The translations under genes were made by a program, and so were the position numbers. Of a stretch of 64,000 nucleotides of DNA, positions 1 to 64,000 are shown piece by piece. The stretch is from Halichondria panicea (lineage: Eukaryota; Porifera; Demospongiae; Suberitida; Halichondriidae), in assembly GCF_963675165.1 (NCBI RefSeq), contig NC_087380.1, forward strand, positions 6,815,571-6,879,570, given 5' to 3'. How positions within the stretch are numbered: the stretch's first letter is position 1; each line of letters opens with the position of its first letter. Under the pieces are notes generated by a model, which worked only from the letters and a program-made list of their open reading frames with translations, made no database searches and was not told the origin of the DNA.

Positions 1-394
1 TTGATGAAGGCAGTTTCTGTTTCTTTAAGAATCACGCATTGCAAATAAAAAGTTGCTATTGTCATAGTAGTTAGCTCTGCACTAGAGCACTAGCTATTGT
101 AGCTGCAAGAGAGAGATAAAAGCTGCAAAGCGGCACTGCAGAACGCAAAACTTTAAAAAAAATTAATTTTTAATGATGCACTGTATCATCGTTACTATGA
201 CTTCAACATAAACTGTGTGATGTTGCCATGTTCCATACAAGTTAATCTTGACATCATCTTGCCTGTAGGCATAATCAGTATAATAGACCTACTTAGAAGA
301 CCTCAGGTCCATAAGTGAAATAATGGACCTCTCAGTGACCTATCAGATTGCAGTATTACTACAAGCATTTTCTAATAATACTTATTCACATAGA

Positions 395-1040
395 TTAAAC
401 TAAGTTGCTTACCAGGCAATTGTTGCATTCTCTTTATCATTCGTCTAAAAACTTCAATCTATGAGGCATATAATGCATCGCCAAACAGATACAAAATAAT
501 GGCACTTACCTAACACATCCAGACTCCAACTCGGCATGCCAATAAAGAAATCTATTAAATAACATGTGTAACGAGTGCTAAAGATGAAAACAATAAACAA
601 ACCTTGAGTTTTGCAACATCTGAAGAAGAGTTAGAAGATTAAAAGAAGAACACACCACTGTGAATAATCTTACCGGCGTACTATGAAGTCAGTCAACAGC
701 TTACAGTGTGCTGTACACATTACAAGGGCTCTTTTTCATCTCGAAGATATCTCGCAACTGTACACCAATACGCTATTCACACAGATTATATAGTTGCTGA
801 ATTTTCTTACCAGGAAACTGTTGCTTTATCTTTAGTTCATTCTTCTGACAACATCTAGTGTCTACAGAAGCAATAACGTATCACAAAACACAATAGAACA
901 GTGGCACTTACGTAATTAGTCCAGACTTCAACTCGGCAGCATTATCTAAAGTCAATTTGATTGCGTGTTTAATATGTGAATGCTAGTGAAAGAGAATAAC
1001 AAACCTGGGAGCATTCTTCAACACCTCTTTATCAATAGTG
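395..1040. repeat. Two diverged direct repeats carrying splice-donor-like sites
   Basis: Two units about 370 bp apart share the order TTATTCACA/ATTCACACAG, then TTACCAGG, then a TGGCACTTAC block followed by CCAGACT and CAACTCGG, then AACAAACCT. Read on the minus strand, each block ends in a GTAAG or GTTTG donor-like signal at the matching place (near 412 and 809, 508 and 910, 600 and 1,002). They could be tandem copies of exons of an unknown minus-strand transcript, or simply a repeat. No reading frame is conserved clearly enough to call coding sequence. Confidence 0.4.
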
Positions 1041-1539
1041 AAAAAACTTCAGATGGGAGCCTACGATGAGGAGGATTATTTCAAAAAGGAAGCAAAACGA
1101 AACGTTTACCTTGTAAAATTGGCCAGTGTTCCAGCTTCAAAAGTCCATAACAACGTGCAAACCTGAATTTATAAACGTACAGTAGAGGTGAAATTTACAG
1201 ACCTTTGCTGCCAACTACACTAGAGGTCAAATTCACTACAGATTTGAAATAGCTGTGGAACTAGAGGAACACAAACTGCATGCTATGAGAAAGTTCAATA
1301 AAAATAATATAACTGTTTAATATAATAACATGCTGCTACAGCTTCACCTTTTTCTGTTCACAGGTAGACTAATAGTGTATAGTCCTCTTCAAGTTGTCTT
1401 TTTGGACCAGCAGCTCCTCTTGTGACAAGCAGCAGGATTTTTTCTCAGAGCTCTGTCTGTCTCATTCTCTTTTTGTAGTCAGGTGACGTCATCCTGCCCC
1501 AAGCTAGCGCATGCGCATAAGCTACAGCTGCAACAGCCT

Positions 1540-1735
1540 GTATACAGGACGTGGATGCTACGCCCTGATACAGGCCCGTATCCACGGGCTGTAAACAGGA
1601 CGTGGGCTAACGTCCTGTTTACAGCCTGTGAGAACGGCCTGTATACAGGCCGTGGGTGGGCTACATCCTGTATACAGGCCGTTCACGGCCCCGTAACGGC
1701 CCGTTTTCAACTAACGGCCTGAAACGGACCCGTGG
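1540..1735. repeat. GC-rich cluster of palindromes around CCTGTATACAGG
   Basis: The 12-bp palindrome CCTGTATACAGG and near copies (CCTGTTTACAGC, CCTGATACAGG) recur about every 20-40 bp, alternating with GGACGTGG and GGCCCGT blocks. The open frame across it (1,483-1,722) is a by-product of the repeat. Function unknown. Confidence 0.6.
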
Positions 1736-3464
1736 ATTTTTGGCTGTGTAGTTAATGTACAGTGTAGAGGGGTTTATGATAGTAAACCTCCCGACTACGA
1801 GGGCGTAAGCCCGAGGGGGAGGTGTGGTTTACTGTCATAAACCCCGAGGCACTGTGCATTAATTGATATATGTCCCATCTGATTGGCTGACTGGTTGCTA
1901 TGCATCAAGCTGCATGACTACCACATAGCAACACTATTCAAACAAGAAGACAACTAGGAAAAGATAGCTCGTTCACACCAGGGCTGCTGTCCACACTCAA
2001 ATCCTTGCGCAGCCTGGACAGAATATGAGCAGCCAGCCCCTCCCTCAAAGCGAACGGTATACAGAGCCACTCCCGATCCCCCTCCCTGTTCAATTAGTCA
2101 GCCCCTCCCTCCACTTACTGCGCAGCAACCAGCCAGAAGAAACAACACAGCTAGCTCTAGACGGTGTCTAGACCAGCTCTCTTCAGCTATGCTAGGCTAG
2201 TAGGCAAGCAAAGGTAAGCTTAAAATAGCCACTCCTATATTATTACTAAACTGGCTTCTTTTTATACAGAAGCTGAACAGGACTAGTGCAGTATGTGCAG
2301 TACTAGTGCTAGTGAGCAAGGCTCAGCCTGAGCCCTAGCCCTCTCCCAAAGTGTCTCTAAAGCAGCTCCTTCTGCAAGCACACAGCAGAATTTTTGATGA
2401 ACTAGTCTACAGACTACACCCTCTGTCTCTATGTTTTCATTTATGACATTTTGTTTCTCATGCAAGACATTTTCATTCATCGAAAACACCATTAATTAAT
2501 TTTTACTGCATATGCTTGAGGTGCCAATTTATGAGCCATATTTTCCCTTGTAGCCCTGAGGTGCCAATTTATGACAGTTAAACCCCACTAGACTACATGG
2601 CAAAAGTGTAGTAGGTGGGAAATATGTTATAGTTATAACACGGGCACGAGGGATGTATGGAATATATTGCACTGAAGCACGAGGGCGCCAGCCCCGAGGG
2701 CCGGCTGAGTGCAATATAATTATGTCATGCAGCCCGAGTGCACGTGTTATAACTAGTTTATATCCCGAGGGCATAGCAACATAACACTGTCCTAGTAACA
2801 CAATATAAACAGCACAAAAAAAGACAGAGACAACCTCTAGACACAGCTCCATCTCTTCTCTCTTCTAGACGCCAGTATCTGCAGCGTATAAGATTGGCAT
2901 GACCGACGAATGGCTTGACACAAAATTGTTGGAAATCTGCAAAACAGCCCCACCCCACTTCTGGTGCTGCAAAACAGCCCCGCCCCACTTACTGCTGCAA
3001 AGAAACAGCCCCACCCCACTACTCAGTGAATGTATTAGCTGCTGGTCTACGCTCGGCCTCATAACCAAGCCAAGAAAGCTCGCTTCTACACTGCTGCAAA
3101 ACAGCTCATGCCCCCAGCAAAAAGAGCCACTTCTAGTGCTACGGTGAAGTAAAATTGACATGCATCAAGAGGTAGAGGACTAGGTCGATCTAGGAACACA
3201 GAATCTTCCACAAAATGAATCTTGGACAATTTTAAAACCTGCATGGTTGCAAGAAGAAACTCCAGTAGTGCTGAACATTCATTCCTGCATGGCTGGACAT
3301 ACTTTGATACTTGTTATTTCTCATGCGTATTAATTTAATTAATTTTAATTTAATTGTCTGTCTAATTGCCAGAGGGGCGTTTTGTGGTCAGTGCAATATG
3401 ACTTTCAGCAGTGCAATATGCTTCATATTGCACTTGGCAACAACGTAGCAACGGGATATAATAA

Positions 3465-4990
3465 TATCTTGACCATGGATCCGGATGTATTAATTTAATT
3501 AAATGATGCAACTAACACAGGCCTAACAATGATGTAGACAAAGTGAGGCAAATAGACAATGTATAAAGTGTTGTGAGGGTTAGAACTATAAATAGAGAGA
3601 TGACTGTTATTGTTCAGCAGATGCTTGTCCGTTCTCTTGAGTGCGTGGTTTCTTGGAAACACTGCTCCCCTCTCCAGCCTCAGTCACCACCTGTAGTGCA
3701 TGAACACACTGATATATATAGCACACACACACACTGAGGCACTTACCCTCTTCCTGACTAGATGAGAAATATCTGTGGCTGGTTTAGAGAAATCAGCAGC
3801 AGAACTGCTGACTGCAGAGAAGCCACTCTCCTGCTCAAGAGGGGAAAACCAAAACATATAGCTACATTGGGGAAAACCCGTTAAATGACAACGTCACTAA
3901 TTAATTAGTACATTTGGGGAAATCCCTCTGTGTACAGCAGTAAACAAAGCCAATGCTAGTGCTTCTCACCTCTCCTGCTAGTGTCTGATTCTCTTTATCC
4001 TCCACCATTCTCTTCATCTCTTGAGTGTCTGAGATCTGCAGAGAAGACAAGACAAGGTGAGAGGGATGGGTATACAACAGATCTGTATTATATTGTATTG
4101 GCCACACCCCCACCCCTACAGCAATGCCGACAAAGGCCACTAAAAAGGGTGGCAATCGAAGGGACAACTTCAGTGCAGCGGTGGTCAAGATCCTTCACAA
4201 GAGAGTTGGGGGCAAATGCTGTCGCTGTGATGCAACCACCTTTGGTCCAGTAGCTAACAACCCCATCAAGTCAATCAACATCGGTCAGGCCGCACATATA
4301 GCAGCTGCGGCCCCAGGGGGACCTCGATATGACCCCACCATGACCCCAGAGGAGAGAGCAGGTGTCACTAATGGCATGTGGATGTGTTCAAACTGCCACG
4401 ATATCATCGATCGAGACGTCGACGAATATCCCACGGCTAAACTGAGGGCAATGCGGAAGAAAGCTGAGCAAAGAGCCAAGGCTGAGATGGGGGTGGGAAC
4501 CAGCAAGGTGGGGGGTAATACATGTTAGGGTAATGCGTTCATGTGGTTATCCTATGCAGGGGGTCTCAGAGACCACAGACGGTGTGGCGGTGGGTGTGAG
4601 TGCAGCTACCATTGTTGACATACGCAAAGCTAAAGCTGAAATTCGCGCTTTAAATGGAGACAAGTTATCAGAGTCACGAGCAGAAGAGCTGCTCGAATCA
4701 GTGAGCTTTATCGACCCAGCAGTGGACAGCTATCTACCTGTAGTGGCAAGAGAACTAATAGCTTTCTACGAGCAGCTAGTGATGCATTGTCAGCAGCCCT
4801 ATGTTTTGTTAGAGGTGGTACGAAGACTCTGGATTCTAGCAGATGCTTATCACACTCAGTGGACCAAGCAAGACGTTGAGGCTATCACTCGAGTGAGCGA
4901 ACGTGTAATGAAGAGCGTAGCTAACGAGAGGAACCGGATCTATCAATCTCTGGTTGCCTTACTCAAGGATCTTTCTACCTACAAAATCCT
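3465..4990. repeat. Segmental duplication, left copy
   Basis: This block is nearly identical to 5,754-7,273 at a constant offset of 2,289 bp. It carries the last three exons of NASP (minus) and most of the HNH gene (plus). Identity ends just after the shared ACCTACAAAATCCT. Beyond that point the left copy runs into unrelated sequence and its HNH frame ends early. Differences are mostly substitutions plus one 6-bp indel (CTAACGAGAGGAACCGG region). The left copy is probably the derived one, because the right copy lies next to the rest of NASP and has the longer HNH frame. Confidence 0.9.
3607..4035 (-). other. Duplicate set of NASP 3' terminal exons
   Basis: Three exons match NASP exons 6-8: 3,970-4,035 (starts ISDTQEMKRM), 3,747-3,830 (ends TDISHLVRKR, the basic tail motif of NASP) and 3,607-3,690 (ends in TAA). 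All reading frames and GT-AG sites are intact. Relative to the proximal set I see one amino-acid change (Ser for Ala in SSVSKK) and otherwise silent changes. With no copy of exons 1-5, the set is either dead weight or an alternative 3' end reached by skipping the proximal exons. The first exon is phase 0, so it can join NASP exon 5 in frame. Confidence 0.75.
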
Positions 4991-5051
4991 AGCCTCTACA
5001 CAGGCTCTCCTTGTTCTGTTCTTTATCACAATCGATGTCTTAATGATTTAA
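4124..5051 (+). CDS. HNH-nuclease domain protein, truncated tandem copy
   Basis: Two exons, 4,124-4,507 and 4,560-5,051, flank a 52-bp phase-0 intron (AAG|gtgggg ... tatgcag|GGG), giving 291 aa. Exon 1 (128 aa) is an HNH domain: Cys32/33 and Cys35, then GQAAHI with His58, GGPRYDP, TPEER, Asn83, and WMCSNCHDIID with Cys88, Cys91, His92. The same motif set is common in bacterial HNH endonucleases, including defence-system effectors (family knowledge). Exon 2 is helical and of unknown family. It ends about 75 residues earlier than the right copy, with a hydrophobic tail (LLVLFFITIDVLMI) created where the duplication stops. It starts only 88 bp from a NASP exon on the other strand. It may be a pseudogene or a shortened paralogue. 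Confidence 0.7.
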
Positions 5052-5753
5052 TGAGATAAAATACGGTATTAATTGGAGGAATAAAGAAAGAAATAGACGT
5101 AGAGTTAGGAAAATGTATCGGAAGTCGTGTGAGGGTAGAAGGGTGGTAGAAGGGTGAAAATGAGCGTGAGCATGCTGAGCTAGAGATGTTGGACTGCCCA
5201 CGCAGATATCTATGACTAATAAAACTTTGCCTGCAACAAGCTGGACATGGACTTGGAACTGGAAGTTTGCAAGCACTATAGCTAGCTATATACCTTAGGC
5301 TTAGCTAGATGATCTACTAGTCTAGATTGTGTGTTCAGATTCTATCAGACTATTACCTTTTCTTGTGTCTTTCTACATGCTAGTATAGATCAAGAATAGC
5401 TTAGTCATCATTATCATATAGCAGGTAGCTACTGCCACCAGAGCTGGCCACGCTGGTTCTCTGATCTGACTTGCAGCACAGCTTGGGTGGTTGTCTCAGT
5501 ACAGTTTTATTAACTCTGAATGCGTGGGAGAATACCTACGTCATGATTGTGGGCTACATATCGCCCACGTTCATAAAAATCCTTGTGGATCACGCGATTT
5601 CCCAAACCAGGCCTTACTTTTCTTAACTGTACGCCCATTTCTTTCTTTGCTGCCTCACTATGTTTCTCTCAATGTGATTTATGGATGAACATAGCCTCGT
5701 TGAGTCGAGGCTAATGAACCGATTACTAGTGATTTTTTTGCTATAATATTAAT
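5052..5753. other. Spacer between the two duplicated blocks
   Basis: About 700 bp separate the left copy from the right copy. I see no exon with family resemblance. The open frames at 5,040-5,276 (minus) and 5,491-5,688 (plus) show no domain. A gene may once have continued here, since the left HNH reading frame runs out in this unrelated sequence. Confidence 0.5.
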
Positions 5754-7273
5754 ATCTTGACCATCGGATCCGGATGTATTAATTTAATTAAATGATGCAA
5801 CTAACACAGGCCTAACAATGATGTAGACAAAGTGAGGCAAATAGACAATGTATAAAGTGTTGTGAGGGTTAGAACTATAAATAGAGAGATGACTGTTATT
5901 GTTCAGCAGATGCTTGTCCGTTCTCTTGAGTGCGTGGTTTCTTGGCAACACTGCTCCCCTCTCCAGCCTCAGTCACCACCTGTAGTGCATGAACACACTG
6001 ATATATATAGCACACACACACACTGAGGCACTTACCCTCTTCCTGACTAGATGAGAAATGTCTGTGGCTGGTTTAGAGAAATCAGCAGCAGAACTGCTGA
6101 CTGCAGAGAAGCCACTCTCCTGCTCAAGAGGGGAAAACCAAAACATATAGCTACATTGGGGAAAACCCGTTAAATGACGACGTCACTAATTAATTAGTAC
6201 ATTTGGGGGAATCCCTCTGTGTACAGCAGTAAACAAAGCCAATGCTAGTGCTTCTCACCTCTCCTGCTAGTGTCTGATTCTCTTTATCCTCCACCATTCT
6301 CTTCATCTCTTGAGTGTCTGAGATCTGCAGAGAAGACAAGACAAGGTGAGAGGGATGGGTATACAACAGATCTGTATTATATTGTACTGGCCACACCCCC
6401 ACCCCTACAGCAATGCCGACAAAGGCCACTAAAAAGGGTGGCAATCGAAGGGACAACTTCAGTGCAGCGGTGGTCCAGATCCTTCACAAGAGAGTTGGGG
6501 GTAAATGCTGTCGCTGTGATGCAACCACCTTTGGTCCAGTAGCTAACAACCCCATCAAGTCAATCAACATCGGTCAGGCCGCACATATAGCAGCTGCGGC
6601 CCCAGGGGGACCTCGATATGACCCCACCATGACCCCAGAGGAGAGAGCAGGTGTCACTAATGGCATGTGGATGTGTTCAAACTGCCACGATATCATCGAT
6701 CGAGACGTCGACGAATATCCCACGGCTAAACTGAGGGCAATGCGGAAGAAAGCTGAGCAAAGAGCCAAGGCTGAGATGGGGGTGGGAACCAGCAAGGTGG
6801 GGGGTAATACATGTTAGGGTAATGCGTTCATGTGGTTATCCTATGCAGGGGGTCTCAGAGACCACAGACGGTGTGGCGGTGGGTGTGAGTGCAGCTACCA
6901 TTGTTGACATACGCAAAGCTAAAGCTGAAATTCGCGCTTTAAATGGAGACAAGTTATCAGAGTCACGAGCAGAAGAGCTGCTCGAATCAGTGAGCTTTAT
7001 CGACCCAGCAGTGGACAGCTATCTACCTGTAGTGGCAAGAGAACTAATAGCTTTCTACGAGCAGCTAGTGATGCATTGTCAGCAGCCCTATGTTTTGTTA
7101 GAGGTGGTACGAAGACTCGTGATTCTAGCAGATGCTTATCACACTCAGTGGACCAAGCAAGACGTTGAAGCTATCACTCGAGTGAGCGAACGTGTAATAA
7201 AGAGCGCAGCTAAAAAGAGTAGCTATCAATCTGGGGTTGCCTTACTCAAGAATCTTTCTACCTACAAAATCCT
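5754..7273. repeat. Segmental duplication, right (probably ancestral) copy
   Basis: This block matches 3,465-4,990 over its whole length. It contains NASP exons 6-8 in their working position and the full-length HNH gene, of which the last about 290 bp lie outside the duplication. Confidence 0.9.
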
Positions 7274-9668
7274 TCGAGAGAAGGGGCTGGACAAAATACC
7301 AGCGAGGAGCTTGAGTGATATGAGAGGCGGAACTGCTATGAGAGCCGGAACTGATCTAACAGACGGTGAGATAAGCCCACCTGCTTTTAAGAGAGCGTGC
7401 TTGGATGGGGACGTGGCCGGTGGTCCGCCACCCATGGCATGGCAGGAGGAGCAATACATGGAGCTCATGGAACAGCTGTCGGTGTGCCAGGACCCAACTG
7501 AAGCAGAGAAACTAGAGGAGCAATTAATTGAGATGGGCTTTGAACCTGACATTGTCTGAACATTAACACTGGACGCAATTAGCGTAGACTTTTATATTGC
7601 ATACAATTTTTAACATGATTATACCGTATAGCGGGTAATTTTATTTTGTTGGTGCAAATTTTTATATGAAGTATATACTTAATTAAATATTTCGTATTTT
7701 TTAATATTCATACAGTTCAGGATAGTAACGTAGAACCTATTGCAGTAGAAATTCGCAGCTTCAATTTTTGTATGATCAGATGCTCTACAATACGAAAACT
7801 ACGGAAATTCCTACCATACGAAATAATCCACTATACTATACGGTAACTTGTTCTGGTAATGGCAATGACATCACATTCAGTACCAGTGCTCTACATTATA
7901 TATTCACTGAAGTTTGCTATTTTCGGAAACAAGCAAAGGCATTTATTATAGCGAATTTGCTCAGAAATTAGGATTAACCAACCACACCTTTTATGATGGG
8001 ACATCTTAAGAGCTACTGAATGAATACTTCTAGTTGTGAAATTGGGCTACAAAGTACTTTGCCGTATTAGATTTGGTACACTCTACCTACAATCACTGAT
8101 GCCAGTAATTTACAAACTCTGTACGCACCTTGACCTTGATGTCTGGTAGTAGCGCTGTAATCTCAGAGACCTCCTCTTTAATAGCCATCTTCCTCTCCTC
8201 ACTAACCTCTGCCCCTCTCATCTCTCCGTCCAATAACTCTCTCCTCTTGACTAGGACGGTCTTGGCACTGCTAAAGTGGCTGATGGCTAGGTCAGGTTGT
8301 TTGCTCAGAATGTAGGCCAGACCAAGGTTGAAGTGCCTACAGAGAGGAATACATTAATAGCTCAAAGTCATCACCCTTCTTCTCTTAGAAATCAAAATTA
8401 CTTAGGCAAGACTATAGGTTACAGGATGTATGTATTCTGTATCTCCAGACAAGGTTTTATTATCACATGATATGCCCAGATCTTGGATCTGATCATAAGA
8501 GGAGCAAAAACGAACAAAATACCATGGGCTATAGCTGTATGTACTTTTATTTCTTAAAACGAACGATGTGGCAAGCTACTTTCGGGAGGTCATGACTTCA
8601 CTAAAATTAATATCAAAACCATTCTGCACCTCTAGGACAAGGCCTAGGAGGGGCAGAAAAACTTCACTCAAAACTAAAACACTGAATTTCTATTATTTAA
8701 TCTCTCAGACAACTCTCCCCCCATGCACTCACACTTCAGCAAGTCTCCTGTCGTGAGGTTCTAGGAACAGCTCTCTGATCTGCAGGCATGAGTTGAGGTC
8801 AGCGATGGCTTCATCTGATTGGTCGTTCTCCAGGCTCACTTCAGCCAGAACCAATTGAACGTCAGAAAGCTTCAACTTGTTTTCCTCACCATTTTGCCTG
8901 TATAGTTATTACAAGATATAGACTGTACAGTGTTGGGGTGGTATATGGGACTCACTTCTGACAGATGACTCGTGCCAGTTCCAGTATCTCCCACGCCAGC
9001 TTTAGATCAGATTCGTCTTCTTCTCCTTCATTAGTATCATTTGATCCAGAGGCTTCCCCTTCGTTAGCTGTACTTGGTCCAGGAGCTTCTCCTTCGTTAG
9101 CTGTACTTGGTCCAGGGGCTTCCCCTTCGTTACCTGTACTTGGTCCTGGGGCTTCCCTTTCGTTACCTGTACTTGGTCCAGGAGTTTCCCCAATGTTGGT
9201 AGTACTTGATACGGTAGAAGGAGTAGCTTCATTAGTACCATTAGTTTCAGGGGCATCCTCGTCATCACCCTCGTCATCAGAAGAGTCACTGCTCTTGTTG
9301 GGTACTGCAGGTACATATATTTAATTAACACCCCCATCAAACACGCAGTCAGTAGCTAGCATTCATACCTGGAATACCAGAGCCCAGGACTGTGCTCTGA
9401 GACCTTGCAAGCTCTAGTAAGGCCTTCCCATACAAGTAGTAGGGTTCAGCCAGCTCAGGTGCAGTTTGACCATACTCTTCAGCCCTGCATGGGAGGGAGG
9501 GAGGGAGGGGGGGGGGGGTTCAGGGGCTCATTCACTGGGGAAACTGTCTACTTACAGAATGGCACATGCATCTTGCAAGCTTTCCACAGCCTCTGCAGGG
9601 TAGCCTGCAGCCAGGTACTTCTTCCCCTCCTCCAGACATTGCTCAGGGCTCCTGCTTTCAGTAGACAT
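5896..9668 (-). CDS. NASP: NASP, nuclear autoantigenic sperm protein-type histone chaperone
   Basis: NASP binds H3 and linker histone through interrupted (SHNi) TPRs and supplies histones for chromatin assembly in the nucleus. Eight exons: 9,556-9,668; 9,369-9,484; 8,956-9,304; 8,733-8,885; 8,129-8,336; 6,259-6,324; 6,036-6,119; 5,896-5,979. They sum to 390 aa plus stop. Exons 1-2 give TPR1 (ending LYGKALLELARSQ). Exon 3 is the acidic insert with four copies of an APGPSTGNEGE-type repeat, then LAWEILELARV opening TPR2. Exons 4-5 hold LRLAEVHFNLGLAYILSKQ-like TPRs and a coiled-coil-like KRRELLDGEMRG stretch. Exon 7 ends TDISHLVRKR and exon 8 is a basic Lys/Arg tail. It is shorter than human tNASP and near sNASP in size. 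An HNH gene lies in the intron between exons 5 and 6 on the opposite strand. Exon 4 needs an unusual acceptor (see findings). Confidence 0.92.
6413..7559 (+). CDS. HNH-nuclease domain protein nested in a NASP intron
   Basis: Exons 6,413-6,796 and 6,849-7,559 with a 52-bp phase-0 intron give 364 aa. Residues 1-128 are an HNH domain with candidate zinc ligands Cys32/33-x2-Cys35 and Cys88-x2-Cys91, and HNH residues His58, Asn83 and His92. The signature (AAHI...GGPRYDP...TPEER...NGMWMC..CH..ID.D...YP...L) is the form usual in bacteria. Residues about 129-300 are predicted helical, with LELLESVSF- and VVARELIAFYEQ-like stretches. The last 60 residues are acidic, with a paired-helix look (QEEQYMELMEQL ... 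EKLEEQLIEMGF). I do not recognise the second domain. The spliceosomal intron and nested position show it is resident in the animal genome, not contamination. DNA cleavage is inferred from the motif only. Confidence 0.8.
7560..8128. repeat. Intron spacer with a CGTATAGCGGG-family repeat
   Basis: The stretch 7,622-7,790 aligns by eye with 45,645-45,780 and 48,915-49,060: ACCGTATAGCGGG(T/A)A, then GTGCAAATTTTT/GTGTAAATTTTT, TTCGTATTTT, CAGTTCAGGATAGT and GATGCTCTA in the same order. It is an interspersed repeat. The plus-strand open frame at 7,768-7,971 lies partly in it and is not a gene. Confidence 0.65.
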
Positions 9669-9985
9669 GCTGTACACTCCTCCTCTGGTACACTCCCCTG
9701 TCTTAATTAATTCTTATTTACTACCACGAGTGTGGTGTAGTGCGCGTGCGCAATCCCAACAGGTACTTTTTGGGAGGAGTCTAATCAAAGACTAAGTGGG
9801 AGGAGTTTCTAGCAGAATCTCACGTGACCTCCAAGATAATCAGCACATGGTATTCCACCAAGAGAAAGTACTGTGCAAAGATCTCTAAAAAAGTACATTC
9901 TACCATTACTTTAAGGCTTGTATTAGTTCTGTGTAGGTACCTGCCAAGTGTGTTATGAGCGTGTGTGTGTCTGTAGGGTTGTGAG
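9669..9985. promoter_or_regulatory. Short divergent promoter between NASP and BTF3
   Basis: The NASP start codon (9,668, minus) and the BTF3 start codon (9,986, plus) are 317 bp apart. At about 9,739-9,750 the sequence TGCGCGTGCGCA is a perfect NRF1-type palindrome (consensus YGCGCAYGCGCR, family knowledge). An acceptor-like CTGTAG at 9,971-9,976 lies just before the BTF3 start, so the BTF3 5' UTR is probably spliced. One bidirectional housekeeping promoter is the simplest reading. Confidence 0.6.
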
Positions 9986-10874
9986 ATGCCTGTGAATCAA
10001 GCCAAGTTAGACAAGCTGAAGCAACAGCAGGAAGATGGTCAGGGCTCAAGGATAGGAGGCAAAGGTACTGCCAGGAGAAAGAGGAAGCATGTTCACCAGA
10101 CGGCCACTGATGACAAGAAATTACAGGTAAGCTCCATATGATTTCATAGTAAACACACGCCCACTCCACCCCTCACACAGAACACACTGCGTAGGCTCAG
10201 CGTCAACGCTATCCAGGGCATAGAGGAAGTAAACATGATCAAGGATGATGGTAGAGTGCTCCACTTCAGCAACCCCAAGGTCCAAGCTTCCCTCAATGCC
10301 AACACTTTTGCTATCAGTGGCCCCAGTGAGGACAAGCGTAAGTATTCTATTTGCAACAGAGTTTTAGTCACCCTCCCTCCCACACACACACACACACACA
10401 CACACAGCCATTACTGAGCTATTGCCGGGGATATTCAACCAGCTAGTGTCCACCAAGGTGAGCTAGCTTACCAGTATTATATGGACTGTGTTCATGCGCT
10501 TCTTGTTGCAGGCTGTGGAGCAGTTTGGGCAGTTCCGTAAGATGGGCGGGGCCTTCCCTGGACAGGGTGAACTGGGTGACATTGACGAGGGAGAGGACGC
10601 TGGGGACGATGAGATCCCAGGTATGCTAATTACAGCACTACTCTAATTATACGAAACTTGAATATTTCATCCGTATTCACACTGCTAAAAGTCATAATGC
10701 ACTAATCATGGTTTTATTATTTTAGTTGATGCTATAATTAGAACAAATACGATGTGTGGTACTGTACTCTATTGTAGTCCCTTTATTAACCCTTTCCCCA
10801 CTACGCACACACCCACGCATCTATCGGTAGATTTGATTGGAGAGAATTTCGAGGAGGTGTCTAAACAAGACTAA
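9986..10874 (+). CDS. BTF3: BTF3 / nascent polypeptide-associated complex beta subunit
   Basis: The NAC beta subunit pairs with NAC alpha at the ribosome exit tunnel and shields nascent chains from wrong targeting. Five exons: 9,986-10,126; 10,181-10,337; 10,408-10,457; 10,512-10,620; 10,831-10,874. They sum to 166 aa plus stop. The N-terminal [13 protein letters not shown] is the ribosome-binding basic motif. The NAC domain follows ([38 protein letters not shown]), and the tail is acidic and ends [14 protein letters not shown], as in BTF3/BTF3L4. The region after FNQL is Gly/Asp-rich ([15 protein letters not shown]). Introns are short (50-70 bp) except the last. It lies head to head with NASP and tail to tail with DMAP1. 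Confidence 0.95.
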
Positions 10875-11034
10875 ACATTGTCAGCCAGTGAACTTTGAAC
10901 TCCCTTACTAGCTGGCTGTTAGATAATCAATGCTATACGTAAACAACCTGTGTTGATGTTATGTTAATGTACGTGTCTTGTACGTGGTATTGAATTGTCA
11001 ATTTTAATAACTTGTCACGTTAAAGTTGTATATA

Positions 11035-11212
11035 GGGTTAGGACAGAGGAGGTACGACAGGCGTGGTGCAGCTCATGCATGCAGGCAATTAGCCTTTGAT
11101 TGAACAATAATTTATTATCCACCCACGTTGTATGTTTTTGCTGAGAGTAATCAATTGCAAAGGCTAATTACTTGAGCTGCACCGCGCCTGTCGGACCTTC
11201 TCTGGGGTTAGG
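11035..11212. mobile_element. hAT-like non-autonomous element, copy 1
   Basis: An inverted repeat spans 11,044-11,204, beginning CAGAGGAGGTACGACA and ending TGTCGGACCTTCTCTG. The 8-bp direct repeat GGGTTAGG flanks it at 11,035-11,042 and 11,205-11,212. One extra base (11,043) sits between the left repeat and CAGAGG, as in the other two copies. Terminal CAGAG with 8-bp duplications is typical of hAT elements (family knowledge). At 161 bp it encodes nothing. Confidence 0.85.
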
Positions 11213-11357
11213 GTATAATGACTATATATTATTATTATTATTATTATTATTAGGGTGCAATTGTCAAAAGTATATAATTGAAATATTGTCATGTATAGCA
11301 ATTAGATCATTATCAACTTGAGTTACAGAAGTCATCAGTGCATGTAATAAGAGATTT

Positions 11358-14300
11358 TCAGTTTTTCCTTTGTTTCTTAATGACAGAGTCGAGGGCAGCC
11401 AGTCGTCTCTTACGTTGCTGTGTGGGGTGTGGTTACATGATAAGGGATATACATGTATGTGGGGTGGAGTTACATGATGGTAGTGGGGGGGGGTATATTT
11501 GGGGGATGGGTTATACAATACTTACCCCACTGGAGGCGGCAGAGCTCACCACATCAATAATAAGGCTGGAAGACAGAGGCTGTGGGGTGGGTGGACGTAG
11601 GTGGTGAAAACAGAAGAATGCAATTTTAGTTGATTACACTATAATTACTCACTCTTTTTATTGTGGACATAGGCACCATATCTGCAATGAACCACACACA
11701 ATGAGTAAATCCCTGTCATGACAAACGATTCCACGAACCTGGCAGAGTGACCTTTGCCTGCTGATCAGGGGGGAGTCCCTCGTAGCGATGCTTGAGAGAC
11801 TGGAGGTCAAACTCACACACATCACAGGCGGCCTTGAGGTCTAGCAAGAGGAGCATGTCATTCCGTAGATCGTTGAACTGGACACATATTTGTTCAGTGG
11901 GTATGGGTCTCAAGGGAACACCAAGGTCCTCCAGTAGCTGCTCGATAGCCTTGCTCTTCTTCTGACCCAAGGACATGGGCGTCTTGAGCTAGGGGAGGGG
12001 GTTAACATGTGTATGTCTTGAGCTACATGTACATGTAGGGGGGTAGGGGAGGGGGGGGGGGGTGAACATGTGTATGTCTTGAGCTAGGGGGTAGGGGAGA
12101 GGGGGGTGAACATGTGTATGTCTTGAGCTAGGGGGTAGGGGAGAGGGGGGTGAACATGTGTATGTCTTGAGCTACATGTACATGTAGGGGGGTAGGGGAG
12201 GGGGGGGGGGGGGTGAACATGTGTATGTCTTGAGCTACATGTAGGGGGGTAGGGGAGGGGGGGGTGAACATGTGTATGTCTTGAGCTAGGGGGGTAGGGG
12301 AGAGGGGGGTGAACATGAGTATGTCTTGAGCTAGGGGGGTAGGGGAGGGGGGGTGAACATGTGTATGTCTTGAGCTAGGGGGGTAGGGGAGGGGGGGTGA
12401 ACATGTGTATGTCTTGAGCTAGGGGGGTAGGGGAGAGGGGGGTGAACATGAGTATGTCTTGAGCTAGGGGGGTAGGGGAGGGGGGGGGTGAACATGTGTA
12501 TGTCTTGAGCTAGGGGGGTAGGGGAGAGGGGGGGTGAATATGTCTTGACAAGCCCAATAGCTATCACATGGTAAGTTTTGGAAGGGGCGAAACCTTCCAA
12601 TTTCGAAAAGACCATGCATGGGCTATAATTATAGCCTTACGTATTTTCTGAAAAACGAACGATTGGTAAGCTACTTTTGGTAAGCTACAGTACTTTTAGG
12701 AGACCATAAAAACAAACTAAGAGATGTATAGCTCTTGACAAGCCCATCATACAACATGATATTATAATAGTGTACAGTACTGATTGCTACTAGTATACCT
12801 TACTGCTCCTCAGAGAAACTCCGCTATTTTTGTCATATGATTTGAACACTGATGATCCCTCAACCTAAATAGATGTTACATGTACAAACAAGTCGATGTG
12901 GTCGTGTTGCTATGACTACCTTTGTTTGTCCAGGGGTACCCATGCTTCTTATTTTCTTAGTGACACTGGGTGTGGCCTTCTTAGTAGAAGATTTCCTAGT
13001 CCTGTGTGAGGATGGTGGTGAGCGTATACAGCAGCAATGGTGGTTCAAACCTTACGCATTGTAATTACTGTTAGTACTGTTTATTGGATATTTTCCTGCC
13101 TCCCATAGAGAGTAGGAAATGAGAGAAAACCCTCCACTGTTCAAACAGGGACACCTCTAGTACATTCACCACTCCCTCGGGTCCTATCGCTTAGAAATAG
13201 GCCAGAATATGGACAAATTGTAGCCCGTTCCAAATTCGAGATTTACCAAACGGACTCTTTCTAAGCTTTTAGAAAATCAAATAATCCTTTAAATCAACGG
13301 TAGTCATTTTGTGAGCAAGGATGAGTTCTTTCCCATTTTAAAAAGACCATAGGCAGGGTATTATCGGGCCACAAATAGACTTTTACGTACACCACGGCAC
13401 CTAAAATGCTCTAAGCTTTCAGAAAATCAGGTTATACCGCCCCCCTCGGGTCCTATCACTAGAAATAGGAACCATAATTATTTGCTCACAACTAGTAGAC
13501 TGATCTGGTGGCCTACCCGTCAGTGTTCTGTTCAGCTGCTGAGATGAGCTTCTGGAGGTCTTGTTGCTTCCTCTCCCTCTCTCTCTTCCTTAGTTCTATT
13601 TTCTTCATTTCTTCCATCAGTCGATCTTCTTCAGCCACCTCCTCAGATGTCCTGGGGTCAAGGTTCAAGAGAGGTACACACATGCACTGATCTCACCTCC
13701 CCAACAGTTTTTCCAGTTGAATTTTTCTCTTTGTCTCGTGTGGAGCATCGTAGGCAATCAGTTGTCCTTCATCACAGCCAGGGGAGCGTACCTATATAAT
13801 AAAGGGTGTGGTATCAGCCCATCCCCCCACACACACTTGGCTATATATGGCTATACCTTGGTGAGTCTGTTGGTGACACTGTAGTAGCGTTCCTTCATAT
13901 CCTCCACTGACCTCTTGGCGAACTTGTCAGCATCAAATCGATCGTGAACAATAACAAACCGATTATCAAACCTCTGACATAACTCGAATAGATGGTCCGT
14001 TTCCTCCTTACTCCAGCCAATCTCACTCAGGTGAGTCTGTACACACACACACACACACAGATAATATAATGCAGCAGGGATGTGCCCACACTGGTCAATG
14101 GTGGTGGTCGGTACTAATCACCTCTAGACACAAAATAACCACCTCTTTATAGCCAGTTTTTCAGTTTTTATATACAGTCTATGAAATAAAAAAAAAGGAA
14201 AATTTGTGTGATGAATTGCGACTGAGGGTTAATATACAGCCACGTTCCACTTATAAAGTTCTGGGCACATCCTTGACAATGTACTGATCAATCTCACTCA

Positions 14301-15270
14301 CGGTATACTCCTCCTCGGTGTAAGTGGGTGTGTCCAGTCCCTTGTTGAACTTGGCAAATGGGTATGGCTTCCCCTCGTCCGCAGCACGTGCCCAATGGGA
14401 TAACACTAGTCCATCCTGTAAGAACACAACACGCTACTACACACAGCATTGAGTATAATACAACGTTTGAGCAAGGGCATCAGAGCCAACCACAATTTAG
14501 CAGTTAAGTATATCATTATGTTACGTACATCTTAAGTAGACTTCATACGTCGGTTATAATTATTGTATATCAATCCTTGCTCTGTAATGAGTCAGTCATT
14601 ATTGTTCTGGATAACTGTACAACGTTACAGAGCAAGGATTGTTACAATACATGTATAACTCGTATGAAGGAAGAGTCAGCCTCCTAGGAACAAGTAGCAT
14701 AATAATAATCGAGTACACCTCATAAGTGCCAGTGCATGGTTAAAAGGCTTTTACAAGCAGATAATCAGAAGATGAGCTCAGCCCAGACTAGCAATTTCAT
14801 ATCCATGCGAGCTATACAATGACTTTCAGGGCTATAATCTCACTTCAAATTTTAGTCTCACCTCTCTGGCACTGTTGGTGAACTCTGACCTCTTCCATTG
14901 GCGAACATGTTTGCGACCCAATCGAGCACGTGGCTGTCGATATCCCGACCCCGTATCCGTGGGAACCAGCGGGTTCGTTAGTCCCCCTCCACTCTTGTTG
15001 TCAGAGTACAGGAGAGCATAGACTTCTCGACTCAGTCTCTGAGAGCGAGGTTTAGAGTCAGCCTTACGAAGCTTGGATGGTTCGACCTGTAGGGGGCCGG
15101 GGTGGGTACAGCTAGCAAAGGGGGCGTGGTCATACATACACTAGCATGTACGCCTAATACACAGGTTCTGTGAGTACCTTTATCCCTCCAGAGGGACTCT
15201 GTTGATGGGTAGCCCCGGGCCCAGGGGTCCCTGGGTCACCAGGACCTAACATCTCCCTGACACTGTCCAT
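11358..15270 (-). CDS. DMAP1: DMAP1, DNMT1-associated protein 1 (NuA4/TIP60 and SRCAP subunit)
   Basis: A SANT-domain subunit of nuclear chromatin-remodelling and acetyltransferase complexes. Twelve exons: 15,178-15,270; 14,862-15,086; 14,302-14,415; 13,857-14,036; 13,697-13,791; 13,517-13,651; 12,920-13,001; 12,799-12,864; 11,739-11,988; 11,653-11,681; 11,526-11,579; 11,358-11,417. They sum to 460 aa plus stop (human 467). Landmarks: SREVYALLYSDNKSG, then PYPFAKFNKGL and TPTYTEEEY, then the SANT block (WSKEETDHLFELCQRFDNRF, KRSVEDMKERYY), a Lys/Arg/Glu-rich coiled coil in exons 5-6, LGQKKSKAIEQLLEDLG in exon 9, and a basic tail ending KKQRKN. The start is the first ATG before exon 1, whose MDSVREMLGPGDPG is consistent with the family. 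The intron before exon 9 holds a G-rich minisatellite. Head to head with SZT2. Confidence 0.95.
12000..12545. repeat. G-rich minisatellite in a DMAP1 intron
   Basis: About eleven units of roughly 45-60 bp share GGTGAACATGTGTATGTCTT, GAGCTA, and then a run such as GGGGGGTAGGGGAGAGGGGGG. Unit length varies through TACATGT insertions and G-run size. All G-runs lie on the plus strand, i.e. the non-template strand is C-rich for the minus-strand gene. The first unit abuts the acceptor of DMAP1 exon 9, whose CTAG...CCCCTCCCC tract derives from the same repeat. Antisense open frames here are repeat artefacts. Confidence 0.85.
14573..14641. repeat. Small inverted repeat in a DMAP1 intron
   Basis: The arms CAATCCTTGCTCTGTAA and TTACAGAGCAAGGATTG are perfect complements separated by about 35 bp. 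It is probably the remnant of a small foldback element. No target duplication was found. Confidence 0.7.
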
Positions 15271-15637
15271 GTGGTCGTGGCTTTAATATACTGTAAATAA
15301 TGCACATTTTATGTAATGATTCTAATATAAGAGAAGGCTAGGGGACCTACCCAGCTACTACCGACGCGACTAGACTGCACCTCATCTACTGCCCACTCAG
15401 GGAGACATGACACTGTCAGGAGGAGAGGTGAGGGAGTGAGAGGGTGGCTATGAGCACACACACACACACATGCTACACACACACACACGCACACATAAAC
15501 ACACACACCATGTACCGGCGCACACCCCCCCCCCCCCCCCTTGTACACACCATACCCTCATGTATGTCACCAATATAAAGGTATACCTCCCCCCTCTAGT
15601 CCTCTGGTTCCTCCCTGTCCCTGACGTCAGCTCACAG

Positions 15638-16380
15638 TGCAGTGTACCTGTGTCTGAGCAAGGAACACAGAGTCTCGCGTAGCGTGCGTGCCACATGGTT
15701 CCTCGATAACCTACTGAAGGAACTGCAGGGAGATCTCTTTATCAAGGTGCTACAATCCATCATGCACTCGTATATGATTATGATTGTGTATAGGATGATG
15801 GTGGTACTCGGGATTTCTCTGTGTTGTCCATGACAACCCCCCACAGACTGACCCCCCACAGTCAGCTCTACTTCATCTGTCAGCAATACTCACTAGTGTT
15901 CCTGTTGGACCTCTCTGAGAACATGAGAGTCGTCAGTAATCACACCCACTGTATCAAGGCTGACTCTGCCCTCTCTGCCCTAGACTCCACACTCACACTT
16001 CTCACACGTCCTGTAAGCCACCCACACCACACACACACTAGCCCACCTCCCCCTCGCAGCTACAAGCCCCGGACAGTGAGCTGTGGATAGAACCAGAGCT
16101 CTGCATCTCTGTACTTGTCTACTGTGGCAACTCCGCCAAAAAGGTGAGTATTATAATTATACTTACAGTGGAGTTAAGCAAAATTATTAGGAGCTGAATT
16201 AAAGCTCTACGTACGAAGGTTGTGTGCAGTGGCATAGGAAGGGTGGAGCCCTGGTCCTCATATCATATTTCCAGACTATTAATAGAGATGACTTATCAAG
16301 CTGCACTATGTAGATGGCGTACTTTTTTCTGTATTCAAAAACTAGAACACCCCCATTGAGAAATTGCTTCCTACGCCATT

Positions 16381-16420
<40 letters not shown>

Positions 16421-19400
16421 TTGTTGTTATGGTGATGCTACCCTGTACAGGTGATCCAGGTTCTCCTCCAAGGTGTGTTCATGAGAGGGGACAACTGCAC
16501 TGAGATGCTCGACAGGATAAGGACCGGAGTCACACAACTAGAGCTAAGCCTGGCAGCTGGTGAGTGCACACACAACACGAATACTTATTGTTGAATTGAT
16601 GAACACACTCATCATCTTTTCATGCCCAAGGTTTTGGTAAATGGTTGCAGAACCTGTTTGATAATTATTTACATCTACATAAACATTGATTATTCTCATT
16701 ATAATTTGACTAACAATACTGTAATAACACATTGTCCTAGCTAGTGTAGCCTCTCAACATTATCAGGCAGCTCCCTGCAATACGGGCACAGTCTCTTATC
16801 TAACAGGACATCTTCCCCACACCCACCACACACGAGTGCCACCATTGAACACCTGCGACCACCATGACTGAAGATGTGAGTAGCTGCACGTCGTGAACAC
16901 ACTAGACACAGCATAGACGTAGTAGTAGTGAACAAAGGCCCTTGACTTCCTAGCTCATAACTCATAGGTGGCTTAGGCGTTACCCCCGTAGCAGTTTGAT
17001 CGTAGACTGTAGGCTGCTTGTTAGGCTGAGTGAGGGGTTCGTGTACTCTTGACTGGTGTGTTGATAATGTACTCATGGGCTTTGCCTTGAAGCAGGGTTC
17101 ACAGAGGTCGTACTCGCACTGGGCACAGTGATACATGATTGCTTGAGGGGGCAGTGCCCTTTGTTGACCCCTGGGATTATTGCGCGTACAGTTATCACAA
17201 TACCATAGTCCTTCGCTCTGAGGGTACACGGATCTCGGGTCACACTTCTGTAGGGGGTGGGCGTGGAGGGGGTGCTTGTTACCGTGGAAACACGTCTTGC
17301 AGAGATCAAACTGACAAAGATGACAATGATAGAATACTGTTTTGTTCGTGCTATTGAATGTGCTGTTACAGTTGTCACAGGTCCATGATAGATTCATTCT
17401 ATAGAGTATGGTCGGGTCCACGGGTGTGAGGGAGTGCTGTGAGTGTAGTGGGTGTTTCAGAAAGCCTGAGAAGCAGTCTCCACACAGGTCCACCTCACAC
17501 TGACTACAGTGATGGTTGATAACTTGTGAGGGATGTACTGAAGTGCATCCATCGCATCGCCACAGTCCCTCTGTGCTCTTGTACACTAGCTCTGGTTTAG
17601 CTCTGCGTAGTCGATGAGTGTGGAAGGGATGCAAGTGACCGTGGAAACAACTGGAGCAGACGTCTAGTCGACACTGAGGGCAGGAAAAAGTCACTGATGA
17701 TGAGGAGGGGTCGACTGGGTCCTCTAGATACGGCAGCACGGAGGGGACTGTGTGTGTGGGGTGTGGAGTGGGTGGGGTGGAGTGGAGTGTGTGGCGCTTA
17801 ATACTATACATAGCTGTGGCCTATAGAACGAAAGAATCCATGCTGATTATATATATATGTTTGTATCAAAAGGAGCAATGTTCTAAGATAGCTATAATTA
17901 AATACCTTTAGCAGTGGGGCCAGTTGAGCAGATGTGACAGACCCAGTGTCCTCTGTGGTCAGTGCTGGTTCTGACTAGAGGGTGCTGGTGGTAGGGGTGA
18001 GTGTCAGACGGTCGCCACACTGGCCGTGGGTCTTGTACTAGCTGCTCAGGCTGATATAGTATGCTGGCCATTGTTGACGCGACATTGTGGGGAATTCCCT
18101 GCATGTAGACTCTATGCAGGGAATTCCCCTTTCAATAGATTCAATACCCCACGTGGACACATAATACCACTGTACTGTGTGTACTAACTGTGCTGTTTGC
18201 ATGCACACTGTACAGAGGCTGCAACAGTGCATGAAGAAGCCAGTGAAGACAAGCAAGACAATGCAGTGAGTTTAATATATGCAACCAAAAACCGTTTCTT
18301 ATAGTATTGTACAGTATTCCCAGCTAGCCTACCTCAATCCATAGATACGGTAGTAATCTATGCTCAATCATAATTTTACAAGCAATGTAAAAAACAATGC
18401 CTGCGTCTCGTAGATCTAGGCTTGAGACTAGACATGCCTGCGTCCTGTAGATCTAGGCTTGAGACTAGACATGCCTGGCCTCAATGTTCATTATGCTTAT
18501 ATTCCCTACAGACTCCAGGTCGCTCCTCTCTGGTGGGTGATGCTGGTCTGGAGACAATGGTCAAGGCTGGTAGTCTGGCACTACAGCTGCTCCCTCGCTG
18601 TGCCCTCAAGGGTCTAGTAATCCTCACTGATGGGGTGTCCGGTTTCTCCTCTCCTACTAGTATGCATAATACTATCAACGGTATGAGGGGATCTAATGTC
18701 AGCTGTTGGGTCGTACATGTCGGTGGGGGACCTCACCCAATGGACGCCCTCGGTCATATCCCAGACACTGAGACATTACAGTTCATGACCAAAGCTTGCA
18801 GCGGCTGCGTAATGGATACCAATAAGGTACACACACTGCAGTTACTTTGATTGTGTGTTAATTGTAAAAGTTGTTGTTGCTTAGATCGAGAATGCCTGCT
18901 CTCGACTGGAGGAGAAGGAGGTACAAGGTCTGAATGCAGTACAGCAAGCTGTTCTGTTGTGGACGTTTCAGTTGGGGGCGTTGGAGAGTCGTGTGGAGAG
19001 TGTGTTGTGTGAGGGTGGTGGAGGGTGGGAGGATCCCTTCACACCTAAGATAGACCGACTGTTCACGAGGACAACCATTTATGCACCTGTGTTATGGTGA
19101 GTACATGTAGTTGCCCCCCATTGTCCTTCCTTACCCCCCCCTCCCCCTTTAGTCTGGTGGGCTGCAAGATAAGAGAAGGATTCTTCTTCAAACAAGTGGC
19201 CGTCAGAGGTACAGTAGTTACCATAACAACCCCCACCCCTTGCTACTCATACCCCCCACAGAGGCTCTGCTGGAGGTAGTACTCTACTATCCTTGGCAAC
19301 CAGGAGTCACCATTTTCTACAATATTATGGCAGTAAGTTGCTCTCATTAAATCTACTGTCCATCTATACACTGTACCCCCCCCTCCATACGTTGTATCCC

Positions 19401-22400
19401 AACCATACGTTGTACCCCTACAGTGGCGTAGGAAGGGGGGGCTCCAGGGCCTTCTAGCCTATTAAGTAGAGATGACTTATCAAGCTGCTCTATGTGTAGA
19501 TAAGATACCTGTTGTCATACTCTATATCCATTAAAAAAAACTAGAGCCCTCCATTGACAAATTGCTTCCTACGCATTATTTTGCAGCCATGGCCAGTGAG
19601 CCATGTCTCGGAGAGTGTGCAGGTGTCCATATCTTATGAGGGGCCCTACTCGTTCGTGCATGACATCCATTGTGAGCTGAACACAGCGTCAGTGCAGTTC
19701 TCGTATAGACTGGCAGCCATCAGAAAGTTCAAACAAGCACTACAAAAGTGAGTATACAGGTTACTCATGTACATGTACATAGAACGGGAATGTGCACTTT
19801 GTTGAGCTACTCTCAAAATACAGGTCTCTGTATATATAGTACAATGTAGTTGAAACAGGACTCAGCGTTAAAGAGAGCATTTTTGAACAGCCATAACTTT
19901 AGTTTCGTTGGTCCAACATAACGTTAATTTTATAATTTATGCGGTTTGTTGAGCATGTTTTGTTGTTTCAGGTTCTCAAGTTCTGACGCTCTTTTGGGTC
20001 ACTTCCTGTCATTCCCCACCCTGCCCACTCACTACACCCTCCCCCAGAGCGTAGCCAATGGGATGCCTCTATTCTACTTCCCTCCCAACCAGACCAAACC
20101 ATCTCCCTCTGTTGACCTCGCCTCAACTGGTGGAAGGTTAGTTATCAGTGTACTCCAGCTACTATAATATAGTCCATCGCATTAATTGCTCTCTTAACTT
20201 AGTTGAGTCTAGATCAGTAGATTTCAAAACTAAAAACATTCATTCAGTGGCTCCTAAACTACCCTAGCTGTCACATGGCATATAATAATGCTTGCTTAGT
20301 TATTTCCGGATAATAGTTTCAAAGCCTTGAGTGTTTGTATCTTGTCCATTTCAGGTCGTTTACTTCGCTGGTCAACTTCTGGCGTCCGATGTGTACTATT
20401 GACACGAGTCAATGGTTCCGCTGGTTCCACTCAAACAAAATACCTCTCGTTCTCCAACAAGACTCTCTCCTGCCCACCCACCTTTTAAACCCCGCCCCCT
20501 CAGGTCGTTACGCCACTATCCAGTGTCGCCTCTCTGCTTCACATCTGTACAACTTCCTCAAGTTATGGGCCTCTTTATCTCTACTCGAGAACCATTCTTA
20601 CATTCGATTCCTACCGACAGTAGATGCCCCCAAGTACTTCTGTGTGGTTCGTGTTGCGCACGTGCTGCCGTGTGTTGTGCTCCACGTGGGGCACATTCAG
20701 GGGACCCCCCACAGTCTCCAGTCCAACACGGTGACCTCTCTAAAGACTGCCCTCAAGGAGTTGACCTTTACCCCGAGTGAGAGACCACTGGGGACGTTGG
20801 GAAGGAAGAGGCCATCGCTAGCTGTGAGGGCCAAACCCAGTGCCACTGTCATAGACAAGCAGCTGCAGAGAGTTATGATTCGGTGAGACAATTAACTACT
20901 TATAAGGATGTACATATATAATAATTACATACGTACACTAACAGTTGATTGCATTTCTCATAATTATGAGAATCTATGATCGAGAATGTGGACCAATACT
21001 GCAGAGTGATTTCGTTCAATTTCGACCAAAACTGCAATTTCTAACTTCCTTTGCTAATAAAAAGAGCAACTCCCTCTACTGCAATCCACCCCCCCCCCCT
21101 GCAGATATGAGGGAAGCTCAGGAGCCCCCACTCCATCTCATACAGAGGAGAGACCTGTTGCTATGGACTACCTCTCCTGTCATCGCTGGGTCTACACTGC
21201 CCCACAGACCACACCCACACTCCTATCAGCACTCCTAAGGTATCCCCGGCTGTGTGTGTGTGTGTGTGTGACTGTATTGTACCCTCCCCCTCCTTTTATA
21301 GACGGCGTTTGAAGGAGGGATTCTTATTGAGCAGCTCAAGGAATGGAGTGGTGTCCCTCATAGCACAGCTCACTGTTAAGGTACACACACTTTTATTTAT
21401 ATCATTGTAGTCAATAGGATTGGCACCACTTTTTTAGCGCTCTTTAATTACTACTGTAAAACTATAGCAGGTTATTTTCGAGGCGTTAAATTTTCGCGGA
21501 TTTCCCAAACTAAGATGATAGAGGTTCAAATGGCCGGCCACCCCAACAGTAGAGAGGTCTCAATACCGGATGTAAACCAATTTTCGAGACACTAAATGTT
21601 CGTGTTTCTGGGTCAATCTTCCAAAACCTCGAAAACTTCGTGCCTCAAATAACCAGCTATACGGACAACAGTATTACATTGTGTGTTCTCTCCACACAGC
21701 AAACCTACTCCAGTCGGGAGCATGCACTACTGCTGCAGTATGTCATCTTTCCATTTAGCGAGCACCCTACGACAGAGTTGTGGGTGGAGCCTCAGTACGG
21801 GAGGATTGTGGACACACCCCCTGGACTCTCCTATCTCAACCAGGCATCTCACACTGACATAGCCCATGAGGTAAAACCACTAATAATGAATTGTTATTAA
21901 TTATAATTAGTATTTTCTTCCACAGATACACAGCGTTGATCAACAGCTGTTGACGTCAGTCTCTACTTTTCTTTACCTACAACATCGCTGTCAGCACAAC
22001 ACCGTCGTACCACCACCCCCTGGATCATGTGACCCGATAGCCAAGTCATGTGATCCGCTAGCTTGTCAGTTGGACGTCTATCCAGGCAGTTTGTTTGCAA
22101 GCAGCAGAGCCATTGTCCTCACCCTCACAGCCTTCACTGAGGGTGAGTGGGAAATACACCAGCCAAACTTATGCATGTTCTATTATCCATAACTCTCTCC
22201 ACTTTCTTCCCAATATCTCCCACTATTACATGTAGTCTATTAGTCCCTTTATTTCACACTATATCCTCAACTTTCCCTGGGCTATTATAGCCCACAGTAT
22301 TTTGTTAAAACCAGGCCCAAAATAGACGTTTGATCCATGCACTGTCCCATGGTTCCAAGCGTTCCATGGGTCCAACTGTTCTATGCCCCACTACATGTAT

Positions 22401-25400
22401 CTCCTACTGTCCCCCTTATATCCTCCTACTGTCCCCCTTATATCCTCCTACTGTCCCCCTTATATCCTCCTACTGTCCCCCTTATATCCTCCTACTGTCC
22501 CCCTTATATCCTCCTACTGTCCCCCTTATATCCTCCTACTGCCCCCCTTATATCCTCCTACTGCCCCCCTTATATCCTCCTACTGCCCCCCTTATATCTT
22601 TCACACTGTCCCAGACTATCCCTTCTTTCTTCTCCTCTATTTAAATATTACGTACGTGTTTTGTCCTTGCAGATTCAGATGCTGACTTTGTTGACATTGA
22701 TCATTGCTCTCCACTCAATTCAAAGCTCTGGACTAGTTTGACTCAATGGCTGTCGGCCTTCGCCCCCACACCCATACACACCCTCACCAACACCCACACA
22801 CTCCTCACACACCTTACGGCCTCACAACCCCTCGACTCACTCAAGCCCTATCTCTACGTCTCTAGCTCTACAGAGTGGAAGCATTTTGTTCTAAGTCAAG
22901 AAGACAATGTTACGCAACTCTACCTACCTGACATGTTTTATCGTAGAGAGGGGACATTTGTTCTTCCCCTGGTAATTATGGACTGCCAATTAGCTCATTT
23001 GATGGACCCTGACCCCATGGGTAAAGAGTTGCCGTGCAAGTCACCTGACCTCCATGTCCACTGCCCATTGGCCGCTCGATTAGCCACACCCTCAGACGTG
23101 AGGGAGGGTTTGGAGCACCTCTTGTTCTCATTGGGCAATGCCCACGTCATCTCGTACCTGGACGTGCTCAGCCATGCTCTTAGTAGCAACCAAAACGTGA
23201 GCTATACCAGTACAGAGTACAGGGTGCAGAGTACAATTGCTTTCTCCCATACATTTGTAGGTACATGTACACAGTAATTATAACTACATGTAGTATTTGC
23301 CTGTACATTTAAGTAAGCCGTGTACAGGTCTCAGATTAATATTAGCTTGATTTGTTTGACCGTTGCTTTACATAAATTCGTTATTTAATGTAGGTACAGT
23401 AGACACAATGTAACTTTGAATGCCACATTTTACACAACACCATTACTATTCCAGGTATCTGGTACTGACTTTGCTACTGCTCTGACTGTGTGCCTGTCTG
23501 CTAGTGTCACGGTTGACCTCACTCCTCTACTAGCTGCCTTCTGTCCTCACGCCTCTAGTCACACAGGAGAGGAGGAGGGGCTTGTCAGCGCACCTCTGGA
23601 CACACCCACTCTCACGGAGCTACTGGAGGGGGTGGTCAGTCGCCAGTATTGGAAGACGTGTGTGAGGGTGGGGAGCGGGGATGACGACGATATATTCTAT
23701 CAACACTGGGGGGACGAGACGAGGGCAGCCATGTGGGGGGCATTGAGTGGGTGTGGTTTCCTCAACGTACCTAACGCTACTGGCTACTATCATTGGACAG
23801 ATCAAAGCACTCAGGAGAATAATGTAAGTGAATACTGTATTGATCAGTACACTATGGCGGGATCAATTGCCCGTGTGGGTGTGCGCGTGTGTGTTTACAT
23901 GTACATGTATCTTTGAACTCTGTACCCTTGCTATAGGTTGATGTAACTCCGTCTGTAATGTCTCCTGTTAGTGAGGCCTCCAGACCTGCCGAGGTAGAGG
24001 TGGTTACCATGGAGATAGCGGCCCACCCCCCTACAGAGAGTGATTGTCCTAGTGAGGAGGAGATGGACATCGAAGTGTTGTTTTCATCAGACGAAGACTC
24101 AGATGATGAGACCACACCCCCAACCCCTCAGGGCCACACCCCCTTATTCCTTAATGTACGCTTCAGCTTAAAAAACAAACAGACGGGTGATACGCATACA
24201 GTGTCACATGACATAAAGGCAGCAAAGAAAGGAATTGATTTCGTTCAAGACACGGTACCACTGTGCTTGAGTAAGCCCAGTTGTCATGGTTACTAACGAT
24301 TATATGTTGTTTCTTACAGAGCCACTGAAATCGAAGCTGCTGCCAAATCAAGACTACTTTGTTTCCATGGAGATGGAGTTCTTTTCGTTCACACCGCCCT
24401 CTTACCAGGACAATAGGTTAAAGTTCAGTGAGGAAGAGTCTGATGGGTGAGTGATTAATACACACCACGCCCATATAAGGACTGCCCACCTCCCCTTATA
24501 GTGGTGTCCCGCTGGTCGACCAAGGACCTCTCTCCACACTACCACAGATACACACTCCCACTGCCAATGCACTCAAGAATAAACTGGAGTGGTTGATCGC
24601 TGATGAGCTGGTCTCCATTGGTCGACAAGCCACACCCATCTCAGAGCACCTCCTGCAAACTGTCATGGCACATGTACAGATGACAAAATCTGACAAATGC
24701 TTCTCACATCGTGTTCCACTTCGTTTTGTGTTTGGCTCGAATCATTCTCTGTCCCACTTCTTGCAGGAGCTCGAAGCCGTGCAAGTTCCAGACTATACCG
24801 TCAACAAAACTGACAATTATTACTACCTCTCTCCGCTGCTCCTCCCACAAGGCCACGCCCACCACCAGCTGTCACTATGTCACATCAACGAGGACGAAGG
24901 TCGTTCCAAGACTCCGCCTCCCTACTCCATTCAGCCGAGGTCAAGAGTGCATCGTCGGTCACTATCGTCAGGTTACCCCCGAGGTCACGCCCCCAAAGGC
25001 CATCCTCCCTCCAGTCAGCCTGAGTCAGTGGGCGTGAGTGCCGAGGGCAGTCAAGATAGTCTAGCTGGTCTGAGTGTGGGCGGTTACGAGGCCAGTCAAT
25101 CGTGCAGCATCAGCAGTGTGTCAATGGAGCTGTATGGTAGGGAACTACAGGACGAGGGATCGTGGCTCATACTGCGTCCATTACCTGATATGGTGGAAGT
25201 CTGTCTACAGGTAAGATACATTGTGTTGTACTAACAACCCCCCTCCCCCTTATGCACGGTACAGTCATGCATGTACATGTACATGTAGATACGTACATGT
25301 AGCTTGTGTTGTTCGCTTTTGTTAATACCCTCCCCCCCTTATAGATACATGTACATGTACTAGCTTGTGTCGTTACATGTAGCTCTTGATACATAGCATC

Positions 25401-28400
25401 ACCGTACGCTCTTGCTATTACCACCACCTCTTATACATGTAGATACATGTACAAAGCTTGTGCTACATGTATCAGCTCTTCCAATATCCCCTCACCTCTT
25501 ATAGATTCGTAGCTCTCGGCCAGATGTGGACCTTGATGAGCTGGGTGTGCTGTGTGGTCTTTTGGAGAACGCTGTGTATAGAGTGTGTCATCGCACTAAC
25601 CAATGGTTCTTACTCAAGGAGCTACTAGACACTCGCATGTGCTCACCGTACCTGCTGTCAGAGAGTGCGTCCGAGGCGTGGGTCGATGAGGTCGTCAACA
25701 AGCACGAGGGTACGGGGTCAAAGGACACTCGGGAGCTATTCAGAGGTCAAGAGTTCATGTGTGATATTCAGTGGAAGATACACATCACACCACACTGGAG
25801 GCTAAAGGAGAAAGGTCAGCTGTCTCCATGAAACCCTCGTTGTGTGTGTTGCTCTGTTACTGTGTACTAAGTTAGCATACCTATTATAATGGCCTTCTCT
25901 AGAGGGGTACATAATTGATTTTTAATGAAGTTACATGTATAACCACCCAAATTGAAAGTAGCTAGCCAAATCAGGAAAATACGCACAATACCGCACACTG
26001 TAAGGCTATATAACCCATGGCAGTTTGTGTGTACTACCCCCCTACCTACACTGTACATGTACCTCGTCAGTTGGTATGTGCTCCCCTCCCCTACTTACCT
26101 CGTATACTCCCCTTCCCTGCAGGATCACAGACGGTGCTACGGATCACTCGTACTGCCCTGGATGTGTTCTCTGTGTCCAACAGACTGGACGTGTACGTGC
26201 TCCAGGACATCAGCTCAACGGGAGAGGAGGCCATTTTCTACCTCAAGTGAGCAACTCTCAGTGTACAAATAGATGCAAATTGGTACCCCATATTCAGAAT
26301 ATTCAGCGGCTATGAACACTACACACTAACTGTATTTGACCCTTTCCTAATGGATTGCAGTGCACTTGCAACTGAGAATTGCCCTACAGTAATACATGTA
26401 CAGGCAGTCAAATCGTTGCAAGCATTCTTAAAATAGAGCTTTTCAAGAATGCTATCATAGGTTTCTGTTTCAGTTTGATAAAGAGCAAGCTTACATGTAG
26501 GCTAGAATGCAGATAATAATATACGTACAGTTGTACATGCAGGGTTTCATCATCAAGGGGGGGGGTGATTATTCCCTCAAAATGTTGTAGAATAATGACA
26601 TCATCACATTAGTACTGTCTATGGTGTGTAGTATGTAACTAGATCTACATGTACTGTGATGCACTTGCCAACAATTGTGTGGCGTGCAACCAAACCTTCC
26701 CCCTAATCTTAGTACATGTAGTGGTGTATGACTGGAGCAATAAAACTAAAGACTTGGCATAGATGAAACACTGACATGCAACTTCTTTTGCATTGCAAAT
26801 CGATCTGCAATCCACTATAATTATGTACAAATGTGTCTGTATGCTGTATGTACGTGATAACTAAGAGGTGTAATGACTAGGGACAGAATAGGTGTGGCCT
26901 AGTGGTTAGGGTGGTGGCTTATAGTAGATAAGGTGTGGGTTCGATTCCCTCTTGGGGGACTTTTCTTATAATTATTTCTTACAAATCAATAAGTAATTTC
27001 CCTAAATTTTGAACACATCATACTCCTTCTCAAGTACATAATCAAGTTGGGTCGTCGCCCGGTTTCTGTGAAACGACCCAACTTGCCCTTAGGTAGATTG
27101 AATTCTCTCTTAAGTTATTCAACTACGCTAATTGGCCCTAATAAAAGTGCATGATAATTATCTAACAATCTATTGTGATTTACTGTTCTGCTTTGTCCGT
27201 GCCGATCATTTATTTTAAGTGCATGCTGCCATCTGTTGCAAGTGCACTGCCATCCCACTGTACAACAGATACTTCATTAAGCCCCACATTCCAATCTGAG
27301 CCACTATTTGGCGAATATGAACACTAGTATACACTGTTACATGTACAGAGACATTATTATGCCCCTCCCCTTTTCAGGATTGACGAGTCTCTGTGTCATG
27401 TGGAGGAGGGTAGTTTAGAAGAGTCCCTGGTAATGACTGAGGAACGACCAGAGACTCGAGCCACTGTCGAAGGTGAGAACATACCAACATACATGTACCA
27501 ATGTAAGGGGGGGGGGGGGTCCAGCTGTTCATCAATACTGTATGTGCTTCCTGATAACATAATTTACATATTGTGTGGGGGGGCTTGTACGTGGAGGGTA
27601 TCAATGTGAGTGGGTGTGTTGTGTGAGTGTGTGGGTGGGTGTGGGTGACAGCTCTTAATTACTCAAGAATTATGGATTTTAATTAGTCCACAAGTCAATG
27701 TGCCTCAACTGATTAACTGCCTCCTCTCTCTTGTCTGTGTCTGCAGCTGCTGAGACTATGAGTACGGTTTCAATGCAACCAAGCATATCAGAGGTGATCC
27801 CCGATCTAGACAAGAAGATCGATCACGCCCACTTCCAGTCGGGGAAGCCCCAGGAAAGTCTCGTACTGCAGTTGTATGGCATCAAGTTCCCCTCCCACGA
27901 TCTCACAGAGCGACTTAACCATGTCGTGCTATTCAAACTAGACGATGCTGTCCTCGAGGCCATGTGCTCTCTGTACGCTCGTAACCAACGCCTGAAGCTC
28001 TATCCTGCTGACGTGACATTTCTTCAGCCACTCATAACTGAACCATCACACATACTCTCACTGCCGCTACCTTCCTGGGCTACAAGTGTCGAAGCTGTCG
28101 TCTTTTACTTCCTCCAAAATTTTTCCGCCCTGACTCTGCGTCCCAACTACACGTCACCTGACAACAGAGATCATTTCCAAGTACCGCTCGAGTTACAAAA
28201 TGCCTACCTCTCAGAAACATGTGACAGCTCTCATGAGATCCACCAGGACCATCTGTTCCTGTACATTAGGCCGCACAACAAAGGGCGTGGCATGGGTGTG
28301 GTCAGTATCAGTCTCGTTAGTCCAGAGGGACGAATAATAACCCCTTTACCTGGAGTTGTGGAACCTAGCAGTCAGTATCCGAAACTTGGTGATTCAGGAA

Positions 28401-31400
28401 TTGAAGGGTTAAACTGTGTCATCACCGAGATTGAGAGTGAGGTCAAAGGTCACTATAACATTCGATTGCACGTGTGGGAAAAAGGGAACTTTGGTTTGAA
28501 CGAGTTTATGGATAAAGTTTTGTTGTGTTTCAAGCATTCATTAGTGGACTATATTCTAGAACTCCACCTACTGGCCCTCCCTGTGGCCACGCCCCTTAGA
28601 GACGAGAGGGATCGAGAGGTCAGCCCCTACATCCTCATAGACTATAGCGAGCGACGTGATTCGCTCAACGATGAACTAGAGACGGTGGTAGAGGAAGGGG
28701 CTACGGTACTGCCCCCCAGTCGCAAGATATCCAGAGACTCTCGTAGAGGACCGGCGGCAGACACACGTAGGGGGTCCAATGAAAGCCGCAGGGGGTCAAA
28801 CGATAACCCTAAGGGGTCCAACGATAGCCGCAGGGGGTCTAACGAAAGCCGTAGGGGGTCTAATGACAGCAAACATACCTCCAACGATACCAGGGCCAAA
28901 CCAAACAGTCGACGATCGTCTGATGATACTAATGGGCCTAATAGCAGGAAGGTTTCCACTGATTCTCGGAAAGCCTCCGCTGGTGACTCACGGAAGGTTT
29001 CAGCTGACGTACAGAGGACACTGGAGATGGAGTCCCTCCATGTGGGGTCAGTAAGTCCACAAAGGTCAAGAGCTTTCACTGAGCATATTATTGACAAGAT
29101 ACAGGACGCTATGGAAGGCAGTAAAGGAGGAGACAAAGAAGCCGATGCTAATAGGATGGCCGCTCACTTTGGCAACAAGGGCGTACTGAGTAAAGCATAC
29201 GAGAAACTTATCCCAGAACATTTATCAGCAGCTGCCAGATTAAAGGCACTCTCTGTGAAGCACTATCCATACACTGTCCTGGGCTCCTACTCTGCCAAAG
29301 CCTTCCTCACTCAAGCAATGGCCGCCCTCAAGCAACTGTCACCTGATCTAGCCGTAAACGTTTTTGCATCAACCCCTAACGGACAACTGGTGCACTTTGA
29401 CCCCCCACAAGATTGGACCAAAATCGAGCGACACGTGGACACACGACTGAGGGACCTTCGCTACATTCTGATTGGTCGGAACTTGTTGCAATTCAAGGAG
29501 AGTTTATACCCTGAGGCGCGTTCCCCACGTCCCTGGCTAGACAAGGCCTCCAACCTTCCCCTCCAGTTGTACCAACCACTGGATTGCCTCAAGGCTAGCA
29601 AGAGCCTACCAGTGCCACTACAACACATGCCCATTGCTGCCGAGGCTTTCGTACCTAGACAGAGAATGGTCGTGGCTATGGTGACATCTGACAAGGTGTG
29701 TATATACACGTAGTTGTAGGTTCATACATGTATACGTATGACTATTTATTATAAGCGTTTGTGTGTACAATAGAATGCAGTATTTTACCTCAACTGTGCT
29801 GTACTTACACTGCTGTACTTACACTGCTGTATACTACTAATAGCTAAACCTCATTCATTTTTGATACTGTAACAGTGAACATGTCTATTGTGTTAGCAGG
29901 CCACCCTCTATAATACAGCCAGGTTAATAGACTACACTGTTTACTGTTTTGTGCTCAGGTTGATGTGTGGTTGTACAACTTCTCTGAGGACTCTAGCAAG
30001 CGTATTGGCCACAAGCTGACCAAGGCCCACGAGTGGCAGAGCTCTCGCACTGGACTAGTGCATCACCTACTCACTCAGAAGCTGGGGCTATTCCAACACA
30101 CACAAGCCACTGACATACAGCCAGCTACCAAGGTGCAGTGGCCGGGTCATCAGGAACTTTGACTATTAATGCCGTGTACATGTATCTTTGCTTGTCTGTA
30201 CTTGAGATAGGACGTACTGCCCAATTTCTATTCTAAAAGGTGCATTTGTACTGTAGCTCCTTGAAAGGCCTATCAAGTAAGGTAGGAGGGAACCTGCCGT
30301 GGCTAAACTTTTCCAACAGCCTGTGTGTATGGGGTGTGTGAACACGTTTATAATTATGTGTTGAAAGCTCTTATGATCTTTTTCTAAGGTACAAAGGTCA
30401 AAACCATTGACACATTGTTTGTATTTCCCTGCAGCTGGCTGTGAAGACTTGTCCCAGTCGCAAGGAGTTGGTGCAGCTGATACGTAACCACACCCCTCAG
30501 GAGACTGATGCCCCGCCCCCTCGATCACGCCTCCAACGACCTGTACTGTCAGAATCACCTCTCCTCGACACACCCTATCAGAACTCCGCCCCCATAGCAC
30601 CACCCCAACGCACGGAGGACCCAGTCTACAACCACGGCCGTCAGTTAAGCTCTCACTTATCGACCCAGAGCAGAAGCTTTGACCGACAAGAACTACTGGG
30701 CAAAGTATTCCAATCGTGGCAGAGCCGGAGTCTGGCACCTGTCAACGCGGCCACCATCACAGCCCTCAAGAGAATGGCGCGTCTTCTTCACCTTTGTTGT
30801 TCCTCCATCCTCCCTGTCAGCTGCCTAAAGGTCAAGGGGGTCATTGAAGAGGTCAAAGAGGACCTACTCTCGCAGTATATTGGCTATCTGCAGAGTCTCG
30901 GATTTCAAGCCATCGCTGAGAGGATTGCCACACCCACTTCCCGGGGAGGGGGCAGACCACCCCCTGCACACACCACACACGTCACTAACAAGCACTACAA
31001 GTGCCTACAACGATGGTGGGCGGGAGGAATCATCTTAGCCGAGTTATGTTTCTATGACGATAACTTCGTCGTCAAGCTGTACAGTTTAGAGGCTTCTCGA
31101 CTTAACGATCGTTTGGCCCCCGAAAGTCAGAGCCTTTTCTCATTAGAATGTGCTCGATACAAAGATTTCATTCACGTTCATTCATTCATGATGGACTTTC
31201 ACCTTCGACTGTTGCTAAGCTACCTTAATAACTCACCACCCGACAACTTTGACCTCCGACGCTATATAATCTTGTGTTATGAGAAATCCCGCCCACATTT
31301 TGCTCGTAACCTACTCCAGAAGGGGAACTTGGAGGTGGCCACACCGTGTGTGCTACCGCTAGTTCTGTACCAATATCTGGTGGTCCATTGTGCCATGTTT

Positions 31401-33874
31401 GGTGGACGTACGCTAGATCTGCGAGGAGGAGGGGGGAGTGGTCGACGTGAGGATGTGGCGTTACTCATAGACGTTAGTACAGATGCACTGGGAACTTTGA
31501 CCTCTCCGCAGCTCACTGCACTCTTACAGGACGGACAGGTAAGTGGGTGTGGTCAGTGTGAGAGGAGCTTCGTAGTGCCTTAGTTTTAGTACTTATAATT
31601 TTAAGTCCCACAAAACATTTGCAATATTAAAAAGTTGTTATTTTCATGTAAAAGAGTACTCTGTATATTTATGTTTGTATGCCATTGATTATGTATGTTC
31701 ATGTGTACACTGCCCCGCCCCCCGCCCCCCGTCTCTCAGGACAAGTACGATATTCGAGTGCTCCTCTTATTCCGAAGTGTGGAGGACCCTAGTCCTGTGC
31801 TGCACCTCGACTACTACCTCCTCCTGGTCCACAGAGATGACAGTCACCCTCGTCTCATACGCCACTCCCCTCAACTGCTGCCCTCCTGTCACCCTCTACC
31901 ATCAGGTATTGTCAGTACCCAAATTGTAGAAAAAGCGTGGGCTATATATAACTGGCATCCACCCGTTTTAACGACTACATGTATTAGAACTTAGCGTTAT
32001 TTTGCCAAATTTCAGTTGTTTGGATAGCCATATCTTTCAGAGCTCGTAATTCATAATATATTATTATTGTGTATTCAGAATTAGCCCCTCCCCCTTTGCC
32101 TGCCCGCAGGTAACTATGATGACGAAGGGACTGAGAGCAGTGAGTTCAGTCTACAGGTACGAGAGCATCGACGACGGATGGGCCTCCTCTCCACACCCTC
32201 ACAAGCCTCACAACTCGTACTCAACACTCGGCTTATAGCGGAGCACATGACCGGGGTCAAGCTTCACCTTGAGGAGGCGTGTCAGGTGGCGCTCTCACAT
32301 ATGAGACGTGATGCACTCTGGAAAAGGATGGTGTACGGGCAGTCGGTAGAGGAAGGAGGAAGGGTGAGTGATGTTACCACTATTTTCACCACACATGAAA
32401 TATAATTGAAAAGAACCTCAAGTGTTCAGAATAGTTACAGGTCAGAGGAGGTACGACACGCGTGCCTCGATTAGGCGTTATTGCCTCTGCAATAACGTTG
32501 AGTGTGGGCGTAACCACCCCTCGATTATCCCGCCCACGCTCTATTGCAGAGGTAATTAGCAATCGAGGCACACATGCGCGTGTCGTACCTCTTTTGGTTA
32601 CCGGTAGTGTACATCGATCCTAACATGTATAGTGTGGTCCCGCTGTGTACACTGTGTAGCTAGAGAGGGTTCACGTGTGTTCTCTCTGTGTACACTGTGC
32701 AGCTAGAGAGGGTTCACGTGTGTTCTCTCTGTGTACACTGTGTAGCTAGAGAGGGTTCACGTGTGTTCTCTCTGTGCACACTGTGTAGCTAGAGAGGGTT
32801 CACGTGTGTTCTCTCTGTGCACACTGTGTAGCTAGAGAGGGTTCACGTGTGTTCTCTCTGTGTACACTGTGTGTAGCTAGAGAGGGTTCACGTGTGTTCT
32901 CTCTGTGTACACTGTGTAGCTAGAGAGGGTTCCCGTGTGTTCTCTCTGTGTACACTGTGCAGCTAGAGAGGGTTCGCGTGTGTTCTCTCTGTGTACACTG
33001 TGCAGCTGGGTTCACGTGTGTTCTCTCTGTGTACTGTGCAGCTAGAGAGGGTTCACGTGTGTTCTCTCTGTGTACACTGTGCAGCTAGAGAGGGTTCACG
33101 TGTGTTCTCTCTGTGTACACTGTGCAGCTAGAGAGGGCTCACGTGTGTTCTCTCTGTGCACACTGTGTAGCTACAGAGGGTTCACGTGTGTTCTCTCTGT
33201 GTACACTGTATAGCTAGAGAGGGTTCACGTGTGTTCTCTCTGTGTACACTGTGCAGCTAGAGAGGGTTCACGTGTGTTCTCTCTGTGTACACTGTGCAGC
33301 TAGAGAGGGTTCACGTGTGTTCTCTCTGCGTACACTGTGCAGCTAGAGAGGGTTCACGTGTGTTCTCTCTGTGTACACTGTGTGTAGCTAGAGAGGGTTC
33401 ACGTGTGTTCTCTCTGTGTACACTGTGCAGCTAGAGAGGGTTCGCGTGTGTTCTCTCTGTGCACACTGTGCAGCTAGAGAGGGTTCACGTGTGTTCTCTC
33501 CGTGCATTTCAAGTGAGGAGGGTTGTAGTCACTAAAGACACACACACATGTACACACACATGTAATGTGGAAAGTCAATTCTGAACTTCCGCTCTAGAGT
33601 ACGTGGATATTTCTAGAATGGAAGTTCAATGGAACTGGTGGGCTTCCGTATATTGGCTTGTAGTACTAACTGTACATGGCACTCTTGTAATAATTGATAT
33701 TTGTCACAGAGTCCATTGGAGGGTTTGAGTTGCTCAGAGTTCCGGGAGCTCCTACGCCTGGTAACCATGGTTCCATTGGACACTCTTGACAAGCGATTAG
33801 CTCCTCTTAGGAGGCAGCCTCGACGTTGGTTCAAGAAACTGTTACTGTGAGTGTATGAATTACGTACAGTGGTG

Positions 33875-33916
<42 letters not shown>

Positions 33917-34473
33917 GTGTGTGTGTGTGGGTGTGTGTGGGTGGGTGTATGGGTGTGGGTGGGTGGGTGTGTGTGTGGGTGTGTGTGTGTGTGTCAGTCC
34001 GTTGCATGGTGGGCCTATGTGTACATGTACATGTAGGTGTTGCCTTGCCTTGTGTGTGTTGACTGTGTGTGTGTGTGTCAGTCCGTTGCAGGTGCGGTTC
34101 GTAGACAATATCCGAGTGTACTGCAGCGATGATGACTCGTATAGTGGAGCAGCTATTGTCAACCCAGAGTGGCAGGACATGTGTCTACTAGTACAGGTCA
34201 GTCTGGCTAATAATAGCTAGCATGTACAGTTTAATTACCCCCCTCCCCCCCCACACACACACACACACACAGGTGGACAAGGAGACACGTAGTCTGTCCT
34301 GTATGTACCGCCACCCCAAAGAGGGCGGAGTCCCAAGAACAGAGCGACTTATAACAGCCAATCCAGAGGCTGAGAGAAGTCATGTGGAGACTGTTGTCAA
34401 CTTCATGTGCAGTTTCCTGTGGGCGAGTATTCTAGACACTTCACCACCTCAACCCCAACTGAACCTCTTGTAA
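15638..34473 (+). CDS. SZT2: SZT2 homologue, KICSTOR complex scaffold
   Basis: SZT2 links GATOR1 to the lysosome so that mTORC1 is switched off without amino acids. Exons (ends read from splice sites and phase): 15,638-~15,758; 15,862-16,012; 16,060-16,143; 16,451-16,559; 18,216-18,265; 18,512-18,826; 18,885-19,096; 19,153-19,208; 19,262-19,332; 19,587-19,747; 19,972-20,136; 20,355-20,882; 21,105-21,239; 21,302-21,380; 21,700-21,870; 21,926-22,142; 22,673-23,196; 23,455-23,823; 23,937-24,270; 24,320-24,446; 24,502-25,210; 25,505-25,814; 26,123-26,246; 27,378-27,472; 27,747-29,695; 29,959-30,132; 30,435-31,538; 31,740-31,905; 32,110-32,363; 33,710-33,846; 34,082-34,196; 34,273-34,473. Total about 3,100 aa (human 3,432). 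Family hallmarks: RVSRSVRATWFLDNL, SLALQLLPRCALKGLVILTDGV, HYTLPQSVANGMPLFYFPP, GRYATIQCRLS, and a terminal VNFMCSFLWASIL. The first coding exon was not found; MTLSGGE at 15,406 is out of phase. The first listed donor is uncertain. Confidence 0.93.
16228..16382. mobile_element. CAGTGGCRTAGGAAG-ended element, copy 1 (SZT2 intron)
   Basis: The sequence starts CAGTGGCATAGGAAG and ends CTTCCTACGCCATTG, with shared interior AGAGATGACTTATCAAGCTGC. It matches 19,423-19,577. The ends resemble hAT-type terminal repeats. The flanks are TG-rich, so a target duplication cannot be read safely. Confidence 0.7.
16741..18071 (-). CDS. Cys/His-rich RING protein nested in a SZT2 intron
   Basis: Two exons, 17,906-18,071 and 16,741-17,813, join in phase 1 to give 412 aa plus stop. 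The start MASILYQPEQ is the first ATG after the kB-like palindrome; an in-frame ATG at 18,104 lies inside that palindrome. The body has four repeats of about 50 residues of C-x2-C...H-C-x2-C-x3-(L/V)C-x2-C-F-x-G-x-x-HP-x-H, a DC1/ZZ-like zinc-binding module, each preceded by a LWxCDxC box. The C-terminus is a RING-like C-x2-C (CLVCSRRAATHIFSHGG...) ... CGGCGE ... CPYCRE, closest in style to Mind bomb/Neuralized RINGs. An E3 ubiquitin ligase role is likely but inferred. It lies wholly inside the SZT2 intron 16,560-18,215, antisense. I know no named orthologue. Confidence 0.85.
18089..18129. promoter_or_regulatory. Inverted pair of NF-kB-like palindromes
   Basis: A perfect 16-bp inverted repeat (18,089-18,104 and 18,114-18,129) with a 9-bp loop. 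Each arm contains GGGAATTCCC, a textbook kB site (GGGRNNYYCC, family knowledge). It sits 18-58 bp upstream of the likely start codon of the nested RING gene. It could equally be the remains of a small foldback element. Sponges do possess NF-kB, so regulation is possible. Confidence 0.55.
18382..18478. repeat. Two-unit direct repeat of about 47 bp in a SZT2 intron
   Basis: The unit ATGCCTGCGTC(C)TGTAGATCTAGGCTTGAGACTAGAC is repeated twice and followed by a further ATGCCTG. No coding role is seen. Confidence 0.7.
19423..19577. mobile_element. CAGTGGCGTAGGAAG-ended element, copy 2 (SZT2 intron)
   Basis: The order of blocks matches 16,228-16,382. The right end CTTCCTACGCATTA stops about 10 bp before the acceptor of the SZT2 exon at 19,587, so the element now supplies part of the 3' intron end. 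Confidence 0.65.
21470..21665. mobile_element. TATAGC-ended foldback element in a SZT2 intron
   Basis: The left end CTATAGCAGGTTATTTTCGAGG and right end CCTCAAATAACCAGCTATACGG are inverted. Interior motifs TTTTCGCGG and GGTTCAAATGGCC recur in the related copy at 35,715-35,925. It belongs to the CCGTATAGCGGG-like family seen across the window. Confidence 0.65.
22401..22600. repeat. 22-bp minisatellite in a SZT2 intron
   Basis: About nine units of TCCTCCTACTGTCCCCCTTA plus TA, the later ones with GCC for GTC. The length of 22 is not a multiple of three, so all three plus frames read the same PPTVPLISSY-like string with a shift. These open frames are artefacts of the repeat. Confidence 0.9.
26890..26962 (+). 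repeat. tRNA-like sequence, probably head of a tRNA-derived SINE
   Basis: Within a large SZT2 intron the sequence has an RNA polymerase III box A (TGGCCTAGTGG) and box B (GGTTCGATTCC) at tRNA spacing, with GGTTAGGGTGGTGGCTTATA between. The acceptor stem does not pair well and there is no clear anticodon loop, so a working tRNA gene is unlikely. It is followed by a T-rich run. Confidence 0.55.
28740..29010 (+). repeat. In-frame RRGSN repeat tract inside SZT2
   Basis: The long SZT2 exon 27,747-29,695 contains about ten degenerate repeats of 8-10 codons with R-R-G-S-N or R-K-x-S. Each carries an R-x-x-S or R-R-x-S consensus for basophilic kinases (PKA, AKT, S6K, SGK: family knowledge). The tract is a disordered insert between conserved segments. 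Confidence 0.85.
32434..32604. mobile_element. hAT-like non-autonomous element, copy 2 (SZT2 intron)
   Basis: The inverted repeat 32,443-32,596 begins CAGAGGAGGTACGACA and ends TGTCGTACCTCTTTTG. The 8-bp flanks GTTACAGG (32,434-32,441) and GTTACCGG (32,597-32,604) differ at one base. A single extra T precedes the left end. The arms also contain a GAGGC...GCAAT palindrome. Length 154 bp, non-coding. Confidence 0.85.
32634..33505. repeat. 43-bp minisatellite with one CACGTG per unit (SZT2 intron)
   Basis: About twenty near-identical units of GCTAGAGAGGGTTCACGTGT, GTTCTCTCTGTGTACACTGT and GTA. Most units carry the palindromic E-box CACGTG; a few have CGCGTG or CCCGTG. The array fills most of the intron between the exons ending 32,363 and starting 33,710. 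There are no unique spacers, so it is not CRISPR. Confidence 0.92.
33878..34078. repeat. TG-rich microsatellite before a SZT2 exon
   Basis: Runs of TG and TGGG fill the intron up to the acceptor GTGTCAG at 34,081. The apparent VCVCVC open frames on both strands are artefacts. Confidence 0.9.
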
Positions 34474-34642
34474 CTCTATTATATATATAACATTATTGTT
34501 TTTCTTTCACATTAATTGGCATCAAGCACAAAATTGTACAAAACTTCAACAATGATCGATGCTAGAATTAATTATTATGAAAAAAACTTCAATTATTGTA
34601 TGATTTTTAATTCACTTCAGGCTCTTTAGCTAATTATTATTA

Positions 34643-37380
34643 TTAGTTAACGGATAGTGTTAATGAGTCATCGGTGTTGAGTTGTGCTCCCAACTCTGCA
34701 GCAAAGGCTTCTCTGACTTGAGGGAAGGCCATCACATTCTCTGGTTCACTCTTCATCCAATAGCCATCAAAACGCACAACCAGACTACCTGCAAACAGTA
34801 CGTGTCACATGATAAACAGCACACTGCAGATTGCTACCAAACGACTGATTATTGGGATCGAGAAAAGCGCTAGGCTCTCTATAAATTATATTCCAAATTA
34901 ATTCGACTATAATCACAAAACTTGCATCAGTAATTCACCATCGGAAGGCCTATGAAGACACCAACTATTTCACAAAGAAAACTACATACATTACATACAT
35001 ACAAGGGTACCAACTACTCCACAGAGAAACTGTTATTAGGCAATTATACTTCCTGCTGCTGCAATGCATCAGTGAGTGTACTCTGGCTCACTAGGCAATA
35101 CCACTATACATGTATAGGCAATACCACTATACATGTATAGGCACTACCACTATACATGTATAGGCAATACCACTATACATGTATAGGCAATACCACTATA
35201 CATGTATAGGCAATACCACTATACATGTATAGGCAATACCACTATACATGTATAGGCAATACCACTATACATGTATAGGCAATACCACTATACATGTATA
35301 GGCACTACCACTATACATGTATAGGCAATACCACTATACATGTATAGGCAATACCACTATACATGTATAGGCAATACCACTATACATGTATAGGCAATAC
35401 CACTATACATGTATAGGCAATACTGCGTATATAATTATTATATTATACTTGCAGCTGCTGCAACCCATCAGTTGGCTTACCTATGATCTCATAGAAGGTG
35501 TGGTCACGTTGTTCCTCCTCCCAGTATAGGTACTTGTCTAGTCGTCCCTCCTTCAGCCAACCATGACCTAGTGACGTTAGATTGATGACCACAATAGCGT
35601 ACGGGTAACCATAGCGAGGGTGGTGAGAGTGGGAGAGGACTGAGCGAGCGGTATCGCCATGGCTACGAGAGAAATAACTAAAAAAACAGTGTCAAGAAAT
35701 CGTCATAATACAGAGATGGTTGATTTTCCGAGGAACTAAAATTTTGCGGATTATATTATTTCGAGGATAGAGGTTCAAATGACCACACCCCTACAGTAGA
35801 GAGGTTTTTACAATACCGGGAGTATTTCGAACGAAAACTAACATTTCAATGTTAATTCAAGGTATATCCGTGAAACTGCGAAATTTTAGTTCCTCGGAAA
35901 TAAAGCGCTATACGGTATAGGATACTGTAGACAGGTCAGTCCCAGCATGCCCATGCCTCTGAAGTCTGTGGCCGGGTCATTGCCTTGGAAACCAATGTCC
36001 TGCCATTGCTTAGTGATTCTATCCTCCAGCTCTACACTTGGATACAGCATCGACCAAAGCTGTGTGGGTGTGTGGAGGTTACCTCAGGAGCATTAGGGTG
36101 TGTGGGTATATAGTGTGTGGTGTGTGGGGAGTGAGGAGTGGGGTGGGCGGTTAGGTTACCTCAAGGAGCATTAGGCTGTGTGGGTATATAGTGGTAGGCT
36201 CTGGCACAAATTGCTCGACAATTTTTTGGGAAATTTAGGTGTGTCTCAGCAATCAAGAAATTTGGGCAACTTTTGTTGGGAAATTTAGTTTGTAGATTAT
36301 TTGGGAAATTCCAGCAAGAAATTTAGGTAAATTTTCGAGCAATTTATGCCAGGCCTAGTGTGTGGTGTGAGGAGTGGGGGCGGTTAGGTTACTTCAAGGA
36401 ACATTAGGGTGTGTGGTGTGTGAAGAGTGGGGGCGATTAGGTTACCTCAAGGAGCATTGCCTCATGTTGATGGTTCTCCTTTGAGAATGATTGTGTCCTC
36501 AAGTCCTCCACTTGACAGAACAGAGACTTCACGGAGCGTATTCTGACCACACATGGCCTCAGGGACTCCTCAAACCTGTGGCAACAACTATAGTGGACAG
36601 TGGTGGTGGGTACAAGTGTATACATGGCAAAAATTAGCTACAATAAAAGCACTGATATAGACATAAACAAGTTACTACGATTGACAAACTACAGGCTATA
36701 ATTGTAGCCTTCTGCAATTTAGTAAACTTCTTTCGGTATATATAAGTAATAACTTTCATCAAAAAGCAAAGCTAAGAGATGCATTCTGTAGCTCTAGACA
36801 AGCCCTATCACATGGTATGCTCAGATCAAAGTTCTGGAAGGTAAAAACCTCATCTTGACATAGTTTTAATAGCTACAATAAAAATGCACGTAGTGTCTAA
36901 ATGACATCTATGGAGATCTTAACTGTCCCTTTTCTTAGAGAGGGAGGTTATCAACGGACCCACTACCAGACACACCCCCTTATCCCCCGTACCTAGTTAT
37001 AATACTTAAAGGATATGTGAATGAGGCATGAGGGGGTGGTGTACATGTACTCACTGGTGACGTTGTTCTGAGGGGATCTTCTTAGCGGAGGCTATGACTT
37101 CCAACGCCTCAGTCACTCCCAACTCCCTGGCAGTCACTACATCACTCAGAGTCTTGATATGAGATACCTCGAGGCTCCGTCCTGTCAGAGGACGAGAGGT
37201 ACGTATAGAGTTATCATGGAGAGAGGTAGCCATAGATAGTAGAGGTCTATGGGTAGACTTACTGATGCTCCATGCTCTCTGTTGAATGGGAGCACTCCAC
37301 ACAGCCAGACGGTATATCTCACACCTCCCAGTCACTAGATGCAACAGCCACTTCCACAGCCTCCACAGAAACCCAGCCAT
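34643..37380 (-). CDS. ELMO-domain protein, ELMOD1/ELMOD2 type
   Basis: ELMODs act as GTPase-activating proteins for Arl2 and Arf-family GTPases. Five exons: 37,055-37,380; 36,446-36,575; 35,926-36,059; 35,481-35,677; 34,643-34,788. They sum to 310 aa plus stop (human ELMOD2 293). The N-terminus MAGFLWRLWKWLLHLVTGRC matches the membrane-proximal start of ELMOD1/2. The ELMO core contains ITKQWQDIGFQGNDPATDFR then GMGMLGL. The Arg of the GAP motif (W-x-x-x-G-F-Q-x-x-x-P-x-T-D-F-R-G-x-G) is present. HPRYGYPYAIVVINLTSLG follows, and the end is SEPENVMAFPQVREAF. It lies tail to tail with SZT2 (170 bp apart) and cannot be assigned between ELMOD1 and ELMOD2. Confidence 0.93.
35090..35420. repeat. 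23-bp satellite with palindrome TATACATGTATA (ELMOD intron)
   Basis: About fourteen units of GGCAATACCACTATACATGT plus ATA, two of them with CACTACC for CAATACC. Each unit centres on the 12-bp palindrome TATACATGTATA. Confidence 0.9.
35715..35925. mobile_element. Foldback element of the CTATACGG family (ELMOD intron)
   Basis: The left arm TTTTCCGAGGAACTAAAATT and the right arm AATTTTAGTTCCTCGGAAAT are inverted. The right end continues AAAGCGCTATACGGTA. The interior shares GGTTCAAATGACC and CAATACCGG with 21,470-21,665. Confidence 0.75.
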
Positions 37381-37647
37381 TTTATACAGGACGTTTTTAT
37401 ACTTGGTTGTGTGGGAGGCGTGGTCCCCTAAAAACTCTACGGTTTCTATACAACTGCTGCAACAGCACACCTACATACATAATTATGATGTAATGCATGC
37501 GCATGCATGCTGTCAATTGATGTGGCTCGTAAAAAATTCTTTGGTATACATTATAATTATAGCTATATGTATAAAAGATACAAAAACGTGAAACTAAATA
37601 ATTATTTTAAACGACACTTTTTATGCTAAACTAATTTAGTTAGTGGT

Positions 37648-40600
37648 TTATTCACTATCAAATTTCCTCTCGATATCGTCAGCTAGGCCTCCCCTCTCCA
37701 CCCCGGGGCCTCTCAAAGCCTCCACCATGACCGACCAGCTCGGAGATCCCTTCTTGAACCACGCCTCCAGCATTGCAACAAAACACTTCTCCGTGTTATT
37801 GTAGTTAGTCTCTCTGATACTCTGAAGATTAAAACAAAAAACACAAGATAACGTAACTCAGTACTAGATACATAGCATGCATGAAGCCTCTAATACACTT
37901 TACCTGCCAATTAAATGGACGACTTCGCATTCATGCAATATAAATAAGCAATTTGGACAATATACTTACGTCTCTTGTTCCACTGTCCACATCCAAGTTA
38001 ATGGCCAGGTGGTACCACTTTGCACGAGCATCCCAAGTAGCATCTTTGACAGTCTTGAGAGTTATGTCACCACCTGTAGCTGTGGCCTCACCTGACAAAG
38101 GGGGAACATGGTTTGGTAATGAAAACAGATGCAAACTAAATGCAATGTAGAGTTACCGTACAACTGTTGCAGAACAAATGTGGCTATAGGTACGCACATG
38201 TGTATCTTGTAGCCTTTGGCACACGGTTGAGTAATTAATGAACACACGATAATTATAATTATGTACATCTATAGAAAACATACTTCACACATGCAGCATT
38301 GACAGTACTTACTGATTCTCAAGCAGTGGTGCACTTTGAAGCAGAGCTGCTTGTTCTTGGATACTTCACAAGTGTAGAACCCATCGCAATGATCCCTCGT
38401 CACTTTGTCCACAGTGAGCTCGTTATCTGATCCACCCGCCACCTTCCTGCCTTTCCTGGTCCACTTGAAGGAGAGGTCATGAGGGTCAGCAAACGGCAGG
38501 GCTCTCAGAACAGGTGCCTCATTCAATTTAACTTCCTGCACAGTAAAAACAGATACGTTATAATAACATAAAACATCTCAAATAAAATGCATCATTTGAA
38601 ATTTAATGTAGAAATGACATACGTAAATTTCTGTCATTTAAACACTAAAATACGATGATGCATCCCATATAACATATGTGTTTTTGCTGTGTGCATGTGG
38701 GAAATGATCTGATTCACAACAAATTGAACATGTATATAAACCACATGACGTAAAGAACTTTTTTCATGCACATGTACTAACACTAAAAACTCAGCTAAAA
38801 ATAATGTTCTATCATAATTATACCTTTGAAAACCAGCATTCCTGACTTGGTGGCAGAGAAACACGATCATCCCCACACTGAAAGAAAGGACTGCGACCCT
38901 CCATCAACTTGCACAAACTCGTTTCTTCAGCGTTTTGATGCTTTGGGCACTGACAATCGAATGCAATAATCGGCTCGATCTTCTTGCTAATTCCACTCAT
39001 CACATACAGGACGGTAGTCAGCACATAGGAGCAGAGATCATGCATGTCACAATCATCTTTTTTGGTGAGTCGAATCTCGTAACAGTCGGCGTGGGCTACC
39101 AGCGTGATGTGGTGTTTGGTACTATCGACATTGAAAGAGACCAGATTTCTCTTGACAAGAGATTCTCGCAGATTCCATTTCAGCCCCAAAATTCCTTTTT
39201 GTCCCTCGGAAACCAACTTGCTGATCATGGCACAGAAGACACCAATGGGCACATAGCCAGACTTGAAGGTGATCTTGATTGGAGAGGGTGTGTCGGAGTC
39301 GATGGCTGGAGCATTTGAAAGCTCTTCCTTTGAGGCACACTCGAGGATAGCTGGCATGAAGTAAATTGGCTGGCGACCTTTACCAACTATGGGTGCAAGG
39401 AGACTGACATGCTCAAGCAACTTCACAAGCTTGTCGACCGGGATCAATTCACCTTCCTTCACTTTTGTCTCGTTTGACTTGGAACAGCAGAGTTTAATCG
39501 TAGCAATCGAGAATTGTCCGAATTCTTGCCACTTCTTGATCTCGGCAGCGGTGAAACGAGACCTCTTATCGGATGAGTGTAGAGATACAAGAGATTCGAC
39601 AAAAAGGAGACTGATGCTGTTGAAGACAACATTGGGGCTGCAGATGACACGGTTTTTGAAGTAAGACTCCTTGTCCTTGATGTCAGGGTAGTAGAGAAGG
39701 GCCCCCACACAATGGTGCAAATACCAAATGGTGAACTTCACCTCCTCTTCATCCATCTGTAATGCTTTGCCAATCTGAATACACTCTTCCATCGTCGCAA
39801 TTTCAAATTCTTTTCTCAGAATAACCCCAAAAAGGAGCTGTACAGGGCGAATCGGGAGTTCGGCAGCTTTGAAACGTGAGTCAAACACTGTTTGAAGGTG
39901 TTCACGAATCGGATCAATGTCAGCATCTGTGCCATTGAAGTTATCAACGGAGAAGAATTGATTATCATCTGGGTGGCTGATGACGTCACTAAATTTTGAG
40001 GTAATGGTGGATAAGGCTTCATGCTTCTCTTGGAGTTTTGCCTGCAACAGCTTTTTAGTGTTGGCTTGAATGGTAGAATCTGTGCTCAACTGATGGACAA
40101 CTGCACTTGCTAGCTTGGAGAGGGTTTCGTTACATTGCTTCATCTGGAGCAGAAGTTGAATAGCTTTGGGTGCGCTCCGTTTTAATTTCTTTTCGATTTC
40201 AGGAGGTAGAGTTTTCTCGAGAACTTCCACTTGCAATTCAGTATCCTCTTGTGATGTGGTTGGTTTATCAGTGGTAGCCTTTGCTTTTGCTTTTTGTTTT
40301 ACAAGGTCTTTTGAAAAGGAATCTAATTCAAGCTGCTTGCCAACCTCTGCCTCTAATTCGGAAAAGATCTCCTCCACGTTCTGCTCAGATTCGACTTCTT
40401 GCTGCACCTCCAGAATCAGCTGTATTGCGGCTCCCAGAGTGTTTTCGTCAAGACCGGGGTAATCCCCCTTGAGCTTTGCCTGAACAACTTCTGCCTTGGC
40501 TTGAACTTCCAACTTGTCTTGGTAAGTGCCCACTAGACTCACGACAGCTTGAAGATCTCGAAAATGCTCAACTTTATCACCAATCTCGGAATCAACATCT

Positions 40601-43600
40601 GAATCAACTGTGACGTGATGGCTGATGGCTGAAAGAATTTGGGAGAGGGTCTCTCGAATCGTATACTTTGCTTGGTAGGGGGTGATTTTGTCTTGGTCAC
40701 GTTCGTAGGAAACTTCATAAAGCTCGTCGAGATCTTTATCGAGAGGGAAGAAAGCGAGAAACATCCCCGGGCCCTTGCTCAAAAATGGAAGCATCTCTAA
40801 AAAGGCAGGCTGCCCACCTATGTCGATGATGTTGAGCAAAACTTTGCCTAACAACTGTTCCATGTAATTGCCGCGCTTGACAATATCTCGAAGGTTTTCA
40901 ATGATCTTGTCGACCTTGGTGTCTGGAGCCTTTAGTTTGGCTGGCTGGCTTGATTCTTCCTGAGGAACTTGTTTTGCTTCAGGTTCTTCATTTGGCTTTG
41001 AATCATCAATGCGGGGATCATTCGTTGGATCAGCAGATTCTACTACTTTGGAAATGGCAGTATTTAGAACTTGCTGAACACCAATCAAGTAAGCAAAAAT
41101 CAGTTGTGCTTCGTTGTCAATATCTGTGGAGGCTTTGAGAATCAATTTGGAGTCACTTGACACAGCCAGGACTTGATTACACTCGGCAAGAAGAGTGCTG
41201 CAGCGTTTTCTGTCTTGTGGTGGGATTGATGCCAGGTTAACCAGGTGACCCAGCAGACGTTTTCGGAAGGTGGTTTTGCCGAGCCCTGAAAGGCCGATTA
41301 GGTACAGTTTAAGGTAGCGGAGGTTGATGGTGTTCTTCTTATCTGTCAGCAACTCGTTCAGCTTGTGTACGTACTTTAACTGCTCTTTAACAGAGGCTGA
41401 AAGTGAAAGGTATACATATTATAAGTTTACAAGTGATTTATTAATGAAAGCACCGCGGGTGCTGATGTCTCGGTGGAGGGGCGCCAAAGCTTTATGGTAA
41501 TGAAGCTACAGTAGTATAGTTAAATAATAGTGGATAATTTTCAGGGGGGGAGGGGGCAAAATATTTGTGGTTAAGCAATATTTAGTCACTTCGTGGACAA
41601 TACTTTCGTGGTTGCTGCTTGCACTGCAGGTAAAGGTAGGCAAGGTCGTTTCATTCGTGGATAAAATATTCGTGGTCAGAGGTTAAACCACGAAAACCAT
41701 GAATATTTTGCGCCATGAAAATTACCTGCTATACAGTACACACATGTACAGTTCATTACATGCAGGGAAGAGCAAAAAAAGAGTGGGAAATCATTTTGAA
41801 AAGGATGCCGAAAGTTCAAAGTCCATAATTATTAATGAAACCTAAAATTATATGGGGGGTGATCAGTGCCAAAACCTCCAGTTCTTTTTATTTAGTACTA
41901 AAATTATTTGCATGGTAAAGTTCTACATACAAATGACACGCTCTCTCTTATTTGCATGGTGAAGTTCTACATACAAATAATACTCTCATTTGCATGGTGA
42001 AGTTCTACATACAAATGACACGCTCTCTCTTATTTGCATGGTGATTTTCTACATACAAATGATACTCTTATTTGCATGGTGAAGTTCTACATATAAATTA
42101 TACTCTTATTTGCATGGTGAAGTTCTACATACGATGAAAGTTCTACATACAAATGAGAAGTTCTACATACAAATAACGCTGCATGGCAAATGATAAGCTT
42201 TGTTAGTTTTACAATGACACTCTCATATATATTTGCATTGACTTGAAACCACTCCCTTTTTCATCTATAAGGAAGGGCTCGGATGAAAAAGGGAAGGTTG
42301 GAATACAATTAGAACAAACCACTATAACTACATAATGTGTGGGTGTTTATTCAGCTTTGATCCCAGACCGTCAGAAAATGTATTTTATACTCGAGGCTAT
42401 ATAGCAACAGAAATAGTACATGCGTGAGTGGTGGCACGCAAGTTGTTAGGACGTTAACAATAACATTGTGGGAGCGTGACATTCTTCACGCATGCCCCTA
42501 TAGGACAACTGTAAATTTATTGAAGGAGGACACAATTAACATTATAGTATAGACGGACATTTTAATTAACATATCAACTACGTGTTGGACACGCCCGCTC
42601 ATGTGGCAATCCTTTTTGGTCACATAAGTGGGCGTGTCCAATAATGGAGTTAAAAAAATTACTCTCTCCCCTGAGCCTTTTCTTAGGTGAAAAGGGGAGT
42701 AGTTTCCAGTTTAGCAAATTAACTATGCAAATGCGAGAGTATCATTTGTATGTAGAGCTTCACCATGCAAATGAGAGTATCATTTGTATGTAGAACTTCA
42801 CCATGTAAATGAGAGTATCATTTGTATGTAGAACTTCACCATGCAGATGAGAGTATCATTTGTATGTAGAACTTCCCCATGCAAATGAGAGTATCATTTG
42901 TATGTAGAACTTCCCCATGCAAATGAGAGTATCATTTGTATGTAGAACTTCACCATGCAAATAAGAGAGAGCGCGTCATTTGTATGTAGAACTTCACTAT
43001 GCAAATGATTTTAGTACTAAATAAACAGAGCTGGAGGTTTTGGCACTGATCACCCCCCATAATATTAATGGAAACAGTGACTTTGTAGCTCTTTTCTCAT
43101 TCTTGCAGCTACCAAAAGATATAGCGTTTTAGTGCAGAGCTAACTACTAAGTAGAATAGGCAACATATTTTGCTACGCAAGAGTGTGAATAGTTTCCAAC
43201 AGCCTTCAAAGTAGCCATAACTCGAGAACGCAGCTTTATTTTGCATTGTAATCGTGACTAGAGAAGCCTCAGAGGAGGTACGACATAGGTTGACCTTTTT
43301 GCTATTATTAATGAGTTACTCCCGTATTGCATTCCTACAGCATGACAGGATGTAACACCCTATAGGAGGTGTGGCCTCGCGTCATAATTTATCATCAAGT
43401 TTCACGGAGGAATTGTGAGTGTACGGAGAAAGAAGAGAATATACGGAAGCACAACACCAAAACTTGCTTTCCTAGCTAGCTAAAAGACTACAAACGATCA
43501 TAGTACTCCACAGTAGTTATAAATAATGCCTAGCTATACATAAGAAAATGAATAGCATACTCATAGTTGAAGAAATGAGCTATGAACTTACAGTGTAAGA

Positions 43601-46600
43601 GTTTGTTGCGCTTTCTATGGCTCCTGTCTTAATGTAACACTTATAGTAGATACTAAGATTGATAAAATGCCTCTTGGAGAGACTCCAGAAGAGATAAACA
43701 CAAAGAAAAGTAAAATAGCGCTGACGGTGCATAAAATACCTGCTGAGTCAACACAAATATCATGTGGGCATGACATCCTGTCATGCTGCAGGAATGCAAT
43801 ATGGGAGTAACTCATTAGCAAAAGGTCAACCTATGTCGTACCTCCTCTGGAGAACCCTGTATTAAGGTATATACATGTATGTTCGCAGTACATGCTTAGT
43901 CAGCAAAAAACGGTAAAGTATATACCCTTGAAATATACCCGCTATACGGTATGTGATCAACTAGGTAAGTACCGAGTGATCAGAGGTCTCTCCAAAAATT
44001 GCATGCATCTTATAGGGCAGCCAAACCTCGACAAGTCATAACACTCTATGTGTACCAGTTTTACTACCGCATTAAACATTACCACTATAATTATAGTCAC
44101 TGCCATTAGTCACGCTACTCACCTGCTGTGTCCTTGCTTTCCTGCACTGAGGAGTCATCATTCTTGATGTACTTGTCCTCAATCTCATCAGCAATGTCAG
44201 GACGGTCAACAATTGGTAACCACAGGGCTTTAACCAGCTCAGACCAGGTGGGGTTGGGTGAGGACTGGAGCCATTTTCCAAGCATTGCAGTGAAGCGATC
44301 TTCTGAGGTATGGTGGTCCTTATCAATAGCCTGTATAGAGTGAACATTAACGTTAACATGTTATACGGTTGGAAGTTAAAAAAAAATTAATGAAGGAAAT
44401 CTTTAAATATGCGACGCTTGGACATTTCATCTTTATACTTTAGCACCATTATTATTGTTTTGTATAGTCATTCTAGCTGGAAAATTACACGGTCACCTTA
44501 TTTACAATTTACACGGTACAGAGAGTCTTACAACACCGGTATCTGAAGATTCTTAATAATTAGGTAATGATCGACCATAACCGGTGTTGTAAAACTCTCT
44601 GTACTGTGTAAATTGTAAATAAAGTGACTAATTGTTCATGAAACCATAGAGAGTGCTAGGAAACTGCATGCCCTTCAATCACCTCTAGTGTTCCGTATGG
44701 TAGACCCAGCACAAGCCCTAGGTAGAACCACTTAACACGAACGTCCCACAAGACAGCTCTCGCTTCTCCTAGTGTGAGGGACCCTGCATAGAAACACATG
44801 ACAAGCAATGACATCCACATTTATACAGTAGGTAAACGATCGAACCATGACACAATAGAATGTACATTACATGTATATAATGAAAGCACCGCGGGTGCTG
44901 GTGCCTCGGTGGAGGTGTCAAAGCTACATAACATAAAGCTACTAGCTATTAGCAATAGTTTTATACTGACACACAATATAATTATAAACAATTTTGCAAT
45001 TTTGCTGCATGCATTAATTGTAAGGCAGAATCCAGAATCACAGAGAAACTCAAAGAGTGGGTAATGATCGACCATAATTGTTGTTAAAAAGGATAGATGC
45101 CAAAAAGTCCAAGTTTAAAATGGCTGCATTAGCAGAGCCTTGCCAGCTCTCTTCTGAGGCTGAGTTCTCACTCTTGCAGCTACCAATAGCTAGCGTTCTA
45201 GTGCAGGGTAAGAGTGAAAAGAGCTGCAAACTGCACTTAGCTGTTTCATGCAGCTATTAATTTTATGGACTTCGAACTTTTGATATCGATCAACGATCAT
45301 GGTCAGTCATTTCCCATTTTTTGCTTCATGTTTGGTGCCACCACCGAGGCATCAGCACCCGCGGTGCTTTCTAGTGTTGTAAAATTCCTATAGCCTCACG
45401 CATCGCCGACTTAGGCTTAGCTACAGAATGATGTCACTTCTGAGTATCCAGCCTCAAGGTTTGAGATTGGATACCGCAGCGAGCTTAAATCACACCATGG
45501 AATTAAGGTATAATCCACCAATCGATGCATCATGTAGTGTAGAACTTACTATTAAGAGGTTGAACTCGACCCTGTTGCGGCTGCTCTCTTTCTGCAGAAA
45601 ACAATGCATGATTAATAAAACTTTACACATAATAACGTATATCGTATAGCGGGGAAGTTTTGTTTGGTGTAAATTTTTGTATAAACTGCCCAATTTCGTA
45701 TTTTAAGTATTCGTACAGCTCAGGATAGTGACGTTGAACCGTATCACGGTAGAATAATTAATTTTCGTATGATGCTCTATCAGTGGTGTGCCTAACGAAG
45801 GGCTTTGGAGGCTTGAGCACCCCCTGGCCTTCCTGACAACCATGAGAGTAATCTAGCTATCAGTAATGGTCTAGCTAACTGAGCAGTTGTCTCGAATTCT
45901 CTTATGCAAATGAAAGTACAGTAGAACCTCGCTAATCTGGACCCCTTTAGTCCGAAACCTCGCAAATCTGGACAAAATGGAAAACTGAAAAGAGGAGGGG
46001 CTGTCAGTAGAATAGACTTCTGCGCATGCGCAATCTAGCTTATGAGTGTACCAGTTTTACTACCACATTAAACATTACCACTATAATTATAGTCACTGCC
46101 ATTAGTCACGCTACTCACCTGCTGTGTCCTTGCTTTCCTGCACTGAGGAGTCATCATTCTTGATGTACTTGTCCTCAATCTCACCAGCAATGTCAGGACG
46201 GTTAATGAGTGTTGACCTCAGGGCTTCAACTAGCTTAAACCAGGTGGGGTTGAATGAGGACTGGAGCCATTCTCTAAGCATTGCAGTGAAGCGATCTTCC
46301 CCGGCACGGTTGTCCCTCCGAATAGCCTGTATAGAATGAAATTCATGTTAATTAAGTAACAATAATTTTTCGTTGGTAGTTGAAAAAAATTAATTTAGGC
46401 AATCCTCTAATTATGTGACGCTCAGACATATTTCATCTTTATACTTTAGCATCATTATTATTGTTTTTGCGTACATAATTATAGTCATAGTCAAGCTGGA
46501 AATTAGTCACGATCACCTTATATACAATTTACGCGGTACAGAGATTATAAAAACACTGGTATCTGAATATTCTAACACATGTATTATGTTTATACCGGTA

Positions 46601-49600
46601 TCAGAGTTTATATCGTGTAAAATGCATGGTGACCGTGACTAATTGTTCATGAAACCATAGAGAGTGCTACAAAACTGCATGCCCTTCAATCACCAGTAGT
46701 GTGCTGAATGATAGACCCAACAGACGCCCCAGGCTGTACCATTCATCACGAGCATCCCACAAGGCAGATTTCACCTCTCTTAGTGTGAGGGACCCTGGAA
46801 ACACATGACAAGCAATGACATCCACACAACATTAATTGATTGAGATTGAACTATGACACAATACAATATGTATTAATATCACCGTACCCTCGCAAAAATA
46901 CGCCCACTCTTTTCTGCAAGAAGTTTAGGCTTATTAGGGGACTGGGGGTTTAATCTCGACCTGCGAGTTTTCATTCAAATATACGCCCACCCGCGGCCTC
47001 AAATCGAGGTTTACACTTTGCTCTATGACAATTCTTTATTAATTTATTGTATTTACACAGTATGAACATTTCATTGACAACAACAATGTTATAAACTAAT
47101 GCACGAGTATATGATTAAAGCATGAGAAGAGAATGAACATGAAGAAGTGGACTCTGACTCTATTCGTTACTTGTGTCGATTCAGATGTAGCAGAAACTTC
47201 CCAAAGGATGGTAGGTCATACTCCTACAGAGCAGCTATCAGGTACTCTGTTTCAGAAAACCAAGGCAAGGTAGCCTGCAAAATTGGCCTGTGCAATAACT
47301 TTCTTGGACTTTGTGTTTTCCTTTCTCTGCATATTTAATAGGACTACTTGTTCCCTGCATATACATCTTCAAGGGCAAACAGATCCATACAGAGTTATGT
47401 GTCTGATCTTGGTCCAGCAAGCTAGTATAGTCTAATATCGTATAGCGTGTAATTTTCGTGGGGCAAAATATTCGTGGTTTTCGTGGTTGGAGGTCTGACC
47501 ACAAATATTTTACCCACGAATGAAGCGACCTTGCCTACCTTTACCTGCAGTGCAAGCTCCAACCAAGAAAATATTACCCACGAAATATCTCAATATTGCT
47601 GAACCACGAATATTTTGTCCCCCGAAAAGTACCCGCTATACGGTAGTAAGCTATACCTAAAACTTCCTTTCTTTAATAGTGAACATGTGGCATTTAGCTA
47701 CTGCGCATGCTCAACTCTTCACTCTGGGTGGGCTTATAATCGAGTGAAAACACCCTCGTGCAAGAACTTCGAAGCAAAAGAGGGGATGGGCGTTTATTCA
47801 AGATGGGCTTATTTTCGCGAGGGTACGGTACATGTATATAATTATGTCTGCACATTGCTTATTATAAGTGCAGACATCTCCACAGTACAACATAGTACAT
47901 ACGTAATATTGGTCATACTCAAAGTAATAGCCAGGGTGTCATACAGGAGGGAACCCTCCCTCTGGTATTGAAATAACAGTTGACCTTTTTTTAGCAAACA
48001 TTTTCTGGTTACTTATCAAAAGCATGCCCCCTCTACTTCAAATCCTGTATGACACCCTGATAGCGCTTGTTTTACTTGCATGCAGTCTGTGCATGTGTAC
48101 GTACCATCATGTATCTCCTCGGCAGGACTGCTAGTGGGATCATACTTACATGTATATAATGAAAGCACCGCGGGTGCTGGTGCCTCGGTGGAGGTGTCAA
48201 AGCTACATAACATAAAGCTACTAGTTATTAGCAATAGTTTTATACTGACACACAATATAATTATGAACAATTTTGCAATTTTGCTGCATACATTAATTGT
48301 AAGGCAGAATCCAGAATCACAGAGAAACTCAAAGAGAGTGGGTAATGATCGACAATAATTGTTGCTAAAAAGGATAGATGCCAAAAAGTCCAAGTTTAAA
48401 ATGGCTGCATTAGCAGAGTCTTGCCAGCTCTCTTCTGAGGCTGAGTTCTCACTCTTGCAGCTACCAATATCTAGCGTTCTAGTGCAGGGTAAGAGTGAAA
48501 AGAGCTGCAAACTGCACTTAGCTGTTTCATGCAGCCATTAATTTTATGGACTTCGAACTTTTGGTATCAATCAACGATCATGGTCAGTCATTTCCCATTT
48601 TTTACTTCATGTTTGGTGCCACCACCGAGGCATCAGCACCCGCGGTGCTTTCTAGTGTTGTAAAATTCCTATAGCCTCACGCATCGCCGACTTAGGCTTA
48701 GCTACAGAATGATGTCACTTCTGAGTATCCAGCCTCAAGGTTTGAGATTGGATACCGCAGCGGGCTTAAATCACACCATGGAATTAAGGTATAATCCACC
48801 AATCGATGCATCATGTAGTGTAGAACTTACTATTAAGAGGTTGAACTCGACCCTGTTGCGGCTGCTCTCTTTCTGCAGAAAACAATGCATGATTAATAAA
48901 ACTTTACACATAATAAGGTATATCGTATAGCGGGGAAGTTTTGTTTGGTGTAAATTTTTGTATAAACTGCCCAATTTCGTATTTTAAGTATTCGTACAGC
49001 TCAGGATAGTGACGTTGAATGTATCGCGGTAGAATAATTAATTTTCGTATGATGCTCTATCAGTGGTGTGCCTAACGAGAGGCTTTGGAGGCTTGAGCAT
49101 CCCCTGGCCTACCTGACAACCATGAGAGTAATCTAGCTATCAGTAATGGTCTAGCTAACTGAGCAGTTGTCTCGAATTCTCTTATGCAAATGAAAGTACA
49201 GTAGAACCTCGCTAATCCGGACCCCTTTAGTCCGAAACCCGCACAAAATGGAAAACTGAAAAGAGGAGGGGCTGTCAGTAGAATAGACTTCTGCGCATGC
49301 GCAATCTAGATAATGAGTGTACCAGTTTTACTACCGCATTAAACATTACCACTATAATTATAGTCACTGCCATTAGTCACGCTACTCACCTGCTGTGTCC
49401 TTGCTTTCCTGCACTGAGGAGTCATCATTCTTGATGTACTTGTCCTCAATCTCATCAGCTATGTCAGGACGGTTAATGAGTGGTGCTCTCCCCAGGGCTT
49501 CAACCAGCTCAGACCAGGTGTGGTTGAATGGAGACTGGAGCCATTGTCTAAGCATTGCAGTGAAGCGATCTTCCCTGGTACGGTTGTTCTTCTGAATAGC

Positions 49601-52307
49601 CTGTATAGAGTGAAATTAAAATTAATTTAGGCAATCCTCTAATTATGTGACGCTCAGATATTTCATCTTTATACCTTTAGCATCATTATTATTGTTTTTG
49701 CGTACATAATTATAGTCATAGTCAAGCTGGAAATTAGTCACGATCACCTTATATACAATTTACGCGGTACAGAGATTATAAAAACACTGGTATCTGAATA
49801 TTCTAACACATGTATTATGTTTATACCTGTATCAGAGTTTATATCGTGTAAAATGCATGGTGACCGTGACTAATTGTTCATGAAACCATAGAGAGTGCTA
49901 GGAAACTGCATGCCCTTCAATCACCAGTAGTGTGCTGAATGATAGACCCAACAGACGCCCCAGGCTGTACCATTCATCACGAGCATCCCACAAGGCAGAT
50001 TTCACCTCTCTTAGTGTGAGGGACCCTGGAAACACATGACAAGCAATGACATCCACACAACATTAATTGATTGAGATTGAACTATGACACAATACAATAT
50101 GTATTAATATCACCGTACCCTCGCAAAAATACGCCCACTCTTTTCTGCAAGAAGTTTAGGCTTATTAGGGGACTGGGGGTTTAATCTCGACCTGCGAGTT
50201 TTCATTCAAATATACGCCCACCCGCGGCCTCAAATCGAGGTTTACACTTTGCTCTATGACAATTCTTTATTAATTTATTGTATTTACACAGTATGAACAT
50301 TTCATTGACAACAACAATGTTATAAACTAATGCACGAGTATATGATTAAAGCATGAGAAGAGAATGAACATGAAGAAGTGGACTCTGACTCTATTCGTTA
50401 CTTGTGTCGATTCAGATGTAGCAGAAACTTCCCAAAGGATGGTAGGTCATACTCCTACAGAGCAGCTATCAGGTACTCTGTTTCAGAAAACCAAGGCAGC
50501 AAAATTGGCCTGTGTGATAACTTTCTTGGACTTTGTGTTTTCCTTTCTCTGCATATTTAATAGGACTACTTGTTCCCTGCATATACATCTTCAAGGGCAA
50601 ACAGATCCATACAGAGTTATGTGTCTGATCTTGGTCCAGCAAGCTAGTATAGTCTAATATCGTATAGCGTGTAATTTTCGTGGGGCAAAATATTCGTGGT
50701 TTTTGTGGTTGGAGGTCTGACCACGAATATTTTACCCACGAATGAAGTGACCTTGCCTACCTTTACCTGCAGTGCAAGCTCCAACCACGAAAATATTACC
50801 CACGAAATGTCTCAATATTGCTGAACCACGAATATTTTGTCCCCCGAAAATTAGCCGCTATACGGTAGTAAGCTACCTAAAACTTCCTTTCTTCAATAGT
50901 GAACATGTGGCATTTAGCTACTGCGCATGCTCAACTCTTCATTCTGGGTGGGCTTATAATCGAGTGAAAATACCCTCGTGCAAGAACTTCGAAGCAAAAG
51001 AGGGGATGGGCGTTTATTCAAGATGGGCTTATTTTCGCGAGGGTACGGTACATGTATATAATTATGTCTACTCTGAAGAAAGTTACTGATAAAGTGAAAC
51101 ATTGCTTATTATAAGTGCAGACAACTCCACACTACAACATAGTACATACGTAATATTGGTCATACTCAAAGTATTAGCCAGGGTGTCATACAGGAGGGAA
51201 CCCCCCCCTCTGGCATTGAAATAACAGTTGACCTTTTTTTAGCAAACATTTTCTGGTTACTTTCAAAAGCATGCCCCTCTACTTCAAATCCTGTATGACA
51301 CCCTGATAGCGCTTATTTTACTTGCATGCAGTCTGTGCATGTGTATACAGCACCATAATGTATCTCCTCGGCAGGACTGCTAGTGGGATCATCGTACTCC
51401 ACTGTCACACTGACTGTATACTGGAGGGGGTAATACACAAGTGTCTGAGATCATGTGACTACAACAGAATTGCATTATCATGTACGTATGATCAGCAAAA
51501 TTGAATGATTGCGTAGTATTTGACTATTACAACAGAATGATACCTTGTCATAATGTTCGCAGAAATTAAATTAATACCCGCATCAAATATGTCACCTTAA
51601 GGTATAATCAGCATATTAATTTTGATGATGGAACAGCTACTCAGGAGTATCAGAGCATGCTATTAATCGGCACGGCAAGCTCCAAATTGTATACCAACAC
51701 CAGTATGCATGCACTGTGAGACAAAATGAATGAATCACCTCTGAGTCCAGTGACCCTCTCCCCTTGTTCTTTAAAGAGAGTGGTGGGGATCGGTATCTGC
51801 CATTTCTGAGAAGACCGAGAGATATATCCAATGTACCCGTACCAACAAACCTGTAGACACATAAAAATTGTGGTCAAATGTAAACTGGATAATTAATACG
51901 ACTAATACATGTATACGTACTAGTTACCAAGCAATATCAAACATTCTCATTTCGTATTTAATCTCACTCTGTTCTCGCTGTATGGATATCTCGCCGGTAC
52001 AAATCAAGCTTGAGTGATTGGGTACCGCTGGGTTCCTTCAGTGGAAACACTAACTCCTCCTGTATTTAAAGAGAAGAGTGACAATATCAAATGCAGTACT
52101 TGACTACAGTAAACCTAAACATGTACACACATTATAGTCACACGTAGTACTACGCTATTAAATCCATTACATCAGTTTTGAGGTTATAAGCTATAGACAA
52201 TATTCATACATAATTCACACAACTGCTCACATCATCCCAGTTCATAATACAGGCAGCAGGGCTAGGTGTTAGTATCACTCTCCTTGCGGTCGTCTGTCTC
52301 TCCTCCC
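37648..52307 (-). CDS. Modular Death-domain array / Roco-like GTPase / Ig-like protein (5' end not found)
   Basis: Exons joined by phase: C2 part 52,231-52,307, 51,968-52,059, 51,739-51,850, 51,354-51,420; Death unit 1 49,925-50,025 and 49,390-49,600; unit 2 46,694-46,794 and 46,119-46,326; unit 3 44,683-44,783 and 44,123-44,330; GTPase 38,824-41,396; Ig-like 38,313-38,535; Death 37,970-38,091 and 37,648-37,821 (TAA). C2: LKLDLYRRD, EFVGTGTLDISLG, PLSLKNKG. Each Death unit has KWxxLGxxLGLP, then CF.AML..W......TW..LV.AL. GTPase: P-loop GLSGLGKTT, switch II DIGGQP, T-x-x-D (GTYQDK), then a COR-like winged-helix region (LHHCVGALLYYP). There are long Glu/Lys-rich inserts after the P-loop and after GTYQDK. 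Ig-like: LSFKWTRKG then CDGFYTCEVS. All junctions keep frame, but the exon chain, especially C2 to Death, is inferred without transcripts. A role in cell-death or innate immune signalling is inferred from the domains. Confidence 0.75.
41525..41735. mobile_element. Foldback element of the TTTTCGTGG family
   Basis: In the intron before the GTPase exon. It shares with 47,427-47,645 (opposite orientation) CACTGCAGGTAAAGGTAGGC, ATTCGTGG repeats and an end reading AAAATTACCTGCTATACAGT. Non-coding. Confidence 0.7.
41851..43061. mobile_element. TA-flanked foldback element with octamer array
   Basis: The terminal inverted repeats begin TGGGGGGTGATCAGTGCC at 41,853 and end at 43,059 with the reverse complement, with TA on both sides (41,851-41,852, 43,060-43,061). 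The TIRs exceed 100 bp and consist largely of 38-39 bp subrepeats of ATTTGCATGGTGAAGTTCTA, CATACAAATGA and a variable tail. About six intact ATTTGCAT copies lie in the left arm and about six ATGCAAAT copies in the right. The middle holds further palindromes (ATGAAAAAGGGA; GGACACGCCC...GGGCGTGTCC). TA duplication suggests Tc1/mariner-type mobilisation. No transposase. Confidence 0.85.
43261..43857. mobile_element. hAT-like non-autonomous element, copy 3
   Basis: It begins CAGAGGAGGTACGACATAGG (43,270) and ends with the reverse complement at 43,849; the arms are complementary for about 75 bp. The flanks GAGAAGCC (43,261-43,268) and GAGAACCC (43,850-43,857) form an 8-bp duplication with one mismatch, again with one extra base on the left. 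At 580 bp it is the longest copy. The interior open frames show no transposase. Confidence 0.85.
44495..44628. repeat. Inverted repeat between Death half-exons
   Basis: Arms TTTACAATTTACACGGTACA and its near complement ACTGTGTAAATTGTAAATAA enclose a smaller pair (ACACCGGT ... ACCGGTGT). Diverged relatives lie at the matching position of the other Death units (about 46,515-46,630 and 49,745-49,865), so it predates the unit duplications. Confidence 0.75.
44880..45378. mobile_element. Foldback element with GAAAGCACCGCGGGTGCTG ends
   Basis: The left end GAAAGCACCGCGGGTGCTGG plus TGCCTCGGTGG at 44,880 is inverted at 45,345-45,375 (CCACCGAGGC ... CACCCGCGGTGCTTTC). A duplicate copy is at 48,161-48,660 and a lone end at 41,447-41,478. 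About 500 bp, no transposase. Confidence 0.8.
46882..47831. mobile_element. TIR element with ACCGTACCCTCGC ends, carrying a nested foldback
   Basis: The left end ACCGTACCCTCGCAAAAATA plus CGCCCA is inverted at 47,805-47,831 (TGGGCTTATTTTCGCGAGGG then TACGGT). The inner arms pair loosely through GAAGTTTAGG/CTTCGAAGC regions. A separate foldback (47,427-47,645; CGTATAGCG ... CGCTATACGG) lies inside it. A second copy of the whole nest is at 50,111-51,052 through the tandem duplication. No transposase; the open frames at 47,147-47,338 and 50,364-50,657 look random. Confidence 0.8.
47427..47645. mobile_element. Foldback element, CGTATAGCG...CGCTATACGG
   Basis: The ends ATCGTATAGCGTGTAATTTT and the opposing GTACCCGCTATACGGTA are complementary with mismatches. 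The interior repeats ATTCGTGG/CCACGAAT many times and includes CTACCTTTACCTGCAGTGCA. Related pieces at 41,525-41,735, 50,655-50,870 (duplicate), 56,505-56,555 and 58,540-58,580. Confidence 0.75.
48143..51391. repeat. 3.27-kb tandem duplication, right unit
   Basis: The right-hand copy carries Death unit 1 (exons 49,925-50,025 and 49,390-49,600) and its right end overlaps the working last C2 exon. It differs from the left unit by scattered substitutions and small indels (e.g. GCAAGGTAGCCTGCAAAATT in the left unit against GCAGCAAAATT here). This points to a recent event. Confidence 0.9.
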
Positions 52308-52309
52308 CT

Positions 52310-53216
52310 ATATGGAAACACAAGTCAATGCAAGCATTAGCAGGCCATTTTAATTATTCAACTAAAATGTCGGCCTGGGAAGAGGCAATTTCATCTTAAT
52401 CTCAGAGATTTGTGATTGTCACGCCGTAAATAGCTCCCCATAAATCAACTATATGCGGCAGCAATAAATAGCTCCCCCAGTACAGGAAACAGCCCACCCA
52501 CCCTTACTAACCGGCCATGGCAGCTTGAGTCAGTGGAGGGGGGACTGCCTATAGCAGGGCATTCTGCCATAGATAGTTCGAGGGACTCATTTATGGGGGA
52601 CCTTCAGTATATTAATAATATGGCATGGCAGGAACACTAGATTCATCATTGCTAGATTTAGATCTATACCTCTAGCTATAGATGTAGATACCTTCAAAGG
52701 AAGCAACCACATAGTAACCGCCAAAGAGTAGGGAACTTCTGTCCCGACCAAGGCTTGCACTTATATCTTTTACTCTCAAGGCCATCATGCATCTCCTAGA
52801 TCCTGTCAAGCATGCAAGTATGTAGGTCCACAGATTATGAGTCCACTGACCACTGCGGAAGTAGGGCTGTGGGCTAGGTTGGGCGTAGCTCTTATACTAA
52901 CATTGTATGGCCTCTTAGGTTAGGAGTGTCCTTCTTAGGATCTAGTGTCCTTCTGCTTGCCATCATTGCCAGTGTTGCATATTGCACCATGTACCACTGC
53001 TCTAAGGCTGGGTATGAGTGAGTTCACATAGCCTGAGCAAATAGCCATTGCTGCAACTTGTAAGTGTCTCATCTTATGTGATCAACTAGCAAGAGCTGAG
53101 TCTACATCATGCTTTAGGTTCATGCTTCCAATCATTGCTATTAAATGTAAAAACAGGATGTTGTTGTTATAGACATAATTATTAATTTGCTAAGAAATAC
53201 ATAAATTCGTATTCAG
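52310..53216. other. Spacer with no recognised exon
   Basis: The missing N-terminal half of the C2 domain should lie to the right of 52,307 on the minus strand, but I cannot find it here. The sequence shows no clear repeat or open frame of note, except short AGCTCCCC direct repeats near 52,430-52,475. Confidence 0.4.
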
Positions 53217-54330
53217 GAATCGTGGTTACATGGGTGACCTTCAACCAGACGTCACAAGTGCAGTATGGTATCCATAGCGACAAGATGGTCCTGTCGAAGA
53301 CTGTGACGGGAGATACCACAAAGTTTGTAGTGGGAGACGTGACTCACTTCATTCACAGGACCACTCTCAGCAATCTGGTTTCACTAGCAAAGTACGGTGA
53401 GTGTTGCACTATTGTTCATTTGGTCCCTCCAAAGACATCACCTCTAGTGATGTACCAATCATTCTATTATGACAAAGACCACTCAACAACGTTCCTACAC
53501 GAAATACGCTTTCAAGACTCTGTTATAAGTTAGACCTCCCTTAATTATTATCACACACTAATAATTTATAACTGTCCTTATATATCACGTTGTCAAAGTA
53601 CATACTTTTATGTGTCTATAGCAACTCACTGTACCCACTGCGCTCTTTACCACAGGTGTACAATGGCTCCACGTACAGTATTAACCGAGCCCCCTACAGA
53701 CTACACATGTGGCTCCCCTGCCAACTGGAGTCAGGTGCTCACTCTGAGAACCCTGGGAGACCAAACCTCGGTCCCTATGCTGGCTGACATTCTATGGTAA
53801 CTTTGGACTGGAGAATGCTCGCTCACTCCCATGGCTCATTGACAATGTTGCTAAGGAACGGTTTGATGCTGTACTGCATGCAGGGGGCAACTTCAATGTG
53901 AGGATTTTTGAGTCATGTATCATTTCTAAGAAATTAAAATCGATGGTGAAATGTTTGATGGAAACTAAATTAATGCCTACCTCGAGATAGAATCCACTTT
54001 TGACCTTTTTAGACTCAATGGCCACAGACATTCAGTTTCACCATAGCATGTACTCTTCTTAAGTGACATGTTCTTAGCTATATAGTACTGGCAGATTAAA
54101 TGTCAACAATTACCTTCAATTTATAACTCTCTTGTCAATAACTTGTGCAGGAGGATAGTATGTACAGGAGGATGGTAGAGTGGAAGAGATGCTTTAACTC
54201 GTTACCCCGCCCCCTCACCTCTGCAGTAACTTCACTCACTACAATCATCGGTTCAGTATGCCTGGGAACAAGGAGGGACTCATGTGCAGGTGCCCGGGAA
54301 TAAGGAGGGATTCATGTGCAGGTGTGTGTG
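53217..54330 (+). pseudogene. Purple acid phosphatase (ACP7-like) pseudogene
   Basis: Three exon-like pieces follow the family order. 53,217-53,396 gives GIVVTWVTFNQ, VQYGI, ATGDT-like VTGDTTKFVVGD and FIHRTTLSNL. 53,656-53,897 gives DYTCGSPANWSQV, then after a frameshift near 53,790 YGNFGLENARSLPW and FDAVLHAGG. About 54,215-54,270 gives SNFTHYNHRFSMPGN. The metal-binding motifs are broken: GDFG reads GNFG and HVGDFAYD reads HAGGNFN. The third (GNHE) is not seen and no C-terminal half follows. Intron positions with GTGAG donors remain, so it decayed in place rather than arising by retroposition. Confidence 0.75.
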
Positions 54331-54373
54331 GCTAATATATAGCATTGACATAATTAGCGATGGAGATATTTTA

Positions 54374-54743
54374 TACAGTAGACTCTCACTATTCCAGCTC
54401 TCTGAAGTACAGCCATCTCGATAAATGGTTTGGCACGGATTGCTAGCTTGATGTTTACTGCACAAAACTCGCCCTAAAATGTGGCCACTCGCTATTTCGT
54501 ATACTGGCAGGTACTAAAGCTTTTTAATAAATTATGATGTTTGGTGTGGTTTGGTAAATAAAATTGGATTATACTTAAATACAGAATCGAACAAAATCCT
54601 CTATATAGACAGAACCGCAAAATTAGTTATATTCAAGGTAGGGTCGTTTTTATAAGCTGCAGCTATTTTCTGAAATTAATGCGACCAACTCGCTATTCCA
54701 GCCAAACTGCACTGTACGTCCGAATTAACAAGAGTCTACTGTA
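54374..54743. mobile_element. pogo/Tc1-like MITE, CAGTAGACTCT ends, copy 1
   Basis: Starts CAGTAGACTCTCACTATTCC (54,376) and ends AACAAGAGTCTACTG (54,741), flanked by TA on each side. Interior blocks TGGTTTGGCACGGATTGCT, ACTGCACAAAACTCGCCCT and AGGTAGGGTCGTTTTT are shared with 61,431-61,799. 366 bp, non-coding. Confidence 0.85.
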
Positions 54744-56599
54744 AGTTAAGCAATGTGGTATGATAATTTATGTATAATAATTATGCAAACATAATTATTA
54801 TTATGATGCACATTTTTGTCCGTGGCTTGCAATATCACAAGAGCTGAGCTCCTCCTAAGCTACTTAGAAAGTGTAAACTTTCCCTCCTTAACATCGTATC
54901 AGGTGACTACGTGGGGGCTCATACAAGCGACTGTGTCTGTGGGATGTGGTTGAGGAGATGCTATACTGACTACTTTTTCTGGTCACTAGGGAAGCGTCAA
55001 GTCTGCGTTTAGTATGTAGGCTTATGATTGCTTTGAACATGTATTTATTTATTATTCCCATTGAGAAATACAATTACACATTAATTAGATTGTACAGCTT
55101 GTGTTCCCACCATTCCAATTATTCACTCACCCTATCCTACAAGTGGTGACATGTTTTGTGATGCCACCTGTTTCTATGGCGAGTGATCACGATGAAGAGT
55201 GGGCAGTGGCCGTGTCAGGAAAAGAGAATAATGTTTGTGTACTGCAGAACCTCATAATTGCTTGTTAACTTGAGTTTGGATTAGTTCCTAGACCTATAAT
55301 TATAGAGAGCTCTCTATCCCATGCATCCTTTTGAGGGAGAACTGGGTGTGTCAACAGCTCAACAGCTAACTTTGGATGCCCTTACTTTGCGTACTTGCGA
55401 ATATTTGTCAGAATTCACATGCACCTTTATTTACCATTCACACAGAGCATCTGAAAGCTTAATGAATTCTGAAGATGTATACAGACAAGCACAATCATCC
55501 ACTCCCCCTAACAATCACACCCGGAGCCTCCATCACTCAAAGCCTATGGAATCCTAAAACCGAACTCAATACGCTGTAAAGCCCTCCCTCCGGATCCACC
55601 ACAAATATAATGGTGGGAATGTGCTAAGGATCTTTGTTGCTCCCCTCCATCACAAGTCACAAAGTCAACCGTACCCCCACAATGACCCCTACAACTAATT
55701 CTGAAGTAACCCCCAAACAAGAAGACTGAGAAAAAACATCGCTATACCCCTAAACCCCAGCAAAGAAGATCCCTTCTTAAACAATTGTGAAACACCTTCC
55801 CAACACCTCAGCAGACTCTGCCCACCATGTCTCTGCCCTCGGTAGTCGTAAGAGGAAGCTTATATTAATTTGTCAGCCAAACAGAGCTCAAAGAAAGCGA
55901 GAACGATAAAGAGTTGCTCAACCACCAGCTGATTTGTTTGCCAAGAGAACTAGCGCTACACTACCTTGCAATTGTAGCAAATGTATGCCTTCTCTGCTTA
56001 GTCAAACCACAATAGAACACTTTTTGTTTCAGTATATATCACATTAATAATTCTTCAAACTGTTTGTTTCATCTTTGAAAATGTAATGAGATGGAAAACA
56101 TGATCAATACTGTGAGGTATACTCTACAATGTTATACAAGGGAGCATAAATTAGTTAAGTTACATAATATCAGGAGTATATATGTACTCGTGATAATATA
56201 TAATAGCTGCAAAAATTGAGGACATAAAATTGATCTGTATTAACAGTATAATTATAGAGACAAACAATACAAAGTCACTGTATAAGAGTTCACAGACTTG
56301 ACAGCGCCTGTGAATGGAGGCAATAAAGAATGAGTGGGTGGTTATAATCAGTAAGACTGGTGGGTGTGGGACATGAAATTGCTTAGTTACATTAGGGGCT
56401 AGACACACACAAAGTGTACATGCATGCATGCACACTGAATGATTAAAGACTAATAATTATACGGGCATAACTATATAACTATAAGACACAAAGTAAAATT
56501 AATATTGCTCAACCACGAATGTTTTAACCCCCAGATATTACCCGCTATACGGTAGCTTAATTGACATACACAAATTAAAGGGCACACACAAACACTCAC
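54744..56599. other. Spacer with no recognised gene
   Basis: Open frames at 55,321-55,557 and on the minus strand at 54,888-55,073 and 56,160-56,435 show no domain and no supporting splice pattern. A CGCTATACGG foldback end lies at 56,505-56,555. The C-terminal half of the phosphatase pseudogene and the 5' exons of the C2-bearing gene could be hidden here, but I cannot support either. Confidence 0.45.
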
Positions 56600-59500
56600 C
56601 TTCATGCATTGACATACTTCAGCAGCAATCCCCTCTTTTTTTAGCATTACTAACATCTCCAGAAGAGCTCTGAATGTCGCTTGTGAGGGCTTCTTTCTTT
56701 TCCAGATGGCTAAACACTCGATCATAGCTAGGTGGTTACTTTCAGTTTTTTTCAACCTTACATCACTTTGCTCGCCAGAGGTTAGCTCGAGTAGATAAAT
56801 ATAGAACTCCACATTGTCAAAGTGGACCGCCAACAGTGGAATGTTTTTCTGTTGGATTTCACGGTTGATTTGGGAAGTAGTGAGGTGATATTTGTCCATC
56901 AGCTGTTGAAGAGCTGTACTCACTGGTTGAGCACATGATCCTACAGTACGGAATGAAAAGTCAGATAAGACACTTTAATGTATTGATATATGGATTATGA
57001 ATATGAACACTACCAACAAAACCATCAATGTACACTATCGTAGAAACGATTATTAGCGTATGCCCTAATGGGTCAATAGCAAAGCTCTATATGCGTTTAT
57101 ATTAATTTAAGGATGCGCTTATAACTAAATGCAGTCATTTTGAGTTCCACCCAGTAACCAGATGTCTCTATGACGAGAGATGACTCGTAAGCTAGCCGTA
57201 GAAAGAGAATTATGTGTGGAGGTGTGGGACTGGCTCTAATGACAGGAGGGGTGCAAGTAATTACATGTTTGTATAAGATTGTCTTGGAAACAAAAAGCAT
57301 ATACTGAGAAATGTAATGGGAAACATATTTTAGTCTTTTGTTAAGCAATTAGTGAACACATGCATAATTTGCAAATACCTATAATCATATATATATACGT
57401 ATTTCACATGCACAGCACTGTCATGACTTATCATCTATACTAGGTAAAGAGAGGGCCTGGTATCGACTGTTTGCCCATGCAGCCACATAATCCCCAGAAA
57501 CTGGGGACTCCGGATATCATCGTATAATGCTCAGTAAAACAATGACGTCACAACGAACGGAAGTAGATTGAAGAAAGCCTACAACAGTGTGGATGACAAT
57601 CATCTGAACGGAGGGAAGGCTGATAATAGCCTATATATGGACAGGCCACGCCCATCTGACACTAACCTTGGTGAAAGTCTACATGTAGACTATATCAGAA
57701 ATAAATAGCTGCTGTAACCAAACGTACAGCTCTGCCTCTAGCTAGCTAGCTACATATAGCTCTGTGTATGACTATTCTTTGTCTGTATAATTATGTTATT
57801 CAGGATATTTTTCGGGGAAAATGTCAGTTTTATGGAAACATTACGGGGAAATTATCCAATAATTTTGTGCATGCGCAAACAGTCAGTAGCAGGCCTCCTT
57901 TTTGAGGCCTTGTGAAGGAGGCTAGGTAAGTATATATATACCGAGTGATCTATAATGACTTGACGAGTCATAACAATCTATGAGTGTATACCAGTTGTTT
58001 TACTACCGCATTAAATAGTGTGTACGGTAATCATGCAGCCATGCAATACTCACCTGCTGTGTCCTTGTTTTCTTGTAATGATGAGTCATCACTCTTGATG
58101 TAAACGTCCTCAATCATAGCAGCAATGTCAGGACGGTTAATGTCTGGTGACCTCAGGGTTTCAACCAGAACAGACCAGGTGGGGTTGGGTGAGGACTGGA
58201 GCCATACTTCAAGCATTGCAGTGAAGCAATCTCCCGGGGTATTGTAATGCTTCTTAATACTCTGTAGAGTGAAAACTCAATAGTTGGTACAATGTACTTG
58301 GTATAAATTTAACCATTGTCTTTATAGCCTCTAATTACCCGTACAGTGCGAAATTTGTGAGGCACTTAAATTTCGTAAATGGCCTCTAAAAGCATTTCGT
58401 AGACTAAATTTCGTCAGTTGACTGCTTACCGGAAGCATTCCCAGGCCTTGCCTTAAATCTTTGCGCTAGCTATTTAGCAGATAAAGAACAACGTTTGCAT
58501 AGGATTGCTAACCAAACAAAACGGCTGTTTTGGAGTTGAACGAATTTTTTACCCCACGAAAATTACCCGCTATACGGTATACAGTGCTCTTATAACGACC
58601 GGACAACGTAAGATACGCATGCTCGGTAAAATGTTCCTGCCACGTGGTGAACACAGTAAGCAGCTGCAATTAATGAAGAGAGTGCACATGCAGTGCCAGT
58701 CATTACCCGAGGCGCACGTGGGCGGCCACGGGTATAGTAGTCTGTTGGTTTGTCTGTTTGTCACCAGTATATCTACTCACCTGGATGCCATAGCGCTGCG
58801 TTTGCAGCATAGGTAGCCTTCACACAACAATATCTTGGTTTAAATAGTGGCAGATTTTGATGTTAAAGCTTCTTTGTCGAGTAAAAGCGAGCAAAAGCTA
58901 AGAAGCTTAAACTTGCCACGTGGCCTTGAGTCAAGGTACGGGATCACTTCAGCTAAAAATACGTAGTCAAGGCCCTGATTATGTATTTTCAGCTGAAGTG
59001 ATCCCGTACCAGGAACAATTTAATACCATCAAGAAAGTAGAATTGTGACTGGTTCAAGTGTTGACTGACTCTGGATTCTATACGTACTCCAGCCTGGAAG
59101 GAGCCATACTTCTCTTAGTCTAAGAGTCCAGGCTTCTTTGCTGTGATCCCAGTCCATAGTGCATGTCTCATGCATGTACGTTGTTAGTTTAGTTTTATTG
59201 CTCTTGAGTTGCTGTGCTAGCGCATGCTAGTCAGTCATACATGCTACATGCACTGCATTATCACTCTTCTGGTTTCTTTATTATCATGTCACCAGCCGAG
59301 GGTTTGCACTTTAGTGTTCTAGTGATAATATATAGCTAGCTCTATACTATATACTGATATATATATAGTAGCTGCAGCAGATTTAAACTTAAACAAAGGC
59401 TGTTAATAAGTGGATCGAAACTTTGAACACTTCAATTTGGTTAGGGTTTGAAGCAGACGATAGATACCAAGTAGTGACGCTAAGATGCAAGGTGTGTGTG

Positions 59501-62500
59501 CTCTTTGAAGACAAATACTCTTTGAAGGTAAGCTCAATGGGATGAGGAAATTAACTTTAACCGAGCTTATATCAAAGGGTCTTCTAACCTAAGAACTACT
59601 TCACAGACCATGCCAAGACAGAGATGCACCAAACAGCCATGCTATACGAAGAAAGGACCTCAACTGATATTGCCACTAGCACTAAGAAATGTACATAGAC
59701 ACTATATATATATATATATATAGATTGGGACACATGGCATATTTTGTACGCTTTATGGTTTGTCCTTACGACAACGACATTTGTTTGTCCTCTCAAACAC
59801 ACCGAGGACATTTTGTATGTTATAATTATAGTAAGAGCACTGTATATAAAAATTCAGAGCACTGTAGGTGATATCATATAGTATATACGTACATGCATTA
59901 TGAAGGTCATAATTAATTTCTAAATACAGTACTATACATTACAGAGAGTGCTAGGAAACTGCATGCTCTTCAATCACCTGTAGTGTTTCGTCTGGTAGAC
60001 CCAACGCGACCCCCAGCTCAAACCATTTAGCACAGACTCTCTGCAAGACAGTGCTTATCACTGTTAGCGTGACAGACCTTGGAAGCAAACTTAAAATAAA
60101 TTCCTTCTCGATAACGTCAGCTAGGTCTCCCCTCTCCACACTGGGGCCTCTCAAAGCCTCCACCATGACCGACCAGCTCGGAGATCCCTTCGTGAACCAG
60201 GCCTCCAGCATTGCAACGAAACACTCATTCACACGATCATTGTGGGACCTTTCTATGTTCTGCACATAAAAAAGAACAGAGATAGCGAAAAAAATACAAT
60301 AATGTAGAACTTGATTTCCCATGGATCAATTGTGTATACAGACAAAACAAACCTTGCACCGATGTAGGCTAATCTTAAATTTAGATAGTATGTACGTAAC
60401 ACGGTCCAATACTCACTTTAATAGTTCCCTCGTCCACATCCAAGTTAATGGCCAGGTGGTACCACTTTGCACAAGCATTCCAAGTAGCATCTTTGACAGT
60501 CTTGAGAGTTATGTCACCACCTGTAGCTGTGGCCTCAACTGGACAAAGGAAGAACGTGGTTTGGTAATGAAGAACAAGTAGCAGAAAGAATGCATACATG
60601 TAATAAGGAATACTTATATATATACTGTTGTCAAAACATAATGTGTGCATGGCTATAATTATATAGGTATGAGGTAAATTAGCGATTATATAGGCACACT
60701 GAATTTGCATGCATATACACCGTACATCAGTCGAATGGCCAAGACCCGGAAGTTCAATGTAAATGCCGTACACTTATTTAAGTATACATTATGCATTACA
60801 TCATTGCTTGAGTTAGTTCAAGAAAGAGGGTTGACTTCAGTACTGCATTGTGCAGCAGAGAATATTCAAGAGCAACTGTGACTGTCATATCCAGGTAGAT
60901 CATCACAAGAACTACAGTCTGAGGCATCACTCGAGGCAAATGCTCTTACAAAAGCCACACTACACAGTGTCAAAGAAGACAATTACATTTTAGTGCGGTA
61001 TAGCTACCATGCAGCGTTATATTTTCAGTTCCCAAGCATATGAAGCAGATCTGATCAATGAGTACTGTAAAGGTAAGCTTCTTACTTGTTTTCGACTTAT
61101 ATTCAGCCTGTTTCCATGCATGAATTAAAAGTTATGAGTGGTCATTAATTAGTGTGTGGTTGACTGGGCTGACTGCATAAAACCTGCACAGTGACTGTCA
61201 TGTATACCATGAATTGTATATAATAGTTTTATACATGGTTTTATTTGCTTCAGTGATACAATTGTTCCATGTCCTCAGCGTTGATGTCGATCACCACTGA
61301 AGATGTTCGCTATTTTCTTGTGAACATACACTGAGGATACCCCCATTGTGCTCACTCTCTTCCAGTATCTGGACAAGTCACAAAAAGGTATCATGGTGTA
61401 TTAGAGTCCAAATTCTGTCCCGTATTTACAGTATAGACTCTGGCTATCTGAGATGTACAGGCACCTTGATATACCGATCATTTGGTTTGGCACAGATTGC
61501 TGGCTATATATAGATGTTTACTGCACAAAACTCGCCCTGAAATGCGGCCACTCCCTATTCCTTATATACTGGCCAGTACTGGCTTCCCCAAACTAGTTAT
61601 TTTATTATGGCCGGATATATACGACGTTTTGGTTTAGATGATATAATAGCATAGAGAGCATACTGATACCGCAAAATTTGTCATTAGATTCGAGGTAGGG
61701 TCGTTTTTTAGTCGCGGTTATTTTCTGAAACACAGCCACCTCGCTATTCCGGTGAAGCTGCATTGTCTCAAGGGCGGCCAGATTAACAAGAGTCTACTGT
61801 TCGCTGTGCCCCGTGTAAATTAACTATAGAAGTATCCAAACACACTTTTGTGGGGAAAAGATTTCATAAATCCATAGTTTCTTGCTATAGGTATACATCT
61901 CACTGCAACATGCAGCTTGATTACATGTAGTTTATTGTATTACTTATGCTGCCTGGGGCTTCTGTTGAATCTGTTCAAAAAAGAGGCTAACCTGTCAAAG
62001 AATTAATAAAAGAATCATTCTCGAGTCACAAAAGCGGCTGAAGTGTATACAATACGAATGTGTTACTTTCTTCACGTTGCATGATTAATACTTTCGGGGT
62101 TTGGAGTCAAGCACATAATTATAGGTAAATTTCTTTCAAGCCGTTCGGTATGTTGATGGCTAGGAGGGTAAAAAACACAGTGTGTATTATCACAGTTATG
62201 TTCAATTCTCGCTTCTATACATTGTAGGTGATATCAAGCCTCTGAATGACAGGACATCGCCGCTGTGAGACTCCAACACTACTTTTAGACAAACATTTAT
62301 TGTTATTACCTTCTGTGTTTGTTGAAATGTATCATATGCACATATTGTTGTTTGGCCAACAAGCATTGAGTTGTGTGTCAAATTACCCTTATAGTGAGCA
62401 ATTATCGGTAGGCTCTATAATAAATACTGTCTGGTAAAACAGCACAACTTTCGATCAATTTAATGCTTAGCTATTAAACTAATGATATTCCAAGTCTCCA

Positions 62501-64000
62501 GTCAATAGCATATTGGGAACTGATTTTATAACGCTTAGTGTGGAGGTAGGTCAAAACCACAAAATGTTAGTAACCATCAAACAATGCCAACTGTGTGCTG
62601 ATAGATGACTGTGTAGCTATCATTTTAGACTCTTTAGAAAGCACACATTCATGAATCAGAATAGCATATGATATTGGCATAAATAGTACGTGCAAAGATA
62701 ATATATAGTAGGTAGAAGTCATTGCAAGTTAACAAGCTCAAAACTAGCCTCGATTCCAGGCCGCTTGAACAAGGCGGCCTGGTATACCTTGTACAGTAGA
62801 ACCTCGATTATCCGGACACCTTGGTTCCAGAAGCAGGCCGGATAAGTGAATATGCCGGATAATCGAATAGATAAACCACGCCTTGATCCACCCACTTTAT
62901 TGATGAACAGCAGTGCCACATGGTTGTCTGCGCATGCGCAAAAGAAAAGCAGGCATGTCTCCATGGTAACAGCTGCAACGCGCATGCGCATTTGAGGGAC
63001 ACGCCCATTTTCTGAATTATGTAATCTGATTAAAAAGAAAACTGCCAAGCCGGATAATCGAGGTTCCGGATAATCGAGGGCCGAATAATCGAGGTTCTAC
63101 TGTATGCGCATGCGTGTACATTACCCCAAAAAGGGGGTAATCCGTGTATTTGTGGATACTGTCAGTAAAATAAACCGTATACTATTTGTATTCTGATTTT
63201 ACAGTCCGTTACATAGAAGTATTGTGCAAAGATGACTGAGTTCTTACGCCCTTTATTGTATCAAGCCAAGTCTCTACTTAACGACACCCTACACTGTAAG
63301 GCTACAGATGTTATAGGAAAGGCATGATGTGTTCCTGTGGGTCCCCTGATGAGGCTGTGGTAATATAGACCAGGCAAGTGTTCTGCTACTAAATCTTGCC
63401 TTTATGTTCGACAAGAAGTCATTGCTGAAAATAAAGAAGCTAATGATTACTCCTGAAAGCTTTTAATAAGCTTTAACTCGACACTCAGAGGTTATTCACT
63501 CAAGATCTACTGATGTATTAAAGAGTCCACCACTCTTCCTAGCTGGCAGCTCTAGCTGTCTGGGAGGCTTTCTTGAATTGTCTCTTTGATAAACAGAGCT
63601 AGAAGAAGCAACACTGCTGCAGCATAATTATTCTACTTTGATTAGTGTCTCTGAAAGCTGCCATTGTGGTCACATTGTCATACGTATTATTCCCTTTTGT
63701 AACTTTGTCTGTTTTTTATTGTTGTCAATTATTTCGCGCATGCGCATACAAGGTATACCAGGCCGCCTTGTTCAAGCGGCCTGGAATCGAGGCTAGCTCA
63801 AAACCACAAGCCAGATTGAGTGACAGGAAGCACTTCCTGTTTTTAATTAAAAAACTGCCTTGGTCGTTCGACTGACATTTAGAATAATGACAAGCCATAT
63901 AATCAATAATAATACCTATACTTACTGATAAATCTCAAGCAGTGGTACACTTTGAAGGAGAACTGCTTGTTCTTGGATACTTCACAAGTGTAGAAACCAT
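56600..64000 (-). CDS. Second Ig-like / Death-array locus (partial, runs off the right edge)
   Basis: Minus-strand exons in transcript order: Ig-like end 63,926-64,000+ (FYTCEVSKNK, matching the Ig exon at 38,313-38,535); Death first half 60,417-60,538; one exon 59,978-60,259 that joins a Death second half (CFVAMLEAW..GSPSWSVMVEALR) directly to the next Death first half (AKWFELGVALGLPDETLQ); Death second half 58,054-58,261 (TAMLEVWLQSSPNPTWSVLV); and a divergent Death-like exon 56,600-56,940 (LLELTSGEQSDV, CLAIWKRKKPSQATFRALLE). Phases agree at every junction. The GTPase part, if present, lies beyond 64,000. The last exon has a good donor (AAG|gtgagt), so the 3' end is missing or unrecognised. 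Whether this locus and the one at 37.6-52.3 kb are separate genes or one very long gene is open; the pseudogene between them favours two. Confidence 0.65.
56941..58053. other. Intron of the second Death-array locus
   Basis: About 1.1 kb with no recognised exon. The minus open frame at 57,097-57,348 has no domain. I see no clear repeat except scattered CTAGCTAGCTAG near 57,740. Confidence 0.5.
58935..59011. repeat. Small foldback in the intron of the second Death-array locus
   Basis: The arms GGTACGGGATCACTTCAGCT (58,935) and AGCTGAAGTGATCCCGTACC (58,992) are perfect 20-bp complements; a further GTCAAGGC pair lies inside. The remaining intron (58,262-59,977) holds only a CGCTATACGG foldback end (58,540-58,580) and a TA microsatellite (59,704-59,724). 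Confidence 0.8.
61429..61801. mobile_element. pogo/Tc1-like MITE, CAGTAGACTCT ends, copy 2
   Basis: Begins CAGTATAGACTCTGGCTATC (61,431) and ends AACAAGAGTCTACTG (61,799), with the same interior blocks as 54,376-54,741. The left flank is TA and the right flank TT, so the duplication is decayed. Confidence 0.8.
62736..63804. mobile_element. MULE-like non-autonomous element with perfect 9-bp target duplication
   Basis: The terminal inverted repeats start TAGCCTCGATTCCAGGCCGC at 62,745 and end with the complement at 63,795, perfect over 49 bp. The direct repeat GCTCAAAAC lies at 62,736-62,744 and 63,796-63,804. Each TIR holds an inner palindrome (CAGGCCGC...GCGGCCTG). A 9-bp duplication with long TIRs is typical of Mutator-like elements (family knowledge). 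Four TGCGCATGCG motifs lie inside. The open frames at 62,719-63,048 and 63,645-63,875 run through the TIRs and show no transposase. Confidence 0.9.
62792..63104. mobile_element. pogo-like MITE nested in the left end of the MULE-like element
   Basis: Begins CAGTAGAACCTCGATTATCC (62,794) and ends GGATAATCGAGG...GGTTCTACTG (63,102), flanked by TA (62,792-62,793, 63,103-63,104). Removing it rejoins CCTTGTA to TGCGCATGCG, which is what the right TIR reads. So it jumped into the MULE-like element after that element was made. CAGTAGAACCTCGCTAATC ends at 45,918 and 49,200 belong to the same family. Confidence 0.9.

Follow-up and report, generated by a model that had tools for sequence, protein, structure and literature searches.

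What might a Roco GTPase do that carries several Death domains in front of its core and one more behind it? Roco GTPases have been studied mainly for LRRK2 and DAPK1, and Death domains are usually regarded as slow-changing signalling adaptors. The question arose from a 64,000-nucleotide stretch of the sponge Halichondria panicea (C4:6815571-6879570, here called the window), part of a genome of 131 Mb in 39 contigs.

Gene model

On the minus strand of the window, between positions 37648 and 52788, 15 coding exons and two optional mini-exons form an in-frame chain in the order C2, three Death domains of two exons each, Roc-COR, Ig-like and Death (Table 1). Followed from 52788 down to 37648, the 17 candidate exons have GT/AG borders and matching phases and give a single open frame of 1,516 aa; without the two 42-nt linker exons, the predicted protein has 1,488 aa. 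The in-frame series of C2, Death, GTPase, Ig-like and Death exons proposed in a first-pass annotation is thus borne out, with 15 exons that join and whose borders and phases match. The limits given there, 37648..52307, were too narrow, since the first coding exon with the start of C2 lies outside them.

The predicted paralog P0007 (LOC135335600 isoform X3) shares this exon chain, with front Death units numbering two, and is 79% identical to the window gene over 1,297 alignment columns. According to the alignment, P0007 begins at the second ATG. Because P0007 has no linker exon between its Death units, we prefer the 1,488-aa model.

Table 1. Coding exons and tandem units of the Roco gene, in window positions.
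Feature	Position	Strand	Basis or remark
Exon 1, start codon and first part of C2 (MMALRV..)	52692..52788	-	GT donor, phase 1, in-frame join; matches P0007 start
Exon 2, C2	52231..52307	-	AG/GT borders, in phase
Exon 3, C2	51968..52059	-	AG/GT borders, in phase
Exon 4, C2	51739..51850	-	AG/GT borders, in phase
Exon 5, end of C2	51354..51420	-	AG/GT borders, in phase
Tandem unit 1, holds Death 1	48217..51349	-	differs from unit 2 by about 1.8%, exons A and B excluded
Death 1, exon A	49925..50025	-	in-frame exon chain; Pfam Death on joined A+B
Death 1, exon B	49390..49600	-	Pfam Death 24.0 bits alone, 33.9 with exon A
Optional 42-nt in-frame linker exon (uncertain)	48831..48872	-	splice borders and phase only
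Tandem unit 2, holds Death 2	44938..48101	-	unit comparison
Death 2, exon A (identical to Death 1 exon A)	46694..46794	-	exon chain, unit comparison
Death 2, exon B	46119..46326	-	Pfam Death 19.7 bits alone, 29.9 joined
Optional 42-nt in-frame linker exon (uncertain)	45550..45591	-	splice borders and phase only
Death 3, exon A	44683..44783	-	in-frame exon chain; Pfam Death on joined A+B
Death 3, exon B	44123..44330	-	Pfam Death 22.0 bits alone, 24.6 joined
Roc-COR GTPase exon, 857 aa and split codon	38824..41396	-	motifs, model, fold comparison
Ig-like exon	38313..38535	-	Ig_3 E 7.5e-5; alignment of 12 copies
C-terminal Death, exon A	37970..38091	-	in-frame exon chain; Pfam Death on joined A+B
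C-terminal Death, exon B, TAA stop at end	37648..37821	-	exon chain; Pfam Death on joined A+B

Near the 5' end of the gene and in opposite orientation, a plus-strand ORF (53186-53530) shows sub-threshold similarity (26.3 bits, cut-off 30) to the N-terminal domain of purple acid phosphatase and probably limits the 5' extent of the Roco gene. The intron between Death 3 and Roc-COR holds two arrays, in opposite orientation, of a repeat of 38 bp (41901-42177 and 42697-43000). At 58052-63998, also on the minus strand, Ig, Death and second Death exons represent the C-terminal part of the neighbouring sister gene; its Roc-COR exon is found just beyond the window (C4:6880333-6883158).

Identity of the domains

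The large exon carries a P-loop (GLSGLGKTT), a switch II motif (DIGGQP) and a G4-like motif (GTYQD), all conserved in an alignment of 39 sequences. Its structural model (pLDDT 73.5, pTM 0.70) was compared with known folds, and the first 23 of the best 50 matches were Roco proteins. The model aligned with LRRK2, LRRK1 and the C. tepidum Roco through residue 857, which places COR directly after Roc. As modelled, the exon belongs to the Roco family, and the predicted core, with several Death domains in front of it and an Ig-Death tail behind, agrees with the first-pass reading. This core is predicted to bind and hydrolyse GTP and to go through a dimer cycle.

Pfam searches, which had been proposed as a check of all domains, scored the front Death B exons at 19.7-24.0 bits by themselves and at 24.6-33.9 bits when joined to exon A. 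Roc stayed below cut-off in the window exon (13.8 bits) and reached E 0.01 in one of 39 family members, and COR-A scored 14.4 bits. Pfam alone fails as a test for the GTPase core, and the fold comparison was decisive. A profile built from the 39-sequence alignment matched ten ORFs above the Pfam COR-A cut-off at 1e-68 to 3e-13, values computed for a set of 26 in which several other COR-A ORFs matched weakly or not at all. Against the sequences of solved structures, this profile gave seven matches, mostly around the P-loop and none better than E 0.32.

Fold comparison on a paralog returned ferlin C2A for the C2 domain and FADD Death for the Death domain, pointing to an eight-stranded C2 and a six-helix Death fold. 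The C2 profile matched a single solved structure, myoferlin C2A (E 0.39), a weak hint that agrees with the fold match. The C-terminal Death of the window gene scored 17.2 bits (E 0.0057), below the Pfam cut-off, and its tail recurs in sister genes.

The structural check that had been suggested thus gave Roco folds for the GTPase exon and, on the paralog, C2 and Death folds, but the Ig assignment comes from sequence. Pfam Ig_3 matched at E 7.5e-5, below cut-off, and 4 of 12 copies reached 0.01; searched against solved structures, the Ig profile found no Ig structure and one tail protein at 0.083. The exon has the strand-C Trp and a YxC motif, and an alignment of 12 copies has no conserved Cys at the usual strand-B place, suggesting that the domain probably lacks the canonical disulfide. 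No protein kinase was matched by Pfam in nine ORF pieces, in the joined C2/Death pieces or in P0007, and neither NACHT nor LRR was found by Pfam in the window pieces or P0007; the switch domain is Roc-COR.

A gene family with a variable number of front Death domains

A genome search with the Roc-COR exon gave at least 89 matches (52 scored of 367 first-look candidates), of which at least 51 loci reach the COR part. The window exon and 14 sisters form a close group of 15, the sisters being 82-93% identical to it; 13 of them lie on C4, one on C14, and 11 of the 14 fall within C4:6.80-7.03 Mb. The same genome holds 64 Ig exons (among 74 candidates) and 60 COR-A places (25 over cut-off, 35 below). 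Merged within 3 kb, Roc-COR loci and COR-A places make 107 distinct loci, with no locus common to both lists. The richest brown alga in PMC11378527 is reported to have 47 Roco genes, a number made differently from our 107, which counts genomic loci including pseudogenes and weak COR-A matches. Death-domain exons gave at least 148 matches genome-wide (150 scored of 503 first-look candidates).

All 27 matches to the C2 query (27 of 27 candidates scored) lie on C4. With P0007 residues 1-345 as query, four H. panicea proteins were found among 6,375 candidates. The front-type Death B query gave at least 34 strong matches (E <= 3.5e-21; 150 scored of 558 candidates), by position 31 front units and three C-terminal-type second Deaths.

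Across 11 C2-bearing C4 genes, the window gene included, the number of front Death units, assigned from exon order along C4, ranges from 0 to 6: none in 6995k, one in 6622k, two in 7008k, 6982k, 6932k and 6919k, three in the window gene, 7025k and 5906k, five in 6947k and six in 6803k. The three Death domains noted in the first pass are therefore true of the window gene, but are one state in a series. A single front unit and no C2 match are seen in 6968k, which carries stops, and in 6880k. Roc-COR of 6982k is interrupted by a stop, the C2 matched at 6913k may be part of another Roco (6903k), and the assignment of 6886k is ambiguous.

Predicted sister proteins P0052, P0061 and P0086 have the same core with ankyrin repeats, with or without SH3. 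P0123 (C14, near 1,245,000) has the Roc-COR-Ig-Death core behind a dynamin-like GTPase, i.e., two predicted GTPases in one protein. P0123 and the C4 proteins P0121 and P0122 also carry a 2A-like motif (GDVELNPGP, GDVEANPGP) after a hydrophobic stretch; PMC4981915 reports such a motif from the N-terminal region of sea urchin NLRs. The motif had no match within the window in six frames.

Divergence of the Death domains

Units 1 and 2 of the window gene are a 3.2-kb tandem duplication, with mismatches at 49 of 2,789 aligned positions when exons A and B are left aside and a partial copy of exon 5 at 48103-48141 marking the duplication edge. Assembly error was considered for these near-identical units, but differences of about 1.8% together with indels over 3 kb argue for a real duplication. 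Exon A is identical in both units (0 of 101 positions differ), and exon B differs at 17 of 207, more than the rest of the unit (Fisher P 1.2e-6). Of the 17 changes, 13 are nonsynonymous, and in this pair alone pN (0.080) and pS (0.090) are about equal. In the tree, unit 2 clusters with a unit of the 6932k gene. The extra change in exon B came either from selection or from conversion by another copy.

For the family as a whole, front Death exon B was compared in 29 of 33 exons (L062 was dropped as divergent, L063 as cut short, L064 and L065 as C-terminal type). Mean dN was 0.195, mean dS 0.151 and dN/dS 1.29 (codon bootstrap 0.89-1.87), and pN exceeded pS in 325 of 406 non-independent pairs. 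Tree-based counts gave 1.25 overall (P 0.039), and 1.42 in the folded part (P 0.0072) with 0.82 in the tail, a split picked once the alignment had been seen.

Roc-COR, Ig and C-terminal Death exons of the window gene and its sisters served as controls. For Roc-COR (10 of 14 loci; L015, L020 and L021 without start marker and the stop-broken L017 were left out), dN/dS was 0.36 (0.31-0.42), with pN>pS in none of 45 pairs. The Ig exon (13 of 15 loci, omitting the short L011 and L029, which is the same gene as L010) gave 0.49 (0.30-0.78) and 0 of 78 pairs. For the C-terminal Death, 7 of 14 sources with both exons and the tail signature were used and the wrong-type L013 match was left out: dN/dS was 0.55 for exons A+B (pN>pS in 1 of 21 pairs) and 0.47 for exon B alone (0 of 21). 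Front Death exon B thus shows no net purifying selection, whereas Roc-COR, Ig and C-terminal Death exon B are constrained. Saturation is not the cause of the front Death result, because the Roc-COR, Ig and A+B controls have comparable or greater dS. Against this contrast between front and tail stands exon A of the C-terminal Death, which by itself gave 1.23 (0.49-3.25; pN>pS in 47 of 66 pairs) with few changes.

On the modelled Death fold, the fastest front Death sites include the H3 end, the H3-H4 loop, the H5-H6 loop and the H6 start, surfaces that are used in Death assemblies; other fast sites lie inside H4, H5 and H6. These data suggest that the front array is the variable side of the protein and the C-terminal Death the more constant one, a split of tasks that goes beyond the first-pass annotation.

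Possible function

We tentatively favour, at somewhat less than even probability, a GTP-gated cytosolic Roco scaffold whose Death array varies on the input side and whose Ig-Death output stays more constant. In polarity this model resembles DAPK1, and in its variable front and constant core it resembles NLRs and the brown-algal LRR-ROCO proteins. The ferlin-type C2 would dock the protein on a membrane or partner, and Roc-COR would bind GTP and switch between monomer and dimer, exposing the more constant Ig-Death tail, which could then recruit a shared downstream Death adaptor. On the input side, the front array would gather or sense a range of Death-fold partners; its copy number would determine valency, and its fast-changing surface residues would decide which partners are chosen. 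Such a protein would likely act in innate defence or regulated cell death; fast change and a variable number of domains in sister genes are a pattern common in immune genes. The apoptosome- or inflammasome-type role put forward in the first-pass annotation may apply. If the scaffold reading is true, Roco GTPases would join the candidate immune switches of early animals, and multiplying front Death domains beside a constrained C-terminal Death would provide a natural experiment on the specificity of Death assembly.

A bolder version, which we regard as doubtful, is a Roco receptor system in which tandem Death domains, hypervariable and differing in copy number, would serve for recognition instead of as conserved output, the GTP switch would read them and the constant Ig-Death tail would transmit, maybe with the largest Roco repertoire on record. 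The plan would resemble that of an NLR, but with the role of the Death domain reversed.

Diversification could also serve insulation instead of defence, each sister assembling only with itself or its own partner, possibly in allorecognition. Cross-assembly could be a problem among the window gene and the 11 close sisters in its region of C4, and both the differing copy numbers and the fast sites at presumed Death-Death contact surfaces are in line with this idea. It assumes, however, that the sisters are made in the same cells, and the C-terminal Death would still permit mixing. We consider it unlikely.

About as unlikely, in our estimate, is relaxed constraint, by which the front units would be dispensable duplicates near neutrality and only Roc-COR-Ig-Death would matter. 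The bootstrap interval for front Death exon B spans 1, one C2-bearing member has no front unit, and stops occur in some members (6968k and 6982k Roc matches). Yet the 34 strong front-type Death matches contain no internal stops, and the nonsynonymous excess lies in the folded part next to a more conserved tail. Pure drift also does not make exon B more diverged than the flanking introns of units 1 and 2, though conversion by another copy could.

It is very improbable that we joined exons of two or more distinct genes which are in phase by chance. The chain was joined from sequence-predicted borders and the array introns are long and repeat-bearing, but the phases match at the exon borders, P0007 and, with more Death units, P0121 are each predicted as one protein with this chain, and the Roc-COR to Ig join recurs in 14 of 16 database proteins picked by a Roc-COR-end motif (the other two, P0098 and P0101, read on past the Roc-COR border).

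Comparison with known systems

The first-pass annotation was aware of no described protein with such a domain order. Neither a sponge Roco expansion nor the order C2-Deaths-Roc-COR-Ig-Death appeared among the papers listed in searches of the open PubMed Central set. The gene does not stand alone, however, since a sister is already a named prediction ('uncharacterized protein LOC135335600'). Death-Roco and tandem Death-like combinations are known.

DAPK1 has ankyrin repeats before Roc-COR-Death, an order to which the ankyrin-bearing H. panicea sister proteins come close. As described in PMC6337361, its Roc-COR is followed by a C-terminal Death domain and it has no LRR, features shared by the window gene. 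Unlike the DAPK1 group, the window gene has no kinase, carries an Ig-like domain between COR and Death, and has C2 and several Death domains in front of Roc-COR. Trichoplax Roco genes with CARD and death domains are reported in PMC11378527. The same source describes the brown-algal LRR-ROCO genes as a large family whose front repeats are separate, shuffling exons under diversifying selection. A large Roco family with variable front and constant core is common to both, but the shuffled unit reported there is an LRR and in H. panicea it is a two-exon Death domain.

Two sponge systems are also close. In Amphimedon, PMC8195603 reports 357 TRADD-N proteins, most of them with one to three consecutive Death-like domains at the N-terminus, and treats the Roc type as an AP-GTPase found in DAP kinase and bacterial conflict systems. 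The sponge expansion and the N-terminal Death-like row are shared; as described there, TRADD-N follows the Deaths, whereas the window gene has C2 before them and Roc-COR after. Sponge NLRs (NACHT-LRR, some with Death) are presented in PMC12909245 as a large family and, like the present one, join a nucleotide switch to Death; the window gene differs in having Roc-COR instead of NACHT, no LRR, and fast-evolving front Death domains. Closest are the H. panicea sister genes LOC135335600 and LOC135334611, which have the same domain order, the first with two front Death units and the second with several more and a 2A-like motif.
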